From: Strigamia acuminata
Taxonomy: Eukaryota; Arthropoda; Chilopoda; Geophilomorpha; Linotaeniidae
Length of the DNA stretch: 64,000 nt
Reading direction: 5' to 3'
Assembly: GCA_949358305.1 (NCBI GenBank)
Contig: OX442314.1
Coordinates: 41,300,581 to 41,364,580 of the forward strand
The position numbers and the translations under genes are program-made. The stretch's first letter is position 1, and every line of letters starts with the position of its first letter. The notes beneath the pieces were generated by a model. It ran no database searches. It had not been told where the DNA came from and was given only the letters and a program-made list of their open reading frames with translations. Below, in pieces: positions 1-64,000 of this stretch.

Positions 1-199
1 AGTTGGACGCCTACCAAAATGCTCAACTTCGCGAGGGTATCAAAGACGTAGCCAGATTCATGCGTCAGCTAGGTGCTAACAATCTGACTCCCGAACAATT
101 AGCATCGTTCCAGCGCAGTATGGTTTCAGGACTTACCAGGATTTTATATCCTGGAGTGTTCGTCAATGATGGACAATCCTTAAAAGAACGATAAATTCA
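1..199 (+). other. Unassigned open frame at window edge
   Basis: A reading frame runs from the window edge to a stop at 192-194, about 63 residues from the first ATG-like position. It is rich in Gln, Arg and Leu and looks helical. I do not recognise it. It lies directly upstream of a LINE reverse-transcriptase fragment on the same strand and could belong to that element or to an unrelated repeat. The 5' part lies outside the window. Confidence 0.2.
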
Positions 200-808
200 A
201 TCAGTATTAATAAGGCTGCAGGCGTGGACGGTGTCCCGGCAGCAGCATTAAGTTAAGTCCTGGAAGCACTTTCAGAAATCTGGCTACGCCTCCTTAACGG
301 CTGCCTCCATCATGGTGCCTTCCCTGATTGCTGGAAACGGGCCAAGGTGGTGTGGCTGCCCAAGGGGGAGGACCGCTATCGTCCCATCTGCCTACTTCCG
401 GTCCTGGGGAAGGTGTTAGATAAACTGCTGAATGGAAGGCTGATCTACTTCTTGGAATCCAGACAGGTGTTGGCGCAGGAACAATTTGGCTTTCGAGCCC
501 AGCGGAGCACCATCCTGCCCATTATGAGATTGACTTCTTTTATTCAAACAGAGCAAACTAGAGCTCGTCACGTAGTGGCAATTCTTTTCGACTTCAGAAA
601 CGCATTTAATGTGGCGTGGCTCACAAAGCTCAGAGAAAAATTAAAGAAGGTGAGCTCATTTCTTGATCAACGTGTAGCGTCTTCTAGCCCCTGTCAGACG
701 GATATAAACATAGGATGTCCCCAGGGTTCCTCACTAGCGCCTACACTATGGAATATCCTCATGGATGACTGGTTTTCCCTCTGGGACAACATGCACATAT
801 ATCTTTCC
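200..808 (+). pseudogene. Non-LTR retrotransposon (R1/I-like LINE) reverse transcriptase fragment
   Basis: The translation shows, in order, the LINE RT hallmarks: an N-K-A-A-G-V-D-G-V-P block near 208-240, W-L-P-K-G and Y-R-P-I-C-L-L-P near 350-400, Q-F-G-F-R near 483, an F-D-F-R-N-A-F-N block near 585-610, and G-C-P-Q-G-S-S-L-A-P near 714-740. These are RT blocks 0 to 4 of the R1/I/Jockey group, which copies its RNA at a nicked target. A TAA interrupts the frame near 252, the F/Y-x-D-D block is missing, and no endonuclease is visible, so this is a truncated dead copy. Clade placement is by motif resemblance only. Confidence 0.75.
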
Positions 809-884
809 TAATGGAATCAGTTGTGCTGTGCGTGGTTTATTTTATTCATTTTTTTTTTCGTTTTCTAGATGACCGAGAGAGAGG

Positions 885-1060
885 ACCAGTTAGCGCGTCG
901 AAGTGCAGGCCGGGGCAGAGCGGCGTAGAGAGGAGTCCACCCGACCTACTAAAGGTGGGCGCCGCCTCTGCCCCACACTCAGCACTCCACACCGGGGCGT
1001 CTCGACCAGCACCCAACCGAGGCGAGTGAATTGCAAATTGATACGATCGTTTAGTTGAAA
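885..1060 (+). repeat. GC-rich dispersed repeat, copy 1 (pairs with 38686-38850)
   Basis: About 160 bases are clearly related to 38686-38850: both contain gcaggccggggcagagcggc, a cctctgcccc segment, a cagcactcc segment and end in aaccgaggnggatnaattgc-like sequence. The first segment (ggggcagagcggcg) is nearly complementary to the later cgnctctgcccc, so each copy can form a stem-loop. A pyrimidine tract followed by ag lies just upstream (about 838-869). Its role is unknown; it may be leader or LTR sequence of an older element family. Confidence 0.55.
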
Positions 1061-1335
1061 ATGGGGGTGACTTTTGGGTCTACACTTATGGATGCCTTAA
1101 AATCCTTACAGCAACCAATTTCATCTTTGAACAATTTAGTATTATTTTCTAAAACATTTTCAAGTGTTAATTTGGTGCCGACTGCATGAATGTTGCTTTG
1201 CTTGAAGTTTTGTAGCAAACCGAGTGACTCCATCCAGTCTCGGCCTAGCAGCGCAACGGCACCGCCCTTAACTAAGGTACCCAAGGTACAGACTTCTTTA
1301 TCTCCTTGATTTTTGGGAAGTCTTGTAAAAATCAC
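1051..1335 (-). pseudogene. Ty3/gypsy pol fragment (protease end to RT start)
   Basis: An open frame of about 94 residues on the minus strand resembles the linker between retropepsin and reverse transcriptase in Ty3/gypsy polyproteins: a G-G-A-V-A-L-L-G-R-D-W-M block (protease C-terminus, ILG-D type) followed by a region ending in L-F-K-D-E-I-G-C, which normally precedes the RT domain. No active-site DTG and no RT palm are present, so it is a short relic. It faces the opposite way to the neighbouring LINE fragment. Confidence 0.6.
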
Positions 1336-1885
1336 AAAAACTGTTTTCCTATCTCGGTGAGATCACTTCCTTATCTTGACGTTCTCGTTAGCGAGCGCCA
1401 AAAGGAGAACTGGCGGAATTCCCTCATTATCCTGGATCTTCGCCTTAACATTTTCGTTCGGAAACTCGATATAGGACATGAGAATGATATAGATGTAATT
1501 TGTTGACCACATAACAACTAACCAAGAGCCAACCCTTCTAACCCACCATACTTTAAAGGAGAAGAAAGTTGCACTAACCCATGTTAGTTAAATGCAATTT
1601 AATTTTTTGAATCCAGACTTTCTTTAAAGTCTACTCACTACCCATGTCTTTCAATCCTGGATCTTAGCCTTTGAAAAATCAAAAACTCGGACCCAGGAAT
1701 AGGACAGACCTGGATAATAATAATAACTCGCGAGCCTGAATATTTAGCAATGCATGTTTTAGCAAGTGAAGAACCATTGCAACTCAATGTAGATGCAGAA
1801 AATAATGATGTCCACTTCAAGTATTGACGAAAATGAAATTCCTGCTAGCAAACACCCTAGTAACTGCCGACCGCCAATCCAGTTG
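1336..1885. other. Intergenic, no recognisable feature
   Basis: AT-rich sequence with only short open frames. I see no domain motif, terminal repeat or RNA gene. Confidence 0.3.
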
Positions 1886-1887
1886 TC

Positions 1888-2045
1888 CCGCAAAATATTT
1901 CGGAAATGTGACGGTTGGTGCGAAGCGAACGACCAACATGGAAAGAAAAATGCATAAATACCACCAACGACATGTAACAAAGAAAGCCGCCAATCACAAA
2001 GAACGCATTGCGCTTCATGATGCCGCAAACGCACCCACTTCGCCA
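1888..2045 (+). pseudogene. Relic of gypsy ORF3 (central region)
   Basis: Translated in two frames, this piece aligns by eye with the central part of ORF3 in elements A and F. The first frame gives N-I-S-E-M then R-L-V-R-S-E-R-P-T-W, matching the N-I-S-E/E-M-R-R-L-V part of F and the E-H-P-T-W part of A. After a frameshift the next frame gives R-H-V-T-K-K-A-A-N-H-K-E-R and D-A-A-N-A, matching the R-A-K-K-H-A-D-H-R-D-R segment of F. An internal TGA and at least one frameshift show it is dead. It extends the number of ORF3-like copies in the window to six. Confidence 0.65.
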
Positions 2046-2335
2046 TTCCATCTTTAAGTAATATAACTAAACTTGATTGTGCTTTACCTGTCAAAGTCCA
2101 ACGTCGACTCCAAGATGTTGGAGATGAAATTATGCCATTAGTTTCACCAGCCAAGATTACACTTTTAGGTAGACTGGGTACTGCTTTGGCTGTATCAAAC
2201 CCATGTAACAAAATAAGAAAACATCCACAAAAAAATAGAAAAATAATAGCCAATCACTCAAAGCTAAGAACACGGCCACAATAATACTGTATAATAAAGT
2301 ACTAGCCAATCACTCAGACCTGAAGACATTCTGTT
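2046..2335 (+). other. Unassigned open stretch
   Basis: The plus frame is open from about 2053 to 2265 and gives a moderately coding-looking peptide, but I recognise no family. It follows the ORF3 relic and could be part of the same decayed element. Confidence 0.15.
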
Positions 2336-2339
2336 ATTT

Positions 2340-2487
2340 GCAAAAAAGATGATGATGGACATTATGTTGAATGCAGGTTATTCGCAAATTGGTGTCACTT
2401 CAGTTGTTTAGGAGTGTCTGGTAATGATGTTGTTAGTATTGCTGTTATAAGAGATAACATTAAGTGGGAGTGTCCTAAATGCAAATG
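2340..2487 (+). pseudogene. PHD-finger-like relic
   Basis: Read from about 2345, the plus frame has the spacing of the second half of a PHD zinc finger: a D-D-G-H-Y-V-E-C segment, then W-C-H-x2-C, about 17 residues, then W-E-C-P-K-C. PHD fingers read histone tails and also occur in some transposon-encoded proteins. The first zinc-binding half is not visible and an unrelated stop-rich region precedes it. Identification rests on Cys/His/Trp spacing only. Confidence 0.4.
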
Positions 2488-2489
2488 GG

Positions 2490-3325
2490 CTAATCATAAA
2501 CCAAAGGGGTTTGTTAATGGTTTTAATAACTGTTGTCACACGCCACGTCGCTCTGTAGATTTCTTAATTTTTTTACTAGGTATTTTAGGCCCATTTAACT
2601 GAAAGTGAACAAGTATTCGGATCGGATTATTATTTGCAAGAGCTACAAACCTATAATCGACTTCTAGGTGAAAGCTTAGACGAAAGTGGAATGTGGAGTA
2701 ATCAATTTTTGCCGGAAGTGCAAACGGAAACGCAGTACGAACTCCACCAACTTCCAACTTCCAACTTCCAAATTATTGTAACATCATGAACCCTCTTACG
2801 TCCTCAATTCCTAAAGAATGAATATCGCGAGGAAGATTTTTTATGCAGATCCTCGCTGGGGAGGGGACGTGTGATGATCCTAGATCACCAAAATTATGTC
2901 TTAAGAGAATTGGTCTTGGACAATGGAACGAAATAGGAATAAAAATCAAATTCATAAAGAGCACTATAAAGAGGTTTCACCATTAACTGAAACTAAAGAT
3001 TTGGATTTGATTTCTAATTTTGTATTAGATTATATGCATCTTGTTTGTTAGGTGTGACAAGACGAATGTTGTCCTATTTGTGCGCATCAAAACACCATTT
3101 TAAATACCGCTTAAGTCAACGAGAAAAGGCTGCAATTTCTTCTAACTTATTAAATATTTCAAAATGCAGACGCCGTGGCCACCACCGAAGAAGCCACCTG
3201 CGCCACCAGAGCATCAGCAGAAGCGGCCGACGAGGTGCGACGGGCGGCTTTGGCCGCGGCCGCGATGGTGACTCGTAACTTAAATTTTTTGTAATTTTGT
3301 AATTTTAATCTTTCGTGTAAATTTT
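2490..3325. other. Intergenic; short repeat and an Ala-rich open stretch
   Basis: There is a small tandem of aacttcc near 2748-2770. A GC-rich island at about 3163-3270 is open in a frame giving an Ala/Glu-rich helical peptide, unlike its AT-rich surroundings, but has no recognised domain. Nothing else was identified. Confidence 0.25.
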
Positions 3326-3328
3326 AAC

Positions 3329-3448
3329 CGTAAACCTAGAGGTTTAGATACACTAGATTACTGGAAGGCTACTGAATTCAGTTTCTTTTTATTATATTCT
3401 GGCATAATTGTGCTTAAAGAAAAACCAAGCGCAGAAGAATTCGTGTGA
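3329..3448 (+). pseudogene. DNA-transposon transposase-domain relic
   Basis: The plus frame gives a peptide with L-D-Y-W-K-A-T-E-F and F-L-L-Y-S-G-I-I-V-L-K, a signature I associate with a large, poorly named transposase family common in invertebrate genomes, where this motif is followed by a long helical domain. Here the frame ends at a TGA after about 38 residues and the rest is lost. The superfamily is not certain. Confidence 0.45.
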
Positions 3449-3449
3449 A

Positions 3450-4186
3450 GAGCGAAGAGCTGGAACAGAGGATAAGCTCTGACTGTCGTCCTTGGACGCG
3501 GAATTGTATAAACGACGGACCACTGGTCCCGATAATTTTTGTTTTTCCCCAGCAGGATTCCATGAGATGCCTGAAAACAAGACATGACCGCAGAGCCAGT
3601 GCGAGTTGTTTAGTAGCTTTGTAATTTATTTATGTTTTCACTTTCACCACTACATTTTCCCTACACAGCAGCAGACAACTGGTTGATCGTGAGCACGGCA
3701 TTTGGTCTACGGGATCAAAATCAAGCAAACCGAAATAATGGTTGGCTTAATTTCCGGCATAACCATCCACGATTTGATGAATTTGGGGTACGAGATTTCG
3801 TCGAACGAGCTGAAATGATTTGGAAGTACAACCGACCCCTAGCAGATGCCACAGATGCCCGGCAAAGAAGCTATCTGAGGTTTCCCGTGCTCCGAGAACC
3901 TCGCGGCCGTGGGTCTAGGTCAGGTCCCGGCTGTTGTATATGTTATTTATTTCTTTATTTTTTGTTTTTGTTTTCGGCCAGTCTAGGCTTGGGTGTTTCC
4001 TGTGTTCCCATGTTTGTTGCGAACATCCTGGACCAACGGTGTTGTAGTCTTCGGACAGACAGCACCGAAGGTCGGCGCCGGTAACTCGACAATGTTGTGG
4101 TCTTCGACTGACATCGTTGTTGTGCTTGCCTCGATTTGCGTGTCCCCGTTGGTGTTGTGTGTGGCCCCTATACCCCACTTTTTTTC
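3450..4186 (+). other. Unassigned region with a possible exon (about 3676-3927)
   Basis: An open frame from 3632 covers about 100 plausible residues (Arg/Asn-rich, with a W-L-N-F-R-H-N-H-P-R-F-D block). It is bounded upstream by a pyrimidine tract ending in acag (about 3665-3675) and downstream by a gtatat donor-like site near 3935. I do not recognise the protein. It may belong to the gypsy-type 3' end just downstream. Confidence 0.25.
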
Positions 4187-4208
4187 GGGGGGGGGGGGGG
4201 GGGGGAGA
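4187..4208 (+). promoter_or_regulatory. Polypurine-tract-like G run before an LTR-like start
   Basis: A run of 19 G followed by aga directly precedes tgtgac at 4209. Element A has the same arrangement (agggggggg, aga, then the LTR start tgtgacc at 20371) and F has a close variant. I infer this is the expanded polypurine tract of a lost relative, with the first 80 or so bases of its 3' LTR (from 4209) surviving. The G run could also be a simple homopolymer expansion. Confidence 0.4.
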
Positions 4209-4447
4209 TGTGACTACTTGGCCACCAGGGTGACCTGCGGCACTGCCACACACCGCCATACTGTTATGAATATCAAATAACGGTATTAGGTTTAATGCGA
4301 TCATATGCATCCTCACGATTATACATTGAGCGGATGTATGAAAAAACAAAAAAAGGATGTTCGCTCCAAATATGGTAGGAGCGTCACCACGTGATACAAA
4401 AACATATTACACAAACTGTACGACCAACGACATAAAGTGATGATTTT

Positions 4448-5117
4448 TAAGCTTGTTAACGGATCGGATTGGATCGGATTTCTGGCCAATCCGCATCCGA
4501 TCCGAAAATAGTGCGGATCGAAAAATGCGGATCCGATCCGATCCGCATTCCCTGATTGGCCTATCCGATCCGATCCAATCCGATCCGCAATCAATCCGCG
4601 GATTGCGGATCAAATGCGGATGCTTTTTTTTTTTTTTTTTTTTTTTGCCTAAAAATGATTAAATTTCCCTTTCAAATCAACTAAAAATCGAGAAAATAAA
4701 CAAAAAAATGCCGAACTGGCGCACGCAGCGAACAGCGACGAACAAACGATCAAAAAAGGCCTATAACCGACCGGGCGAATAAACACCCGATTCGGTTTTA
4801 GGCCTTTTTGGTCATTTGTTCGTCGCTACGTGCGCCGGTTAGGCTTTTTTTGTTATATTTTCTCGATTTTAAGTCATTTTTAAAGGTTCTTTTAATTGTT
4901 ATTTCAATAATAACAATTAAAAAACATTTGCGGATTGTTCGGATCAATCCGCGGATGAACGGATTTCCATCCGCGGATTTAGCGTGCGGATTGAGCGCTC
5001 ATCCGATCCGCAATTAAAATGGCGGTCGGATGGTTTGCTCCGATCCGCATCCGCATCCGATCCGATCCGATCCGATCCGCGGATATGCAGATCAGAACCG
5101 ATCCGTTAACAAGCTTA
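4448..5117. mobile_element. hAT-like non-autonomous foldback element, 670 bp
   Basis: The ends are inverted (taagcttgttaacggatcgg at the left, its complement at the right) and are flanked by an 8-bp direct duplication, atgatttt, at 4440-4447 and 5118-5125. Eight bases is the hAT target-site length. Inside are arrays of ggatcggatc-type units in opposite orientation (4460-4620 and 4925-5100). A central palindrome at about 4705-4850 also occurs, so nearly the whole element can fold on itself. There is no transposase. A poly-T tract lies at 4624-4646. Confidence 0.7.
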
Positions 5118-5125
5118 ATGATTTT

Positions 5126-5517
5126 ACATCAAACATTCCAAACACAAACGGCCTCAAAGGTCATTCCCTTTGTGGGTGATTGACCTAGCCTGGGGGTGGA
5201 GGGAGTGGAGTGGTGTGGTGAGGAGAGGAGTGGAGAGAGAGAGTAGCACTGGACACGGACTGAGAAGGACGTCTGTACTGTTGCTGAGGAGGAGAAGGTA
5301 TTAATCAAAGGGACAAGACGTGTCCTGGGTTGGACTCTGTACTCCTCACCATTCACCACGTTGATACTCAGTGCTGTGGCGGATTCCATAGCGCAGCCTC
5401 CATGAGCGGATACGTGGGTTGTAGGTGTGTAAGACACGAATGTTTAGTCGAATGTTTAGCAGGCACAATGTAAGCTACTCAACCAAACGTTCCATACCAA
5501 CGTAAAGTTGGTATGGT
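5126..5517. other. Intergenic; purine-rich tract and small palindrome
   Basis: A gt/ga-rich stretch lies at about 5195-5250. A short inverted repeat around 5490-5520 (ccataccaac with gttggtatgg) could form a hairpin. A related motif, caaccaaacgtcccatacca, recurs at about 6190-6212, so the two sites are diverged copies of one repeat. No gene seen. Confidence 0.35.
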
Positions 5518-5943
5518 ATGGAATGCCTTAGCATTCAACGCCCTTACTCAGGATTGGGGCAAAGGAATTCCATATGCTTTTCCCCCATTTTCTTTAATTT
5601 CTGTATGTTTGCAAAAACTAAAGGATTCTTCGCTTTCTCGACAGGACTTCATTGTAATCGCTTCAGTCTGGCCAACCCAACCCTGGTTTCTAATGCTGTG
5701 GAAGTTCTCAGCAGTAAGTCTTTGTCTTCTTCTTCTTCTTTCAGTTCCAAATCTCATCCTCAACCCGCTGGAAGAATCACACCCATTGGTGCAAAACCGT
5801 TCACTCCGTCTAGCCGCTTGGAAGCTATCTCCGCTCAGTTCCAAAAGGAAGAATTATCAGAAGTTGTTAGTTTGCTGGGAAACTTTAAGAAGGGCTCCCT
5901 CTTGCTAAACCTATCAGCGAGCTGCAAACCACAAAAGCAATGA
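5518..5943 (+). CDS. Unidentified open frame, possibly part of a DIRS-like relic
   Basis: A 141-codon open frame begins with ATG at 5518. It contains a low-complexity Ser run (about residues 67-82) and a predicted helical C-terminal third. No domain is recognised. It lies about 300 bases upstream of an RT fragment on the same strand, so it could be the leading ORF of the same element, but this is inference from position only. A second overlapping frame (5513-5908) shows the region is simply stop-poor, which lowers confidence. Confidence 0.25.
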   Translation: MECLSIQRPYSGLGQRNSICFSPIFFNFCMFAKTKGFFAFSTGLHCNRFSLANPTLVSNAVEVLSSKSLSSSSSFSSKSHPQPAGRITPIGAKPFTPSSRLEAISAQFQKEELSEVVSLLGNFKKGSLLLNLSASCKPQKQ

Positions 5944-6217
5944 ATGCACCAAGTACATTGGATGCTGCTACATGTGCTGTGCGTGGTTGCTTAGATTTTT
6001 TACCGTTTTGGCTTGTAATTCTTAAGGATGCAATAAATTTGCTTAAACCCAACCAATTCATAGATTCATTACGAATACATCCAATATTTATTCTTTATTT
6101 ATTTTATTCAATGAGCCAGGTATTTGCAATTTGAATGGATTAGCAAAAAGGGAACAGTACGTACTTTCAAAGCAGGCACAATGCAAGCTACACAACCAAA
6201 CGTCCCATACCAAGGTA

Positions 6218-6336
6218 ATGTTCAAAATTGATTTGACCAACGCTTTTCACCTTTTAGTGATAAAAGAAGAATTCAAGAAGTTTGTCCGCTTTTTATGGCA
6301 GGGCCAACTCTACGAATATCAAGTCATGCCCATGGG
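6218..6336 (+). pseudogene. DIRS-like reverse transcriptase fragment
   Basis: The frame gives F-K-I-D-L-T-N-A-F-H, then K-F-V-R-F-L-W-Q-G and Y-E-Y-Q-V-M-P-M-G. This order (K-x-D-L-x-x-A-[FY]-H ... R-F-x-W-x-G ... M-P-x-G) is typical of the first RT palm blocks in DIRS-type tyrosine-recombinase retroelements. It stops abruptly at 6336, where a copy of repeat R begins. The catalytic D-D box is absent. Confidence 0.5.
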
Positions 6337-6598
6337 AAGAGTAAACAACAGAATCTGCATCAATTCAGTGATTGACCTCAATAGTTTTGGTAAAAGGTCA
6401 TTCAGTTAAGCAGAAATCTAAAGGTGTTGGAAATAGCAAATTCGAATGTGTGCACCATTAAAAATACAGAATAGCGAAAAGAAAAATGTATTTTTCTCAG
6501 GAAAATAAGGATTACTCCGGGGAGAATTTGTATAATCTCTTCATAAGAAATAGTCAGCAAAAATTAAGTTCAAGCACAAATATTAAGAAACTACAGCA
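6337..6598 (+). repeat. Repeat R, copy 3 (partial, about 262 bp)
   Basis: From aagagtaaacaacagaatct to aatattaagaaactac this is nearly the same as 10425-10680 and 42097-42361. Only the middle of R is present. Its left edge cuts into the DIRS-like RT fragment, so either this piece is itself a mobile unit inside R or it was left by deletion. Confidence 0.8.
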
Positions 6599-6599
6599 A

Positions 6600-7500
6600 T
6601 CAAGTCGACGAACAAGAGAGACAAGGAACCGCCGGAGTAGTGTCCTCCCTCTTCCTTGTGCGCACCGCCCGACCTTCCGGCGAAGCGTCGACAACGTCCG
6701 AACACGCGGAGACCTAACGTCAGAGCCGAGTTTGTGTCATCGTCCAGTTGCGAGACGATTCGCAACACAGTACAGGCCTCACTGGGTGGCCTCCATCAAT
6801 GGATAGGCTATGGTTCTTTGCATGGCAGTTGTATGCACTATGGACCACCGAATGCTCATGCCCTGAAATGATCGCAGAATTTTGGATTGAGCTCATTTTG
6901 TTTGTGTAAGCGAGGCTTTCGTGCTGATCGTGGGCACTATCCAAGGATGGCCAGCAACATCGGACACGACCATGCATGCTCACATCCTTGTTATGCGGGT
7001 GTATGAACTGAATGAGCTCAAGATCATCAGTCGGAGCACCAAGAAAAGAATTGGAGAGGGTTTCAAAGGATGTTTTAGGAGTCAACTGAGTCATTGAAGT
7101 TTTTCTAAGATTGACATTGGCCATTATTGCTTTGACTACGAATTTAACTGTTCCTATAACTTCATACAGACAAACTGTGAATTCCATATTGCCACAACTG
7201 AGTTTCACCAAATATGTGGTGTGCAGTTGGCAAAATTTTGACAAAAAGATTTTTGGATTTGGCTTTTTTCCTTTAAAAATATCACAAGCTTTCCGGAGAT
7301 GCATTCTGTTTGGTGAAGAATACCCAACACAAAAATGTTTATTAGAGTCCTTTCTGAATTTTATTAGAAAAAGCAAAGCTGGTGATATAATTAAAAAAGC
7401 TTTTGTGGCGTGACTCTGGTACAGCATGCTAGTCAAGATAACACAGCTCTGCAAAAAACGCAAACCACTCACTCCAGCCCAACGGAAGAAATGGAATCAA
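6600..7500. other. Unassigned; open on both strands
   Basis: A minus-strand frame without stops runs for 250 codons (6720-7472), and a plus frame is open at 7111-7413. Neither shows a domain. The plus peptide, with a Trp and alternating Lys/Phe pattern, looks slightly more protein-like. I infer a decayed coding sequence of unknown strand and make no gene call. Confidence 0.2.
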
Positions 7501-8185
7501 GCCGATAGTTTATGTTTTTGATATTTTCAATATTTTCCAATTTTTGAAACAAAATATTAGATTTTTTCAAAGGAAATGTACGAATTTTAAAAAGAAGTAA
7601 CAGCTAAAAAATTGAAGTTGCAAACACTCTAAACACTCCATAGTAAATCCATAGTTAATTTATAATTTTCTCTCCAAAAAAGTTGTCTACCACTAATGGT
7701 TCTTTACATACCGGTAAATTCATATAGCGTTTAGGGAAATAATAGAATTAAATTTGTTAGATACCCGTATTGTAAGATTGATGTTGTTGTCCATATGACA
7801 TTTGGGTGAAATTAAGTAATTATAAAATATTATTTGGCACATTTTTCAACATTTTATTCAGTATTTGCCCTGCACCTGTTAGTGCTCTCGGCTAATAAGA
7901 TTCTGCAAGAACTGCGAATTTTTGTATGGAATAGAAATCATTACACCAAACATGGACTTAAGCTTACATTGCCATTTAATTGAATGTGTAAAAGATTTTG
8001 GGCCCGCTTATGCCTTTTGGTTGTTTAATTTTGAAAGGTGTTTAAATTAATATTATTTTAAGAAAAATGTATATAGTTACGTTCCGGTTATATATTTTTT
8101 CAGATATAATGGAATTTTGTGTGAACCAACCAACAAACGTGATGCAAAAACCGATCTCGAGCGGAAACGCAAAATCCGCACATAT
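7501..8185. other. AT-rich intergenic, nothing recognised
   Basis: Strongly AT-rich sequence with no motif, terminal repeat or RNA gene visible to me. Confidence 0.3.
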
Positions 8186-8186
8186 A

Positions 8187-8690
8187 CGTGCAGAAGTTGG
8201 AGCGCATCATTGGAGACACTTACCAACACATGATGGCGCACATTGTCGATTTACGAGAACGAGTGAAAAACAAGAAAATTGACGGACAATTTTAAGATTT
8301 TCGAGTCAACGATCTTGCATGGCGTGAAAGTCACGTATTTTCAAGTGCTCAGCAAGGAATTTCGGCGGGAATTGCTGACAAACGTACAGGACCATACGTC
8401 ATTGTACAAATTCATCAAGGAGGCGCGGCAAAATTGAAGAAAAAAGAAAGATAACAAAATTTTCAATTCAATTCATTTAACGGAGTTGACCCCATATTTT
8501 CCCAAATTTAATCAGGAAATATGGAAAGAACACCAATCGGCAAGCAATACCAATGCTGAAGTGGTCAACACGCTTTATGCCGAGGTCGTGATCCCTATAC
8601 AAGACGAGACAGCGCCTGTAGAAGTCAATGGCGCGCATTCCACATCAGAGTTTGAAGTTCAAGCCACTCCATTCCCACCTGTTGTGTATT
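8187..8690 (+). pseudogene. Gypsy pol C-terminal relic (integrase end), B-like
   Basis: This aligns by eye with the C-terminus of element B's pol. The piece D-L-A-W-R-E-S-H-V-F-S-S-A, then I-S-A-G-I-A-D-K-R-T-G-P-Y-V-I-V corresponds to B's D-L-V-W-K-Q-T-H-I-L-S-C-A, I-S-A-G-L-A-E-K-R-D-G-P-W-E-I-V, the GPY/F-type module after the integrase core. Further on, L-T-P-Y-F-P-K-F-N-Q-E-I-W-K with A-S-N-T matches B's tail. A TAA near 8282 and a frame change near 8450 show decay. It is followed by an ORF3 relic at 9983, in the normal pol-ORF3 order, with an insertion between. Confidence 0.75.
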
Positions 8691-8856
8691 TTATCAATGT
8701 TGCACAGCATTATTACGTCTGTTATGCAATTGTAATCATAGGTCTGAAAATTGTATGGTATATTGACTTAATAATGTATTGATTGCGATTGAATTGAAGT
8801 GTATTCATTGTTATTTTCCTGTACATGATGTTTCCGTGGTCTGATATATTAATGTA

Positions 8857-8879
8857 TTGTTACGTGGATCCAGGGTGCC
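8857..8879 (+). repeat. Left copy of 23-bp direct repeat flanking the 9101 ORF
   Basis: ttgttacgtggatcc followed by agggtgcc here, and by tgagtgcc at 9960-9982: 21 of 23 bases match. The pair brackets about 1.1 kb that interrupts a gypsy relic, so it looks like an aged target-site duplication. Confidence 0.55.
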
Positions 8880-9100
8880 AATCAGTTTTCTTTACACTAG
8901 GACGTACCCCTGAACACAAAGAATATTCTTGAGTTTGTAGTCGTACTAGTTTTAAATAATCATTGTTGCAAAGTCAATTAATCCTCATCAGATTATTTTT
9001 GTTTGGAATTACATTTTACTTAATAATCCTTAAAAATCATTTTTTTCATTAATTTTTTTCATCATTTTCATTAAGCTTTTCATCTTTCAAAACATCCAAT

Positions 9101-9959
9101 ATGAATCTAGGCACACAAGCGTACGCCTCTCAACAACACAAATTAGTTTTAGAATATGTGGAAACTCACAACCCTGATCCAGACGCATTAGCATTAAATT
9201 TTACAATTGCTAGAGACGTGTATGGTGCAGACCGGCAACTCTGGGCAGATTATCGAACTGCAAAAAATGCATGGGTTGATGGTGCGCCACAAGTGACAGT
9301 GCAGTATGCAAACGCCATTTCTAATTCTGCTATTGCTATTCGAACAGGCACACATCCAGATACTGTTCTCACTCAAAACCAAATTGAGGTGCTTTTAACA
9401 AGAACTCCTGATGGCAGCACAGGAGAGTTATTGAACTTGGCTGCATTGGTTAGAGATAAGATGAAAAAGGGCATTGGCAGACAAGCAGGTGATTCTGCTG
9501 CAATGAGAAGGAATCTTATTGGAGAAATTGAAAACGCCAGAGTTTCAGGTTACTTTCCAGCTAAACGGTCTGCTCGTAATAAAGCCTGGAGAGCTAACCA
9601 ATGGGGGTTAACCAATGGATTTGCAGACATTAAAGGATTAATTGATCATAGGCCAGGTGATGGTTTGCTCGATGCAGCTCAGTGAGACCCAATTAAGGCT
9701 GTCATTAATGCTGCTCTAAATGATGCCATTGTTGGTGTGAATCAAGTTGGAGGTTTAGCGAACAAGTTTAGAGTTGATTATCTGATATGCACAATTTCGC
9801 ATTTCAAAACCACTCTGAAAAATGATGCTACTTTCGAAAATTTTATCAAAATGTGCAGGATGGTATCTGCTTTCACCCGCAACCAACATATAGGGTTAGC
9901 AGAATGGAATGCGTTTGTTGCATCAGTACCTGCTAATATTTGCCCTGCATCTCCACCAT
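9101..9959 (+). pseudogene. Unidentified inserted ORF with one in-frame TGA
   Basis: The frame opens with ATG at 9101 and is interrupted only by TGA at 9683-9685. The same frame stays open afterwards to the right-hand repeat, about 285 codons in all. The protein is mostly helical in look (many Ala, Asn, Asp), without signal peptide or membrane segment. I do not recognise the family. The absence of introns and the flanking 23-bp direct repeats suggest a reverse-transcribed insertion. An endogenised viral structural gene or a processed host pseudogene would both fit; I cannot decide. No poly(A) tail is seen, so a 3'-truncated copy must be assumed if LINE machinery was used. Confidence 0.45.
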
Positions 9960-9982
9960 TTGTTACGTGGATCCTGAGTGCC
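9960..9982 (+). repeat. Right copy of 23-bp direct repeat
   Basis: Partner of 8857-8879 with two mismatches. It lies exactly at the junction between the inserted ORF and the ORF3 relic. Confidence 0.55.
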
Positions 9983-10146
9983 GACTTCCAACTCCGTTTA
10001 AAAAACTGTGCCGCCACAGTCACGCCAAAGGCACCGGCAGCTGCGAAACAGCCTTAGCTGGTACGCCAAAAGTGAAAGCGGCGGAGAAAACCCGCGAAGA
10101 ACTAAAAACAATCTGGAGCGTACAGTCGTCTGCTCCATTGTTCTGA
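9983..10146 (+). pseudogene. Relic of gypsy ORF3 (C-terminal half)
   Basis: The frame gives C-R-H-S-H-A-K and then E-K-T-R-E-E-L-K-T-I-W-S-V-Q-S-S-A-P-L before TGA at 10144-10146. Elements A and F have E-K-T-P-E-E-L-K-G-V-W-S-Q and E-K-T-P-D-E-L-R-T-A-W at the matching place. The N-terminal zinc motif is missing and a stop ends the frame soon after the conserved block, so the C-terminal third is also lost. Repeat R starts at this stop codon. Confidence 0.75.
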
Positions 10147-10688
10147 GGTTAGACCAGGAAAGTGCAGTATAGCAAATTAAACCAGCAGCAATACGGTAGA
10201 CAAGAAATAAAATCCGCCGTGTCTATCATGTTCGAGAAATGCGTCGTGCAGCAGTCTTCGACACGGTGGCGCACATTTATTATTATTTTTTCGAACCGTT
10301 TAGACCCAAATTTCTTTCCAATGTTGAGCGTGAAATGTAACGAGGACCTGGAAAATCCATATTTCTTTCAAATTATTTTGAATTTTTCGCAGAAATGAAA
10401 AATGAATATAAAGTGGTGGATTGGAAGAGTAAACAACAGAATCTGCATCAATTCAGTGATTGACCTCAATAGTTTTGGTAAAGGGTCATTTAGTTAAGCA
10501 GAAATCTAAAGGTGTTGGAAATAGCAAATTGGAATGTGTGCACCATGAAAAATATAGAATAGCGAAAATAAAAATGTATTTTTCTCAGGAAAATAAGGAT
10601 TACTCCGGGGAGAATTTGTATAACCTTTTCAGAGGAAATAGTCAGCAAAATTTAAGTTCAAGCACAAATATTAAGAAAATACAAAAAA

Positions 10689-10783
10689 TGTAAATGCTAC
10701 ATTCATGTAGGAATGCAGTCTTACAATACGGTCATGTAAATGCCACATTCCTTCTTGAATGCGGGCTTACAATACAACTAGAT
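10689..10783 (+). repeat. Minisatellite in repeat R, two units
   Basis: Two diverged units of about 46 bp of the pattern gtaaatgcnacattc ... gaatgcngncttacaatac. Copy 2 of R has three units at 42369-42512, so the unit number varies between copies. Confidence 0.7.
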
Positions 10784-11816
10784 TATGTGACAGAAATTGT
10801 CAAATGACCAGAGCTCTCTTCTGGTTTCACCGAGACAAGTAATGTGCTCAGTTTATCCAGGGGTGACCACGTGGAGGTAGAGAGTTGGATTTTACACCCC
10901 CGCGAACAAATCAATTTATGGCTTTGGACAATTATATGCACCGTCTTTGGCAGAAATGTGAAGTTTCAGCACCCAATCACATGCGCCTTACAGAGACAAG
11001 TAAAAACTGGAATTTTCTTTTCCCGATAGGAAAAGGCTAAAAATACTATACTTACCAATTTATTTTTCTGTTCCGTGTGGTTGGCGTAAAAGGTTTATTT
11101 TCAGAAAATTCGCATTTTCATGGTCCTGGAATAACTATGACGATGGAAAGAAAATATCTCGAGACGAACCAATCGATGTCGTACAAAAGACTGAAAAGAA
11201 ATGCAGAAATTAATCAAAAAATCATTATAGTTTTTTTTTTTTTTAAATAAAGTAAAAGCTGCAGATTATTATTAAAATATGGCATGGAAGAATGCAACAC
11301 AAAAACGACGCCAATAAATCGAGCAGCGCAATTACTAAGAATTGATCGGGAAATTGATGAATCACTTTCGGTCGCGAAAATTGTCAATTTTAGTAAAAAA
11401 ATATTCACAGAAATTTCAGCCCAAAAACATCATCTGAATAATATTGATGTATTTGCGGCTAGTTTTATACAAAATATATCAAATTAAATTGATAGTTTGT
11501 GAAGTTTATCGATACCTGAATGGTTTTTCGTGTTGCCGGGATGAAAATTATCAAAATTCTATCAAATGCCATCTCAAACAATAATTCCAACTACGCAGAG
11601 TAAAACAGGCAGCCACTAAAGAAAAAACAAGATAACTGAATAATGAGAACAAAATTAAACTTAAAAACGTTACCACCACGGAAATACATCGACCTTCCAT
11701 TGTCCACACGCTTTGATAATGACTACGGGGTCGACAAGCGGAAGCCCACAGTTTCGTGGTTCGTGAGAGAACAAATCTCGGTACAAAAGCTGTGCGCTTG
11801 CAGCGCTTGCAGAAAC

Positions 11817-11866
11817 AAAATACCATGACTTGTGAAGGTACCGACCTTCACAAGTCATGGTATTTT
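11817..11866. repeat. Perfect 23-bp palindrome, 4-bp loop
   Basis: Arms 11817-11839 and 11844-11866 are exact complements around accg. The matching place in R copy 2 (about 43545-43590) has only the right half, so the palindrome arose in copy 1 by a local inverted duplication. Confidence 0.85.
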
Positions 11867-11956
11867 ATTTCTTTGCATAGAAACAAGTTATTTTTCCACT
11901 TGATCGAGTTTCAATATAAAGGATGTACGAATACTAACCTTCAACAAGAAGCAACA

Positions 11957-12190
11957 TGTGACGATTCTACTTTTGGCTGAATAATTAGCCATTACAAGAG
12001 ATAAATCGGTTTAGACAAGACATTTCTACAACTAGAAATAACCTAACCGAGATAAGCTACGGAAGTCTGTACAACGTGAATATGTGATCAAATATAACAA
12101 CTTACGATTTTGTGTGATATAATTACATGTTTATTAACATTACAACTGGAGTTGGGGTTCTGGATAATTGTAACGGCGGCTACACTGGTT
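11957..12190 (-). repeat. Element B 3' LTR, segment 1
   Basis: Outer 234 bases of the B 3' LTR, matching 34115-34348 with one difference seen (near 12173). It is interrupted at ggtt (12187-12190), the target duplication of element A. Confidence 0.95.
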
Positions 12191-12821
12191 TGTGACCGGC
12201 TGCCCACACAGTCTGTCACTTCACTGCAACACACGGCGCTTCCCAGCTCTCGCGCACCTCGTGTGTTTCTCGTGCACGACCTGGTGCGGTCCCCCGCACC
12301 AGGTGGAGCTGTTGGTCATTGGCTCCGGCCAATTGGGAACCGGAAGTGCCCCTTCCGGAAGTGGTGGGCCCCGCAGTAGCCCGACAGTTGATTCTTGACC
12401 AGCATGGCGAACGGTCGTGTTCCGACCTTCTTCGCAATGCCGATCATAGTTGAGACCCGAAGGACCGACGCAGCAATGCTGTCGCCGGTCGGGACCTGAG
12501 CGTCCAACACGCCGTGTTCGCCGCACGTTTCTAAAGAACGTTGCGACGACGCGGCACAAACTGCGATAACCGATCTCACGTGTCATGGCGATCTACCGAT
12601 TGCCGTGCCACGTGGTCGAATCAGGAATAGCGGCAAAACCGCTATTACATTTGGGAAATACACCTTGAGACACCATATCATACCCCTAGACAACAATAAA
12701 GCAATAACCAAAACCTAAACTTGTGTCTCTGTTGTATTTCGTGGATTGAATCATCGTGTGTGTTGCGTCCAGCGCCTCGCGGTCCTCCCCAGACCACGTG
12801 ACGTCCGTCCGAACACTCACA
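12191..12821 (+). repeat. Element A 5' LTR
   Basis: 631 bp, TG...CA ends. A polyadenylation signal aataaa lies at 12695-12700. The open frames that cross this LTR on both strands recur in the other LTR and are not genes. Confidence 0.95.
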
Positions 12822-12823
12822 AT

Positions 12824-12841
12824 TGGGGGCCCGTCCGAGAT
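12824..12841 (+). promoter_or_regulatory. Element A primer binding site (tRNA-Pro type)
   Basis: tgggggcccgtccgagat, two bases after the LTR. It matches the classical tRNA-Pro primer site of retroviruses with two mismatches. The primer would start minus-strand cDNA synthesis. Confidence 0.8.
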
Positions 12842-13717
12842 CTTGAACTCTCTGGCGAAAAATTTTTGTTTACTGATGGTGCAAAACACCATATTAGACA
12901 AATCTTTTTTCTTTCAAAAGAGGGGGAAACTTCTTTGGTCATGGTTGTGACAGGGGGTCAGCAAGCGAAACGGCCGCTAATCGCTGACCATTGGACCCTG
13001 ATTTGACAAAAATTTTTGGCTGTGCATGTCCAGCTTGCCAGGGTAATGGCAAGCAGGGACTTACATTAGCCATACTTTCCAAAAGTCTCCTATTTCTCTC
13101 TAGCTCAGCTTAAACAACTGGGTGGTTGGGAGGGGAATATGATTCTGAACCTTGCTTTTATTTTTATTTTCTTGGTGCGAAGCCCATGTAAAGTAATGGC
13201 ACTATAACTGCAGAGTTTTGAACCTGATTAGAGGAGGAGGCGCGTTGGTGGCCACCAACAAGCCAAAACCCACAGGGGATAGGCGGTTACGCTAAAACCA
13301 ATGCGGGCATAATCCAATTGCCACACTGCAGCCAATGGTTCCATTATGGGCCGGGCGAGGAAGCGTTGCAATGAACTGAGCTTTGAGCACAAAGACCTTT
13401 TGAAGACCGGGGTATTACCCGGTATCCAGGTTGCTATTACGGGGAAGTTGCATGGCATGGAACACTCAGGATGCACTGAGCGGTTGTCAATAAATGGGAT
13501 CCGGGTAGCAGCGAAGTGCTGGCAAGCATGGGAAAAGTGGCTTGGAGGTTGCTGTGGCGATTCATAAGCTCTGAATTGCCCTGCTGCTGCTTAAAGTGCT
13601 GAAATACCAAGTTCATTCCGTTTAATTCCTACCCTGTCCCAAGTACTGGTCAGAAACAGTTGCAAGTTGGTGTACACAACCCAAGAACTGTGGAGACTGG
13701 GACTTGGACAGCGGGGC

Positions 13718-13855
13718 GGGCTGCCGGAGGTACGGGGATACCGATGGTGAAGTGCCCAAATGATACAGAGAGCTCGTTAGGGCGTAGGAACGATATCTGT
13801 ATATTCAGGTAGCTACCAGCTTTGAAAAAAGACTGGGAATCTAGCCTGTAACTTT
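13718..13855 (+). promoter_or_regulatory. Highly conserved leader block (pairs with 54133-54270)
   Basis: About 133 aligned bases differ at roughly eight positions, all transitions, between A and F, although other leader stretches and the LTRs of the two elements have diverged much more. The shared core runs from ctgccggaggtacggggata to ctagcctgtaactt. Purifying selection on RNA is the simplest reading; packaging signal or IRES are possibilities. Confidence 0.6.
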
Positions 13856-14566
13856 ATTTTCAATATTTTATTCACCTTTTTTAAACTTTTCGAGTTGTTA
13901 CTGGTTGTGTAGAGACTGTGCTCGAACCACAGTTTTAAAGCAATCTTTGCAATTTGGGAATTTTATATTTTTATTTACACTTTTTTCATTTTTCTTTCTC
14001 TTCAATTTTTACTTCTCTATCTATTATTTTCATGGTTTCTTTGGGACTCCACATTCGACAGTAGTTACATGTATCTTAAATGCCGGGCGGTATACAGCAC
14101 CAAATGGAGGGTGACATGGCTTCGAGATGGCAGCTGAAAGATGGGACCCAGAGAGACTAGGGACGACGGGTGCGTTTGCCTCCTACTTTTAAGATGTACC
14201 TGATTGTCTCAAACAAACAACCACTTCATTGGGATGAGCAGACATTCCAGTGTAGGCACGTTTCTGTCGGGAAGGCAGCCTCGTGCAGACTGAGGTGAAG
14301 GCCTCAGCGTAGGCGAGTGGGCGCAGTTGCGCTGATCTCTTGGGGCAGAAGGAGAGATTAACAATATCCCCGTTTATTTCTGCAGACTTTTGCTAAAAAT
14401 TGTAAGTTTTGGGGTGATTTTCTTTGGGAACTTCACACATCTTTTATCATTTTTCATTGTATTTTTTTCTTATCTTTCTTCTTTTTTTGGAATTCTACTT
14501 CTTTGTTGCAAAACAATAAAGTTGTTGGATTATTTCGTGTATTCTACTTCTTTGTTGCAAAACAAT

Positions 14567-14988
14567 AAGGGGTTTCATAAATGACACGCTGAAGGCGCTG
14601 AAGTGATTGTTCCAATAATCACAATCACTGCATTATTGAGGACCCACACCAGATCCAAGTGATTATTCCTTAAGTCACATAACTTTTTTTTTTTTTTTTT
14701 TATTATTCTTATTTTTTTAATGTATTTTTGTAACCTATTTATTTATTTTTTTAAATTAAATTAATTATTTATTTTAATTTTTTTAAATATTTACAACCAA
14801 CTCTTATTTCCTTAGTTTAAGCACTCTTCAGCACTAAAAACTCCTTTTCAGACGATTATAAATAAGCGCTGAAACGCTGAAGCGATTATTCATGTGATTG
14901 GCCCATCCAAGTCACATGATAATCGCTTCAGCAGAATAATCGTCATAATCGCTTCAGCGCCTTCAGCGCACCATTTATGAAACCCCTT
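14567..14988. mobile_element. MITE-like insert in element A leader
   Basis: Ends aaggggtttcataaatg and its complement form inverted repeats that continue with gctgaaggcgctgaag and its complement near the right end (14950-14986). About 420 bp, AT-rich centre, no ORF. Element F lacks it. I could not settle the target duplication, because the flanking caata/ttattg sequence is itself symmetrical, so the superfamily is open. Confidence 0.65.
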
Positions 14989-15104
14989 ATTGTTGTGGGA
15001 TTATTTTTTGTATTCTACTTCTTTGTTGCAAAACAATAAAGTGGTGGGATTAATTAACGCTTTTGCGTGTCACCTTACCGTTGTTTTAACAATGGTAAAA
15101 ACCA

Positions 15105-15225
15105 TTCGGTTGGTAATGTCGAAGCTTTTGGGACATGATTTGAGTGCTTTTAAAAAGTACAAAAGTCGTGTCTTTTTGGAATCAGACCATTTATGATCTG
15201 GTTCTATGGCTTCTAGTACCAAGCA
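15105..15225 (+). promoter_or_regulatory. Leader stem-loop segment, copy 1 in A
   Basis: Same segment as 17270-17385 and 55000-55110. It holds complementary pieces: gacatgattt with aaaagtcgtg, and aatcagacca with tgatctggttct, so it can fold into two stacked hairpins about 400 bases upstream of gag. Three copies survive in the window. Confidence 0.5.
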
Positions 15226-15612
15226 ATCACCTACTGTTGTTTTCGAAATGTTGGTTTTTCTGCAAAAACAGAAATAATCAAATCATTTTTTGTGGTCAAA
15301 GTTTTTATTTTTTCAAAAAATCAAAGATGGCGACCCGGAAACAATAGGAAAACCATGTGGAAATTTAAGATTTTTCCAGAAATTCTAGAATTTCGAGAAA
15401 CTAAAGTTTTTGGAACTCTGGGAAATAACTTCTGGAAATTTCGAACCAATCACGTGATTTATGGGGACAATGGGGGGGAGTGACATCACTAATCCCTCCC
15501 CCATGAATGGCTAATTCACACAACGTTGCTGACCTCTAATTGGTTGCAAACTAATCTTTTGCGTCTATTTTTGTTTTTCTGCGGACCTGTCTTCTGGCAC
15601 AATTCGGCCAAA

Positions 15613-16920
15613 ATGCCATACACCAGATTAGGCAAGCCCACGTGGAAATCGCCAGCGACCAAAACCGTTACAAGAGAAGAAGATTCCGACGCCGATTCAA
15701 ACAATTCACCCCTGAATTTAACAATCGAAGAAGAAATGTCGAATGAACTTAATAAAACGTTGGATCGAGCAATGCTTGAGACAACGTGCGAAATTTTCGA
15801 TCTAAAAATCGAGAATATGAACACGAACACCGTATGGGAAAGCACGCTGCTTGCAGTGGCCAACCATGCAGTGGAAATCAAACATGAAGCTGATGTTGCA
15901 AAACGACAATCAGCGGACCTTTCCGCAGAAATTGACGACCTAACCAGCCGTCTCAAAGAAGCGGAAATAGCAAATCAAACCCATTTGCGATCAATAAAAA
16001 CCTTGTCTGACCTGTTAACCCAACAGAAATCAGTCATGGACAACGTGACAGCGGCAGGCCAAGCAATGGTCGAAGCCGAAAAAGTGGCGACCGCTGCAAA
16101 AACAGTTGTGTCGTGCACACATTCAAGCCAACCAGTAATTGTGAACGGCAATACGCAAAACGTAACGCCACAAGCAGTTACTATAAATCCGACTTTTTTG
16201 GCCTGGGGTAATACCATCGGCCAAGGAGTAGACAAACCATTAGGCGACTTTAAACCCAAAGACGCGATAACGGTATCACACACTTTAAGCAATTTTGAAT
16301 TGAGTAAGCGCGTGAATGCCATCTGTTTGGAACCGTTTCTCGGTAACAAAATGGAAGCTCACGACTTCTTAATGGATTTGAAAGGGGCTCTTGCTTTTGC
16401 AGAACCTTCTATCAACCAGGTGCTCAAAGAGCATTTATTTAAGTTTTTCAAAGGAGAAGCAGGAACATGGTTCTCTTTGACTGCTAAAAATACTTGGCAA
16501 GAATTTGAGAGCGATTTCCTCCTACATTTTAGGCCAAGCGACGCATTGTTACTGGCTGAAATAGACAAGATGCAACAGGCATCACATGAGTCTGCCACTC
16601 AAGTAGTGTTCAGACTGGAGAGGCTGTATACACAGCTGGCTATCCCGGTCCATGAGAGCCTACAACTCCGTAAGGTTTTGACTATTTTGCGACCGGCAGC
16701 GAGAGACATGGCACGTACTGCATTACATGCGGATAATACGTGGGCAGCTCTCAGAAAAGCTTGTGTAGCAACAGAAGCTTCGATCCTCAACGAGGAAGCG
16801 ATAGCAACTTCAAAAGTTGAGAAAGCAAGACTGTTTTTTCAAACTTTGATGAAACATACTGGATTGCTTGTGTGCCTTTCAGTTTGTGTAATACATCTTG
16901 TGCATTTTAGAGGACGATAA
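15613..16920 (+). CDS. gag: Element A Gag, C-terminally truncated (435 aa)
   Basis: The start is the ATG at 15613, where similarity to F Gag begins (M-P-x-T-R-x-G-K-x-T-W); open sequence upstream has no ATG. Residues about 40-190 are Glu/Asp-rich with a probable coiled coil. The capsid-like core contains H-L-F-K-F-F-K-G-E-A-G-T-W-F and F-R-P-S-D-A-L-L-L-A-E, matching F almost word for word, and is followed by L-E-R-L-Y-T-Q-L and I-L-R-P-A-A. After residue about 400 it departs from F and ends in a short hydrophobic tail. The zinc knuckle that F carries is therefore absent. It could still assemble into particles, but RNA capture would need another nucleic-acid binder; ORF3 is a candidate. Confidence 0.85.
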   Translation: MPYTRLGKPTWKSPATKTVTREEDSDADSNNSPLNLTIEEEMSNELNKTLDRAMLETTCEIFDLKIENMNTNTVWESTLLAVANHAVEIKHEADVAKRQSADLSAEIDDLTSRLKEAEIANQTHLRSIKTLSDLLTQQKSVMDNVTAAGQAMVEAEKVATAAKTVVSCTHSSQPVIVNGNTQNVTPQAVTINPTFLAWGNTIGQGVDKPLGDFKPKDAITVSHTLSNFELSKRVNAICLEPFLGNKMEAHDFLMDLKGALAFAEPSINQVLKEHLFKFFKGEAGTWFSLTAKNTWQEFESDFLLHFRPSDALLLAEIDKMQQASHESATQVVFRLERLYTQLAIPVHESLQLRKVLTILRPAARDMARTALHADNTWAALRKACVATEASILNEEAIATSKVEKARLFFQTLMKHTGLLVCLSVCVIHLVHFRGR

Positions 16921-17094
16921 ACAAAGTTCTAGAAACAGCACAGAACATGGACTCTTGCCTGAATTTGGACATCATCATTTATGATTGAGTCCATGACAGA
17001 GCTCCTCCAAGATCTAGGTGAAATTGAATCAATGGCTAGCCCATTGAAACCGTTTTTCCTATGCCCAGAGAAGATTGATTTTTTTCTTTTCTCG
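16921..17094 (+). other. Unassigned joint after truncated gag
   Basis: Short non-coding stretch between the gag stop and the first recognisable pol remnant; no motif seen. Confidence 0.3.
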
Positions 17095-18505
17095 ATTTAT
17101 GACTGAGTCTAATGGGAGTTATAGCCCAAAAATGACAAAGTCCAAGCAGATTCTGACTGGATGCTGACTATTCTATGTTGCAATGCGACAAGGATTGTTT
17201 TTTATCTGCGCACCAACGCGTTTAAATTTATTTGTTGCAAAACAACGATAAAAGTCTCTGGTTTGAAAATTTAGAAGTTCTTTGGACATGATTTCGTGCT
17301 TTTTTAGGGCACAAAAGTCATGTTCTCATAGAATCAGACCAATATTTGATCTGGTTCTGAACTTCTAGTTCCAAACAAATTTCTATTTGCTTTCAAAAAA
17401 TGTTGCTTTTCTTCAGAAATTGAGAAATTTTGGCATTTATTTGGTCAATATTGTTGTTTTTTCGTAGAAATACAGAATGGCGACCAGGAAACAATGGAAA
17501 AACATGTGGTGATCACAGATTTTTCGGGAAAAGATTTGATTTTCAAACAAATTTTCGAAAATCGTGGGATCTCTGAGAATTTAATTACACACAATTAAAT
17601 AAATTCACTACCAATAAGAGAACAGGGGGGGAAGTGACATCCCTAATCCCTCTCTCATGAACAATTACACTCACTACAAATGGAAGTTGTTGGACCGGTG
17701 GTGGCTGACTTTTTGAGAAAAAGGAATGTCCCACGAGGTGAAAACAGCAGCAATCAGAAGAATGCATCTGCATTTGAGTTTGAGAACCAATTTGCAGAAA
17801 GAATTATGCTGTCTCTGCCTGATTCGCTCGCACTTTGTCACCCTTACGGATGCAAAAGTAGCAGCTGGCTCGAAGCAGTCTTTCTACAAATGGACGACCA
17901 AGATGCTTTGGTTTAAAGACTAAGGTAGTTGTTTTTGTAATAGGACGCTGAAACGCGCAGAAAGCAACTACAAGCACCACGAATTTGGAAAACTTTCAGC
18001 TGTAATTTGACAAGTTCAGACCACACTGAGAATTCTAGATTTGAAGTTGGAAATTTAGTATCACTAAAAATCCATCATTTGAGGAAAATAGCTATACCAT
18101 TAGCTACGTCTCGCAAAGACCTTTTCAAAGAACCAGGTATAATCACTAAAATGACCAATACAAATGGTTTTGCAACATTGTGAAACACAGGAGATTTATT
18201 CCTTCAGATGAAAATACCAAGTGGCCTATTCCAGATGAAAGAGATATAGAAGTCCCTGAAAATCAACCAAAAAAGATGCTGAATTGACAACAAAATTGCC
18301 AATTTCAACACAACCAGAGAAAGCCAGTACAGCAACCAAATTGCTAATACCAGCGCAACCATTGAATATTTTGAATCAAAATGTGGTTTTGCCTCTGCCA
18401 AATGTAATTTCAAAACAAACTACAAATATTTGGCCAAAACCACAACAAACTTCCGGTCGCCCTCAAAGAAATCGAAGACCACCGGCAAGATTACTCGATT
18501 AAACA
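17095..18505 (+). pseudogene. Element A pol remnant with duplicated leader sequence inside
   Basis: Pieces match F pol in order. aatgggagttatagcccaaa near 17110 corresponds to F 58487-58510 (after the RT palm). 17800-17910 corresponds to the RNase H start at F 58725-58840. 18030-18260 corresponds to the GPY/F region at F 60330-60590, and 18284-18500 to the pol tail. Protease, RT catalytic and integrase core parts are missing and frames are broken. Between the first two pieces, 17215-17690 is a second copy of the leader that normally precedes gag, so the region arose by template switching or recombination, not simple decay. Confidence 0.75.
17215..17690 (+). repeat. Second leader copy inside element A
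   Basis: Matches 14990-15510 of A and 54950-55400 of F, including the stem-loop segment and the ggggggaagtgacat..ctaatccct block at 17626-17655. Its position downstream of gag is abnormal and marks a recombination product. Confidence 0.7.
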
Positions 18506-18756
18506 CCAGGGGGACACCCCTGAACTCAAGAAACCGATTTTGGACCAATCACAGATCGTCTAGAAAACGTCTGCAGTACTTTCCAAAATACGCCATTAAC
18601 ACGTGTACGAAATTCGTATATTTAACGAGCGCTGATTCGGTCTACAAATCATTCTGTTCACCAACAGCGACCGACCACCACAGTTCTCGCATTCAAACGA
18701 TTCTCGAAGGAATCCCGAATTTCATTGTTTCCGAAATCGATAAGTTTTGCTGTAAA

Positions 18757-19983
18757 ATGGATCAACGATTATTGTCGACACACACGACATGCACAGTATG
18801 CATGGGCGGAGGACTCACGCACTACCCGAATTTGCAGGTAACGGCATGTATGAACTGCAACGGAAAGAAGATTGTTTATCTTTATCGACCGGTGGAGAAT
18901 TTTTTTAAATTTTTCATGCGGCCAGAACATTTGCTTCCCGATCACAAACGCGTCTTGACGTGGGGGAAAGTTCGAAGCGAAGCCGACAGGGAAAGGGACG
19001 CGAAAATCTACTTCAAGGGACTTTCCGCATCCTCTACCCCAACGCAACCGCCAAGAAAAAAGGCGAAGATGTCGAACAAATATTCGTCATTTGAACCACA
19101 AACACTAGTAGAGGCCACGAGCAACAACTCGACGGTCGATACAAACAAAACGGCGAAGCAATCGAGCAAAAACTCGACAGCCAAACCAATACTAAAAGGA
19201 AATGGTCCAAAGACCTTTTCCGCAACAACGAAACAAATGGGTATTTCCATGGAAACTAACATTTCCGCGGAGCTACTGGAGCTTCGGTTGGCTGTTCGTA
19301 CGGAACACCCAACTTGGAGTGAGAAAGAAGTAAAGGACGAAGCCAAGAAGCGTCGTCAATTACGAAAAGCGGCCGATTACCAACGGCACACAAACGCCAT
19401 CGCCAATACCACGTCGAAGACACCGGCGGCGGCAACGATCACGAGCGAGGCAGCCAAGACTGTTTCACCAAAAATAATGCGGACGGAGAAAACTCCGGAA
19501 GAACTGAAAGGGGTTTGGAGTCAAATATTGCCTGCCCCGCTCTCTTCTTTGTCGTTGACAGCTTCTACCAAAGCTGGAACCACCACAAACTCGTTCGTTT
19601 TTCCTACGGCGAACGCACCGCTGCAACCAGCAAGCGAACTGTCCGCCGCCGCACCAGAAACATCGACAGCCGTCGTGATGTCACCAATATCCGGCGACAT
19701 TCCGACAAATCTTGTTTTCGGCAGTGAGACCGAAGTCACGCCGATGATCATCGAGGATGCGGACACGACGGTCCAAACCCCAAAAGCCGAGGAAGATATC
19801 ACGTCGAATCCGAGGCCGAAATCGAAATCAGCGGATAAGAATCGGGAAAAGAGAGCGCGCCGCCACCAGACGAAAACGCAACGAGGTCTGGCGGAGAAGA
19901 TGTCGCCAATTCGCCAGGAGGAAATGGATCAACTCGACGAATTGCCAGTGACGCCCGGAAAGTCGTTGGAGCCGAAAGAGTGA
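18757..19983 (+). CDS. Element A ORF3, DnaJ-type zinc motif protein (408 aa)
   Basis: ATG 18757 is chosen because similarity to F ORF3 starts there; the frame is open upstream into the pol tail. Cys 12, 15, 31 and 34 form C-T-V-C-M-G-G-G, 11 residues, then C-M-N-C-N-G, the same positions as in F. It is followed by a conserved helical stretch (F-F-K-F-F-M, then W-G-K-V-R-S-E-A-D-R-E-R), a basic Lys-rich linker, an N-I-S-A-E-L-L-E-L-R block, the E-K-T-P-E-E-L-K-G-V-W block (about residue 245) and a Pro/Ala-rich tail ending near T-P-G-K-S-L. DnaJ-like Cys repeats usually bind zinc and protein or nucleic-acid partners. Function unknown. It is fully open although pol beside it is dead. Confidence 0.8.
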   Translation: MDQRLLSTHTTCTVCMGGGLTHYPNLQVTACMNCNGKKIVYLYRPVENFFKFFMRPEHLLPDHKRVLTWGKVRSEADRERDAKIYFKGLSASSTPTQPPRKKAKMSNKYSSFEPQTLVEATSNNSTVDTNKTAKQSSKNSTAKPILKGNGPKTFSATTKQMGISMETNISAELLELRLAVRTEHPTWSEKEVKDEAKKRRQLRKAADYQRHTNAIANTTSKTPAAATITSEAAKTVSPKIMRTEKTPEELKGVWSQILPAPLSSLSLTASTKAGTTTNSFVFPTANAPLQPASELSAAAPETSTAVVMSPISGDIPTNLVFGSETEVTPMIIEDADTTVQTPKAEEDITSNPRPKSKSADKNREKRARRHQTKTQRGLAEKMSPIRQEEMDQLDELPVTPGKSLEPKE

Positions 19984-20358
19984 AAGCAAAGAGTCTCGTC
20001 CAGGTCTTTTTAGACCTACATCAAGTGTTTTTATTGTTTAATTACAAGTTTTTTCACATTTATTTTTTGTTTTTCAACTTACCTTTAAAGTTTTTACATT
20101 AAATAACCACGAGTTATAAGTTTAAAGTTCAAATGGCATTTTATTCGTGTTCAAAATTTACAAGTGTTTTTTTACAAATTATTTATTATACAGTGTATTT
20201 CAAATTTTCTGTTTTTCATCCTGGGGGTAAGTGTGGTCCTTGAGTGTGTGTTTTCCCGCAGTGTTTTCCTGTAAAAAGAGAAGTAATATACAATTAACTT
20301 TTCAAACCACTTTCGTGAAGTGTGTTGTCAGTTCTCCTTCTAAGAATTACCTCTTTTT
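19984..20358 (+). other. Element A 3' untranslated region
   Basis: AT-rich, with a catcctgggggtaagtgt motif (20218-20236) also found in F at 62606-62624. No gene. Confidence 0.7.
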
Positions 20359-20370
20359 AGGGGGGGGAGA
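20359..20370 (+). promoter_or_regulatory. Element A polypurine tract
   Basis: aggggggggaga immediately before the 3' LTR, preceded by a T run. This is the expected primer for plus-strand DNA. F has aggggggggaaa. Confidence 0.85.
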
Positions 20371-21001
20371 TGTGACCGGCTGCCCACACAGTCTGTCACT
20401 TCACTGCAACACACGGCGCTTCCCAGCTCTCGCGCACCTCGTGTGTTTCTCGTGCACGACCTGGTGCGGTCCCCCGCACCAGGTGGAGCTGTTGGTCATT
20501 GGCTCCGGCCAATTGGGAACCGGAAGTGCCCCTTCCGGAAGTGGTGGGCCCCGCAGTAGCCCGACAGTTGATTCTTGACCAGCATGGCGAACGGTCGTGT
20601 TCCGACCTTCTTCGCAATGCCGATCATAGTTGAGACCCGAAGGACCGACGCAGCAATGCTGTCGCCGGTCGGGACCTGAGCGTCCAACACGCCGTGTTCG
20701 CCGCACGTTTCTAAAGAACGTTGCGACAACGCGGCACAAACTGCGATAACCGATCTCACGTGTCATGGCGATCTACCGATTGCCGTGCCACGTGGTCGAA
20801 TCAGGAATAGCGGCAAAACCGCTATTACATTTGGGAAATACACCTTGAGACACCATATCATACCCCTAGACAACAATAAAGCAATAACCAAAACCTAAAC
20901 TTGTGTCTCTGTTGTATTTCGTGGATTGAATCATCGTGTGTGTTGCGTCCAGCGCCTCGCGGTCCTCCCCAGACCACGTGACGTCCGTCCGAACACTCAC
21001 A
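20371..21001 (+). repeat. Element A 3' LTR
   Basis: Partner of 12191-12821; aataaa at 20875-20880 would direct polyadenylation. The ggtt duplication follows at 21002-21005. Confidence 0.95.
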
Positions 21002-21005
21002 GGTT

Positions 21006-22344
21006 GAGGTTCCGGGCGATGCTGTTCGAGTGGTGCGGCTGACTTTGCGGCATCGTCACAGTTAGCGCTACGGAGACGTATTCGGTCCCGCAGCTCGGAT
21101 ATCTATTAATACGAAGAGTCCTTCGTATTCGGTCGGGAATATTCATTAGAATATTCCATATTTAATTCAACAAAACAATATTAGTGTAATATAACAAATG
21201 AATTGTTATATTGTTATTCTATGGGCGGGGACAGTCACGACAGTCGAGGGGACCATCGCGGGAGTTGTTGAGACTTCATCCGCCAGCATGCCTTACGACG
21301 ACAAGATCTCGTGATCAGGCGCCGGGTATTTGTTTTCTGCGACGAGTCGCTTTCAGTGGTACCAACCACTGGGTAAACAGTTCCTGGGGGACTACCAGAT
21401 CGGCATTACCAATACCCGAGTGTTTGTTTAGCGCAAGGTATGAATGCAATTGCTCACGGGCCACCAACCCGGTGCGTCGCCTGTGAATAAGGCTTTTACC
21501 GACCTCGGACAAGTCTTGCCCACTTAACGGAAGGGCCAATGCACTGCATCGGAACCCTGGGAAAACAGTTTGCCCATATTTGTTAAACGAGTTCGACTTC
21601 TCGTATATGTGCTCTGGCAGAGCATCTGACCTATGATCGGAGAATCTCGCAAATAGATGCGACTATCACCGATCATATAATTTGACATTTGTTTAACGGG
21701 TTAGTCATTCCCGTGCATGAGCGATATACTAAGCCACCGTATGAAATCCTACTGTCCCTTAGAACAGCTGGCTAACACTACGGGGCCATTTCATGTGTGA
21801 AACATGTCTATTACCGGAGTTAGCCTTCCCGAAAGGGCCCTACAACAAGCAATAACAAACTAGTAATAATACTATTTGTGGAGAGCTGAGGAGGCCTGAT
21901 GTGTCGATAAAGAAAGTGAGATCCAACGATAACAACTTATCAATACAAACAATATAAACATATTCAGAATCAAGCCAAGGGGGTTGCGCTGGTGAAAACC
22001 AGAGCTTATATAGTTCGAGAGAACAATCAGATTAGCGACAGCCAATCAGACGTCAGAATCCATGGATTCGTGGATCACTAGTCCGGACCTAATATTGAAC
22101 TGGGTCCAGAAGAGTCCGATTGGTTCACTTCTACAGGTAAGTAAACGTGATATTGATTCAATAGAATCAATATCCCAAGTAAATAATACTTAGTCAGGTT
22201 TAATAAAATACTGTATATTTTATTCGCCATATTATATTAACTATTTAATATAACTCGCAACTTTATCGAGTTTAAACTGCGCGCGTTAGATAAACAGCGC
22301 CATCTAGTGTGAACATTGACTAATACGGTTTTATAATCGTCACA
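21006..22344 (-). repeat. Element B 3' LTR, segment 2
   Basis: Continuation of 11957-12190. It matches 34349-35687 with about four differences seen (for example near 21258, 21276, 22000 and 22338). It ends cgtcaca. Confidence 0.95.
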
Positions 22345-22355
22345 CATCCCCCGGT
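22345..22355 (-). promoter_or_regulatory. Element B polypurine tract
   Basis: Minus-strand accgggggatg abuts the 3' LTR. A similar accggggga occurs at about 26417-26428, just past the pol stop, and could act as a second (central) tract. Confidence 0.65.
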
Positions 22356-23061
22356 GACAAGCATAGAGTTTCTCAACTCTTAATTGTCATTCTTAAGAAA
22401 TGTTCACCAAATTCTAGTGAATTATCAAACTCAACTCGTATTCTTTTAATTTATTCAAAATTAATCAACTGCTTTCTTTCAGAAACATCGTAGAACGATT
22501 AGACTAATAGGCTTTCCCGCACAGTACATCTCCCGGTTGCCAAGCAACGAAATGAACTCGTCCGAACTTGTACTCATGTTCGACAGTGCGGATTTCGATG
22601 GAAATCTTAACTTCTCCGATCAAAAAATAAACTTCTCCGCAGTTTATATAACTTAGATGAGACATTAAATGAATTTATGCAAATTTTATTTATCAAATCT
22701 AAACTACGAGTCATTCTTTATTACGGTTGTTATAAAAATGAAAACTGACTTCAACTCGAAGTCTTTTAAACTTTGAACAAAGTGAAAACAAAACACACAA
22801 ATCATTATGTAATTCAAAACACAACACATCTTATTATGATAATAATTAAGATCAACAAAATAAATTGAATTCAAACTTGAATCCAATTTTCAAATTAAAC
22901 TTATTCTTAGGAATATTAATAATTAGTTCAAAAATCTTCAAACATTTAAACAAATTATTCTTAATTCGAAAATAACGAAATTTCACTTGAAAACACAACA
23001 GACAACACTTGGCATATTTTACAACGTAAAATATCCACTCGAAAAAAACAAATGTTAATCT
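22356..23061 (-). other. Element B region between ORF3 and 3' LTR
   Basis: Very AT-rich, no gene seen. It corresponds to the 3' untranslated region. Confidence 0.6.
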
Positions 23062-25431
23062 CTACGCCTTCTTCTCGACGTCGGTCGACTTCTCAACCGG
23101 TTTCTCAACTTCGGTCGAAGTTAGGAAATCCGAAGATTCTTCAGTTGCCTCGGTGGAGACGGCGGAAAATACGGCTTCCTCGGGTTTTTCCACTTCCTCC
23201 GGACTCGGTGGAGGGAACGGCAAATCTTCCAAAAGATCAGCCACGAAGTCAATGAGGGAAATCGGGTTTTCCTCGGCATCCTCGTACTTTGACTCGTCGG
23301 AAATATCCGACTTGGCCACTGGAGGAACCTCCGGTTGTTTACCTCGCTCCGACACAATCTTCTGGAGCCGACGGGCTCGTCCACGGGCGACGATGTTTTG
23401 TCGCTGCTCCTGGGCAATTGCTCTAGCTCTGTCCAGTGTAAGGCATCCTCGCCCACGAGACATGGTTCTCGGACGAGTTACCACTTCTTCCTCGACGCTC
23501 TCGACTTCCTGCACCGTTTCGTCTGAAACTTCGGATACATTCGACGAAGGTGGATGTCGAAAGGCTTCGACCGTCAGTCCGGCATTAGCAACGGCTCTTT
23601 CCTTCGTGAGGAACCTGGGGTCGATGTACACGGCTTCTCCTCGAGCGTTGAGAAACACGCGACAAATTGGGCAGTGAGCCCAACATCTCTTCTCGTTTGG
23701 CTTCATCCCCTTCACGACGTGGGGTTCCACCAAGGACGACTACTCCAATGGACAGGAAACACAATGCTGTGGGGTTGGCCTATGTCTGACCAACTCCCAC
23801 AATCCTTAGCGCGATTTTCAGGGGTGTATTTTTGAACTAAATTGGCAGCCATTTGCAATTTCCACTCTAAGTGCTCCCAAGGGATTGTAAAGTTTTGCAA
23901 TCCAATCTAAGAAAACAGGCCTTCTAATAAATAAAAGTAAGTGATAATATTGTTAAGTAAGGCATTATTAATGTACTGGTATTATTAAAAATGAAATCTT
24001 AATGATATTGTTATATTTTTAAGCGTGCAGCACGTAATTGTCGGTACGGACATGTGCGTTCGATCGTAAATGTTTTGCATTGAAGACTTAAATAAAAAAT
24101 GAAATATGATTACTTGATTTTAATTTGTGTAGTAGTTGAAAGATTAAATATTGTACTGGTGTATTGCAAATTAATGTACAATTTAACACAAATTCATTAA
24201 CAGTGGTTCAAAATGTATGATTTTCAACCTCGTTTGAATGGAGACACCAGACTAAGATAGTCTATCAAAAGCCAATATTTGTTTACATGTTTAGTTGTGT
24301 CAGTTTTGGTTTTTTATTAAATAAATAAATACAGGCGCACATTTTAAATAAATAAGCCTATTTAATTACCTTGTGGGATGCATAAGTAACCAAATAACTA
24401 ATTGTTGTTGTTGTTGGAAATGTGCACGAGTTTATGAATTGTTTTGTCCTAGCAATGTTGTTAATGTCAGCTGACACTGTTAACCATTACCACCACAAGG
24501 TGGCGTACTAATTTTTCGCGCTAAGGATTGTGGGAGTTGGTCAGACATAGGCCAACCCCACAGCATTGTGTTTCTTGTCCATTGGAGTAGTCGTCCTTGG
24601 TTCCACCTCCTTGCGCCAGGGCTCTGAGCGCGGTCGCACCTTCGTGCCTCGGCAGTTGGGGCATCTCATAAGAGAAGAGCCGGCGGAAGCACCGCAACAC
24701 CAACCACAACCAACACAAAATGGACAGATGGTCTCCGTCGCTTGGTCGGTGACAATATTGTCGTGGGGAATTCCCTGCGCAATATCCCGCGCACACTGCT
24801 CACGACGCTTTTGGGCCGCCTCGTCCTTCTTCTTGGCTTTATAAGCCATGCGCTGCGCGTTGGGACGGGCCGTCGACGCGGGTAGCCGAAAAGCTCCTGG
24901 CGGAGGTTCCGTCCATCCAGACGAAGAGGCAGACGACTCTGCTCCGGCGGGAATCCATCCTGGATTCGCAGCTACAGTGGTAACTGGGGCACTGGCGGCG
25001 GAAGTATTCGCGACGGTCGGCGGAACACTTGCTACGGGTGGTTGGAACACTGACGTGTGTGGAGCCAACGGGACACTGATGACGTTCGTCGGCGGATGTA
25101 CCACTTGCGCGAGCGGGGCCAGTTGGGCCATTGGAGCTGGCTCAGAAAGGGTCAGCTGCGCACTTATCCCGGGAAGAACTTCCGTTGGCAGCGGCGCATT
25201 CGCTTGCATATCGAGCAGAAGGCATTCCGGGTGTGAGCCAATCCAATTCAGCGCAGCTAATTGAAGCGGCGTCAGATTGAAAATCAGCACAGGTGCAATT
25301 TGTTGCAACCTCATCAAATTCCGTTCGGCGGAACGACGCTGTTCCCCCTCCGTTGAGGTGGATGAGCTGGAGCTGGAACTTCGTCGATGCCGACGATGAC
25401 TTCGTTTAGAATGGTGTTTATTCGAACCCAT
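23062..25431 (-). pseudogene. Element B ORF3, split by an inverted-repeat transposon
   Basis: The start is ATG at 25431 (minus), one base after a tttattctattttag acceptor-like site, so expression from a spliced RNA is plausible. The first part (to 24601) has a Ser/Arg-rich N-terminus, a long Pro/Ala/Val-rich middle, a basic helix, and C-P-F-C-V-G-C-G with, 17 residues after the second Cys, C-P-N-C-R-G. The frame then enters the insert at 23730-24600. Taking out the insert and one ttcca copy leaves 831 + 663 bases in one frame, 498 codons including the stop. The second part holds another Cys pair (C-P-I-C) and an acidic tail. It shares the zinc motif with A and F but places it toward the middle. 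Confidence 0.75.
23730..24600. mobile_element. Non-autonomous DNA transposon with 85-bp TIRs in B ORF3
   Basis: Terminal inverted repeats at 23730-23814 and 24516-24600 are complementary over 85 bp with one mismatch seen, starting ccaaggacgactactcc. A 5-bp direct duplication, ttcca, lies at 23725-23729 and 24601-24605. Removing one copy with the insert restores the host frame. The interior is AT-rich and non-coding. The superfamily is not determined; 5-bp duplications fit few families. Confidence 0.85.
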
Positions 25432-25476
25432 TCTAAAATAGAATAAATCATTTATTAAAACAATTTTTGCTTCCAA

Positions 25477-26531
25477 ACTCCCAAAATTCTTTGTATTCGA
25501 AAAATTGCAAAAAAATACGTTCGTAACAACTTCGTGTAAACCGAGTTATTTATAACTTATATCACATGGCACTTAATGACTCATGTCCCCTTGTGTTTAC
25601 GACAAGAGAATAGACTCGCCCGAAGGATTTTTCAAAATCGCAACTTGTTGAGTTTTCTCTCGAAAATTCTTTTAGCTAACTTTTCTATAGAAACTCTAGT
25701 TCTGAATAATTAATTATTCCATTCCACGAGTGAGTGAAAATAAAATACCGAATAAACTTCGGTTGGGAATTTATTACGAATAAAAAATTACCCAAGCCTC
25801 GACCGCGACTTAATTTAAATTAGTGCTACTACACTTAAAATAACAACTACTTGTCTAAATTCAAGCCATCTAATTTATTCGATAGAATAATTAATTTCCC
25901 CGCTAAATTAGCTAAGTCACGTTTATAACTACACGTGAATTTTCCCAGTTTTGATTAAAACTTTATCGGGACGCCGTATACAAGTGTTACGAACATTTTT
26001 ACAACTCTTTGAAAAAAGAATTCAAGATTTACTTACGTAATATCGTTTAGGGACTCCTAAATTTTCCGCAAACTCTCACTTAATGGATAAGTCCGTTCGT
26101 GTTTAAACTTTCTCAACGCGCGAAGAAAATGTAGAGACGAGTAGACCGATGTCCACGTGTTGAAGTGTGTGTGTGCAATGAACCCTGGGATTTTTATCCC
26201 CTTTTAATCGGGTTCGAGGTTTAATCGCACTTCGATAATCACGTGTCTTCGTGAGAAGACGAGATCACTTGTTTCAAGTAAATCTTCGTATTTTTCTTAA
26301 TCAAAATACTTGCAACTCTCAAATAAAATGAATCAAATGAGATAATCTATCGAAACTAATTAATTTCGATACAAATTTATATTTTAATATAAATCTGACA
26401 AGAATGTGTATTTATTATGTCCCCCGGTGTTGAGATTATAAATCACTACACTAATTTAAACATGTAAATAAGCACACACCAAGTTTTAAATAAAACTTTA
26501 TTAAATCCTAGATAACTTTGAGATTTTTATC
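25477..26531 (-). other. Element B pol-ORF3 spacer
   Basis: AT-rich, about 1 kb, no coding frame. It ends (in element direction) at the acceptor-like site before ORF3. A subgenomic promoter or intron function is possible but not shown. Confidence 0.5.
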
Positions 26532-29500
26532 TCATTGTTGATAAGGCTTCCTAAATACTGCCGTAATATTTCGCACGAAATTTTCATCTGAATATTTCGG
26601 ATTTGGAACTCGTTCTCTTCGAGGACGCGTGCTAGTTCGTTTAACTAGTTTCTGGGGTTTACGTGGTTTGCGAGGAGGTTTCTTTAGAGGTTCTCCTCGT
26701 TCCACTGCTGCTTTCTTCTCCACAGCAATTAATCGCTGTCGATGTCTATGTTTAGACTTTTCTTGTACAGATTTTTTAGTCTGTACTTGAGGCGAGTCAG
26801 ATAATTTTATCGGAACTTCCGTAGGAGTCTCAGGAATTATTTCCTCTTGAACAGGTGGTGACGGAAGTTCATTACTCTCGTCCATCCATTTAGGATTTTC
26901 CTGATCTGTATTTGAAGCAGTTTTCTGCCCTATTTTCCAAGTTTCAATTGGATATAACGGCGTATAAGGATATAAAGCCTTAATGTTCACTGATTTTTCT
27001 ATTGAACCATCAGCAAGTTTGCGTAATTTATACGCGCTACCTGGAAGAATTTCGACAATCTCCCAAGGGCCGTCCCGCTTCTCAGCAAGACCTGCGGAGA
27101 TCTTTTTATCTGCGCACGAGAGAATGTGAGTTTGTTTCCAAACTAAATCTCCAACTTCGAATTCAACAATTGTGAACTTTTGTTCGTGAATCTTACGATG
27201 TCTTTCGTAATTCAATTGAATTCTTCTGTGCATCTCTTGATGCGCTCTACGTAGTATGTCAAGTAATTCTCGAACATATTTCTGAGGGTTATGCTTGTCA
27301 AATGGATTGGCATGCCTGAGAATTCTCGGATCGAAAGGTAAGGTAACAATTCTCCCCGTATTTAGCAACATCGGTGTCGAATTCGTTGCATCCGATTTAT
27401 TATTACAAATTACAAACGCAAATTCGTCTAAATATCGCGGCCATTGGGTGTGCACATCAGTGTAAATTGCCAATAAAATCTTAATGTCCCTGTTGGCTCG
27501 CTCTGTCGGGTTAGACTGAGCATGATAAGTGCTCGTATGAGCCGGTCGGATATGATAAGTTTCGCAATATTCATTATAAATATCTGAAACGAATTGTTTC
27601 CCATTATCACTAACAATCTTCTTTGGGTGACCCCAACGATTTGCAACAGATCTTAATTCTTGAACGCAATTAGCGCTCGTGGCTTTGGTTAAAGCTTTAA
27701 TCTCTACAAATTTAGTACAGTTGTCAATTATGACGAAGACGTACTGGTTTTGGGATCTCCCAGCTGGTTTTGGCCCCATTAAGTCCATATTAATATGTTC
27801 CCAAGGGTTGGTCATGTTATGAGGTACGTAAGGACCTGCACGCTTTTTCTGCTGATCCGGTTTGTATTGACTACAATGCGGGCAGCTTTTAACGTAATTT
27901 CTTACGCTTCGGCTCATTCCTGGCCAATAATATATCAATCGAGTTTTCTCGAGAGTTTTACTCATGCCTGCGTGGCCGCTCAAGGGGTGACCATGACAGG
28001 CGAAAAGCACTCGCTTTATGAGTGAACTGGGAACAACAGCTTTGAAGCCATTACCAGAGTCGTTGAGCTCTTCTTCAAACGAAGGATTAAAGAAAATGAT
28101 CATTTGATCGCCATCATCTTCCTTTTTGTCTAAACAATAGTTTCTAACTTTGTTTTTCCATTCTTTTATTTCCGATTTCGGAATTCCAACAATTCTGTCG
28201 AATAAAAGATACTCTCGAATGCGTTTACATTCAGTGTCGACTAACTGCGCATCAATTATTTCCCTTCTTGTAGGTGGGACTTCTTTTATCACATCTGTGA
28301 GAGCACTATACAAAGTTTCTTGTATCTCCTCCCCCTCCCTTTCTTCAGAATATTCTTTAGAATTTTCTGAAAAATGGACATGAACATTTGCTAAATATTC
28401 TGACCTTCCTGGAGCACGATTCAAAGAAATCGAAGGATTGCCGTCCCATTCTGGCCAATACTGATTTATTTCGATTGGCTCCACATGATCACGAAGAGGA
28501 ATGTCTTCCTCTCCTAATGGAGCCCTCGAGAGTGCGTCTGCAACTTGGTTACAAGCACCCTTCCGAAATACAATCTTGAAAGCGCCACATTGGATTCTTA
28601 AAGCCCATCGGCCAAATTTTCCAGATGGTTCAGGCGTTCGCATAAGCCATTTTAATGCTTCAGCATCTGACTCGAGTGTAAAAGTACCATATTCTAAATA
28701 CGGTTTAAAACGATCAATAGCCCACACGACTGCGAGACATTCGAGTTCTGGCGTTGTATAACGCTTCTCCGCTCCTCTCAATACTCTGCTTGCGTAAGCT
28801 ACAGGTCTGGCTGCCGTGCCAGTTTTCTTCTTGTCTTTATCCAAAAGATCAACATCTTGGCAGATGACAGCTCCTAAGCCTTCGTGGGATGCGTCAGTCA
28901 TGACTACGAAAGGTTTGGACATGTCTGGTTTGTGCAGACAATTGTCGTTACAAAGCAGCGCTTTAATTTTATTAAAAGCTTCAGTTTGAGCATCTCCCCA
29001 TTCAAATGGAGTTTTCTCATTCATCATACATGTGTATGGCGCAGCAATAGCTCCGTGATTAGGAACGAACTTCCTGAAGAAGTTTGTCATTCCATGAAAC
29101 CGTTGAATGTCTTTAGCACATGTCGGAGTCGGAAATTTCATAATTGCAGAAATTTTATCGGGATCTCCATATAAACCGTCAGGTTTAATCCAATGTCCTA
29201 AGAACTTGAGTTCTGTTCTTCCAAAACGAGATTTCGCTTTATTGATCGTCATATTAGCTTTATTAAGCTTTTCCAACACGTCTCGGACATGAATGAGATG
29301 TTCATCCCAAGTATTCGAATAGACAATTACGTCGTCTAAATAAACTAACGCGTAGTTTTGCAATGCTGAGCCTAAAACGCCTTCCATCAATCGTTGGAAA
29401 GTGCAAGGAGCATTACAAAGTCCAAATGGCACTCGCACAAATTGATAAGGACCATTCGGTGTGTAAAAGGCCGTCTTTGGACGATCTTCTTTACATATCT

Positions 29501-30317
29501 CGACTTGGTAATAACCTTTGACAAGGTCAATGGATGTGAAATACCTTCCTGGTCCAGTATTATGCAAGAGCAGATCTATACTAGGCATCTGAATCACATC
29601 TAATTCGGTGATTGCATTCAACCACCTGTAGTCGATACACATTCTGTACGTACCATCAGGTTTCGCAACAATTACAGGATGGCTAATGAATGGCCCAGTG
29701 GCCTTTTCAATTAGTCCATCTTGTTCTAGTTCAGCAACTAATTTGGACATAATGGCTCTCTTGGCCGGATTGTACATGCGGTACTGCATTCTGGGCAATG
29801 AATGCCCTTCTTTGAATTTAATACGATTTTGAGTAACATTCGTACATCCAACTTGGTCACGAAATACATTAGATACTGCATTGACCACTTCTCGAAGCGC
29901 TAGGCGCTGTTCAAGAGTGCAATCACTACCTTCGACTAACTTCTCATCCCATTCTAAAACGGGTGCATCGGATAATTCGGTTGAATCAGCGGCCGACGCA
30001 AGTTCTTCTAGATACTCGAAAGTAATTCGATTTAGAGGTGTCATTGCAAAGTTATCCTCTTCTGACACATAAGGGGCGGACCAAGTAGGTTTATCAGCAC
30101 AAGAGAACTCTTGGAGATGTGGATGTGTACTAATCTTTTGTCGACGCATAAAATTGTGTCCAAGTATTAATCCACAGACTCGTTTGGCTAAAACGATGAA
30201 ATTCATCGGCGTGCATTCATCAGCCCACTGTACGCACAAAGTTATTTGTCCGACTGGTTTGTGCGCTATACCTACAGCATTAACCAACATGTTTCTGGGT
30301 GCTTCTTGTAAAAATCA
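26532..30317 (-). CDS. pol: Element B Pol: protease end, RT, RNase H, integrase
   Basis: The open frame begins after a TGA near 30318. Residue numbers are from the internal Met at 30290. The protease C-terminus (I-L-G-H-N-F) is at 42-47. The RT has F-T-S-I-D-L-V-K-G-Y-Y, V-P-F-G-L-C-N-A-P and the catalytic Y-L-D-D at 317-320. RNase H begins at T-D-A-S (465). The integrase has an H/H/C/C zinc module (H768, H773, C803, C806) and core acidic residues D836, D895, E930, then a G-P-W module near 1075 and a Lys/Arg-rich tail with P-R-K-P repeats. All catalytic residues are present, so the domains from RT onward look undamaged. It follows pro in the -1 frame because of a one-base indel inside the protease. 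Confidence 0.92.
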
Positions 30318-30702
30318 GGCAGAGCTTGAGTTTCTGACAAAAGCTGTTCCCCAATATAACATTGAGAAGCTCCTGTGTCCATGAGCGCATTGTAGGTGAG
30401 CCCACCAATTGTGACTTTCATTCGAGGATCGTCTTTATTATTACCCAAAGTAATATTGTGCAAATTATTGCTCCCGATGACTCTGTTGAGTCGTCTAGGT
30501 CTACAAAATTTCTTCGTGTAACATTTATGTGGAAACAATGTCAAGCTCTTGAATTGCTCCGTCATCTTTTGTAGATTTTCATCTACTCCACCGCTATGAC
30601 TAGTGGCTTCTTCTAGAAACGTAGTTTCCACGTCCATAAACAACGAGTCCGACATAGCATCAGCTATTTCTGGGGGCTGAATGAGTCCTTCATCCCCCGG
30701 AT
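30272..30702 (-). pseudogene. Element B protease, frameshifted
   Basis: Translated in the -1 frame relative to gag from 30702, through an ATG at 30655. The retropepsin active site A-L-M-D-T-G-A-S is about 85 residues past that Met, and the frame ends at TAG 30272-30274. The C-terminal half of the enzyme (hydrophobic strand and I-L-G-H) is in the pol frame, so the protease is split by a one-base change between about 30280 and 30317. No good slippery site lies there, so I read it as a mutation. Confidence 0.75.
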
Positions 30703-32991
30703 CTAGTTTTTTGCACTAGAATCAGTCGAATCGTTAGATTCAGGTTTAGCCAATTGTTTGACTATCTCAGCTAATTGATTAGTGAGCGTCGACTGCAGTT
30801 TATTCTCAAAATTGTTAAATTTGGAATCAAGTTTCACATCTAGTGTCGCATCCAACACTTCTTGGGTTACCCAATTAGGTTTACGCTTAGCAGAGGGATC
30901 CAAAGTTGGATTATCTGGGGTATTTCGCTTCTGAATGTCTTCAGACTTAAAATTCGAACAAGGTTTTAAATCTGGACACTCTCGTCGGAAATGTCCGGGT
31001 TTCTTACAATTAAAGCAAACCATTTGTCCCCTCCTGTTGGGGTCTACTACACCATTTACTGCGTAAATTAGTTCACATTCTTCGGGCAACTCATCTGTAC
31101 AGAAATTAATCTGTTCATCCGATTCCAAAGTCAGGGACTTGGCGTTATTTTTAGGTTGTGAACGAGTGTCCGGTTTCCTAGGTGGGAAAACGACTGGATC
31201 GATTACTCTCACCCCATTGGCTGTACGGCTGTACAGTCCTTTCTTCTTCGTAATGGCATTATAAATGTCCAGGAAAGGGAGTTCGTCTAAACCTTGCGTG
31301 TGCAAGAGAAGATCGTTGGCGGGAGTAATGCTTCCCAAGAATATACTCGCAGCTCCCTGAGAGTTAAGGTTATCTTGTAATAACCAAAGTTGGTAAAACT
31401 TATGTGTATAATCATACAAGTTCTCTGAGTCGAGTTGTCTCAACTTTGTTAATTGGGTTGTTCGTTCCAAGCATGTGGCAACAAACCTTCCTCTAAACGC
31501 TTTTTCAAACGTATCCCAATTATGAAAGTCGTCTCGTCTCTCTTGAAACCAACTATATGCGAGGTCGGTTAAATAACCAGCCACGCCCTTTACTAGCATT
31601 TCATCGAGTGAAATATTGCGCAGAAACGCAACGTTTCGAATTATACTGAGGAAGCGCTCGCTTTCTTCAGTTTTACCCGAAAATACAGGTATGTCGGGGG
31701 GTTTCAAACTTATAGTTTGGGGTGTTGCAGGTGTGGAACTCTTTCCTGCTTGGGCTAGTTTATGCATATTTAATGCAATAGTAGCTAAGTCGTCCGCTGA
31801 CATCCCAAAACTACTAGTTGGTCGCAAATTATCATTCGTCAAACCATTATTAGAATGACTCGAATTATTGGGGTTGAAATTATTCGACCCTCCTTGATTT
31901 TGTCTACCTTGATGGCCAAAATTCGAACGATTATTCGGTCCACCCTGGTTGCCAAAATTCGAATGATTATTCGATCCACTGGGATTCTGCCTTCTTTGGT
32001 TACCAAAGTTGGAATGATTATTCGCTCCGCCTTGATTTCCAAAGTTCGAATGATTATTCGAATTTCCCTGATAACCTTGGTTCGAAAAATTATTCGATTG
32101 GTTCTGATTGCCAGGTTGTGAATAGTTATTCCACTGGCCTTGATTACCGGAACTTGAACAGTTATTCGGATTATTTAAGTTATTTAAGTTCGGCTGAACT
32201 GGATAACTTCCTTGCGATACAAGCAATTGGTTTGGAATATTATTATTTCCCGAAAAAGGATTCAAACGATTGTTTGGATCGACCATTCCTCTTAATTGAG
32301 AGCTTAAGTCGCTATTTAAACCATGAATGGGTTCAGCAGCAAGATTTGGACAACTGTTGGCTCCATTCGGAAAACCAGGATTTGAGTTTTTATTATTATT
32401 AAGACCCGTAAACCTTCTTTTATGAGAAGCAATAAGTTGATTATTCATTTGCCGATAGAACGCTTGTTCAAAACTGCCGGGTGTAGGATTCTGTTGATCC
32501 CAACGAGATTTCCGATTGGTTGTCGGAGGTGCTGTCGTTTTCTGTCGATACCGAGTGATCGGAGTCGACAGATTCAAACCAGGATCTGTCGGTCCTTGAT
32601 TACGTGGAGTTTGTGATCTAGAACTAGAATGCTCCGACAGGTCTCGATGTGTGTTAACAAAATCTAAAACTTCGGCCATTGTTCCAAATTGAATTGGATT
32701 TAGACAATAATCTCGACAAATAAAAAGTCCAGCTGGACCTAAATGTGATCCATCTTGTGGACGATTCATTTCCTCCACGGGGGTAGGATCAGTTACTTCC
32801 ACAACTGGATCGATAATGGCGACTGGGTCAGTCAGTTCAATTGAAACATTATTATCATCCACGTGGTTTTCCACAATATTCACTGTTTCCGTTTCATCTG
32901 GAACGGGTATAAATCCGGCTAAATTAATTCCACCGGTCAAACACGTTCTCTCCTTATCACGGGTATTCATCGAATGCTGGTTACTAGTCAT
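30703..32991 (-). CDS. gag: Element B Gag (762 aa) with Asn-rich repeats and zinc knuckle
   Basis: ATG at 32991. The N-terminal 200 residues are polar and low complexity. Residues about 270-395 hold a run of imperfect repeats built on N-N-H-S-N-F-G-N-Q-G-G, a prion-like Asn/Gln/Gly tract. A capsid-type domain follows (Y-S-W-F-Q-E-R-R, then F-R-G-R-F-V near 480-510) with L-R-Q-L-D. The nucleocapsid zinc knuckle C-F-N-C-K-K-P-G-H-F-R-R-E-C near 655 is the canonical C-x2-C-x4-H-x4-C. The protein would package RNA and form the particle. It is longer than most gypsy Gag proteins because of the Asn-rich part. Confidence 0.9.
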   Translation of the reverse strand: MTSNQHSMNTRDKERTCLTGGINLAGFIPVPDETETVNIVENHVDDNNVSIELTDPVAIIDPVVEVTDPTPVEEMNRPQDGSHLGPAGLFICRDYCLNPIQFGTMAEVLDFVNTHRDLSEHSSSRSQTPRNQGPTDPGLNLSTPITRYRQKTTAPPTTNRKSRWDQQNPTPGSFEQAFYRQMNNQLIASHKRRFTGLNNNKNSNPGFPNGANSCPNLAAEPIHGLNSDLSSQLRGMVDPNNRLNPFSGNNNIPNQLLVSQGSYPVQPNLNNLNNPNNCSSSGNQGQWNNYSQPGNQNQSNNFSNQGYQGNSNNHSNFGNQGGANNHSNFGNQRRQNPSGSNNHSNFGNQGGPNNRSNFGHQGRQNQGGSNNFNPNNSSHSNNGLTNDNLRPTSSFGMSADDLATIALNMHKLAQAGKSSTPATPQTISLKPPDIPVFSGKTEESERFLSIIRNVAFLRNISLDEMLVKGVAGYLTDLAYSWFQERRDDFHNWDTFEKAFRGRFVATCLERTTQLTKLRQLDSENLYDYTHKFYQLWLLQDNLNSQGAASIFLGSITPANDLLLHTQGLDELPFLDIYNAITKKKGLYSRTANGVRVIDPVVFPPRKPDTRSQPKNNAKSLTLESDEQINFCTDELPEECELIYAVNGVVDPNRRGQMVCFNCKKPGHFRRECPDLKPCSNFKSEDIQKRNTPDNPTLDPSAKRKPNWVTQEVLDATLDVKLDSKFNNFENKLQSTLTNQLAEIVKQLAKPESNDSTDSSAKN
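30706..30712 (-). promoter_or_regulatory. -1 ribosomal frameshift site A_AAA_AAC at gag end
   Basis: In the gag phase the last codons read GCA AAA AAC TAG, which is the classical A_AAA_AAC heptamer directly before the stop at 30703-30705. Slipping back one base continues as L-D-P-G-D-E into the protease frame. Seven bases downstream, GGGGG-ATGA can pair with TCAT ... CCCCC (about 30674-30698), the usual spacing for a stimulatory hairpin. Confidence 0.8.
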
Positions 32992-34094
32992 CTTTTAATC
33001 GAAATCGAGATTCCAAAAAAATTCACAAATAAACGAAGAAGTCACAAGCGATCTGGAAGGTTGCAAACGAAGCAATGGTTTCACTGGGTCGTTCTGGGTT
33101 TCAAGTACCTCTGTAAACCTCTCTGATTGGTCGAACTTCAAACGTTAGTCTCACGAGATTTTAATCTTGTCTGTGATTGATGGATTTCACCTTTTTCGCG
33201 GACCCATGATCTAGTCAGATTTCTGAATTATGACGTAGTCACAAAATAAAAATGGACGATCATCCAAATTCACCGAAAAAGTATTACTTATTTCCATAAT
33301 AAAATCTTATTTATAACCAATTTGAATTTCGCTGAAATTTCGTATAACAAGAGCGCGTGAAATCTTTCGACTACTATGGCTTTGCTGCAAAGCATTGGTT
33401 GCTAGGCAACACAACAAACGAGAATTTCTTCGCCAACACTGGAATAAATTTTTCACTCGTAGATATTTGATTTCAATGTTTTGAAATCCTAATTTTGACC
33501 GAACATTTTAATGTAGAATCAAGCATGTAAATGAAATAAACTCTCTTGAAATAAAATATAAAATTTTATTCCTTTGAAAATGTCAATTTTCTTGTATTTC
33601 ATTCACGCGGATAGGGTTAGGTTTAACCTGAAATCTCAAGTATTTATATAGTTATAAAAATAAACAAACTACAAATACCTGTCGGAATTCATTTAGAACT
33701 CCCGATAAAACTTGTGGAACTTTTCGCATTAGGCCCAACCACGTGGTTTCTCGAATCGACGACGGCGAATCGACGTATCACGGGCGGACGTAACAACGAC
33801 AAGTTCGGGCAAGATTTTCCAATTCTCGTGGTTTGATCATTAGGCCTGACCACGCGGTGGGAAATTATTAGTTTGTTAAAACATACAATTTCTTCGGCGG
33901 AAAATCGGAAATGCAAATGAATTACATTTATTATCTTGTAAAAACTTAAAACAGAATAAAATATATTAGACACGAATATAAATTTCGTTCGAAACTTATT
34001 TTACACACAAAAATCACCGTAAAAGTTACACCATTCGAATTCACCATAGACACACAAAACTTCAAATATTTTTATTTTAAAATTTGGACAGCCT
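32992..34094 (-). other. Element B untranslated leader
   Basis: About 1.1 kb between the primer site and gag ATG. Stop-rich, no feature recognised beyond AT-richness. No similarity to the A/F leader was noticed. Confidence 0.6.
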
Positions 34095-34112
34095 ATCTCG
34101 GTAGAACCTCCA
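34095..34112 (-). promoter_or_regulatory. Element B primer binding site (tRNA-Gln type)
   Basis: Minus-strand tggaggttctaccgagat, two bases inside the LTR. It differs at one position from the complement of an animal tRNA-Gln 3' end. This differs from the tRNA-Pro sites of A and F and supports a separate lineage. Confidence 0.8.
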
Positions 34113-34114
34113 CT

Positions 34115-35687
34115 TGTGACGATTCTACTTTTGGCTGAATAATTAGCCATTACAAGAGATAAATCGGTTTAGACAAGACATTTCTACAACTAGAAATAAC
34201 CTAACCGAGATAAGCTACGGAAGTCTGTACAACGTGAATATGTGATCAAATATAACAACTTACGATTTTGTGTGATATAATTACATGTTTATTAACATTA
34301 CAACTGGAGTTGGGGTTCTGGATAAGTGTAACGGCGGCTACACTGGTTGAGGTTCCGGGCGATGCTGTTCGAGTGGTGCGGCTGACTTTGCGGCATCGTC
34401 ACAGTTAGCGCTACGGAGACGTATTCGGTCCCGCAGCTCGGATATCTATTAATACGAAGAGTCCTTCGTATTCGGTCGGGAATATTCATTAGAATATTCC
34501 ATATTTAATTCAACAAAACAATATTAGTGTAATATAACAAATGAATTGTTATATTGTTATTCTATGGGCGGGGACAGTCACGACAGTCGAGGGGACCATC
34601 GCAGGAGTTGTTGAGACTCCATCCGCCAGCATGCCTTACGACGACAAGATCTCGTGATCAGGCGCCGGGTATTTGTTTTCTGCGACGAGTCGCTTTCAGT
34701 GGTACCAACCACTGGGTAAACAGTTCCTGGGGGACTACCAGATCGGCATTACCAATACCCGAGTGTTTGTTTAGCGCAAGGTATGAATGCAATTGCTCAC
34801 GGGCCACCAACCCGGTGCGTCGCCTGTGAATAAGGCTTTTACCGACCTCGGACAAGTCTTGCCCACTTAACGGAAGGGCCAATGCACTGCATCGGAACCC
34901 TGGGAAAACAGTTTGCCCATATTTGTTAAACGAGTTCGACTTCTCGTATATGTGCTCTGGCAGAGCATCTGACCTATGATCGGAGAATCTCGCAAATAGA
35001 TGCGACTATCACCGATCATATAATTTGACATTTGTTTAACGGGTTAGTCATTCCCGTGCATGAGCGATATACTAAGCCACCGTATGAAATCCTACTGTCC
35101 CTTAGAACAGCTGGCTAACACTACGGGGCCATTTCATGTGTGAAACATGTCTATTACCGGAGTTAGCCTTCCCGAAAGGGCCCTACAACAAGCAATAACA
35201 AACTAGTAATAATACTATTTGTGGAGAGCTGAGGAGGCCTGATGTGTCGATAAAGAAAGTGAGATCCAACGATAACAACTTATCAATACAAACAATATAA
35301 ACATATTCAGAATCAAGCCAAGGGGGTTGCGCTGGTGAACACCAGAGCTTATATAGTTCGAGAGAACAATCAGATTAGCGACAGCCAATCAGACGTCAGA
35401 ATCCATGGATTCGTGGATCACTAGTCCGGACCTAATATTGAACTGGGTCCAGAAGAGTCCGATTGGTTCACTTCTACAGGTAAGTAAACGTGATATTGAT
35501 TCAATAGAATCAATATCCCAAGTAAATAATACTTAGTCAGGTTTAATAAAATACTGTATATTTTATTCGCCATATTATATTAACTATTTAATATAACTCG
35601 CAACTTTATCGAGTTTAAACTGCGCGCGTTAGATAAACAGCGCCATCTAGTGTGAACATTGACTAATACGGTTTTATAACCGTCACA
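34115..35687 (-). repeat. Element B 5' LTR (complete, 1573 bp)
   Basis: Uninterrupted LTR, ends tgtgacg and cgtcaca, followed by the aaca duplication at 35688-35691. It preserves the pre-insertion site of element A (cactggttgagg at about 34342-34353). Confidence 0.95.
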
Positions 35688-36023
35688 AACAAATTCGATA
35701 TATTTATGCAAAACTCGTTTCTGTTGTTTATTTCAAATGATAAACCGCTTTTATTAAAATGTGCTCAAACTAAAAACTTTTGAAGAAATTGATTTTTGAG
35801 TTAAAAATCACCTTGGACCTATGGCTACAGCATCTTGACTAGGTTGCAAGCATGTACTGCAGGTGAAAAATATTTTAAATAAATTAAAAAAAAATTCTTA
35901 TTTTGCAATAAAAATAAGTCTTAAATTTTAGAAAATGATGATAATATACATAATTTTATTTATTTTTGAATTTTTGCACCTTTCTTTCTTCTCATTGGTG
36001 ACTATTCTGGACGCTTTGAGCTT
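35688..36023 (+). repeat. Repeat R, copy 1, right part
   Basis: Matches about 43671-43972 of copy 2 with small indels. It ends at gagctt, where the transposase-bearing segment begins; copy 2 continues with tactctcg instead. Confidence 0.8.
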
Positions 36024-36452
36024 AAAGGTAGGTTCACACTAGTGTTCAGTCTGTTGACACCAGACGCAACGCAAGAAAACTGACGCAACGCAAGCTGCTT
36101 GCGTCCAAAAAATCCTGCTTCTCACTCAAGAGTTGAAGTATCGACGCAACGCAAGGAATGGTCTTGCGGCCAGCCAATCACGATCCACTCCAACTCTCGT
36201 CGATTCACGTCTGGTTGGCGAGACGTTGCCACTTGAAAATTGTATTACAAATGGCGTCTCTTCAAATCAGCAGTGGTGAATTGGATGAAACATTGAGTTA
36301 GTTCGTGCCAGACCCATAATCTGGCAGACTAACTTGGCCATGTAAGTTTTGTTTAGGACATCTGAAGACACCTGGGCAAGAGGAGGTGCAATGACCACAA
36401 GAAGCGTCTACATAAATATTATTCGTTTACCCAAACTGCCATTTGTTCCAAA
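36024..36452 (+). other. Left end region of a DNA transposon
   Basis: Begins aaaggtaggttcacactagt right at the break in repeat R and contains three to four copies of gacgcaacgcaag (36060-36150), as subterminal repeats often do. I did not find the matching right terminus, so the transposon is truncated or its end has diverged. Confidence 0.45.
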
Positions 36453-38275
36453 GTGCATGAATTTTATCGAAGACGGGAGGTTCCAACTCTGCAAAAGGTT
36501 GCTACTGTTATTCGGAGTGTCGACACACTGCCGAATTTAAGTGTATCCGCATTACGGCTATTGTTGCACGATATTGGCTTTAAGTTCATGAAGCGTAAAC
36601 GTAATGCTGCTTTAATTGAGAGAGAGGACATTGTTGCTTGGTGGAGGAGATATCTGCGGGAGATTAGAGTCCATCGTCAGGCAGGTAGAAAAATTTATTG
36701 CACAGACGAAACGTGGGTAAATGCAGGTAATTAAATTTAATTATAAAAATTTAAACTCAATACTAATTAATAATTATTATTAGGGTCCCATTTATTGGTC
36801 CACTAAAATTCCTTGGATTTACACTGAAAAAAAACTAATTCTTCCACTTACTGAAATTTCCACTAACGCTCCTTTTTTGTTCCACTAAATTTATACACTA
36901 AAAAAAAACTAAATTTTCCACTAAAATGAAATTATGGGGAAAAAAACTAATATTACCACTACTTCCACTTTTTTTTGTTTATTGTGCTGTAGCTGTGCGA
37001 ACGTTTGGCTAACGTCGAGGACGACCAACCATTCCCCCGCATGGTCTACGAGCGCCCCAACAGTCGCCCGCTCCCGCAACCGAGTCCCCGCCAAGGCCCG
37101 AGTCCTAGTCCCCAGTTCTAGTCACGTGTCGGGACCCAGTCCCAAAGACCTCGGGGCCCCTCGCCGGCCCCAACATCTTCATGGACGACTATGGCCACGC
37201 GAATGTCTACGACAACACACCACCCTCGTTTGTTGACTGCTGCCGCTCCTCGATGAGTCGGCGGACTCCCCAATTGTTTGAAGCTCCGCAAGGCGCTGCA
37301 GCAATTGGGGAGTCTAGCGACCACGCCGTGGATTATCGGGGCGCGGCGGGAGTCGACGAACGAGGGTGGTGTGTCGTCGTGGACATCCGCATGGCCAATG
37401 AAGATGGACCCGATGTGCATGCCGAAGGCGATGTTGCGGTCGGCGAGAGGCCCCGAGGTATTGTTGGGATGAGGGAACTTGTTCTTGTCCTATTATTGAG
37501 CAGTACCTAAGTAGAACGTGCCTTTGGGCGAGAAATGGAAGCGAGGTAAACCATCGAACCCCAGGAAGGCCTTCCTTTTGTAATAAAAAAAATTAGTAGA
37601 AATAGTGGATGTACTTAGTTTTTTATAGTGGGGAAAGTCAGTAGTGGGAAATTTAGTTTTTTTTTTAGTGTATAAATTTAGTGGAACCAAAAAGGAGCGT
37701 TAGTGGAAATTTCAGTAAGTGGAAGAATTAGTTTTTTTTTAGTGTAAATCCAAGGAATTTTAGTGGATTAATAATATATTCCCTTATTATTACTGGTGAA
37801 TACTTAACCAAGGAATGGGCAGACAGTACCATCAAATCCCACAGAGATGCTTTTTTGAATGGATTAACAACAGGACTGAAACATCCCACATCTAAAGGCA
37901 GGAGGTTGATTGTCGGTCATATTAGATGTGAGACCGGATTCGTCGAGAATGGTTTGCTGGTTTTCAAGTAATTTAATTAATTTAAAAAAAAATAAAAGCA
38001 TTTTTATTTATTTAATTTATCTTTTCAGTGCCAAGAAATCTGAAGACGATTATCATTCGGAGATGAACTCCACAAATTTCATGCGATGGATGGAGAACGT
38101 TTTTCCGAATTTACAAGAAGGCAGTGTGATAGTGATGGATGGATAACGCGCCCTATCACACTGTGAACTTGGATCCGTCACCAACAAGTGCGTGGCTAAA
38201 AGCTAAGATTCAACAATGGTGCATTGACCACAATGCTTATTTGGAAAATCACTAGGTGAAGGCTGAGTTACTGGA
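36453..38275 (+). pseudogene. Intron-containing DDE transposase relic (IS630/Tc1-like)
   Basis: Three pieces read as exons. (1) About 36530-36726 gives R-K-R-N-A-A-L-I-E-R-E-D-I-V-A-W-W and C-T-D-E-T-W-V-N-A-G, the first catalytic Asp, then a gtaatt donor. (2) About 37793-37967 gives G-E-Y-L-T-K-E-W-A-D and G-R-R-L-I-V-G-H, then a gtaatt donor. (3) From 38029 after cttttcag gives D-D-Y-H-S-E-M-N and V-I-V-M-D-G; a small insertion breaks the D-N-A-P-Y-H second catalytic motif, and a TAG follows in E-N-H. The third catalytic residue is lost. The first intron contains an inserted MULE-like element. Confidence 0.7.
36783..37783. mobile_element. MULE-like foldback element, 1001 bp, with palindromic GC-rich cargo
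   Basis: Long inverted terminal repeats of roughly 150 bp (ccactaaaattccttgg and on) with outermost ggg/ccc, flanked by a 9-bp duplication ttattatta (36774-36782, 37784-37792). Nine bases and long TIRs are Mutator-like traits. The interior 36970-37560 is far richer in GC than the surroundings. It contains an imperfect palindrome: the stretch at about 37170-37235 recurs inverted at about 37345-37410, so both strands encode a similar peptide (H-A-N-V-Y-D and H-A-D-V-H-D followed by T-P-P-S-F-V-D). It may be captured genomic sequence. Confidence 0.75.
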
Positions 38276-38352
38276 GGTATTAAACTTAAAAATATAACAC
38301 TTGCTTTAATTTTATTTATTGATTTATTAATTTTTTATTTATTACACTGCAG

Positions 38353-38465
38353 GTTGCTCTGTGTCTTGTTTGTTGCGTACAAAGACATCGCTGTCGGCCA
38401 AGAATTGCTTTACAATTATAACAATCGTAAATCAGCTTCTGAATGCAAGTGGTTGAGAGAATAGG
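38353..38465 (+). pseudogene. SET-domain C-terminal exon relic (KMT5A-like)
   Basis: After an acceptor-like ttattacactgcag the frame gives Y-K-D-I-A-V-G-Q-E-L-L-Y-N-Y-N-N-R and, after S-A-S-E-C, K-W-L-R-E then TAG. This resembles the end of SET lysine methyltransferases of the KMT5A type (D-I-x-x-G-E-E-L-L-Y-D-Y-G ... W-L). The rest of the SET domain is not in the window. It lies just past the broken transposase, so it was probably carried there or captured. Confidence 0.5.
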
Positions 38466-38685
38466 CAAAGGGGAGACTTGAGAAAGCCAGGGAGGAAGAA
38501 CATTACCTACAAAGTTTTAGTGGTCAAAGAGGAAGTTGTCCAAATGATATAATCTTCTTGGCCAAGCACTGGCAGAAGACGCACGACGTGGCCGGGAACG
38601 TCGAGATGGCCAGGAGGTTGATGCGCAACCACGTCAGCACGTTCGACGACATTTGTCGGGTATTTACTCGCGCGATCGCTCGGTA
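38466..38685 (+). other. Unassigned open stretch
   Basis: The plus frame at about 38560-38690 is open and gives a helical peptide, but the minus strand is open too. GC-rich compared with its surroundings. No family recognised. Confidence 0.2.
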
Positions 38686-38850
38686 TCGTGCAGGCCGGGG
38701 CAGAGCGGCGTGGAGAAACACGTCCGTCCAACCAACGAGAGGAGAGCGACGCCTCTGCCCCTCCCTCAGCACTCCGCACCGGGACGCATCGGCAACGCCC
38801 AACCGAGGTGGATAAATTGCAAATTGACACGATTGGTCGTTTGGTTGTAA
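38686..38850 (+). repeat. GC-rich dispersed repeat, copy 2 (pairs with 885-1060)
   Basis: See 885-1060. Here it lies about 330 bases upstream of an ORF3-like gene. A tttttcgcctttttcgttgcag acceptor-like site (about 38852-38875) follows it, so it could be part of a spliced leader exon. Confidence 0.55.
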
Positions 38851-39178
38851 TTTTTTTCGCCTTTTTCGTTGCAGCCTTCCGTCGACACCACAGCCGCCGA
38901 TACCGACTCAGCGAATTGTGGCGCTCCGTGCGGCGGCGGAGGCGGAAAAGCAAGTTGGTTTTCACGTTTGAGTGCGAGTTTTTTTTTATTAAAATAAAGA
39001 AAGAAATAAAGAAATGAAGAAACGTTGTATGGTACCATAACATTTCGTGGTGTTTCATTTGATTTCTATTGTGATTTCTATTGTAAGTAACGTTCATAAT
39101 ATGTTCATTGTTCTAACTCGCTTATACAACACCGATAATTAAAATCAATTAAGCACAACCTCGATTAATTGAGACAAT
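38851..39178 (+). other. Upstream region of the 39.2-kb ORF3-like gene
   Basis: Begins with an acceptor-like tract, then GC-rich sequence, then AT-rich sequence to the ATG at 39179. No promoter motif recognised. Confidence 0.3.
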
Positions 39179-41310
39179 ATGGCCAACCGACACATATGTC
39201 GTTGTAAGGAAGACTTTCCAGGCGAGCCATACCCGAAGAATTACGCCGACCCGCCGCTCCACGCAGTCGGGCCGCCCAAATTCCCTTGCTGGCACCCCAA
39301 TGATCCACTCGAACAAAGTTACCCCAACTTTGAAATTTGTCCGGTCTGCTCTGGGTATGGATACGAACTTGTTGCTTCGAGTGCGGATAAGGTTTGCCGA
39401 GCGTGCGACGGGCGCGGTGACCTCCGTTGTGGATACTATCGCGTCTGGATGAGACAAATATATGGATGGTGTTTGTTTCGGAGAGTCCAAGATAAGGTGT
39501 ATCTAATTGGAGTGGAGTTCCCGCCATTCCGGCCGCCGAATGGGACGCCGGCCATGATACAACGATTTAGAGCTAACCATTTTAAATACTGGCACCGACT
39601 ACAACGAGAAGCGAGACAAGCAAGAATCGTGCCCCGAAATTGGATCTATCCAACTGCAGAACTAATGCGCCTTACATTTGCGCAAGTACCTGAATTGCTC
39701 GCCGATGAAATTGCAGGTCTAGACCCGATGGATCAAGAGCAACGAGAAGTCGATGAAGCGCAACCTACGTTACCGCAGTTTTTCCACAGTTTTCCTGGAA
39801 CCGACGCAAGTTTGCAGGAGCAGATTAGCATTGCGCTGGAATCGCTTGGGAATCTCAACACGATTGACGATAACAGCGAATCAGCACTGCCCTATTTCTA
39901 TCAGCGCAGACGGCCGTGTTCCATAAACCGACGTCCAGACCGAGAACAAAAACTGGCCATCAAGGTGCGTAGCACGTTAGCATCTTCATCGGCAGCGCTT
40001 CCGCATGATCCAACACGCAACACCACCACCGAACAATGTGCCAAAACCCTCAGCAGCAACCATCGCCAAGGCAGCCAAAAAAATAGCTACACTCACCATC
40101 AATGACAATGAGGACACTGAAAGTATGTTTTCTAATTCAACAGTGTCTAATATCGAATTTTTAACGCCACCAACAGAGACGGAGCCACGACCAGTGCCAC
40201 AACTACAATTGATTCCAGAACCATCAACCTCGGCTGATGAATTTGCGCAAGAAAATCTGCGCGACGAAAGTATAGACAATTCTCAACGTTCTCTTGTCGC
40301 TGCAGGATTTGCAGAATTCGATGCGCAATCAACGATGAGTGTGACACCATCGATTTTGGACACCACGACAGAAATTCGTGATAATGCACCAAACGCGAAA
40401 ATTAGTGACGTACGCCAGATCGAAAAGAAAATGATCGACATTCGAGATATCGACATTCCGGCCACTAAATCCACCTTTCCATGGCCTCGTGATCCACGCA
40501 CCGTCACCAACAAGCCACGCGGACCGCCGTTGAGCGCACGACTTTCACCAGCGCTAAAAGCTCAATTATCAGCGTCAACGCCAAACTTACCAATACCAGA
40601 CATTAATATTGACAATTCTAATCTTTCAACAGAACCATCACCAGCGCAAGACTATGCGCAAAGCTTTTCCATCGTGTCGATTGAGGATCCGTCCAGGACG
40701 TATACAGTGTTGCCAGCAGCACCAGTGATCGAGATCCCCTCGTGCAAAGAGGTAAGAGGATTTTACATCGAGAAATTGCCACTTTCCTCTACAAAGTCCA
40801 GGACACAAGGGACTATAATCAGATGATGGAGAAAAGAAGACGTCAAGAAAGAGACGCACAGCATGAATTGGAGAAGACTCGAATCGCAGAGGCCCATCGT
40901 CAAGAAGCTGAACGTGAGGCACGAACGCGAGCGCGAGAAGAAGAAGAAAAGAAACGCTCTGACGAATTGCGCCTACAGGAATTGCGCGATTTGATGACTG
41001 ATTCAGGTTTCTATCCAATGTCTGCACCGTCCATTCCACCGGCCCAGGGACCACAAGTCTGGGATGACACGCCACCACGCATCACCCTGGAGCTGCTCCC
41101 CAGCTTGTTACCGCCGGAAAACGTGCACGTAAATCGACGGCGGAGAATGGATCTCCAAGACGCTGGCGCCGAAATCTTATGACTCTCACCCGTACGACCT
41201 GTTTGGTCCGGACCTCAGTAAGCAAGTCGATGACTACGAGAAGATGGCCAAGATCTCGGCGAAAACCTTTCCACAAGGAGGAGGACCGATTTCAAAACAG
41301 CAGTAACTTT
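39179..41310 (+). pseudogene. Divergent ORF3-like gene with frameshifts
   Basis: ATG 39179. The N-terminal 300 residues include C54-P-V-C57-S-G-Y-G and C73-R-A-C76-D-G-R-G, a DnaJ-type pair with the same 15-residue spacing as A and F. Next comes a conserved-looking aromatic/basic region (Y-Y-R-V-W-M-R-Q and F-K-Y-W-H-R). The frame shifts near 40000 into a Ser/Thr/Pro-rich acidic part, shifts back near 40750 into a strongly charged coiled coil (R-R-R-Q-E-R-D-A-Q ... R-E-E-E-E-K-K-R), and once more near 41140 to a tail ending at TAA about 41307. Total about 700 codons. No gag or pol lies beside it, so it is a stranded or host-acquired ORF3. Three small indels, with long open stretches between, suggest recent decay. 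Confidence 0.6.
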
Positions 41311-41523
41311 TTTAAAATTATTATTCTCAATTATGCATAATTCTTTTTTTGTAGACAAAATGCAGCGTCCAGTGTACCATACGTGCTGTCTGTTCCACAC
41401 TTTTGGCTTGTGAGGAATGCCAGAACAACTGGATAAATACCAGGGATAAGGACTCCAACGTTAGAGTAATTAACTCCACTACTCATGACAAGATCCGCTC
41501 GCATGCAGAGCTATCCAAGTAAC
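41311..41523 (+). other. Possible terminal exon (about 41355-41523)
   Basis: A strong acceptor-like ttctttttttgtag ends at about 41354. The following frame gives a Cys-rich peptide (C-S-V-Q-C, then C and L-A-C-E-E-C-Q-N-N-W) before a stop. Unrecognised; it could be the last exon of the preceding gene. Confidence 0.25.
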
Positions 41524-41849
41524 ATGGGGTGTAAAGGCTTGCAATTTGTCGCGATGTGTTTATTAAAGTTTTTATCACTGTTACCGTTATTATAGGTTAA
41601 GAATTTGATTTCGCTAAAAACGGTCTTTTCTGGCTGTAAATGATCTTTTTTCCGTTAAAAAGAAACTGTTTTCTTGTGTTTTACTTTTGGTAAGCAGCTA
41701 GTGTTTGGAAAAATAGGTTTAAACTCGACCAAGGAAATGTAAAATAAACACAATTTTCAATAAATAGTCCTGGGTTTATAATTTTCTTTTTATGTAAATG
41801 TGAATTGAAGTAATAAAAAAAATATCTTTGTGAATATAAAATGCATCGT
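41524..41849. other. Intergenic, nothing recognised
   Basis: AT-rich spacer between the ORF3-like gene and repeat R copy 2. Confidence 0.3.
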
Positions 41850-43978
41850 TCTGAGGGTAGACCAGGAAAGTGCAGTACAGCAAATCAAACCAGCAGCAAT
41901 ACAAGAAATAAAATCCGCCGTGTCTATCATGTTCGAGAAATGCGTCGTGCAGCATTTTTTTCGAACCGTTTAGACCCAAATCTCTTTCCAATATTGAGCG
42001 TGAAATGTAACGAGGACCTGGAAAATTCATATTTCTTTCAAATTATTTTGAATTACTCGCAGAAATGAAAAATGAATATAAAGTGGTGAATTGGAAGAGT
42101 AAACAACAGAATCTGCATCAATTCAGTGATTATGACCTCAATAGTTTTGGTAAAGAGTCATTTAGTTAAGCAGAAATCTAAAGGTGTTGGAAATAGCAAA
42201 TTCGAATGTGCACCATTAAAAATATAGAATAGCTAAAAGAAAAATGTATTTTTCTCAACATTTCTCAGGAAAATAAGGATTACTCCGGGGAGAATTTGTA
42301 TAACCTTTTCAGAAGAAATAGTCAGCAAAAATTAAGTTCAAGCACAAATATTAAGAAACTACAAAAAATGTAAATGCTACATTCATGTAGGAATGCAGTC
42401 TTACAATACAGTCATGTAAATGCCACAATCATGGAGGAATGCGGGCTAACAATACAATGAGAATTGTAAATGCCACAATCCTTCTTGAATGTGGGCTAAC
42501 AATACAACTAGATAATGTGACAGAAATTTTCCAATGACCAGAGCTCTCTTCTGGTTTCACCGAGACAAGTAATGTGCTCAGTTTATCCAGGGGTGACCAC
42601 GTGGAGGTAGAGAGTTGGATTTTACACCCCCGCGAACAAATCAATTCATGGCTTTGAACAGTTATATGCATCGTCTTTGGCAGGAATGTGAAGTTTCAGC
42701 ACCCAATCACATGCGCCTTTCGGCGAAAAGTAATGACTGGAATTTTCTTTTCCCGAAAGGAAAAGGCTAAAAATACTATACATACCAATTTTGTTTTTCT
42801 GTTCGGTGTGGTTGGCGTAAAACGGGTTATTTTAAGAATATTCGCATTTTCATGTTCCTGGGATAACTATGGCGATGGAAAGAAAATATTTCGAGACGAA
42901 CCAATCGATGTCGCACAAAAGACTGAAAAGAAATGCAGAAATTAATCAAAAAATCATTATAGTTTTTTTTTTTTTAAAATAAAGTAAAAGCTGCAGATTT
43001 TTTTTTAAATATGGCATGGAAGAATGCAACCCGAAAACGACGCCAATAAATCGAGCAGCGCAATTACTAAGAATTAATCGGGAAATTGATGAGTCACTTT
43101 CGGTCGCGAAAAATATCAATTTTAGTAGAAAATCTTCACAGAAATCTCAGCCCAAAAACATCATCTGGATAATATTGATGTATTTGCGGCTACTTTCATC
43201 CAAAATATATCAAATTAAATTGATAGTTTGTGAAGTTTAGCGATACCTTCATGGTTTTTCGTGTTGCCGAGATGAAAATTATCAAAATTCTAACAAATGC
43301 CGTCTCAAACAATAATTCCAACTACGCAGAGTAAAACAGGCAGCCACTAAAGAAAAAACAAGATAACTGTGAATAATGAGAACAAAATTAAGCTTAAAAA
43401 CGTTACCACCACGGAAATACAGCGACCTTCCATTGTCCACACGCTTTGATAATGACTACGGGGTCGACAAGCGGAAGCACATAGCTTTGTTGTTCGTGAG
43501 AGAACAAATCTCGGTACATAGGCTGTGCGCTTGCAGCGCTTGCAGTGATAACCACGGTCCCTTCACATGGCATGGTATTTTGTTTCTTTGCGCAGAAGCA
43601 AGTTGTTTTTCCACTTGATCGAGGTTCAAGGGAAAGGATGTACGGATACTAACCTTCAACAAGAAGCAACAAATTCGATATATTTATGCAAAACTCGTTT
43701 CTGTTGTTTATTTCAAATAATAAACCGCTTTTATTAAAATGTGCTCAAAATAAAAACTTTTAAAGCAATTGATTTTTCAGTCAAAAATCACCTAGGAACT
43801 ATGACTACAGCATCTTGACTGGGTTGCAAGCATGTAAATTAAAAAATCATCTCATTTTGCAATAAAAATAAGTCTAAAATTTTAAAAACTGATTATAATA
43901 TTTATAATTTTAATTATTTTTGAATGTTTGCACCTTTCTTCTCATTGGTGACTATTCTGGACGCTTTGAGCTTTACTC
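41850..43978 (+). repeat. Repeat R, copy 2 (uninterrupted)
   Basis: Starts gttctgagggtagaccagga, equivalent to 10138, and runs to gagctt at about 43972. It carries a three-unit minisatellite at 42369-42512 and the unfilled target site of element B (aagaagcaacaaattcg at about 43664-43680). Its last part overlaps an apparent minus-strand exon (43914-44194), so R includes some gene sequence and may be a segmental duplication. Confidence 0.8.
42369..42512 (+). repeat. Minisatellite in repeat R, three units
   Basis: Three units of about 46-50 bp with the pattern gtaaatgcnacaatc ... gaatgngggctaacaatac; copy 1 has two. Confidence 0.7.
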
Positions 43979-44194
43979 TCGTTGCATTTACAACCGAAAC
44001 TGCACCAGTAGCGTCCATGAATGCGGCACGCTTTTGCCTTGCTGCAATCGCTTCGGCTTTTGCACCTATGACTTCAGCCAACAATTTTAATTCGGCGGTT
44101 CGTTCGAAAACTCCCGTGAAGTGAATATACTCACTACTGAGTATTGTGTAAATCTCCGAAACCTCATTGCGTTTAAAGCACAAATTATTCTTAG
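43914..44194 (-). CDS. Putative exon, family L-C-F-K-R-N (copy 0)
   Basis: Downstream of a good acceptor (minus strand cttgttttgcag ending at 44195) the frame encodes L-C-F-K-R-N-E-V-S-E-I-Y-T, then an Ala/Lys-rich helical part (A-E-V-I-G-A-K-A-E-A-I-A-A-R) to a stop at 43914. The first 13 or so codons and the intron flank are shared with 45231-45532 and 48433-48761, but the remainder differs, so the exon is a mosaic. No known domain. It may be part of a multi-copy gene family or just repeat sequence that happens to be open. Confidence 0.35.
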
Positions 44195-44196
44195 CT

Positions 44197-44619
44197 GCAA
44201 AACAAGATTAACTCAAATAATCTGACTACATTATTTGTTTACATTTTTAATTATGTAATAATTAGAGTTTTGCGGGGGTCGCGACCATTAATCCGTTAAA
44301 GTTTTGATAAAACTCATAAAAAAATCACTGTATTCCTTTATTAGACAACTTTATTTTTAATTTAATTTAATTTAACTCACCGGAATCTTATATGGACGAG
44401 TCGAGTCCGGGTGGCCCGGTCGATTAATGTCAATATTTTAGTTATGTTTTCGTTTTTGAGTTTTATATTGAATGTTTGGTGTTTGTATGTTTGTTTTTGT
44501 GTCTTTTATCATCAAAAACAACAATTGAGAAAATTCTTCATAAATATCGACAAAACTTTGTACTTCGAGAAATTTTTTTGCAAAATTTCAACAAAATTTG
44601 ATAAATCTTTTGTGAAATT
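44197..44619. other. Partial copy of the duplicated unit, then spacer
   Basis: 44197-44335 matches the intron-side sequence at 45535-45640 and 48765-48870 (gcaaaacaagattaactcaa and ccgttaaagttttgataaaa). 44340-44619 is AT-rich with nothing recognised. Confidence 0.5.
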
Positions 44620-44688
44620 TTTTTAATCACCCATGCTCATAAAGGAACTCAAAAACACAAAGTGCAAAATACAGAGACAACATTTAAA

Positions 44689-44946
44689 TTACCGGTAAGC
44701 AATAATACTATCATATCCCGTATCATCTTTAGAAAAATTAGGTCGAGCCGTCAAGGAAATAAAAATTTCAGAAATTCCCATAAATTTCCATTTCTGTTTT
44801 GGAATAGGGGGTTGGTCGTCATTAAGCGCAGTTGCCGCCTGGGAGTCATCCGACGGTGTCTCGTCTGGCGCAGCCTTTCCCTGGTGAGACGGCAAACAAT
44901 TACCTTCGTCTTTGTCAGGAATATTAGCAGCTTCTGTTGTCGGCAT
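44689..44946 (-). CDS. Putative polar exon, unit 1
   Basis: Open frame with A-A-P-D-E-T-P-S-D-D-S-Q and I-P-K-Q-K-W-K-F-M-G-I-S-E. Its counterpart at 47823-48164 carries about 84 extra bases. The coding frame is preserved across the size change, which favours real coding. Function unknown. Confidence 0.35.
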   Translation of the reverse strand: MPTTEAANIPDKDEGNCLPSHQGKAAPDETPSDDSQAATALNDDQPPIPKQKWKFMGISEIFISLTARPNFSKDDTGYDSIIAYR

Positions 44947-45230
44947 TGGGCCAAATGGTAGTTTTTCTAGAATAATAATTAAGAGCCGATTCAGCGCGTG
45001 TGCGAGGGTAATTTTTTAGAGAGCCTACCACCATTACCAACACCGAACCATCCTCCTTCACTAGCCACGTATCCCAGTATTACATACACGAGAAAGGAAA
45101 GCAAGACCGACATGATTATCAAGATGAATTTTTTCTTACTGTTAAAAACAACAAATTAATAAATAAATAAATTAAAATCAATTCTAAGTGTCTATTCTAT
45201 TCGAAAAATCATATACCAGGACTTAATCTT

Positions 45231-45532
45231 TTATCCCTTTCCACATTGCCATGTTATTAAGTGGAACTGATTTTGATCGTAACAATCGATATGCACTCTT
45301 TGGAATAAGCACACAGCAAAGCGCGAGAAGTAATTATTACAACTGAGCCTAGCAACTCGTGATACAATGTTATGAATTGCTATTGTTACACAGTTATAGA
45401 AAATGGCGAGTGGAAGACACAACAGTACTTTTGTTATTTCAATAACGTCACCGAATATCTCCGAGAATACATTTTGAGTATTTGTGAAAATCTCCGAAAC
45501 CTTATTGCGTTTAAAGCACAAATTATTCGTAG
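45231..45532 (-). CDS. Putative membrane-protein exon, unit 1
   Basis: Starts after an acceptor (cttgttttgcag, minus strand) and is open to a stop at 45231. It has one likely membrane span (residues about 28-50) followed by V-S-R-V-A-R-L. Relative to unit 2 it has lost about 48 bases holding a second hydrophobic span, so the two products would differ in topology. No homologue recognised. Confidence 0.35.
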
Positions 45533-45800
45533 CTGCAAAACAAGATTAACTCAAATAAACTGACTATATTATTTGTTTATATTTTTAATTAATCGGTTAA
45601 AGTTTTGATAAAAATTATAAAATAATCACTGTATTCCCAACCACTAACTTGTATGAAAAACTGATTGCAAAAGCCATTCAATCTTGAATATCGTGTGACG
45701 TGGAAAAATTTAATAAAATGTTGATCGCTTTCATTTGTGATGATGGGAATTATTAAATTAAATGTATTATTAGTCATTACTATTTTTCTTATTTCTTCGA

Positions 45801-46500
45801 GTACAGGAAACATGTTTTTTAATTTTTACTCTATTCTTTTTTTTCCGAATTCTTTTCGTCTCTTTTTGATGGTGTAAAGTTTTTGCACAAAATTGGTGGA
45901 AATTTGGCAACGTTTTAAGGTTGGAACTATTCATGCGGGATTTTATGACAAAAACCTGAATATTGTTCCGATGAAAGAGCAATTATGTACGCAATTTTTT
46001 GTTGTTTGCATTGTGTTTTACAGCGTGATTTGCATTATTTTCTATGATTATACAGATTTATACAAATGACACGTTTGGTTTGCACTCCTTGGATGAGCGT
46101 GGTGGTTTAACCATAGTTAATATTTCATCGATAAAAGTTACACGGAAAAGTGCTTTGTTCAATATTTACACAAAACTTGGAAATATTAAACATATTTTGA
46201 AAATAAAAATTAAATAAAAATTAAAAATTATTTAAATTCTCTTTATGTTTATTATTACTTGCAAAATGTTTTAAAAATCCGAGAAAGTTCTAGATAAAGT
46301 AAATAGTATGCTTTCTGAGTGATGTATTCGAAAAAAATTGTTATAGTAAAACTATTCAAAAACATTCGATAAGTGAATTGACTAGGTGCGTTAGAACTTT
46401 CGGTTTATGTCGTTGTCAAAGATTATTTGTAAATCCAACTAAACTGTAAAGCAAGAAGTTTGTGTATAATTTGAGGAAAGGAAATTAGATCATTTAGCTT
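45801..46500. other. Intergenic, nothing recognised
   Basis: AT-rich; short open frames only. Confidence 0.3.
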
Positions 46501-46985
46501 TTATTGTGGGGTAGAAACTGCAATATACTTAGTTGGAACTGCTGGCAAAACGCGTCCATCGTTCAATTTTTGTTTCTTGCGCTGTAAACATCTCTTCAAC
46601 GTGGCTCGTTTAGGCAAAGCCCTCAACACAGAGTCATCGAGTTCCGCAGATACAGTTGCCTGTGATGAACTCGGAGTTGCCATTACCTCCGACATATTGT
46701 CTTTCATTCGGCCAATCGCTTGCCGAGCCAAAGCTATTGCCATATTTCCACCATGCCTATGATCCGGTTGTTTGTCGTCAACAACAATATTTCCTTCGGT
46801 TACCACACGTGCTTTGCATGAATACTTTTGATAGAACCGACAACGCCACGAAGTAGTGCCACAAGAATTTTCGCGCTCCTTAACGTACTCGAAATTTCGA
46901 TACAATAAAGTCACTTTTCCGCGGACACTTGATCCGAATTGTACTTTGTCGCCATGATTTGAAACGACGGGAAAAGCGAACGAGT
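46501..46985 (-). CDS. FLYWCH-type zinc-finger protein fragment
   Basis: The minus frame contains S-S-V-R-G-K-V-T-L-L-Y-R-N-F-E-Y-V, then W-R-C-R-F-Y-Q-K-Y-S-C-K-A-R-V and D-H-R-H-G-G-N: the FLYWCH pattern (Arg-Gly-Lys start, Trp-x-Cys, Cys-x-Ala-Arg, His-x-His) with all four zinc ligands. FLYWCH domains bind DNA or RNA and are frequent in MULE-type transposases and in arthropod gene families. The C-terminal 100 residues are polar with a Lys/Arg-rich stretch. No ATG lies in frame before the domain; the nearest ATG (about 46957) is in another frame, so a start exon or a frameshift is implied. The frame runs upstream into a tandem repeat. Confidence 0.6.
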
Positions 46986-47058
46986 GTGACGGGAAAACCG
47001 AACGAGTGTGACGGAAAAAACGAACGAGTGTGACGAGAGAACCGAACGAGTGTGACGA
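46977..47058. repeat. Four-unit tandem repeat, about 20 bp
   Basis: Units of the type cgaacgagtgtgacgggaaa, four times with small changes, immediately upstream of the FLYWCH domain. It keeps the minus frame open, producing a repeated Ser-His-Ser-Phe peptide, and could be either coding or a promoter-side repeat. Confidence 0.75.
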
Positions 47059-47064
47059 CGACAA

Positions 47065-47747
47065 AAACGAACTGTTTAATGTCCAGTGTACAGTCTACAT
47101 ATATACTCGCCTGGCAGGTCGTCATTGAAACGTTTTACGTTTGAAAGACGTCAGATTAAGGTGCGGTTAAGTGTCCGTGCGTTAAATGGTCCGTCCGTTT
47201 AAGTGGACGCGTTTAAGTGTCATCTGTTTAACTGGCACCCGTTCAAAAGTCGCTTTACCCGTTTACAAAAACGGCCGAAATAGTATGCAAAAACGTGCCT
47301 AACCGTGAACGTATTCGTTGTTGGCCCGTTTATTGTGTCGCATTGCGTCGCGATCATGGTGCATAAAAATTCCATTTCTCTCATTTAACCAACAAATTGT
47401 GGTTGTGGCCCCCTTATTTAAACAATTTAACATTTACTCACATTTTGGAAGGTGGATGTTTCGCCTGAAAGTGTTTATATGACAGTTGAAATTCAAAGTT
47501 TAATGCGGCGGCCATTTTGAATTTGGTTGTAAAAACCAAACCGGCATAAACCGCGATAATCATAAAATGCATGTAAACTGAATAGCGCCAGGATGTGAAT
47601 TGTTCAATGAACCTTGATCCTGTGTGTTTGGAAATTAATAAGGCATTGTTGTGGCGATCTGATAAGAATGTACAGAAGTTTTTGTGCTGGGCAAATTCAT
47701 CTGCTGCTCACAAGCATGACATCACGCTTAACTCTCTAGAATGGAAA
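47065..47747. other. Intergenic, upstream of FLYWCH gene
   Basis: A small direct-repeat pattern of the words gtttaag and gtccgt/gtcatc occurs at 47150-47260. No other feature. Confidence 0.3.
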
Positions 47748-49013
47748 TTCTTTTAATCACATCCTCATAAAGGAACTCAAAAAAAAACAAAGTGCAAAAA
47801 AACAAAAAGACAATTTAATTTACTAGTAAGCATAAAGACAAGCAAATAAAGTACTGCCTTTAGTACTACCAGGTCGAGCCTGACAGGCAATTAAAAATTC
47901 AGAAATTCCCAGAAATTTCCATTTCTGTTTTGGAATAGGGGATCGGTCGTCATTAAGTGCAGTTGCCGCTCGGGAGTCGTCCGACGGTGTCTCGTCTGGC
48001 GCAGCTTTTCCCTGCTGAGACGGCAAACAAGTGCTTCCGTCTTTATCTAGCGGGCACTCCGATCTACGATCGGCAGCAGTAGTACTGCGACTCTGGTTAA
48101 CTTTTTCCTTCGAAACATCAAGTGCCGTAATGGCAGGAATATTAGCAGCTTCTGTTGTCGGCACAGGGCCAAATGGTAGTTCTTCTTGAATAATAATTAA
48201 GAGTCGATTCAGCGCGTGTGCCAGGGCAATTTTGTACGGAACCTACCACCATCGCCTTCACCAAACCATCCTTCTTCACTAGCCACGTGTCCTAATGTGA
48301 CGAGAAAGGAAATCAAGACCGACACGATTATCAAGATGAATTTCTTCTTACTGTTAAAAACAACAAATTAATAAATTAAATCTATTCTAAGTCTCTATTC
48401 TATTTGAAAAATCATATACCAGGACTTCATCTTTATCCCTCTCCACATTGCCATGTTAAGAAGTGGAACTGATTTTGATCGTAACAATCGACACACAGCA
48501 AAGCGCGAGAAATAATTATTACAACTGCGATGGTTATAATTCCGACTGCGTAGAAGTGCGGGGAGAAAAGAGTGAGCCTAGCAACTCGTGATACAATGTT
48601 ATGAATTGCTATTGTTACACAGTTATAGAAAATGGCGAGGGGAAGACACAACAGTACTTTTGTTATTTCAATAACGTCACTGAATATCTCTGAAAATACT
48701 CATTGAGTGTCTGTGAAAATCTCCGAAACCTTATCGCGTTTAAAGCACAAATTATTCTTAGCTGCAAAACAAGATTAACTCAATTAATCTGACTACATTA
48801 ATTGTTTATATTTTTAATTAATCAGTTAAAGTTTTGATAAAAATCATAAAAATGTCAGTGTATTCCCAGCCACTAACTTGTAGGAAAAACCGATTGCAAA
48901 AGCCATTCAATCTTTAATATCGTGTGACGTGGAAAAATTTAATAAAATCTTGATCGCTTTCATTTGGGGTGAAGGGGATTATTAAATCATTACTATTTTT
49001 CTTATTTGTTCGA
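47748..49013 (-). repeat. Duplicated gene segment, unit 2
   Basis: Counterpart of 44620-45800 in the same orientation, about 3.1 kb away. Exon-like frames are at 48433-48761 (with an in-frame stop at about 48703), about 48290-48350 (hydrophobic) and 47823-48164. The flanks match too (ttttaatcac at the left, atatcgtgtgacgtggaaaa near the right). Confidence 0.65.
47823..48164 (-). CDS. Putative polar exon, unit 2
   Basis: Open frame paralogous to 44689-44946, with an extra Lys/Ser/Arg-rich 28-residue part. It shares P-T-T-E-A-A-N-I-P at the start and the P-K-Q-K-W-K-F block. No domain recognised. Confidence 0.35.
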   Translation of the reverse strand: MPTTEAANIPAITALDVSKEKVNQSRSTTAADRRSECPLDKDGSTCLPSQQGKAAPDETPSDDSRAATALNDDRSPIPKQKWKFLGISEFLIACQARPGSTKGSTLFACLYAY

Positions 49014-49236
49014 AAACTAAGATACTGTAAGTCGGATAGTACTAATTTGATTGTGCTCTACAACTTTGTAATTGGAAATTTTGCTCTATCTCGACTAGTT
49101 AACGGTTAGCGAATGAAAAGTGCATTGTTGCATGTCTGGCATAAAATTTGATTACACTATTGGATTTGCCATCCCTACTTTGCTGTGTATTCTGGAAATT
49201 GACTGTAACGTCTTAAACGAAACACCCTGTCTACTA
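49014..49236. other. Spacer
   Basis: No feature seen. Confidence 0.3.
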
Positions 49237-49448
49237 AAATTTTACTACCTCAATTAAAAATTAAGTAATATAATCAAAGTCAAAGTCAAATGAATTATTT
49301 GTCTGAAATGACTGATTTGACTGATTTGACTAATTTGACTTAACAGTCACAGGAAATGATGCAATTTACATCATCAGATGATAATCGAAATTTGAAAAAT
49401 CATAATCTGCTTATTTTCATGATTTTTTACAAGCTTTTCAAGACTTTT

Positions 49449-49775
49449 CACCCAGTTTTTGACGATTTTTGACGATTTTTACACAGTTTTTGACGATTTT
49501 TACACAGTTTTTGACGATTTTTACTGAGGCTTTCACGATTTTTACCCAGTTTGTCACGATTTTTACCTTTTTCACCCAGTTTTTCAAGATTTTACACGAT
49601 TTTTACCCGGTTTTTCATTATTTTACACGATTTTTACCCAGTTTTTCACGATTTTACATGATTTTTATCGTTTTTCACGATTTTACACGATATTTACCGA
49701 GTTTTTCACAATTTTTATCTTGTTTTTCACGATTTTTTACGATTTTCACCCAGTTTTTCATGATTTTTACCTACT
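49449..49775 (+). repeat. Minisatellite, about 20-bp unit
   Basis: Repeated tttttacncagtttttnacga over about 330 bases with point changes. The long open frame across it is a product of the repeat, not a gene. Confidence 0.85.
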
Positions 49776-50355
49776 AGTTTTTAATGATTTATTTTATCCA
49801 TTTTTACATATATAAAAAATATGTTTTAAAATCTGTTAAAAAGCATGCATTTTTTTAAAAAAATATTTACTAAATAGCACTCATGTATTTTTTGATATTT
49901 ACAGAAAAACATTCATTTATTTAAAAAATATTGATTTAATATGTTCACAAAAAAATTAACTTACTTTAATATATTCACAAAAAAAAAACATATTTTATTT
50001 AATTTATTTAATTTAATTTAATTTAATCCAATATATTTACTGAAAAATTAACTCTTTATAAAAATAAAAATATTAATGTTGAAAAAGTACTATTTTCACT
50101 AAAAAAAAATCCACTGCCCAGTGGAAATGCTCAAAACATAAATTACATGCAAACGAGGTTCAATGTTTGCAGGTTAGTAGCGCTCTTATAATTAGGTTAG
50201 TAAAATGCTAACACAACACTAAGCTAGTTTACAATAATATTCAATGAATAAATTCAAAAAAAAATTTAAAAAAAAATTCAAAAATTCAAATAAATCAAGA
50301 AAATCTTCAAAAATGATGTTTTCAAGAAGTTGAAAGGTTTGTGAAGTCATCTGGT

Positions 50356-50540
50356 GCACTTCACGTGCTTTTCCTTGAAAATCTGGTCCAAAATATCCAT
50401 AATTCTACTGGTTGAAATATCCGAAACAATCCACACACTTCACGTGTTTTTTTCTGGTCAAAATGTCCGAAATTCGCAATTTTCGCTGGTCTATGGTGTC
50501 CAAATCGATTCCCACACTTCACGTGTGTTTTCCTCTCGAA
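50356..50540 (+). repeat. Three diverged units around cacttcacgtg
   Basis: cacttcacgtg(t/c)-containing units near 50356, 50446 and 50516, each followed by ttttc and tggtcc/tggtca. Spacing 70-90 bases. The E-box-like core cacgtg in each is notable but unproven as a regulatory site. Confidence 0.55.
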
Positions 50541-50642
50541 ATTTGGGTCCAAAAAACGTCCAAAAACATGCAAAACGTTCAAAAATGCCTCGCACGAGTC
50601 CAAATGGTACAAATCGTCGTCTGGGCGCTTTCTGTGCTGCAC

Positions 50643-50722
50643 GTTCCTCGTTGTTCGCGAACGTTCGTGCGACGTTCCTCGTTGTCCGCGAACGTCCGTG
50701 CGACGTTCCTCGTCGATTAGCG
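50643..50722 (+). repeat. 31-bp tandem repeat, about 2.5 units
   Basis: Units at 50643-50673, 50674-50704 and a partial from 50705, beginning gttcctcgttgt and containing the palindrome cgcgaacgt. GC-rich within AT-rich surroundings. Confidence 0.8.
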
Positions 50723-51320
50723 GTTGACGCCGCGAACGTGTCGGAAATGTGCGGTCCTGGCAATCGTACGATCGGCGTGCGCTCGAAAACATAAATTTGT
50801 GTTTAAAAATGTCAGCAATTACTAACCTTGCATTTGCCTAAGTATGGCTGTTCAGCTAGGTAATGAGCACTGCTCATTTTTTGAGTCCTTGACCAGTTTC
50901 TTGCTGGATTCCTCTTTTCATTATAGACTGACTGGGGGCATCCATCTTGAATGACTTATTCCAGTGGCCAAATAATTCATGTGCTCAGCCATGATTGGAG
51001 GAATTTTTCCATCAGCCACTTATTGATAAGTCATGATTGGAGTGACTTATCAATAGGCCACTTATTGCAATTGAATTATCTTTTCAGTGATGTAAATTAC
51101 ATCATTTCCTGTGACTGGTAAGATATTTCAGCCACATCAGCCAAATAATTGTTCACTTTGTATGGAGTTTAGCCAAATGACTTATATGAATTATTGATAA
51201 TTCAGATTATGATAAGTCAAATTTGGATTTTAACTTTGAATGCACCTACTGATTATATTACTTAATTTTTAATTGAGGTAGTAAAATTTAATTATTAATC
51301 AGCTTCACTATGAACAGTAT

Positions 51321-51612
51321 AGCTTGACTGAAATCCATCCAGAAGCAAAAACATTTTCCACTAACATTGCAGAACATTCTCCGCTTATCCAGGTTAGTAA
51401 ATAGTTTGTGGCGTTTGTGGTACTCAGTTGAACACACCAAGCTTTTGCTCGGTGCCAGGAGAAATAGCAAAACTGTAGGCTTTGCCACGTTCGTGAACTG
51501 CGTAAAAAATTACGCCACAAACTATTTACTAACCTGGATAAGCGGAGAATGTTCTGCAATGTTAGTGGAAAATTTTTTCGCTTCTGGATGGATTTCACTG
51601 AAATCATTTTAG
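51321..51612. mobile_element. Palindromic MITE, 85-bp arms
   Basis: Arms 51329-51413 and 51513-51597 are complementary with a few mismatches, around a 99-bp loop. Outer ends cttgact and agtcaag extend the repeat; the left arm has lost about 14 bases next to the end. No target duplication is clear. Because of the palindrome both strands appear to encode the same peptide, which is not a gene. Confidence 0.7.
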
Positions 51613-52188
51613 TCAAGGAGTACCAGTCCGAACGGCGAATCGCCTAAGGGCGAATTTTGGAGATTCGCCCTTGGAAACCTATTCTTACATTTCCAATGGC
51701 GAATCTAGGAATCTAGGAATCTAGGACTCGCTGCTCTTCAGCGTAGTCCGGACGCGTAACAATATGTCCAAACAAAAAAATTATTGGACTAGGTAGCCCT
51801 TTCAATGGACTGAATGGAACTGTGATTTGTTTTGATTGGACTCACTTAGTTCCTATCACATTTTCGACTTTTATCTTGGGGGACCAACTTGGTGTCAGCC
51901 CCCCAAATCAATGGACCAGCAAAATTTATCATTGGGCCTTGTGCAGAATCCAATGGACATCATTGGACTTCTCTTCATTTCGATTGGACTCGCTTAGATT
52001 TTTAAATACGGCCGATTGAAAATTCAGTGCAACATGATGACAACACCGCTCGTAAATTCAATCCCGTTCTAGAAGTAGAAAAAGCAGCACCGGTGGGCAT
52101 TATTCGTCCATTGTTAGACTGGTGGCCATTTCTGTTGGTTTGCCTGCGAGAGGAATTCATAATCATTTGGATCCAAGTATTTTGTTAT
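51613..52188. other. Intergenic; small local repeats
   Basis: ctaggaat is repeated near 51705-51727 and gcgaat words near 51635-51715. No gene seen. Confidence 0.35.
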
Positions 52189-52196
52189 CACTAGGA

Positions 52197-52318
52197 CAGG
52201 GGTTGGCAACCTTTTGAGACGGAAGAGCCAAAAGTTACAATTTAAGATTACGATTAGGATTAGGTATATATAGGTACGGTATCTTGACATCGAAAGAGCC
52301 GCAGGTTGCCGACTCCTG
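52197..52318. mobile_element. hAT-like MITE, 122 bp
   Basis: Ends caggggttggcaacc and ggttgccgactcctg are inverted repeats typical of hAT elements, with flanking 8-bp cactagga / cacaaggg (52189-52196, 52319-52326, two mismatches). No coding capacity. Confidence 0.7.
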
Positions 52319-52643
52319 CACAAGGGCGTTTGATTCAGTCGGCTGCACATGCACTGGTTTCCCTAGCGACCCGTGAAAAGTTGGCTGTACTCTGCTGTTC
52401 CAGGTGTGTTTGATGCAACAGTAAAGCTAACTTATTTTTTTATTAATTGAGGCGGTCTAGATTGAGATATGGTACACATTAATCCAAACACAAATAAAAA
52501 TAAAGATTATTGTTTTACAATTAAATCATAGTTTTTATTTTGATATTAGTACTTGTAGTAGTAGCTGTACAAACAAAGTTTACACGTCACAGTTTTTCAT
52601 AAAAGTGTAAATCTGAATTGATGTAGTTAGCAGGCTAAGCACT
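52319..52643. other. Spacer before element F
   Basis: AT-rich, no feature. The last four bases (cact, 52640-52643) are F's target duplication. Confidence 0.5.
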
Positions 52644-53266
52644 TGTGACCAGCTGCCCCTGCGCACGGGTCGCTGCACTGCAACGGCAATGCACTTGGCG
52701 CAGCTCCAGCGCCTCTCGTATCTCGCGCAGCCTGTTGCGGTCCCCCGCAACCAGGTGGAGCTGCGGGCCTTTGGTCAAGCAGGATCGGGCCCCGGAAGTC
52801 GCCCTTCCGGAAGTGGTTGGTCCCCGTAGGGACAAGAGAGTTGTTGATCAACCAGCAAGGCGAACGGTCGTGTTGCGACCGCCTCCGAAACTGGCTATTG
52901 AGATAACCCAAACTATCGGCGTGGCGATGATATCGCCCGCCGGGACCTGAGCGTCCAGTTGCGCCACGTCCGCCGGACGTTAACCGTAACTTCGGCGGCG
53001 TGGCCCAAAACCGATTACCGACCTCGTGTGTCATGGCGGCCGATGGCCGCCGTGCCACGCGGTCTGATTAGGGACGGTTCGAAGGAACCGCCGCCTTGGG
53101 AAATACACTATGGGACACTACAATCATACCCCTAGACATCCAATAAAGCCATAACTAAAACTATATTGTGTCTCCGTGTATTTCGTGGTTTGTTTTATCG
53201 TGTGTGTTGCGTCCAGCGCCTCCGTGGCTCTCCCCCGACCACGTGGCGTCCGTCCGAACACTCACA
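52644..53266 (+). repeat. Element F 5' LTR
   Basis: 623 bp; aataaa at 53142-53147. It is related to the A LTR at its ends and in the part around gttgcgtccagcgcct, but diverged elsewhere. The long open frame on its minus strand is repeated in the other LTR. Confidence 0.95.
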
Positions 53267-53268
53267 AT

Positions 53269-53286
53269 TGTGGGCCCGTCCAGGAT
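53269..53286 (+). promoter_or_regulatory. Element F primer binding site (tRNA-Pro-like)
   Basis: tgtgggcccgtccaggat, two bases after the LTR. Three mismatches to the classical tRNA-Pro site, one more than in A. Confidence 0.65.
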
Positions 53287-54132
53287 TTTGAATTCTCTTG
53301 CGAATACTATTCTAATTTACTGATTGTGCGAAGCACAATATTAAATGAATTTTTTCTTTCAACTAGAGGGGGAAATTTCCTTGGTCATGATTGTGACAGG
53401 GGGTCAGCAGGCGAAACGGCCGCTAATCGCTGACCATTGGACCCTGATCAGACAAAAATTGGTGGCTTTGCATGTCCAGCTTGCCTGGGTACTGGCAAGC
53501 CGGGACTTACACTAGCCACACTTTCCAACGGTCTTCTATTCCTTTCTAGCTTAGCCTAAAAAACTGAGTGGTTGGGAGGGGAATATAATTCCAAACCTTC
53601 TTTATTATTTTTATTTCTTGGTGCGCAGCCCAAGTAAAAGTAATGGGACAGTCTGCAGCGTATTCAAACTCGATTCGTGGAGGAGGCGCGCTGGTGGCCA
53701 CCAGCAAACCAAATCCCACGGGGGAGAAGCGGTCATATTCCAGGTGCCACGCTGCAATCACTGGTTCCATTATGGGCCGGGCGAGGAGGCGATGTTGAAC
53801 TGAGCTTTGAGTGACACCAAATTTCTTGTAGGACGTTTAGTCGCTTGGATGCAGGTTGCTAGCTTAGTGGTCGCTGGCGCGGGAACAGTCACGTGCGGTG
53901 AGTTGGCGTGTAGTTGGACCCGAGTAGCAGCGAAGTGTCCGCACACATGGGAAGACTGCCTTGATTTTTGTTGCGACTCATAATTTATGGGTTGCGTTGT
54001 GGCTGCTCAAGGCGCTCATCCGGGTTCACATCGGTCATAATCCTACCCTGTCCCGTGTACTGGTTGGTAGGCAACTGCAAGTTAACGTATTTAACCCAAG
54101 AGTTGCTGAAATTGGGACACGGACAGCAGGGA

Positions 54133-54270
54133 GAGCTGCCGGAGGTACGGGGATACCGATGGTGAAGTGCTCAAATGGTACAGAGAGTTCGTTAGGGCGT
54201 AGGAACGATATCTGTGCGTTCAGGTAGCTACCAACTTTGAAAAAAGATTGGGAATCTAGCCTGTAACTTT
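54133..54270 (+). promoter_or_regulatory. Highly conserved leader block in F
   Basis: Partner of 13718-13855; about eight transitions in 133 bases. Non-coding in both elements. Confidence 0.6.
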
Positions 54271-54999
54271 TGTTTCTGAATTTTATTCACTCTTGCTTGA
54301 TTTCTGGGCTACTGCAGTTTGTTAAAGGACTGTGCTCGAACCACAGTCTGGAGCAATCTCTGTAATTTGGAAATTAGTTGTTTTTACATCTTTTTCATTT
54401 TTTACTTTTTCTCTAAACTTCCCTATCTATGATTTTCATGGTTTTCTTGGGACTCCACACCTGACAGCGGTAATAATCACCTCAAATGCCGGGTTGTATA
54501 CAGCGTCAAATGGAGGGCGATATGGCTTCACAATGGCGGCTGAAGGGTGGGACCCAAGGCGACTAGGGACAGAAGATGCATTTCCTTTTTACTTTAAGTG
54601 CAACTGACTGTTCCACAAAAAACACCATTTCATTGGGATGAACAGACATCTCAGTGTAGGCACGTTTCTGTCGAAAGGCAGCCTCGTGCAGACTGGAATG
54701 AGTCTCCGAAAGGGGTGAGCGGGCGCGTTTGTTGGTCTCTTGGGGCAGAAGAAGAGATTGCAACAATATCCCCGTAGTGTAAATATCTGCAAAAACCTTC
54801 TGCTAAAAATTGGAACTTTTTGGGTGTCTTTTAGATTAAAAAACACCCAGTATTTTGTAATTTTTTATTTTTATTTTCTTATCTTTCTTCCTCTGTTTCT
54901 TCTTGCGAGGCATCAAGAATCGGTTTGTCTGCGCGCTAGCGCGGTTTGATTTTGTTATTTGTTGCTAACAATGATAAAATTAACTGGTTTGAAAATTTC

Positions 55000-55110
55000 G
55001 AAGTTCTACAGACATGATTTCGTGCTTTTTTAGAAAAGCACAAAAGTCATGTTTTTGTGGAATCAGACCATTTTGATCTGGTTCAGAACTTCTAGTTCCA
55101 AACCGAAAAA
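55000..55110 (+). promoter_or_regulatory. Leader stem-loop segment in F
   Basis: gacatgatttcgtgc can pair with gcacaaaagtcatg, and aatcagacca with tgatctggttc. The pairing is kept in the A copies, despite base changes. Confidence 0.5.
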
Positions 55111-55490
55111 TCACTATTGTTTTTTCAAAAAGTGTTGTTTTTTCTGCAGAAATGTAGGAATTGGAACATTAAAACGGTCGAAATTTTGTTTTTATTTTAA
55201 AAATCAAACATGGCGACTGGAAAGACAATAGAAAAACATGTGGAAATCTCGGAATTTTCGAGAATGATTGGAATTTCAAATTTCGACATTTTCTTGGAAC
55301 TCTGGGAAATTGATTCTATAAATTATTTTAATTTTCTACCAATGGGAAACCAGGGGGGGGAAGTGACATCACTAATCCCTCTCCCAAGAATGGCTACTTG
55401 AGCCTAATCTCCTGTCTCCTCATTGGTCGTGACTTAATTCCACTTGTTCACCTTGCAAGCTGCGGTCCTGCTTTTGGTCACATTGTGTCA

Positions 55491-57092
55491 ATGCCAGCGA
55501 CCAGAACTGGTAAGACCACGTGGGACTCTCCTGCACCTAATTCTTTCACACCCGCAACGGATTCAGATTTGAACGACTCGGATAACAATTCGATTGCTTC
55601 TTCAAACGACAATATGTCAGTCCCTAAAGTTAAATTGTTGGATCAAGCGATGCTTGAAACGACTTGCAACGTCTTTAATCTAGTTATCGATGATATGACA
55701 ACCTACGAAGTGTGGGAAGACACGCTTCTGAAAGTAGCCGATCACTTGGTGGAACTCCAAGACAAATCGGATAGCACTATGCGTCAATTAACGCAAACGC
55801 GCACGGAATTCGGTGATATTAGCGACCGGTTAACTCATGCTTTGCAGGAGTTAGACTCTGCGAAATTATCGAATGAAAGCTTGTTGAAGATGATAGCTAG
55901 TCAAAAAGCTATCGTTGACAGCGTGGTGGCGGCTGGACAATCGAATTTGAGAGCACAATCTGCAATCTCAAACACGATTTCTCCCACCGTGACAACACCA
56001 AACTCTGGATCCAGCACAGGCTCAACGCCTACGACTGGAAATCCTCTTTTTCTGGCTTGGGGAGAAAAGTTTCTTCACAAAACTGACCAGGCTATGCCTG
56101 CTCCCAGGCCAATGGATGAAGTAGAGCTAAGTAAACGAGTCAAATCCATTGGAATTGAAGCGTTTGCAGGGGACAAAACGAAAGCTAAGTCTTTCCTTAT
56201 TGATTTAAAACGTTCTCTACGCTTTGCTTTGCCCTATCTGAACCAAGTGCTTGCTGAGCATTTGTTTAAGTTTTTCCGAGGAGATGCGGCCACATGGTTC
56301 TCTTCTCATGCCAAAACGAATTGGGAGGAATTCGAACATGAATTTATCACCCATTTTCGTCCGAGCGATGCGCTGCTTTTAGCAGAAATTGCTAAAACGC
56401 AGCAACTGTCTCATGAGTCTGCCACCCAAGTGGTGATAAGACTCGAGAAGTTATACGCTCAATTGACTATTCCTGTGCACGAGAGCCAGCAAATTCAAAA
56501 AGTGCTGGCAATTCTGCGCCCAGCGGCCAAGAACATGGTCGCAAATGCCATTAATTTGGAGAACACTTGGGCGTCGCTCAGGAAAGCTTGCATTGCTACG
56601 GAGGCCGCGATCATAAATCAGGAAACTGTGACAAATGCAGCAATCATTGAGGCGGCAAAAACAGAAACTGTTACGCCAATTCAAAAATCCAACCAGCAAA
56701 TGGTAACAATACCAAATGCTGCGGGTGGAGATAAACCGAAATTTGTTCCGTTTGGATTGAGAAATCCAAACAATAGAACACTGTTCCCTGCGCCTAAAAA
56801 TGCTGCGATAGCAGCAACAAAGGCCGCAGAAGGCAACGAGAAGGCGCTAGTCCCGAGCAATAGGCTCAAAGATTATGCGACCAAACCAAGAGTTGGCGGT
56901 TGCTGGGGCTGCGGTGGCGCACACTTTGAAAGGGATTGCCCCCTTAAAGTGGAAGCCGCTAAAGCAGCAATGGAAACAATCGCCGCTGCCCAACACAGCA
57001 TGATGCAGGCTATGCTTGCAGCCAATGAATTTGGTGGCTGGCCTGACATGGCGGGAAACGAGGAGTCGCAGTCGACAGAAACCCCCGAGTAA
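55491..57092 (+). CDS. gag: Element F Gag (533 aa)
   Basis: Start ATG 55491: the open frame begins further upstream but has no earlier ATG, and similarity to A begins here (M-P-A-T-R-T-G-K). Acidic, Ser-rich N-terminus to residue 45, then a coiled-coil-like part (about 60-150). The capsid-type domain (about 200-390) has H-L-F-K-F-F-R-G-D-A-A-T-W-F, F-R-P-S-D-A-L-L-L-A-E and I-L-R-P-A-A-K. The zinc knuckle C-W-G-C-G-G-A-H-F-E-R-D-C lies near 475-487 and has C-x2-C-x3-H-x4-C spacing, one residue shorter than usual. The last codons overlap the pol frame. Confidence 0.92.
   Translation: MPATRTGKTTWDSPAPNSFTPATDSDLNDSDNNSIASSNDNMSVPKVKLLDQAMLETTCNVFNLVIDDMTTYEVWEDTLLKVADHLVELQDKSDSTMRQLTQTRTEFGDISDRLTHALQELDSAKLSNESLLKMIASQKAIVDSVVAAGQSNLRAQSAISNTISPTVTTPNSGSSTGSTPTTGNPLFLAWGEKFLHKTDQAMPAPRPMDEVELSKRVKSIGIEAFAGDKTKAKSFLIDLKRSLRFALPYLNQVLAEHLFKFFRGDAATWFSSHAKTNWEEFEHEFITHFRPSDALLLAEIAKTQQLSHESATQVVIRLEKLYAQLTIPVHESQQIQKVLAILRPAAKNMVANAINLENTWASLRKACIATEAAIINQETVTNAAIIEAAKTETVTPIQKSNQQMVTIPNAAGGDKPKFVPFGLRNPNNRTLFPAPKNAAIAATKAAEGNEKALVPSNRLKDYATKPRVGGCWGCGGAHFERDCPLKVEAAKAAMETIAAAQHSMMQAMLAANEFGGWPDMAGNEESQSTETPE
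57053..57059 (+). promoter_or_regulatory. -1 ribosomal frameshift site G_GGA_AAC in gag/pol overlap
   Basis: Gag codons gcg gga aac place GGGAAAC in the correct phase. The -1 frame is open from 57047 straight into pol. A perfect 8-bp stem, cgcagtcg (57067-57074) with cgactgcg (57097-57104), extended by gag/ctc, starts seven bases downstream and encloses the gag stop (57090-57092). GGGAAAC is an established retroviral slippery sequence. Confidence 0.85.
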
Positions 57093-57127
57093 CTGACGAC
57101 TGCGCTCTCACTATTGTGTTGATTCCA

Positions 57128-60100
57128 ATGGAAGAAGACATGGAGGATGCGCTATTTGATGACATTTCATCCACAGAGCCAGATCCTCGCGTGGTTTTTT
57201 CCACAGAACCTGAAATCGATCATGTTAACGTTGCTTTAAAGACAGGAAAGAGTATTACTCCCCTGCCTTACTTCAAAGCAACACTAAACGGCTTAAAAGT
57301 CACCGCTCTGATGGATACTGGGGCAACCCATAGGTACATCAGCGGAGGAATGCTTAAAAAGCTAAACCTCTTGCACTTTATGACTCCATTTTTAGAAAAT
57401 CGAGTTGTATACACTGGCGATAGACCAACACGTCCAATCGGAACAATCACATTGCCACTCAAGTGGCGGGGTGGTGAAATCCCTGTGACATTTACTGTTC
57501 TTCCATCAGCTTCCAAATTTATATTATTAGGTTGCTCTTGGATTATCGAAAATAGGATTGTTCTCAATCTAACAGATCGAGAATATTTCTTTCTTGATTT
57601 TCCACATGACACATTTCCCTTCGACGACCCACCATCGCCTGAAGAACTTGGAAATGCAATAATGGATCGATGGGATGCTTTGGTTGCAGAATCAAAGTCA
57701 CCTTCTGTCTCCACGGCTGATTTGAGCCAGAGACTGTTAGCAAAAAGCAATTTGTCACCAAGGCAGAGATCTCAAATCTTAACTCTTGTAGAAAAATACA
57801 GACATGTGTTTAGTGACAAAGCTGGCTGCCACCCCACGTTGGAACATCCAATTCCGACTGGAGATGCACCTTCATTTCGATGCAAAGACCGACCAATGAA
57901 TCCCAAGAAAGCTGAGATTTATCGCGAATTGGTTGCTGAATTGCTGAGAGATGGTTGGGCCGAACCTTGCGAGGGGAGTTATAAAAATCCCCCCGTGATT
58001 GTTGCAAAGAAAGACGGAGGGTACCGCCTCTGTATTGACTTTCGCTGGCTAAATAAGATCACAATTGAGGACGTCTACCAGATGCCCTCAATTTCTATGA
58101 TTTTGGCCTGTTTAGGTGGAAAAAAGTTCTTTTCTACTTTGGATTTAACTAAAGGTTATTACCAAATAAAACTTAAATCAAGTGACAAGAAGAAAACTGC
58201 TTTTTCTACTTCTGATGGAACATACCAATTTACTCGTATGCCCTTCGGACTGTGCAATGCACCCAGTGCATTTCAAAGAATGATGGATCAAGTTCTTGGA
58301 ACTGCACAACACAAGTGGGCACTCGCTTACCTCGATGATATTATCATTTTTAGCGACTCATTTGAAGAACACCTTCAGCATTTAGATGACATATTGTCAA
58401 AATTAGATAAAAACAAATTGACAGCGAGTCCGTCAAAGTCATTTATTTGCCCTGAAGAATTAAACTTTCTTGGTTTCACGATGTCAAATGGGGGTTATAG
58501 CCCAAACAACGACAAAGTGGAAGCAATTTTAAATTATCCGACCCCTTCCAGTATAAAACAGCTTCAGCGTTTTATTGGGATGGTGGGTTTCTATGCTGCT
58601 CTAATTCCAAAACTGAGTATTACTCAAAAACCATTTTTTGCCCTTTTAAAGAAAGATACAAAATGGGAATGGTCTGAAGAGTGCAATGTTGCTTTCGAAT
58701 ATCTGAAAAACCAGCTTGCAAAAGGAATTGTGCTACCTCTGCCTGATTTCGCTCGCAACTTTACCATCCATACAGATGCTAGTGGCGGCGGGCTCGGTGC
58801 AGTCCTCATGCAACTGGATGACCATGGTGCTTTAAGACCAGTTGCGTACGCCAGCAGAACTCTGCAAGGCGCGGAAAACAACTACAGCACCACTGATTTG
58901 GAATGTTTAGCTGTGGTTTGGGCTGTTGATAAGTTCAAACCATACATTGAATATTCTGAGTACCAAGTTGAGACTGACCATCATGCTCTGAGATTTCTCA
59001 TGACAATGGAAAACCCAGCTGGAAGACTGGCTAGGTGGGCAATGAAATTGCAGAATGAAAATTTCACCATCAAGTACCGAAAAGGCACCGACAATCAAGT
59101 CGCGGATGCCTTATCCAGAGTCTCTCTTGATAATGGCAATCCGTTAGAAGGAAAAGCAACTCTAACAGAGATTATAGAGCCTGTTGCTCTAGCTTATCTC
59201 ACAAATGAGACCGATTACCCGATGTCTTTCGAGAACATTATATTACAGCAGCGTGCAGATAAACATCTTTCAAAACTAATCGAATGGTTGGAATTGGATG
59301 ATGGACAACCTCGACCAGAACTTCCTAAGTTCTTGGAAGAAAGGCAGTACGACTGCACACTCACTAGAAAAGGAATGCTTATTATTTATGCACCCTTTAA
59401 AACTGATTTCTTTGTGGAGGAAGAGGATTTGGGAATTGGATTTAAAATCTTTATTCCACCATCTCTGCAACTCGCAGCACTTCAACTAATTCACGACCAT
59501 CCGATGGCTGGTCACGGAGGAGTTGAAGTAACTCTAGAGCGATTGAAAAGAGTTTATTTCTGGCCTGGCATGCAAAAAGAAGTAAAACTTCATGTAGCAA
59601 GCTGCAATCGCTGCCAACGCTGCAAACCGATTCAGAGAAAACCAAAGGGATTGATGGTCCCAACTTCTCCAAAAATTGGTCGTTTTGAGAAGATAGGAAT
59701 CGATCTAATAGGTCCATTACCTAGAACCTCGAACAGAAATCGCTTCATTCTAGTTGTGGTGGATTATGCCACCGGCTGGATGGAAGCTACACCGCTGAGA
59801 TCCGCCAAAATGACTGCAATTGCACCAATTTTAAAACGATTTTTCAGCTGTCATGGGTGCCCCCGTTTCATGTTGAGCGATAATGGCCCCCAATTCATTT
59901 CTGACGTGTTTCAGACTCTCTGTGACGATGCAGGGGTTGTGCCAATTAAAGCAACGCCTTACCATCCCCAGACTAACCTGACTGAGCGCGTAAACAGGAA
60001 TATCAAGATTATGCTTCGAATTTTTACATTTGAGCACGATCACTGGGACAGATGCATCGACCAGATAAATTTTGCTTTGCATTCTGCCCCAAATGTGTCT

Positions 60101-60826
60101 ACCGGTTTTACACCAGCAATGCTGACGTATGGCAGGGAATTACGACCATTTTGGGATAATCGAGATGTGTCTTATGACACCCCATTCGACCCAAATAGGC
60201 CCTACGACGCTGTCAGAATGCTAGTCGCTAGACACCGTACTCTGATTGCTGCAGCTTTTAAAAATAAGAGTCTGGCCCAAGCAAAACAGAAAACTTACTA
60301 CGATCAACACCGCAGCGACGATAAGTTCGAAATTGGAGATTTGGTTCTGCTAAAGACCCACCCATTGTCCAATGCTGCTAATCGATATGCTGCGTCCCTT
60401 GAGGATCGCTTTGAAGGACCTTATGTAATAACTAAAGTCTTTAACAACAATGCGTATGCCCTTGCGAAACCAATAACTTTGCAAGCGAGGGGTACACACA
60501 ACATTGTAAAACTCAGGAGATTCATCCCCTCAGAAGAAAAGGCTGAATGGCCCATTTTAGATAAGGAAGATGAAGAAGTTCTTGAAAACCAACCTGTGGA
60601 CACTGGAACAGCAACGATATTGCCAACTCCAGTGCAACCAACGGAATCTGGTATCGCAACTAAGTTGCCAACACCAGTAAAACCTTTTGGGAAACCAAAA
60701 AGAATAAAACCCTTGCTGTTGCCACAAGTGGATTCACAAAAACCCACGACGGCTCGACCAAAACCAAATTCGGACTCAAATAGACCTTCGAGAAATCACG
60801 TTTTACCGATCCGATATCGGGATTGA
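57128..60826 (+). CDS. pol: Element F Pol: protease, RT, RNase H, integrase
   Basis: Most likely made as a Gag-Pol fusion through the frameshift at 57053; ATG 57128 is the first in-frame Met if translated alone (1232 aa). Numbering from that ATG: protease A-L-M-D-T-G-A-T near 60-67 and I-L-L-G near 132-135; RT with F-F-S-T-L-D-L-T-K-G-Y-Y (334-345), M-P-F-G-L-C-N-A-P and Y-L-D-D (401-404); RNase H starting T-D-A-S (549-552) with D-L-E-C near 590. The integrase zinc module has H791/H796/C826/C829 and core D859, D918, E953. A G-P-Y module follows near 1100, then a Pro/Lys-rich tail. No chromodomain was recognised. All catalytic residues are present and the frame is unbroken. Confidence 0.95.
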   Translation: MEEDMEDALFDDISSTEPDPRVVFSTEPEIDHVNVALKTGKSITPLPYFKATLNGLKVTALMDTGATHRYISGGMLKKLNLLHFMTPFLENRVVYTGDRPTRPIGTITLPLKWRGGEIPVTFTVLPSASKFILLGCSWIIENRIVLNLTDREYFFLDFPHDTFPFDDPPSPEELGNAIMDRWDALVAESKSPSVSTADLSQRLLAKSNLSPRQRSQILTLVEKYRHVFSDKAGCHPTLEHPIPTGDAPSFRCKDRPMNPKKAEIYRELVAELLRDGWAEPCEGSYKNPPVIVAKKDGGYRLCIDFRWLNKITIEDVYQMPSISMILACLGGKKFFSTLDLTKGYYQIKLKSSDKKKTAFSTSDGTYQFTRMPFGLCNAPSAFQRMMDQVLGTAQHKWALAYLDDIIIFSDSFEEHLQHLDDILSKLDKNKLTASPSKSFICPEELNFLGFTMSNGGYSPNNDKVEAILNYPTPSSIKQLQRFIGMVGFYAALIPKLSITQKPFFALLKKDTKWEWSEECNVAFEYLKNQLAKGIVLPLPDFARNFTIHTDASGGGLGAVLMQLDDHGALRPVAYASRTLQGAENNYSTTDLECLAVVWAVDKFKPYIEYSEYQVETDHHALRFLMTMENPAGRLARWAMKLQNENFTIKYRKGTDNQVADALSRVSLDNGNPLEGKATLTEIIEPVALAYLTNETDYPMSFENIILQQRADKHLSKLIEWLELDDGQPRPELPKFLEERQYDCTLTRKGMLIIYAPFKTDFFVEEEDLGIGFKIFIPPSLQLAALQLIHDHPMAGHGGVEVTLERLKRVYFWPGMQKEVKLHVASCNRCQRCKPIQRKPKGLMVPTSPKIGRFEKIGIDLIGPLPRTSNRNRFILVVVDYATGWMEATPLRSAKMTAIAPILKRFFSCHGCPRFMLSDNGPQFISDVFQTLCDDAGVVPIKATPYHPQTNLTERVNRNIKIMLRIFTFEHDHWDRCIDQINFALHSAPNVSTGFTPAMLTYGRELRPFWDNRDVSYDTPFDPNRPYDAVRMLVARHRTLIAAAFKNKSLAQAKQKTYYDQHRSDDKFEIGDLVLLKTHPLSNAANRYAASLEDRFEGPYVITKVFNNNAYALAKPITLQARGTHNIVKLRRFIPSEEKAEWPILDKEDEEVLENQPVDTGTATILPTPVQPTESGIATKLPTPVKPFGKPKRIKPLLLPQVDSQKPTTARPKPNSDSNRPSRNHVLPIRYRD

Positions 60827-61047
60827 CCGCTAGGTGACACTTCAAATCGGGAGACCCATTTGGACCAATCACAGACTGTTTACAAAACATCTGCGGTCCA
60901 TACGCCAATTAAACGTTCGCGAAACGTCTTCCGGTTCTATACTTAGCCACCACCATTCGTTGTCCAAATCACTTATTCGCTGCGATCGCCACTGACCAGT
61001 CGTGTGGAACTTCTCTGGAAAATCGAAACGAAAAGATTGGAAAAACG
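60827..61047 (+). other. Element F pol-ORF3 spacer
   Basis: Matches 18509-18756 of A in part (ttggaccaatcacaga, aaaac-tctgc, tacgccaatt). It contains ttccggttctatacttag (60930-60947), a weak acceptor-like site 100 bases before the ORF3 ATG. Confidence 0.5.
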
Positions 61048-62322
61048 ATGGAAAATCACCGAAACAACGAATGGGTTCAGTGCCCAATCTGTAACGGCTT
61101 CGGCTACATCACGCTGTGGAATCTATCGCGGATCCCGTGCATGAACTGCGGCGGAGACGAAATCGTTCTGGCGGACCAACCACTCGAGGAATGGTTTGTC
61201 ATGTTCATGACGCTGCCCGGTCAGCCGATTCCGCTGCACCACCGACATATTAACTGGATGCGCGTCCGATCGCGCGCAGAACGCGAGAAGGAAATCGCAG
61301 ACAGGGAACAAGCGCGTGTGGCGAATGCCACACCGACGGAACCCCCAAAGAAAAGACAGAAAACGGCAACGAAGAGCGTACGCTCTCAACCGCCGCCGAC
61401 TGCCTCTACTAATATCTCTACGAAGAAACCCGCAGCGACGACGTCGCAGAAGGTTCTTCGTCCGCCACATAAGCCATTTGTGCTTAAAAAGAAGGCTGCC
61501 GAGGAGACAAAAGCGACCGTACAAAGTACCGTCGCCCAAGCTCCTCACCAACCACCGACCGCCCGTCCAAACATTTCGGAGAAATTGCTGGAAATGAGAC
61601 GGCTCGTGGCGATCGAAAATCCCACGTTGAGTGAACGAAGCGTGAATACCGAAGCAAAAATTCGGTACAGAGCGAAAAAACACGCGGACCATAGGGACCG
61701 AATGGCAAAAAGAGACGCCGAGAAAGCGGCTCATCAGCAATTGACTGCGCCATCGGCCACAATCACATCGAATGCGCCACGCGCACTCGTTAAGAAAATC
61801 CCAGCTCAAACGGAAAAAACTCCCGATGAGCTACGAACAGCTTGGGCGGGACAGTACGGTCCTCAACCAATCCAAGGTATTGTGAACCTGATCCCGACCA
61901 AAGCCACGGCGGCCGCAATCGCTTTTCCAGCGGCCTGCCAACTACCGCAAACGGCACAAACGATGTTTGGTGCCAATACAGCAGCGACGCCGGCTGTCAT
62001 TATGCCGCCGATGGTTGGAGAACGCCCGACGAACGTCGTGTTCCAGGGATTCGCGGATCCTCCACCAGTTTGCGGCAACAATGTAGTCACCGCCGAAGCA
62101 ACGATCGAGACCGCGATGCAAATTGACGGCGCATCGAACGAGGAGTCGCACACGCCGCCACCACCACCGCCAGTCGTTCCCGAGCCCAAAGCTACCGCCG
62201 TGAAAAAGAAGTCGAATAAGAAGTCACGCAAGAAGCTAGCAGAAGAATTCGTCGACGACAAAACTGAAGAAGAGCCAAAAACCGACGATACGCCACCCAC
62301 ACCGGGGAAATCGCTGCAGTGA
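61048..62322 (+). CDS. Element F ORF3, DnaJ-type zinc motif protein (424 aa)
   Basis: ATG 61048. Cys 12, 15, 31 and 34 form C-P-I-C-N-G-F-G, 11 residues, then C-M-N-C-G-G. The next 55 residues are well kept with A (W-F-V-M-F-M, R-H-I-N-W-M-R-V-R-S-R-A-E-R-E). Then a Lys/Pro-rich linker with nuclear-signal-like K-K-R-Q-K, an N-I-S-E-K-L-L-E-M-R-R-L-V helix, a basic helix (Y-R-A-K-K-H-A-D-H-R-D-R), the E-K-T-P-D-E-L-R block, an Ala-rich part and a C-terminus ending T-P-P-T-P-G-K-S-L-Q. No membrane segment or signal peptide, so not an envelope protein. The GC-rich composition differs from pol. I know of no named gypsy gene of this kind. Confidence 0.85.
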   Translation: MENHRNNEWVQCPICNGFGYITLWNLSRIPCMNCGGDEIVLADQPLEEWFVMFMTLPGQPIPLHHRHINWMRVRSRAEREKEIADREQARVANATPTEPPKKRQKTATKSVRSQPPPTASTNISTKKPAATTSQKVLRPPHKPFVLKKKAAEETKATVQSTVAQAPHQPPTARPNISEKLLEMRRLVAIENPTLSERSVNTEAKIRYRAKKHADHRDRMAKRDAEKAAHQQLTAPSATITSNAPRALVKKIPAQTEKTPDELRTAWAGQYGPQPIQGIVNLIPTKATAAAIAFPAACQLPQTAQTMFGANTAATPAVIMPPMVGERPTNVVFQGFADPPPVCGNNVVTAEATIETAMQIDGASNEESHTPPPPPPVVPEPKATAVKKKSNKKSRKKLAEEFVDDKTEEEPKTDDTPPTPGKSLQ

Positions 62323-62820
62323 AGTTTTCGCCGCCGTTTTAAAGGAGATTTTGGCCAAGCCTGTTAAGACTTTTATAGTGCCAGAAATAATTTTTTTTTA
62401 TTGTCAAAACAAGTTTTTTTTTATTATTAATTATTCCAAAGTGTTAAAATTAGCATACTTACCTTTTAATGTTAAATGGATTCAATAACTACAAATGTTA
62501 GATTTTAAAGTTCAAAAAGTGTTTTTTATTCATATATATTTTTAAATTACAAGTGTTATTTTACATTTTTATTTTTCAATAGTGTTTAAATTGTACAAGT
62601 TTTCCATCCTGGGGGTAAGTGTGTGTGTGTTCCTTTGTAGTGTTGTTATTTTCCCAAGTGCATTCCTACCGGTGATCTTCGTTCTAGCTGATGGCTCGTC
62701 CGAAATATGGTCATCTGATAATCTGAAAAAAGAAAAGTAATGCGATGTGTTAACTTTCAACAACCACTTCAGTGATTGCGTTGTACCCCCTCGTACTTAC
62801 CTTTTTCCAGGGGGGGGAAA
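62323..62820 (+). other. Element F 3' untranslated region and polypurine tract
   Basis: AT-rich, then catcctgggggtaagtgtgt (62606-62625), shared with A. The polypurine tract aggggggggaaa is at 62809-62820, directly before the 3' LTR. No gene. Confidence 0.8.
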
Positions 62821-63443
62821 TGTGACCAGCTGCCCCTGCGCACGGGTCGCTGCACTGCAACGGCAATGCACTTGGCGCAGCTCCAGCGCCTCTCGTATCT
62901 CGCGCAGCCTGTTGCGGTCCCCCGCAACCAGGTGGAGCTGCGGGCCTTTGGTCAAGCAGGATCGGGCCCCGGAAGTCGCCCTTCCGGAAGTGGTTGGTCC
63001 CCGTAGGGACAAGAGAGTTGTTGATCAACCAGCAAGGCGAACGGTCGTGTTGCGACCGCCTCCGAAACTGGCTATTGAGATAACCCAAACTATCGGCGTG
63101 GCGATGATATCGCCCGCCGGGACCTGAGCGTCCAGTTGCGCCACGTCCGCCGGACGTTAACCGTAACTTCGGCGGCGTGGCCCAAAACCGATTACCGACC
63201 TCGTGTGTCATGGCGGCCGATGGCCGCCGTGCCACGCGGTCTGATTAGGGACGGTTCGAAGGAACCGCCGCCTTGGGAAATACACTATGGGACACTACAA
63301 TCATACCCCTAGACATCCAATAAAGCCATAACTAAAACTATATTGTGTCTCCGTGTATTTCGTGGTTTGTTTTATCGTGTGTGTTGCGTCCAGCGCCTCC
63401 GTGGCTCTCCCCCGACCACGTGGCGTCCGTCCGAACACTCACA
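62821..63443 (+). repeat. Element F 3' LTR
   Basis: Partner of 52644-53266; aataaa at 63319-63324. It ends ctcaca, followed by the cact duplication. Confidence 0.95.
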
Positions 63444-63447
63444 CACT

Positions 63448-64000
63448 TACGATATTTACTTGGTCAATGTTAGTTTTTGTTTTTAAAATGCTGCTGTTTG
63501 TTTATCGATATTGTCCTACCGTCTGCTAATAATGGAAGAAAAGTATTCACTTACGTTGGATGGATTAAGAATAATTTTGAGAAAACTACATGAATGAATA
63601 CACATTGACTTGGTAATGCTTTGGAATTGCCCTTCATGTTGAAATCCAGCCGTGATGCCAATTATAGAATTATCCATTTAGTATGAATCGAAGAACAAAG
63701 CATTCAAAAACTTAGTCTTGTTTCACAAATACATAATTTCCAAAGGAACCAACTAAGCTATTTCCCACATTTCGGGACTTTTTTAGCACTGGAATTATTT
63801 TGCTAATATAAAACAATTTTTTTTTTTTTAAATTATTGTTATTTCATTTATTTGGCAAATCCCTGAATCTGGAACTGCTCCAGTCCTGACCCTAGCCAAT
63901 AAAACAACTTTTAATGTACAAATGATTAGAATAAGGAAGAAACAAATTTGTCCTTGTTTGTCAAACTTCCCCAACATGAGGTGAATATGGCTTGTCATGG
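63448..64000. other. AT-rich flank, nothing recognised
   Basis: No open frame, terminal repeat or RNA gene seen. Joined to 52319-52639 across one cact, this is the empty site of element F. Confidence 0.4.

Follow-up and report, generated by a model that had tools for sequence, protein, structure and literature searches.

A third gene with a DnaJ-type half zinc motif in gypsy elements, a candidate nuclear RNA-handling factor

The third gene (ORF3) of a gypsy lineage represented here by two elements, F and A, is a true accessory gene, which on the evidence of the single A-F pair is under purifying selection. What is new is that ORF3 seems to have been retained without pol in element A. Its product is tentatively read as a nuclear accessory protein that handles RNA in the manner of CERV or Rev, a function that we infer from features of the gene and from precedent.

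The gypsy elements and their third gene

Three gypsy elements, F, A and B, lie in the window, i.e., the whole 64-kb stretch of DNA that was analysed:

52644-63443, forward strand: element F, with gag, pol and ORF3, LTR ends TG...CA and the 4-bp TSD CACT
52644..53266, forward: 5' LTR of F, 100% identical to 62821-63443, CACT outside
62821..63443, forward: 3' LTR of F, the pair differing at 0 of 623 positions
53267..54890, forward: leader of F, non-coding, 78% conserved with A in nucleotides
55398..57092, forward: gag of F, first in-frame ATG at 55491, CCHC-like CWGCGGAHFERDC close to its end
57116..60826, forward: pol of F, with PR, RT, RNase H and integrase (Pfam)
61048..62322, forward: ORF3 of F, an open frame of 424 aa
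12191-21001, forward: element A, which sits within one LTR of B
12191..12821, forward: 5' LTR of A, 4-bp TSD GGTT outside, 1 of 631 positions different from 20371-21001
20371..21001, forward: 3' LTR of A, pair of 12191..12821
15526..16920, forward: gag of A, capsid part retained, C-terminus replaced by an RT-like fragment
16821..18499, forward: pol remnants of A, RT to integrase core mostly missing
18757..19983, forward: ORF3 of A, 408 aa, stop-free
about 11957-22344 (with A inside it) and 34115-35687, reverse: LTR copies of B, AACA at both sides
26532..30290, reverse: pol of B (Pfam), 34% identical to that of F
30703..32991, reverse: gag of B with a zinc knuckle (Pfam)

F and B combine gag, the order PR-RT-RNase H-integrase, TG...CA LTRs and 4-bp repeats, by which they are assigned to Ty3/gypsy (Metaviridae), while A is assigned there through its gag, LTRs and pol remnants only. 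The gag of A is 47% identical to that of F over residues 17-419 (tblastn with the window proteins), and the 34% identity between the pols of F and B places these two in different lineages. Pieces of the B LTRs show 2 differences in 237 and 5 in 1347 compared positions, and Rfam gave nothing at gathering scores. B is inserted into one copy of a repeat of about 2.1 kb (10136-11956 plus 35688-36023; 41844-43973), the copies of which are 85-88% identical. Elsewhere, an ORF at 9101-9685, which begins MNLGTQAYASQQHK, lies downstream of a gypsy integrase-like remnant (8173-8442) and is followed, after one stop, by a 123-aa open stretch (9686-10057); Pfam returned nothing above cut-off for the two pieces, and for the first the PDB sequences gave no match and PHROGs a best E-value of 0.33. 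This ORF (9101-10057) is possibly an endogenous viral or retroelement gene.

By sequence, the ORF3s of A and F are clear homologues, with a local alignment score of 470 (best of 200 shuffles, 83) and an amino acid identity of 34% over 401 aligned codons, and they have in common a TPT-x-PP-basic stretch that resembles an NLS, a helical region at residues 174-217 and the TPGKSL at the C-terminus. For this one pair, pS is 0.76 (saturated), pN 0.50 and pN/pS 0.65 (bootstrap 0.58-0.75); since dS is saturated and infinite in 221 of 300 bootstraps, no proper dN/dS is obtainable. The corresponding pN/pS of gag is 0.44 (0.39-0.51; 403 codons), hence ORF3 evolves faster than Gag. The Cys and Gly of the motif described below are identical at 7 of 7 positions, compared with 34% for ORF3 overall, while the two further Cys of F ORF3 are absent from A. 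The initial annotation had named a dN/dS near 1 with random loss of Cys in other copies, or a match to an already named retroelement gene, as grounds for abandoning its reading; the ratio is not near 1, at a pN/pS of 0.65 with synonymous sites saturated, all four Cys are kept between A and F, and no named retroelement gene was matched in the libraries searched. F pol, F ORF3 and alignments of pol and of ORF3 found no relative in a viral contig collection, nor did the two alignments in a prokaryotic one; as these collections are viral and prokaryotic, the absence of relatives there says little on eukaryotes. In a literature search of titles and abstract openings, with most subscription journals outside its range, none described a gypsy element that carries a Cys gene of the DnaJ type.

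The Cys/Gly motif and its zinc module

All six frames of the window were scanned for CxxCxGxG followed after 8-25 residues by CxxC. The strict motif, C-x2-C-x-G-x-G...C-x2-C, occurs at exactly four sites, each of which extends to CxxCxG, and is absent from all 60 simulated windows (order-2 Markov model):

61081..61155, forward: motif of F, CPICNGFGY...CMNCGG, a DnaJ-type half zinc motif
18790..18864, forward: motif of A, CTVCMGGGL...CMNCNG
39338-39412, forward: motif of the 39-kb gene
24646..24726, reverse: motif of B, CPFCVGCGW...CPNCRG, near the end of ORF3 piece 1

When only the Cys pairs were required (CxxC-10 to 25-CxxC), six matches resulted, all within the same four sites; this Cys-pair pattern matches at least once in 27 of the 60 simulated windows, hence the glycines matter for the significance of the motif. 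The four sites, the only six-frame matches, fall within the four gene copies listed in the initial annotation, and its description of Cys-pair gaps of 15 residues (F, A and the 39-kb gene) or 17 (B), with Cys at 12, 15, 31 and 34 in both A and F ORF3, proved accurate.

A profile made from the four motif regions and run against PDB sequences had as its top match the Cys-rich domain of E. coli DnaJ (1exk, E 0.0025); it was followed by anti-TRAP at 0.48, by an AF-9 homologue at 0.76 and by yeast Mas5 at 0.84. All Pfam scores stay below the curated cut-offs, which are 32.7 bits for PF00684 (DnaJ_CXXCXGXG) and 32 bits for PF15777 (Anti-TRAP). With PF00684, whole proteins score 13.4 (A) and 15.3 (39 kb), F and B being without match, and motif segments 16.0 (F), 16.1 (A) and 18.4 (39 kb), B being without match; with PF15777, whole proteins score 13.8 (F) and 16.4 (B), and motif segments 18.9 (F), 20.9 (B) and 11.9 (39 kb), A being without match. 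The B segment also matches the TFIIB zinc ribbon (0.0013), again below the Pfam cut-off. PF00684 comprises four CxxCxGxG repeats, and the six-frame scan found one motif pair per site. Four such repeats are also described for type I DnaJ (PMC5818400). The DnaJ-type reading of the initial annotation is supported by the profile match to 1exk, but not by the PF00684 cut-off or by the number of motif pairs. From its sequence, the module is thus half of a DnaJ zinc domain, or anti-TRAP-like, and going by the motif it would bind one zinc ion, as would half a DnaJ Cys-rich domain.

The DnaJ domain being the top profile match speaks for ORF3 as a helper of Gag assembly or folding, i.e., a DnaJ-like zinc chaperone lacking the J domain, which would maintain Gag or Pol in a competent state or bring in chaperones of the host. 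Zinc proteins of the DnaJ type that act as chaperones without a J domain are known, namely ZnJ2/BSD2 (PMC5818400), and A keeps the capsid part of gag along with ORF3. However, ORF3 has only half of the DnaJ zinc domain, as against four CxxCxGxG in ZnJ2, the Pfam matches include no J domain, and the NLS-like clusters favour a nuclear role; we consider a chaperone unlikely.

In structure models, the N-terminal zinc region reaches a pLDDT of only 46 with four sequences; in the full-length AlphaFold2 model it stays below 50 at residues 1-79. Confidence in that model is confined to a hairpin (about residues 178-232), with 53 of 424 residues at a pLDDT of at least 70:

61567..61743, forward: helical hairpin of F ORF3, residues 174-232, conserved, pLDDT about 90 at 181-220

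Among the Foldseek matches of the F ORF3 model, 12 of 49 are HMG-box chains; these weak matches suggest an HMG box, a three-helix L-shaped fold, at residues 174-232, a reading that gained no support from sequence searches and was not adopted.

Motif genes in B and at 39 kb, and the decay of element A

The initial annotation took the four copies for one conserved gene, but only A and F are clearly homologous, and the other pairs are mostly near chance. The remaining genes are laid out as follows:

24541..25431, reverse: B ORF3 piece 1, whose frame is open from 25476, with the motif close to its end
23062..23733, reverse: B ORF3 piece 2, with an additional CPIC
23729..24601, no strand given: insert of about 0.87 kb in B ORF3, inverted ends (1 mismatch in 86), GGTTCCACC flanking both sides
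39179..41310, forward: 39-kb gene, motif at 39338-39412

The B gene is not a single open frame, as it is split by the insert with inverted ends; the direct repeats around the insert are 9 bp long, a length that we take to recall Mutator-like elements. B ORF3 lies 1.1 kb downstream of pol, compared with 0.22 kb in F. Piece 1 aligns with A ORF3 at a score of 79, which is reached by 0 of 500 shuffles, by 0 of 500 with Cys masked and by 2 of 500 when shuffling preserves local composition; for piece 2, counts of 5 and 4 in 500 are borderline. Neither A-B alignment covers the motif, the one with piece 1 is rich in A, P and T, and the likeness is not common to F (240 of 500). The score of F against piece 1 is reached by 38 of 500 shuffles, or 79 with Cys masked; that of F against the first ORF at 39 kb (58) by 2, or 33 with Cys masked; that of B piece 1 against the 39-kb gene likewise by 2 and 33; and that of A against the 39-kb ORF by 43. 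Judged by the Cys masking, the F-39 kb, B-39 kb and F-B piece 1 pairs are near chance outside the motif.

The 39-kb locus, too, had been listed as a gypsy gene, which is not borne out: with 13 window proteins as queries, tblastn turned up neither gag nor pol in the region of 38.5-41.5 kb, no LTR pair that would explain the gene was found, and its reading frame shifts at least twice, one of the changes coinciding with a plausible 71-nt intron, GTAAGA...CAG, as read by eye. PHROGs gave weak matches only, the best being phrog_9961 (unknown function) for the 39-kb ORF at E 0.0013. The gene may belong to the host or to some other element, conceivably an old degraded one. The 2.1-kb repeats were considered as its LTRs, which is not supported, as they have no TG...CA ends, PBS or PPT as far as these can be read.

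These comparisons bear on whether the four motif sites are independent, with one gene in A and F, an unrelated or convergent gene in B and a gene of the host or of another element at 39 kb. The low likeness of F to B and to the 39-kb gene outside the motif favours independence, as do the missing gag and pol and the plausible intron at 39 kb, whereas the motif being in no simulated window, A against B piece 1 scoring above all 500 full shuffles, and the B gene occupying the same position speak against it; we regard the matter as evenly balanced. Independent origins are compatible with any functional reading of ORF3. For B, the same type of motif is found in the same place after pol, which may reflect shared descent or a common function alone.

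In element A, searches with F pol find nine stretches (E below 1) that lie in three frames and contain five stops; several of the stretches are short or overlap, and one coincides in part with a leader-like repeat. Within these remnants, 17201-17661 duplicates the final portion of the leader (76% to F 54924-55390) and is also similar to A's own 15088-15382. The gag of A (464 codons), from which the C-terminus with the knuckle region is gone, and its ORF3 (408 codons) contain zero stops. As the LTRs of A are near-identical (1 of 631), the damage to pol should for the most part be older than the insertion. By rough arithmetic, about five stops would be expected in A ORF3 at the stop rate of the remnants, and since none is present, ORF3 was probably kept during the decay of pol. 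Nucleotide identity between A and F is 78% in the leader, 74% in the LTR, 58% in gag and 47% in ORF3, and A may be a mosaic. With leader and LTR closer to F than gag and ORF3 are, A ORF3 was possibly re-acquired recently from an intact relative, and such recombination would weaken the argument that it was kept without pol; gene conversion between the LTRs is a further caveat on the timing.

Nuclear features and comparison with known systems

The initial annotation had placed ORF3 where env sits in errantiviruses and had noted the lack of a membrane span, which holds: the highest 19-residue hydropathy mean over seven ORF3 pieces is 1.32 (A, 1.31; F, 0.94). ORF3 as a decayed or diverged env is very improbable, given values far from those of membrane spans, the NLS-like clusters, a Cys motif that is N-terminal and Pfam results that include no envelope family; it was rejected on hydropathy, no membrane span having been found. 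Two features bear on localisation and expression:

61345..61371, forward: NLS-like basic cluster of F, PPKKRQKTA, aligned with PPRKKAKMS in A, a putative NLS
60858..60874, forward: candidate splice acceptor that precedes ORF3 in F, with a conserved counterpart ending at 18554 in A, chosen post hoc

A second basic cluster lies near the C-terminus of ORF3 in A and F, which also have three S/T-P sites in common. Patterns of the NLS, NES and S/T-P kinds often arise by chance. The 173 nt of F and the 202 nt of A that separate the candidate acceptor from the ORF3 ATG are free of ATGs, with about 2.8 expected in each; AGs richer in pyrimidines than the chosen acceptor are found at 60946 (F) and 18667 (A), and the two best-scoring donors of F (53898, 55510) have no counterpart among the listed donors of A. 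Downstream of ORF3 and ahead of the 3' LTR, F (62590-62625) and A (20205-20235) have a conserved donor-like CATCCTGGGGGTAAGTGTG. Taken together, the absence of a membrane span, the NLS-like clusters, the S/T-P sites and the possible splicing, each a weak sign alone, suggest a nuclear protein.

The leader (F, 53267-54890; A, 12822-14481), at 78% identity, is above gag (58%) and ORF3 (47%), and identity along it has a standard deviation of 8.9 over 16 windows of 100 columns, compared with 4.3 by chance (last partial window dropped). A block just after the PBS folds more stably than its shuffles in F (z -2.8, 0 of 200) and to some degree in A (z -1.6, 13 of 200), and a second block does no better than shuffles (z -0.9 and -0.2). 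The leader is a candidate packaging signal or response element.

A model for how ORF3 might work comes from CERV of Cer1, a Ty3/gypsy element of C. elegans, which is described as a nuclear protein made from spliced mRNA, whose Cys cluster, R194 and S214 are required for export of the gRNA, and whose authors asked whether other 3' ORFs act similarly (PMC10309623). It is the signs of a nuclear protein in combination with this precedent that led to the choice of a CERV/Rev-like role. ORF3 would be made from a spliced RNA, in which the leader is joined to an acceptor that precedes the ORF3 ATG, and its product, with NLS-like clusters and no membrane span, would be nuclear, where it might gather on the unspliced RNA of the element and promote its export or packaging, like CERV and, more loosely, Rev. 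The zinc module would then offer a contact surface for protein or RNA, and the conserved helical hairpin a contact for oligomers or nucleic acid. In proteins of known role, such as DnaJ and anti-TRAP, the CxxCxGxG module serves protein contacts rather than export. Nuclear RNA handling agrees somewhat better with the precedent of CERV and with the NLS-like cluster, which is conserved, than do the roles first suggested, namely assembly factor, RNA chaperone or host-factor adaptor.

The NLS-like clusters and the basic helical hairpin, together with the HMG-box chains in 12 of 49 Foldseek matches, are also consistent with an adaptor to the host nucleus, in which zinc module and hairpin would serve anti-silencing or the choice of integration sites and not RNA export; we think this improbable. 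Equally improbable is the broadest version of the CERV/Rev-like reading, in which a one-zinc DnaJ-half module would have been taken up, independently or jointly, by several lineages of gypsy elements (at least A/F and B) as a nuclear factor for RNA export or packaging, Rev/CERV-like with a chaperone-type zinc fold; the element would have to encode this factor itself, so that it would be kept even by derivatives without pol.

Third genes are common in gypsy elements, and many are without clear homology or known function. ORF3 resembles the DnaJ Cys-rich domain (PF00684; PDB 1exk) in its CxxCxGxG...CxxCxG, but has two half-motifs where the domain has four, the gap is longer (15-17), and no J domain could be found. 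With anti-TRAP (PF15777; PDB 3lcz), the motif pair of which is said to bind zinc and to be homologous to DnaJ, it shares the single pair of CxxCxGxG-type motifs (PMC2896485); anti-TRAP, however, is a bacterial regulator of TRAP of 53 residues, and the second motif of ORF3 is CxxCxG, mostly without the last G. In bdelloid rotifers, ORF3s of the GDSL, DEDDy, CC, TM and env types follow pol, none of these named types having the Cys motif of ORF3 in the available account, and the non-autonomous TelKA2n is without the gag C-terminus and most of pol and has an env-like ORF (PMC5408684), as A has lost the same parts and keeps ORF3. The sORF1 and sORF2 of the Drosophila MDG1 group are likewise extra genes in env-less gypsy elements, the former subnuclear and the latter a membrane protein; unlike ORF3, they lie upstream of gag and are short, and the available account mentions no zinc motif in them (PMC11952523).

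CERV and ORF3 have in common the position between pol and 3' LTR, the absence of env features, a Cys cluster, a candidate NLS and an S/T-P site, while the Cys of CERV lie at 193, 195, 200 and 269 and those of ORF3 at 12, 15, 31 and 34, and first exons in the gag frame and H, M and G domains are described for CERV only (PMC10309623). Owing to the different Cys spacing, and with the likeness taken from the published description of CERV, ORF3 is not classified as CERV. CERV nevertheless sets the precedent that a gypsy third gene can be an RNA-export factor, and a zinc-module gene that is intact in a pol-less element offers a testable handle, through its four Cys, the conserved leader as a possible RNA target, and localisation.
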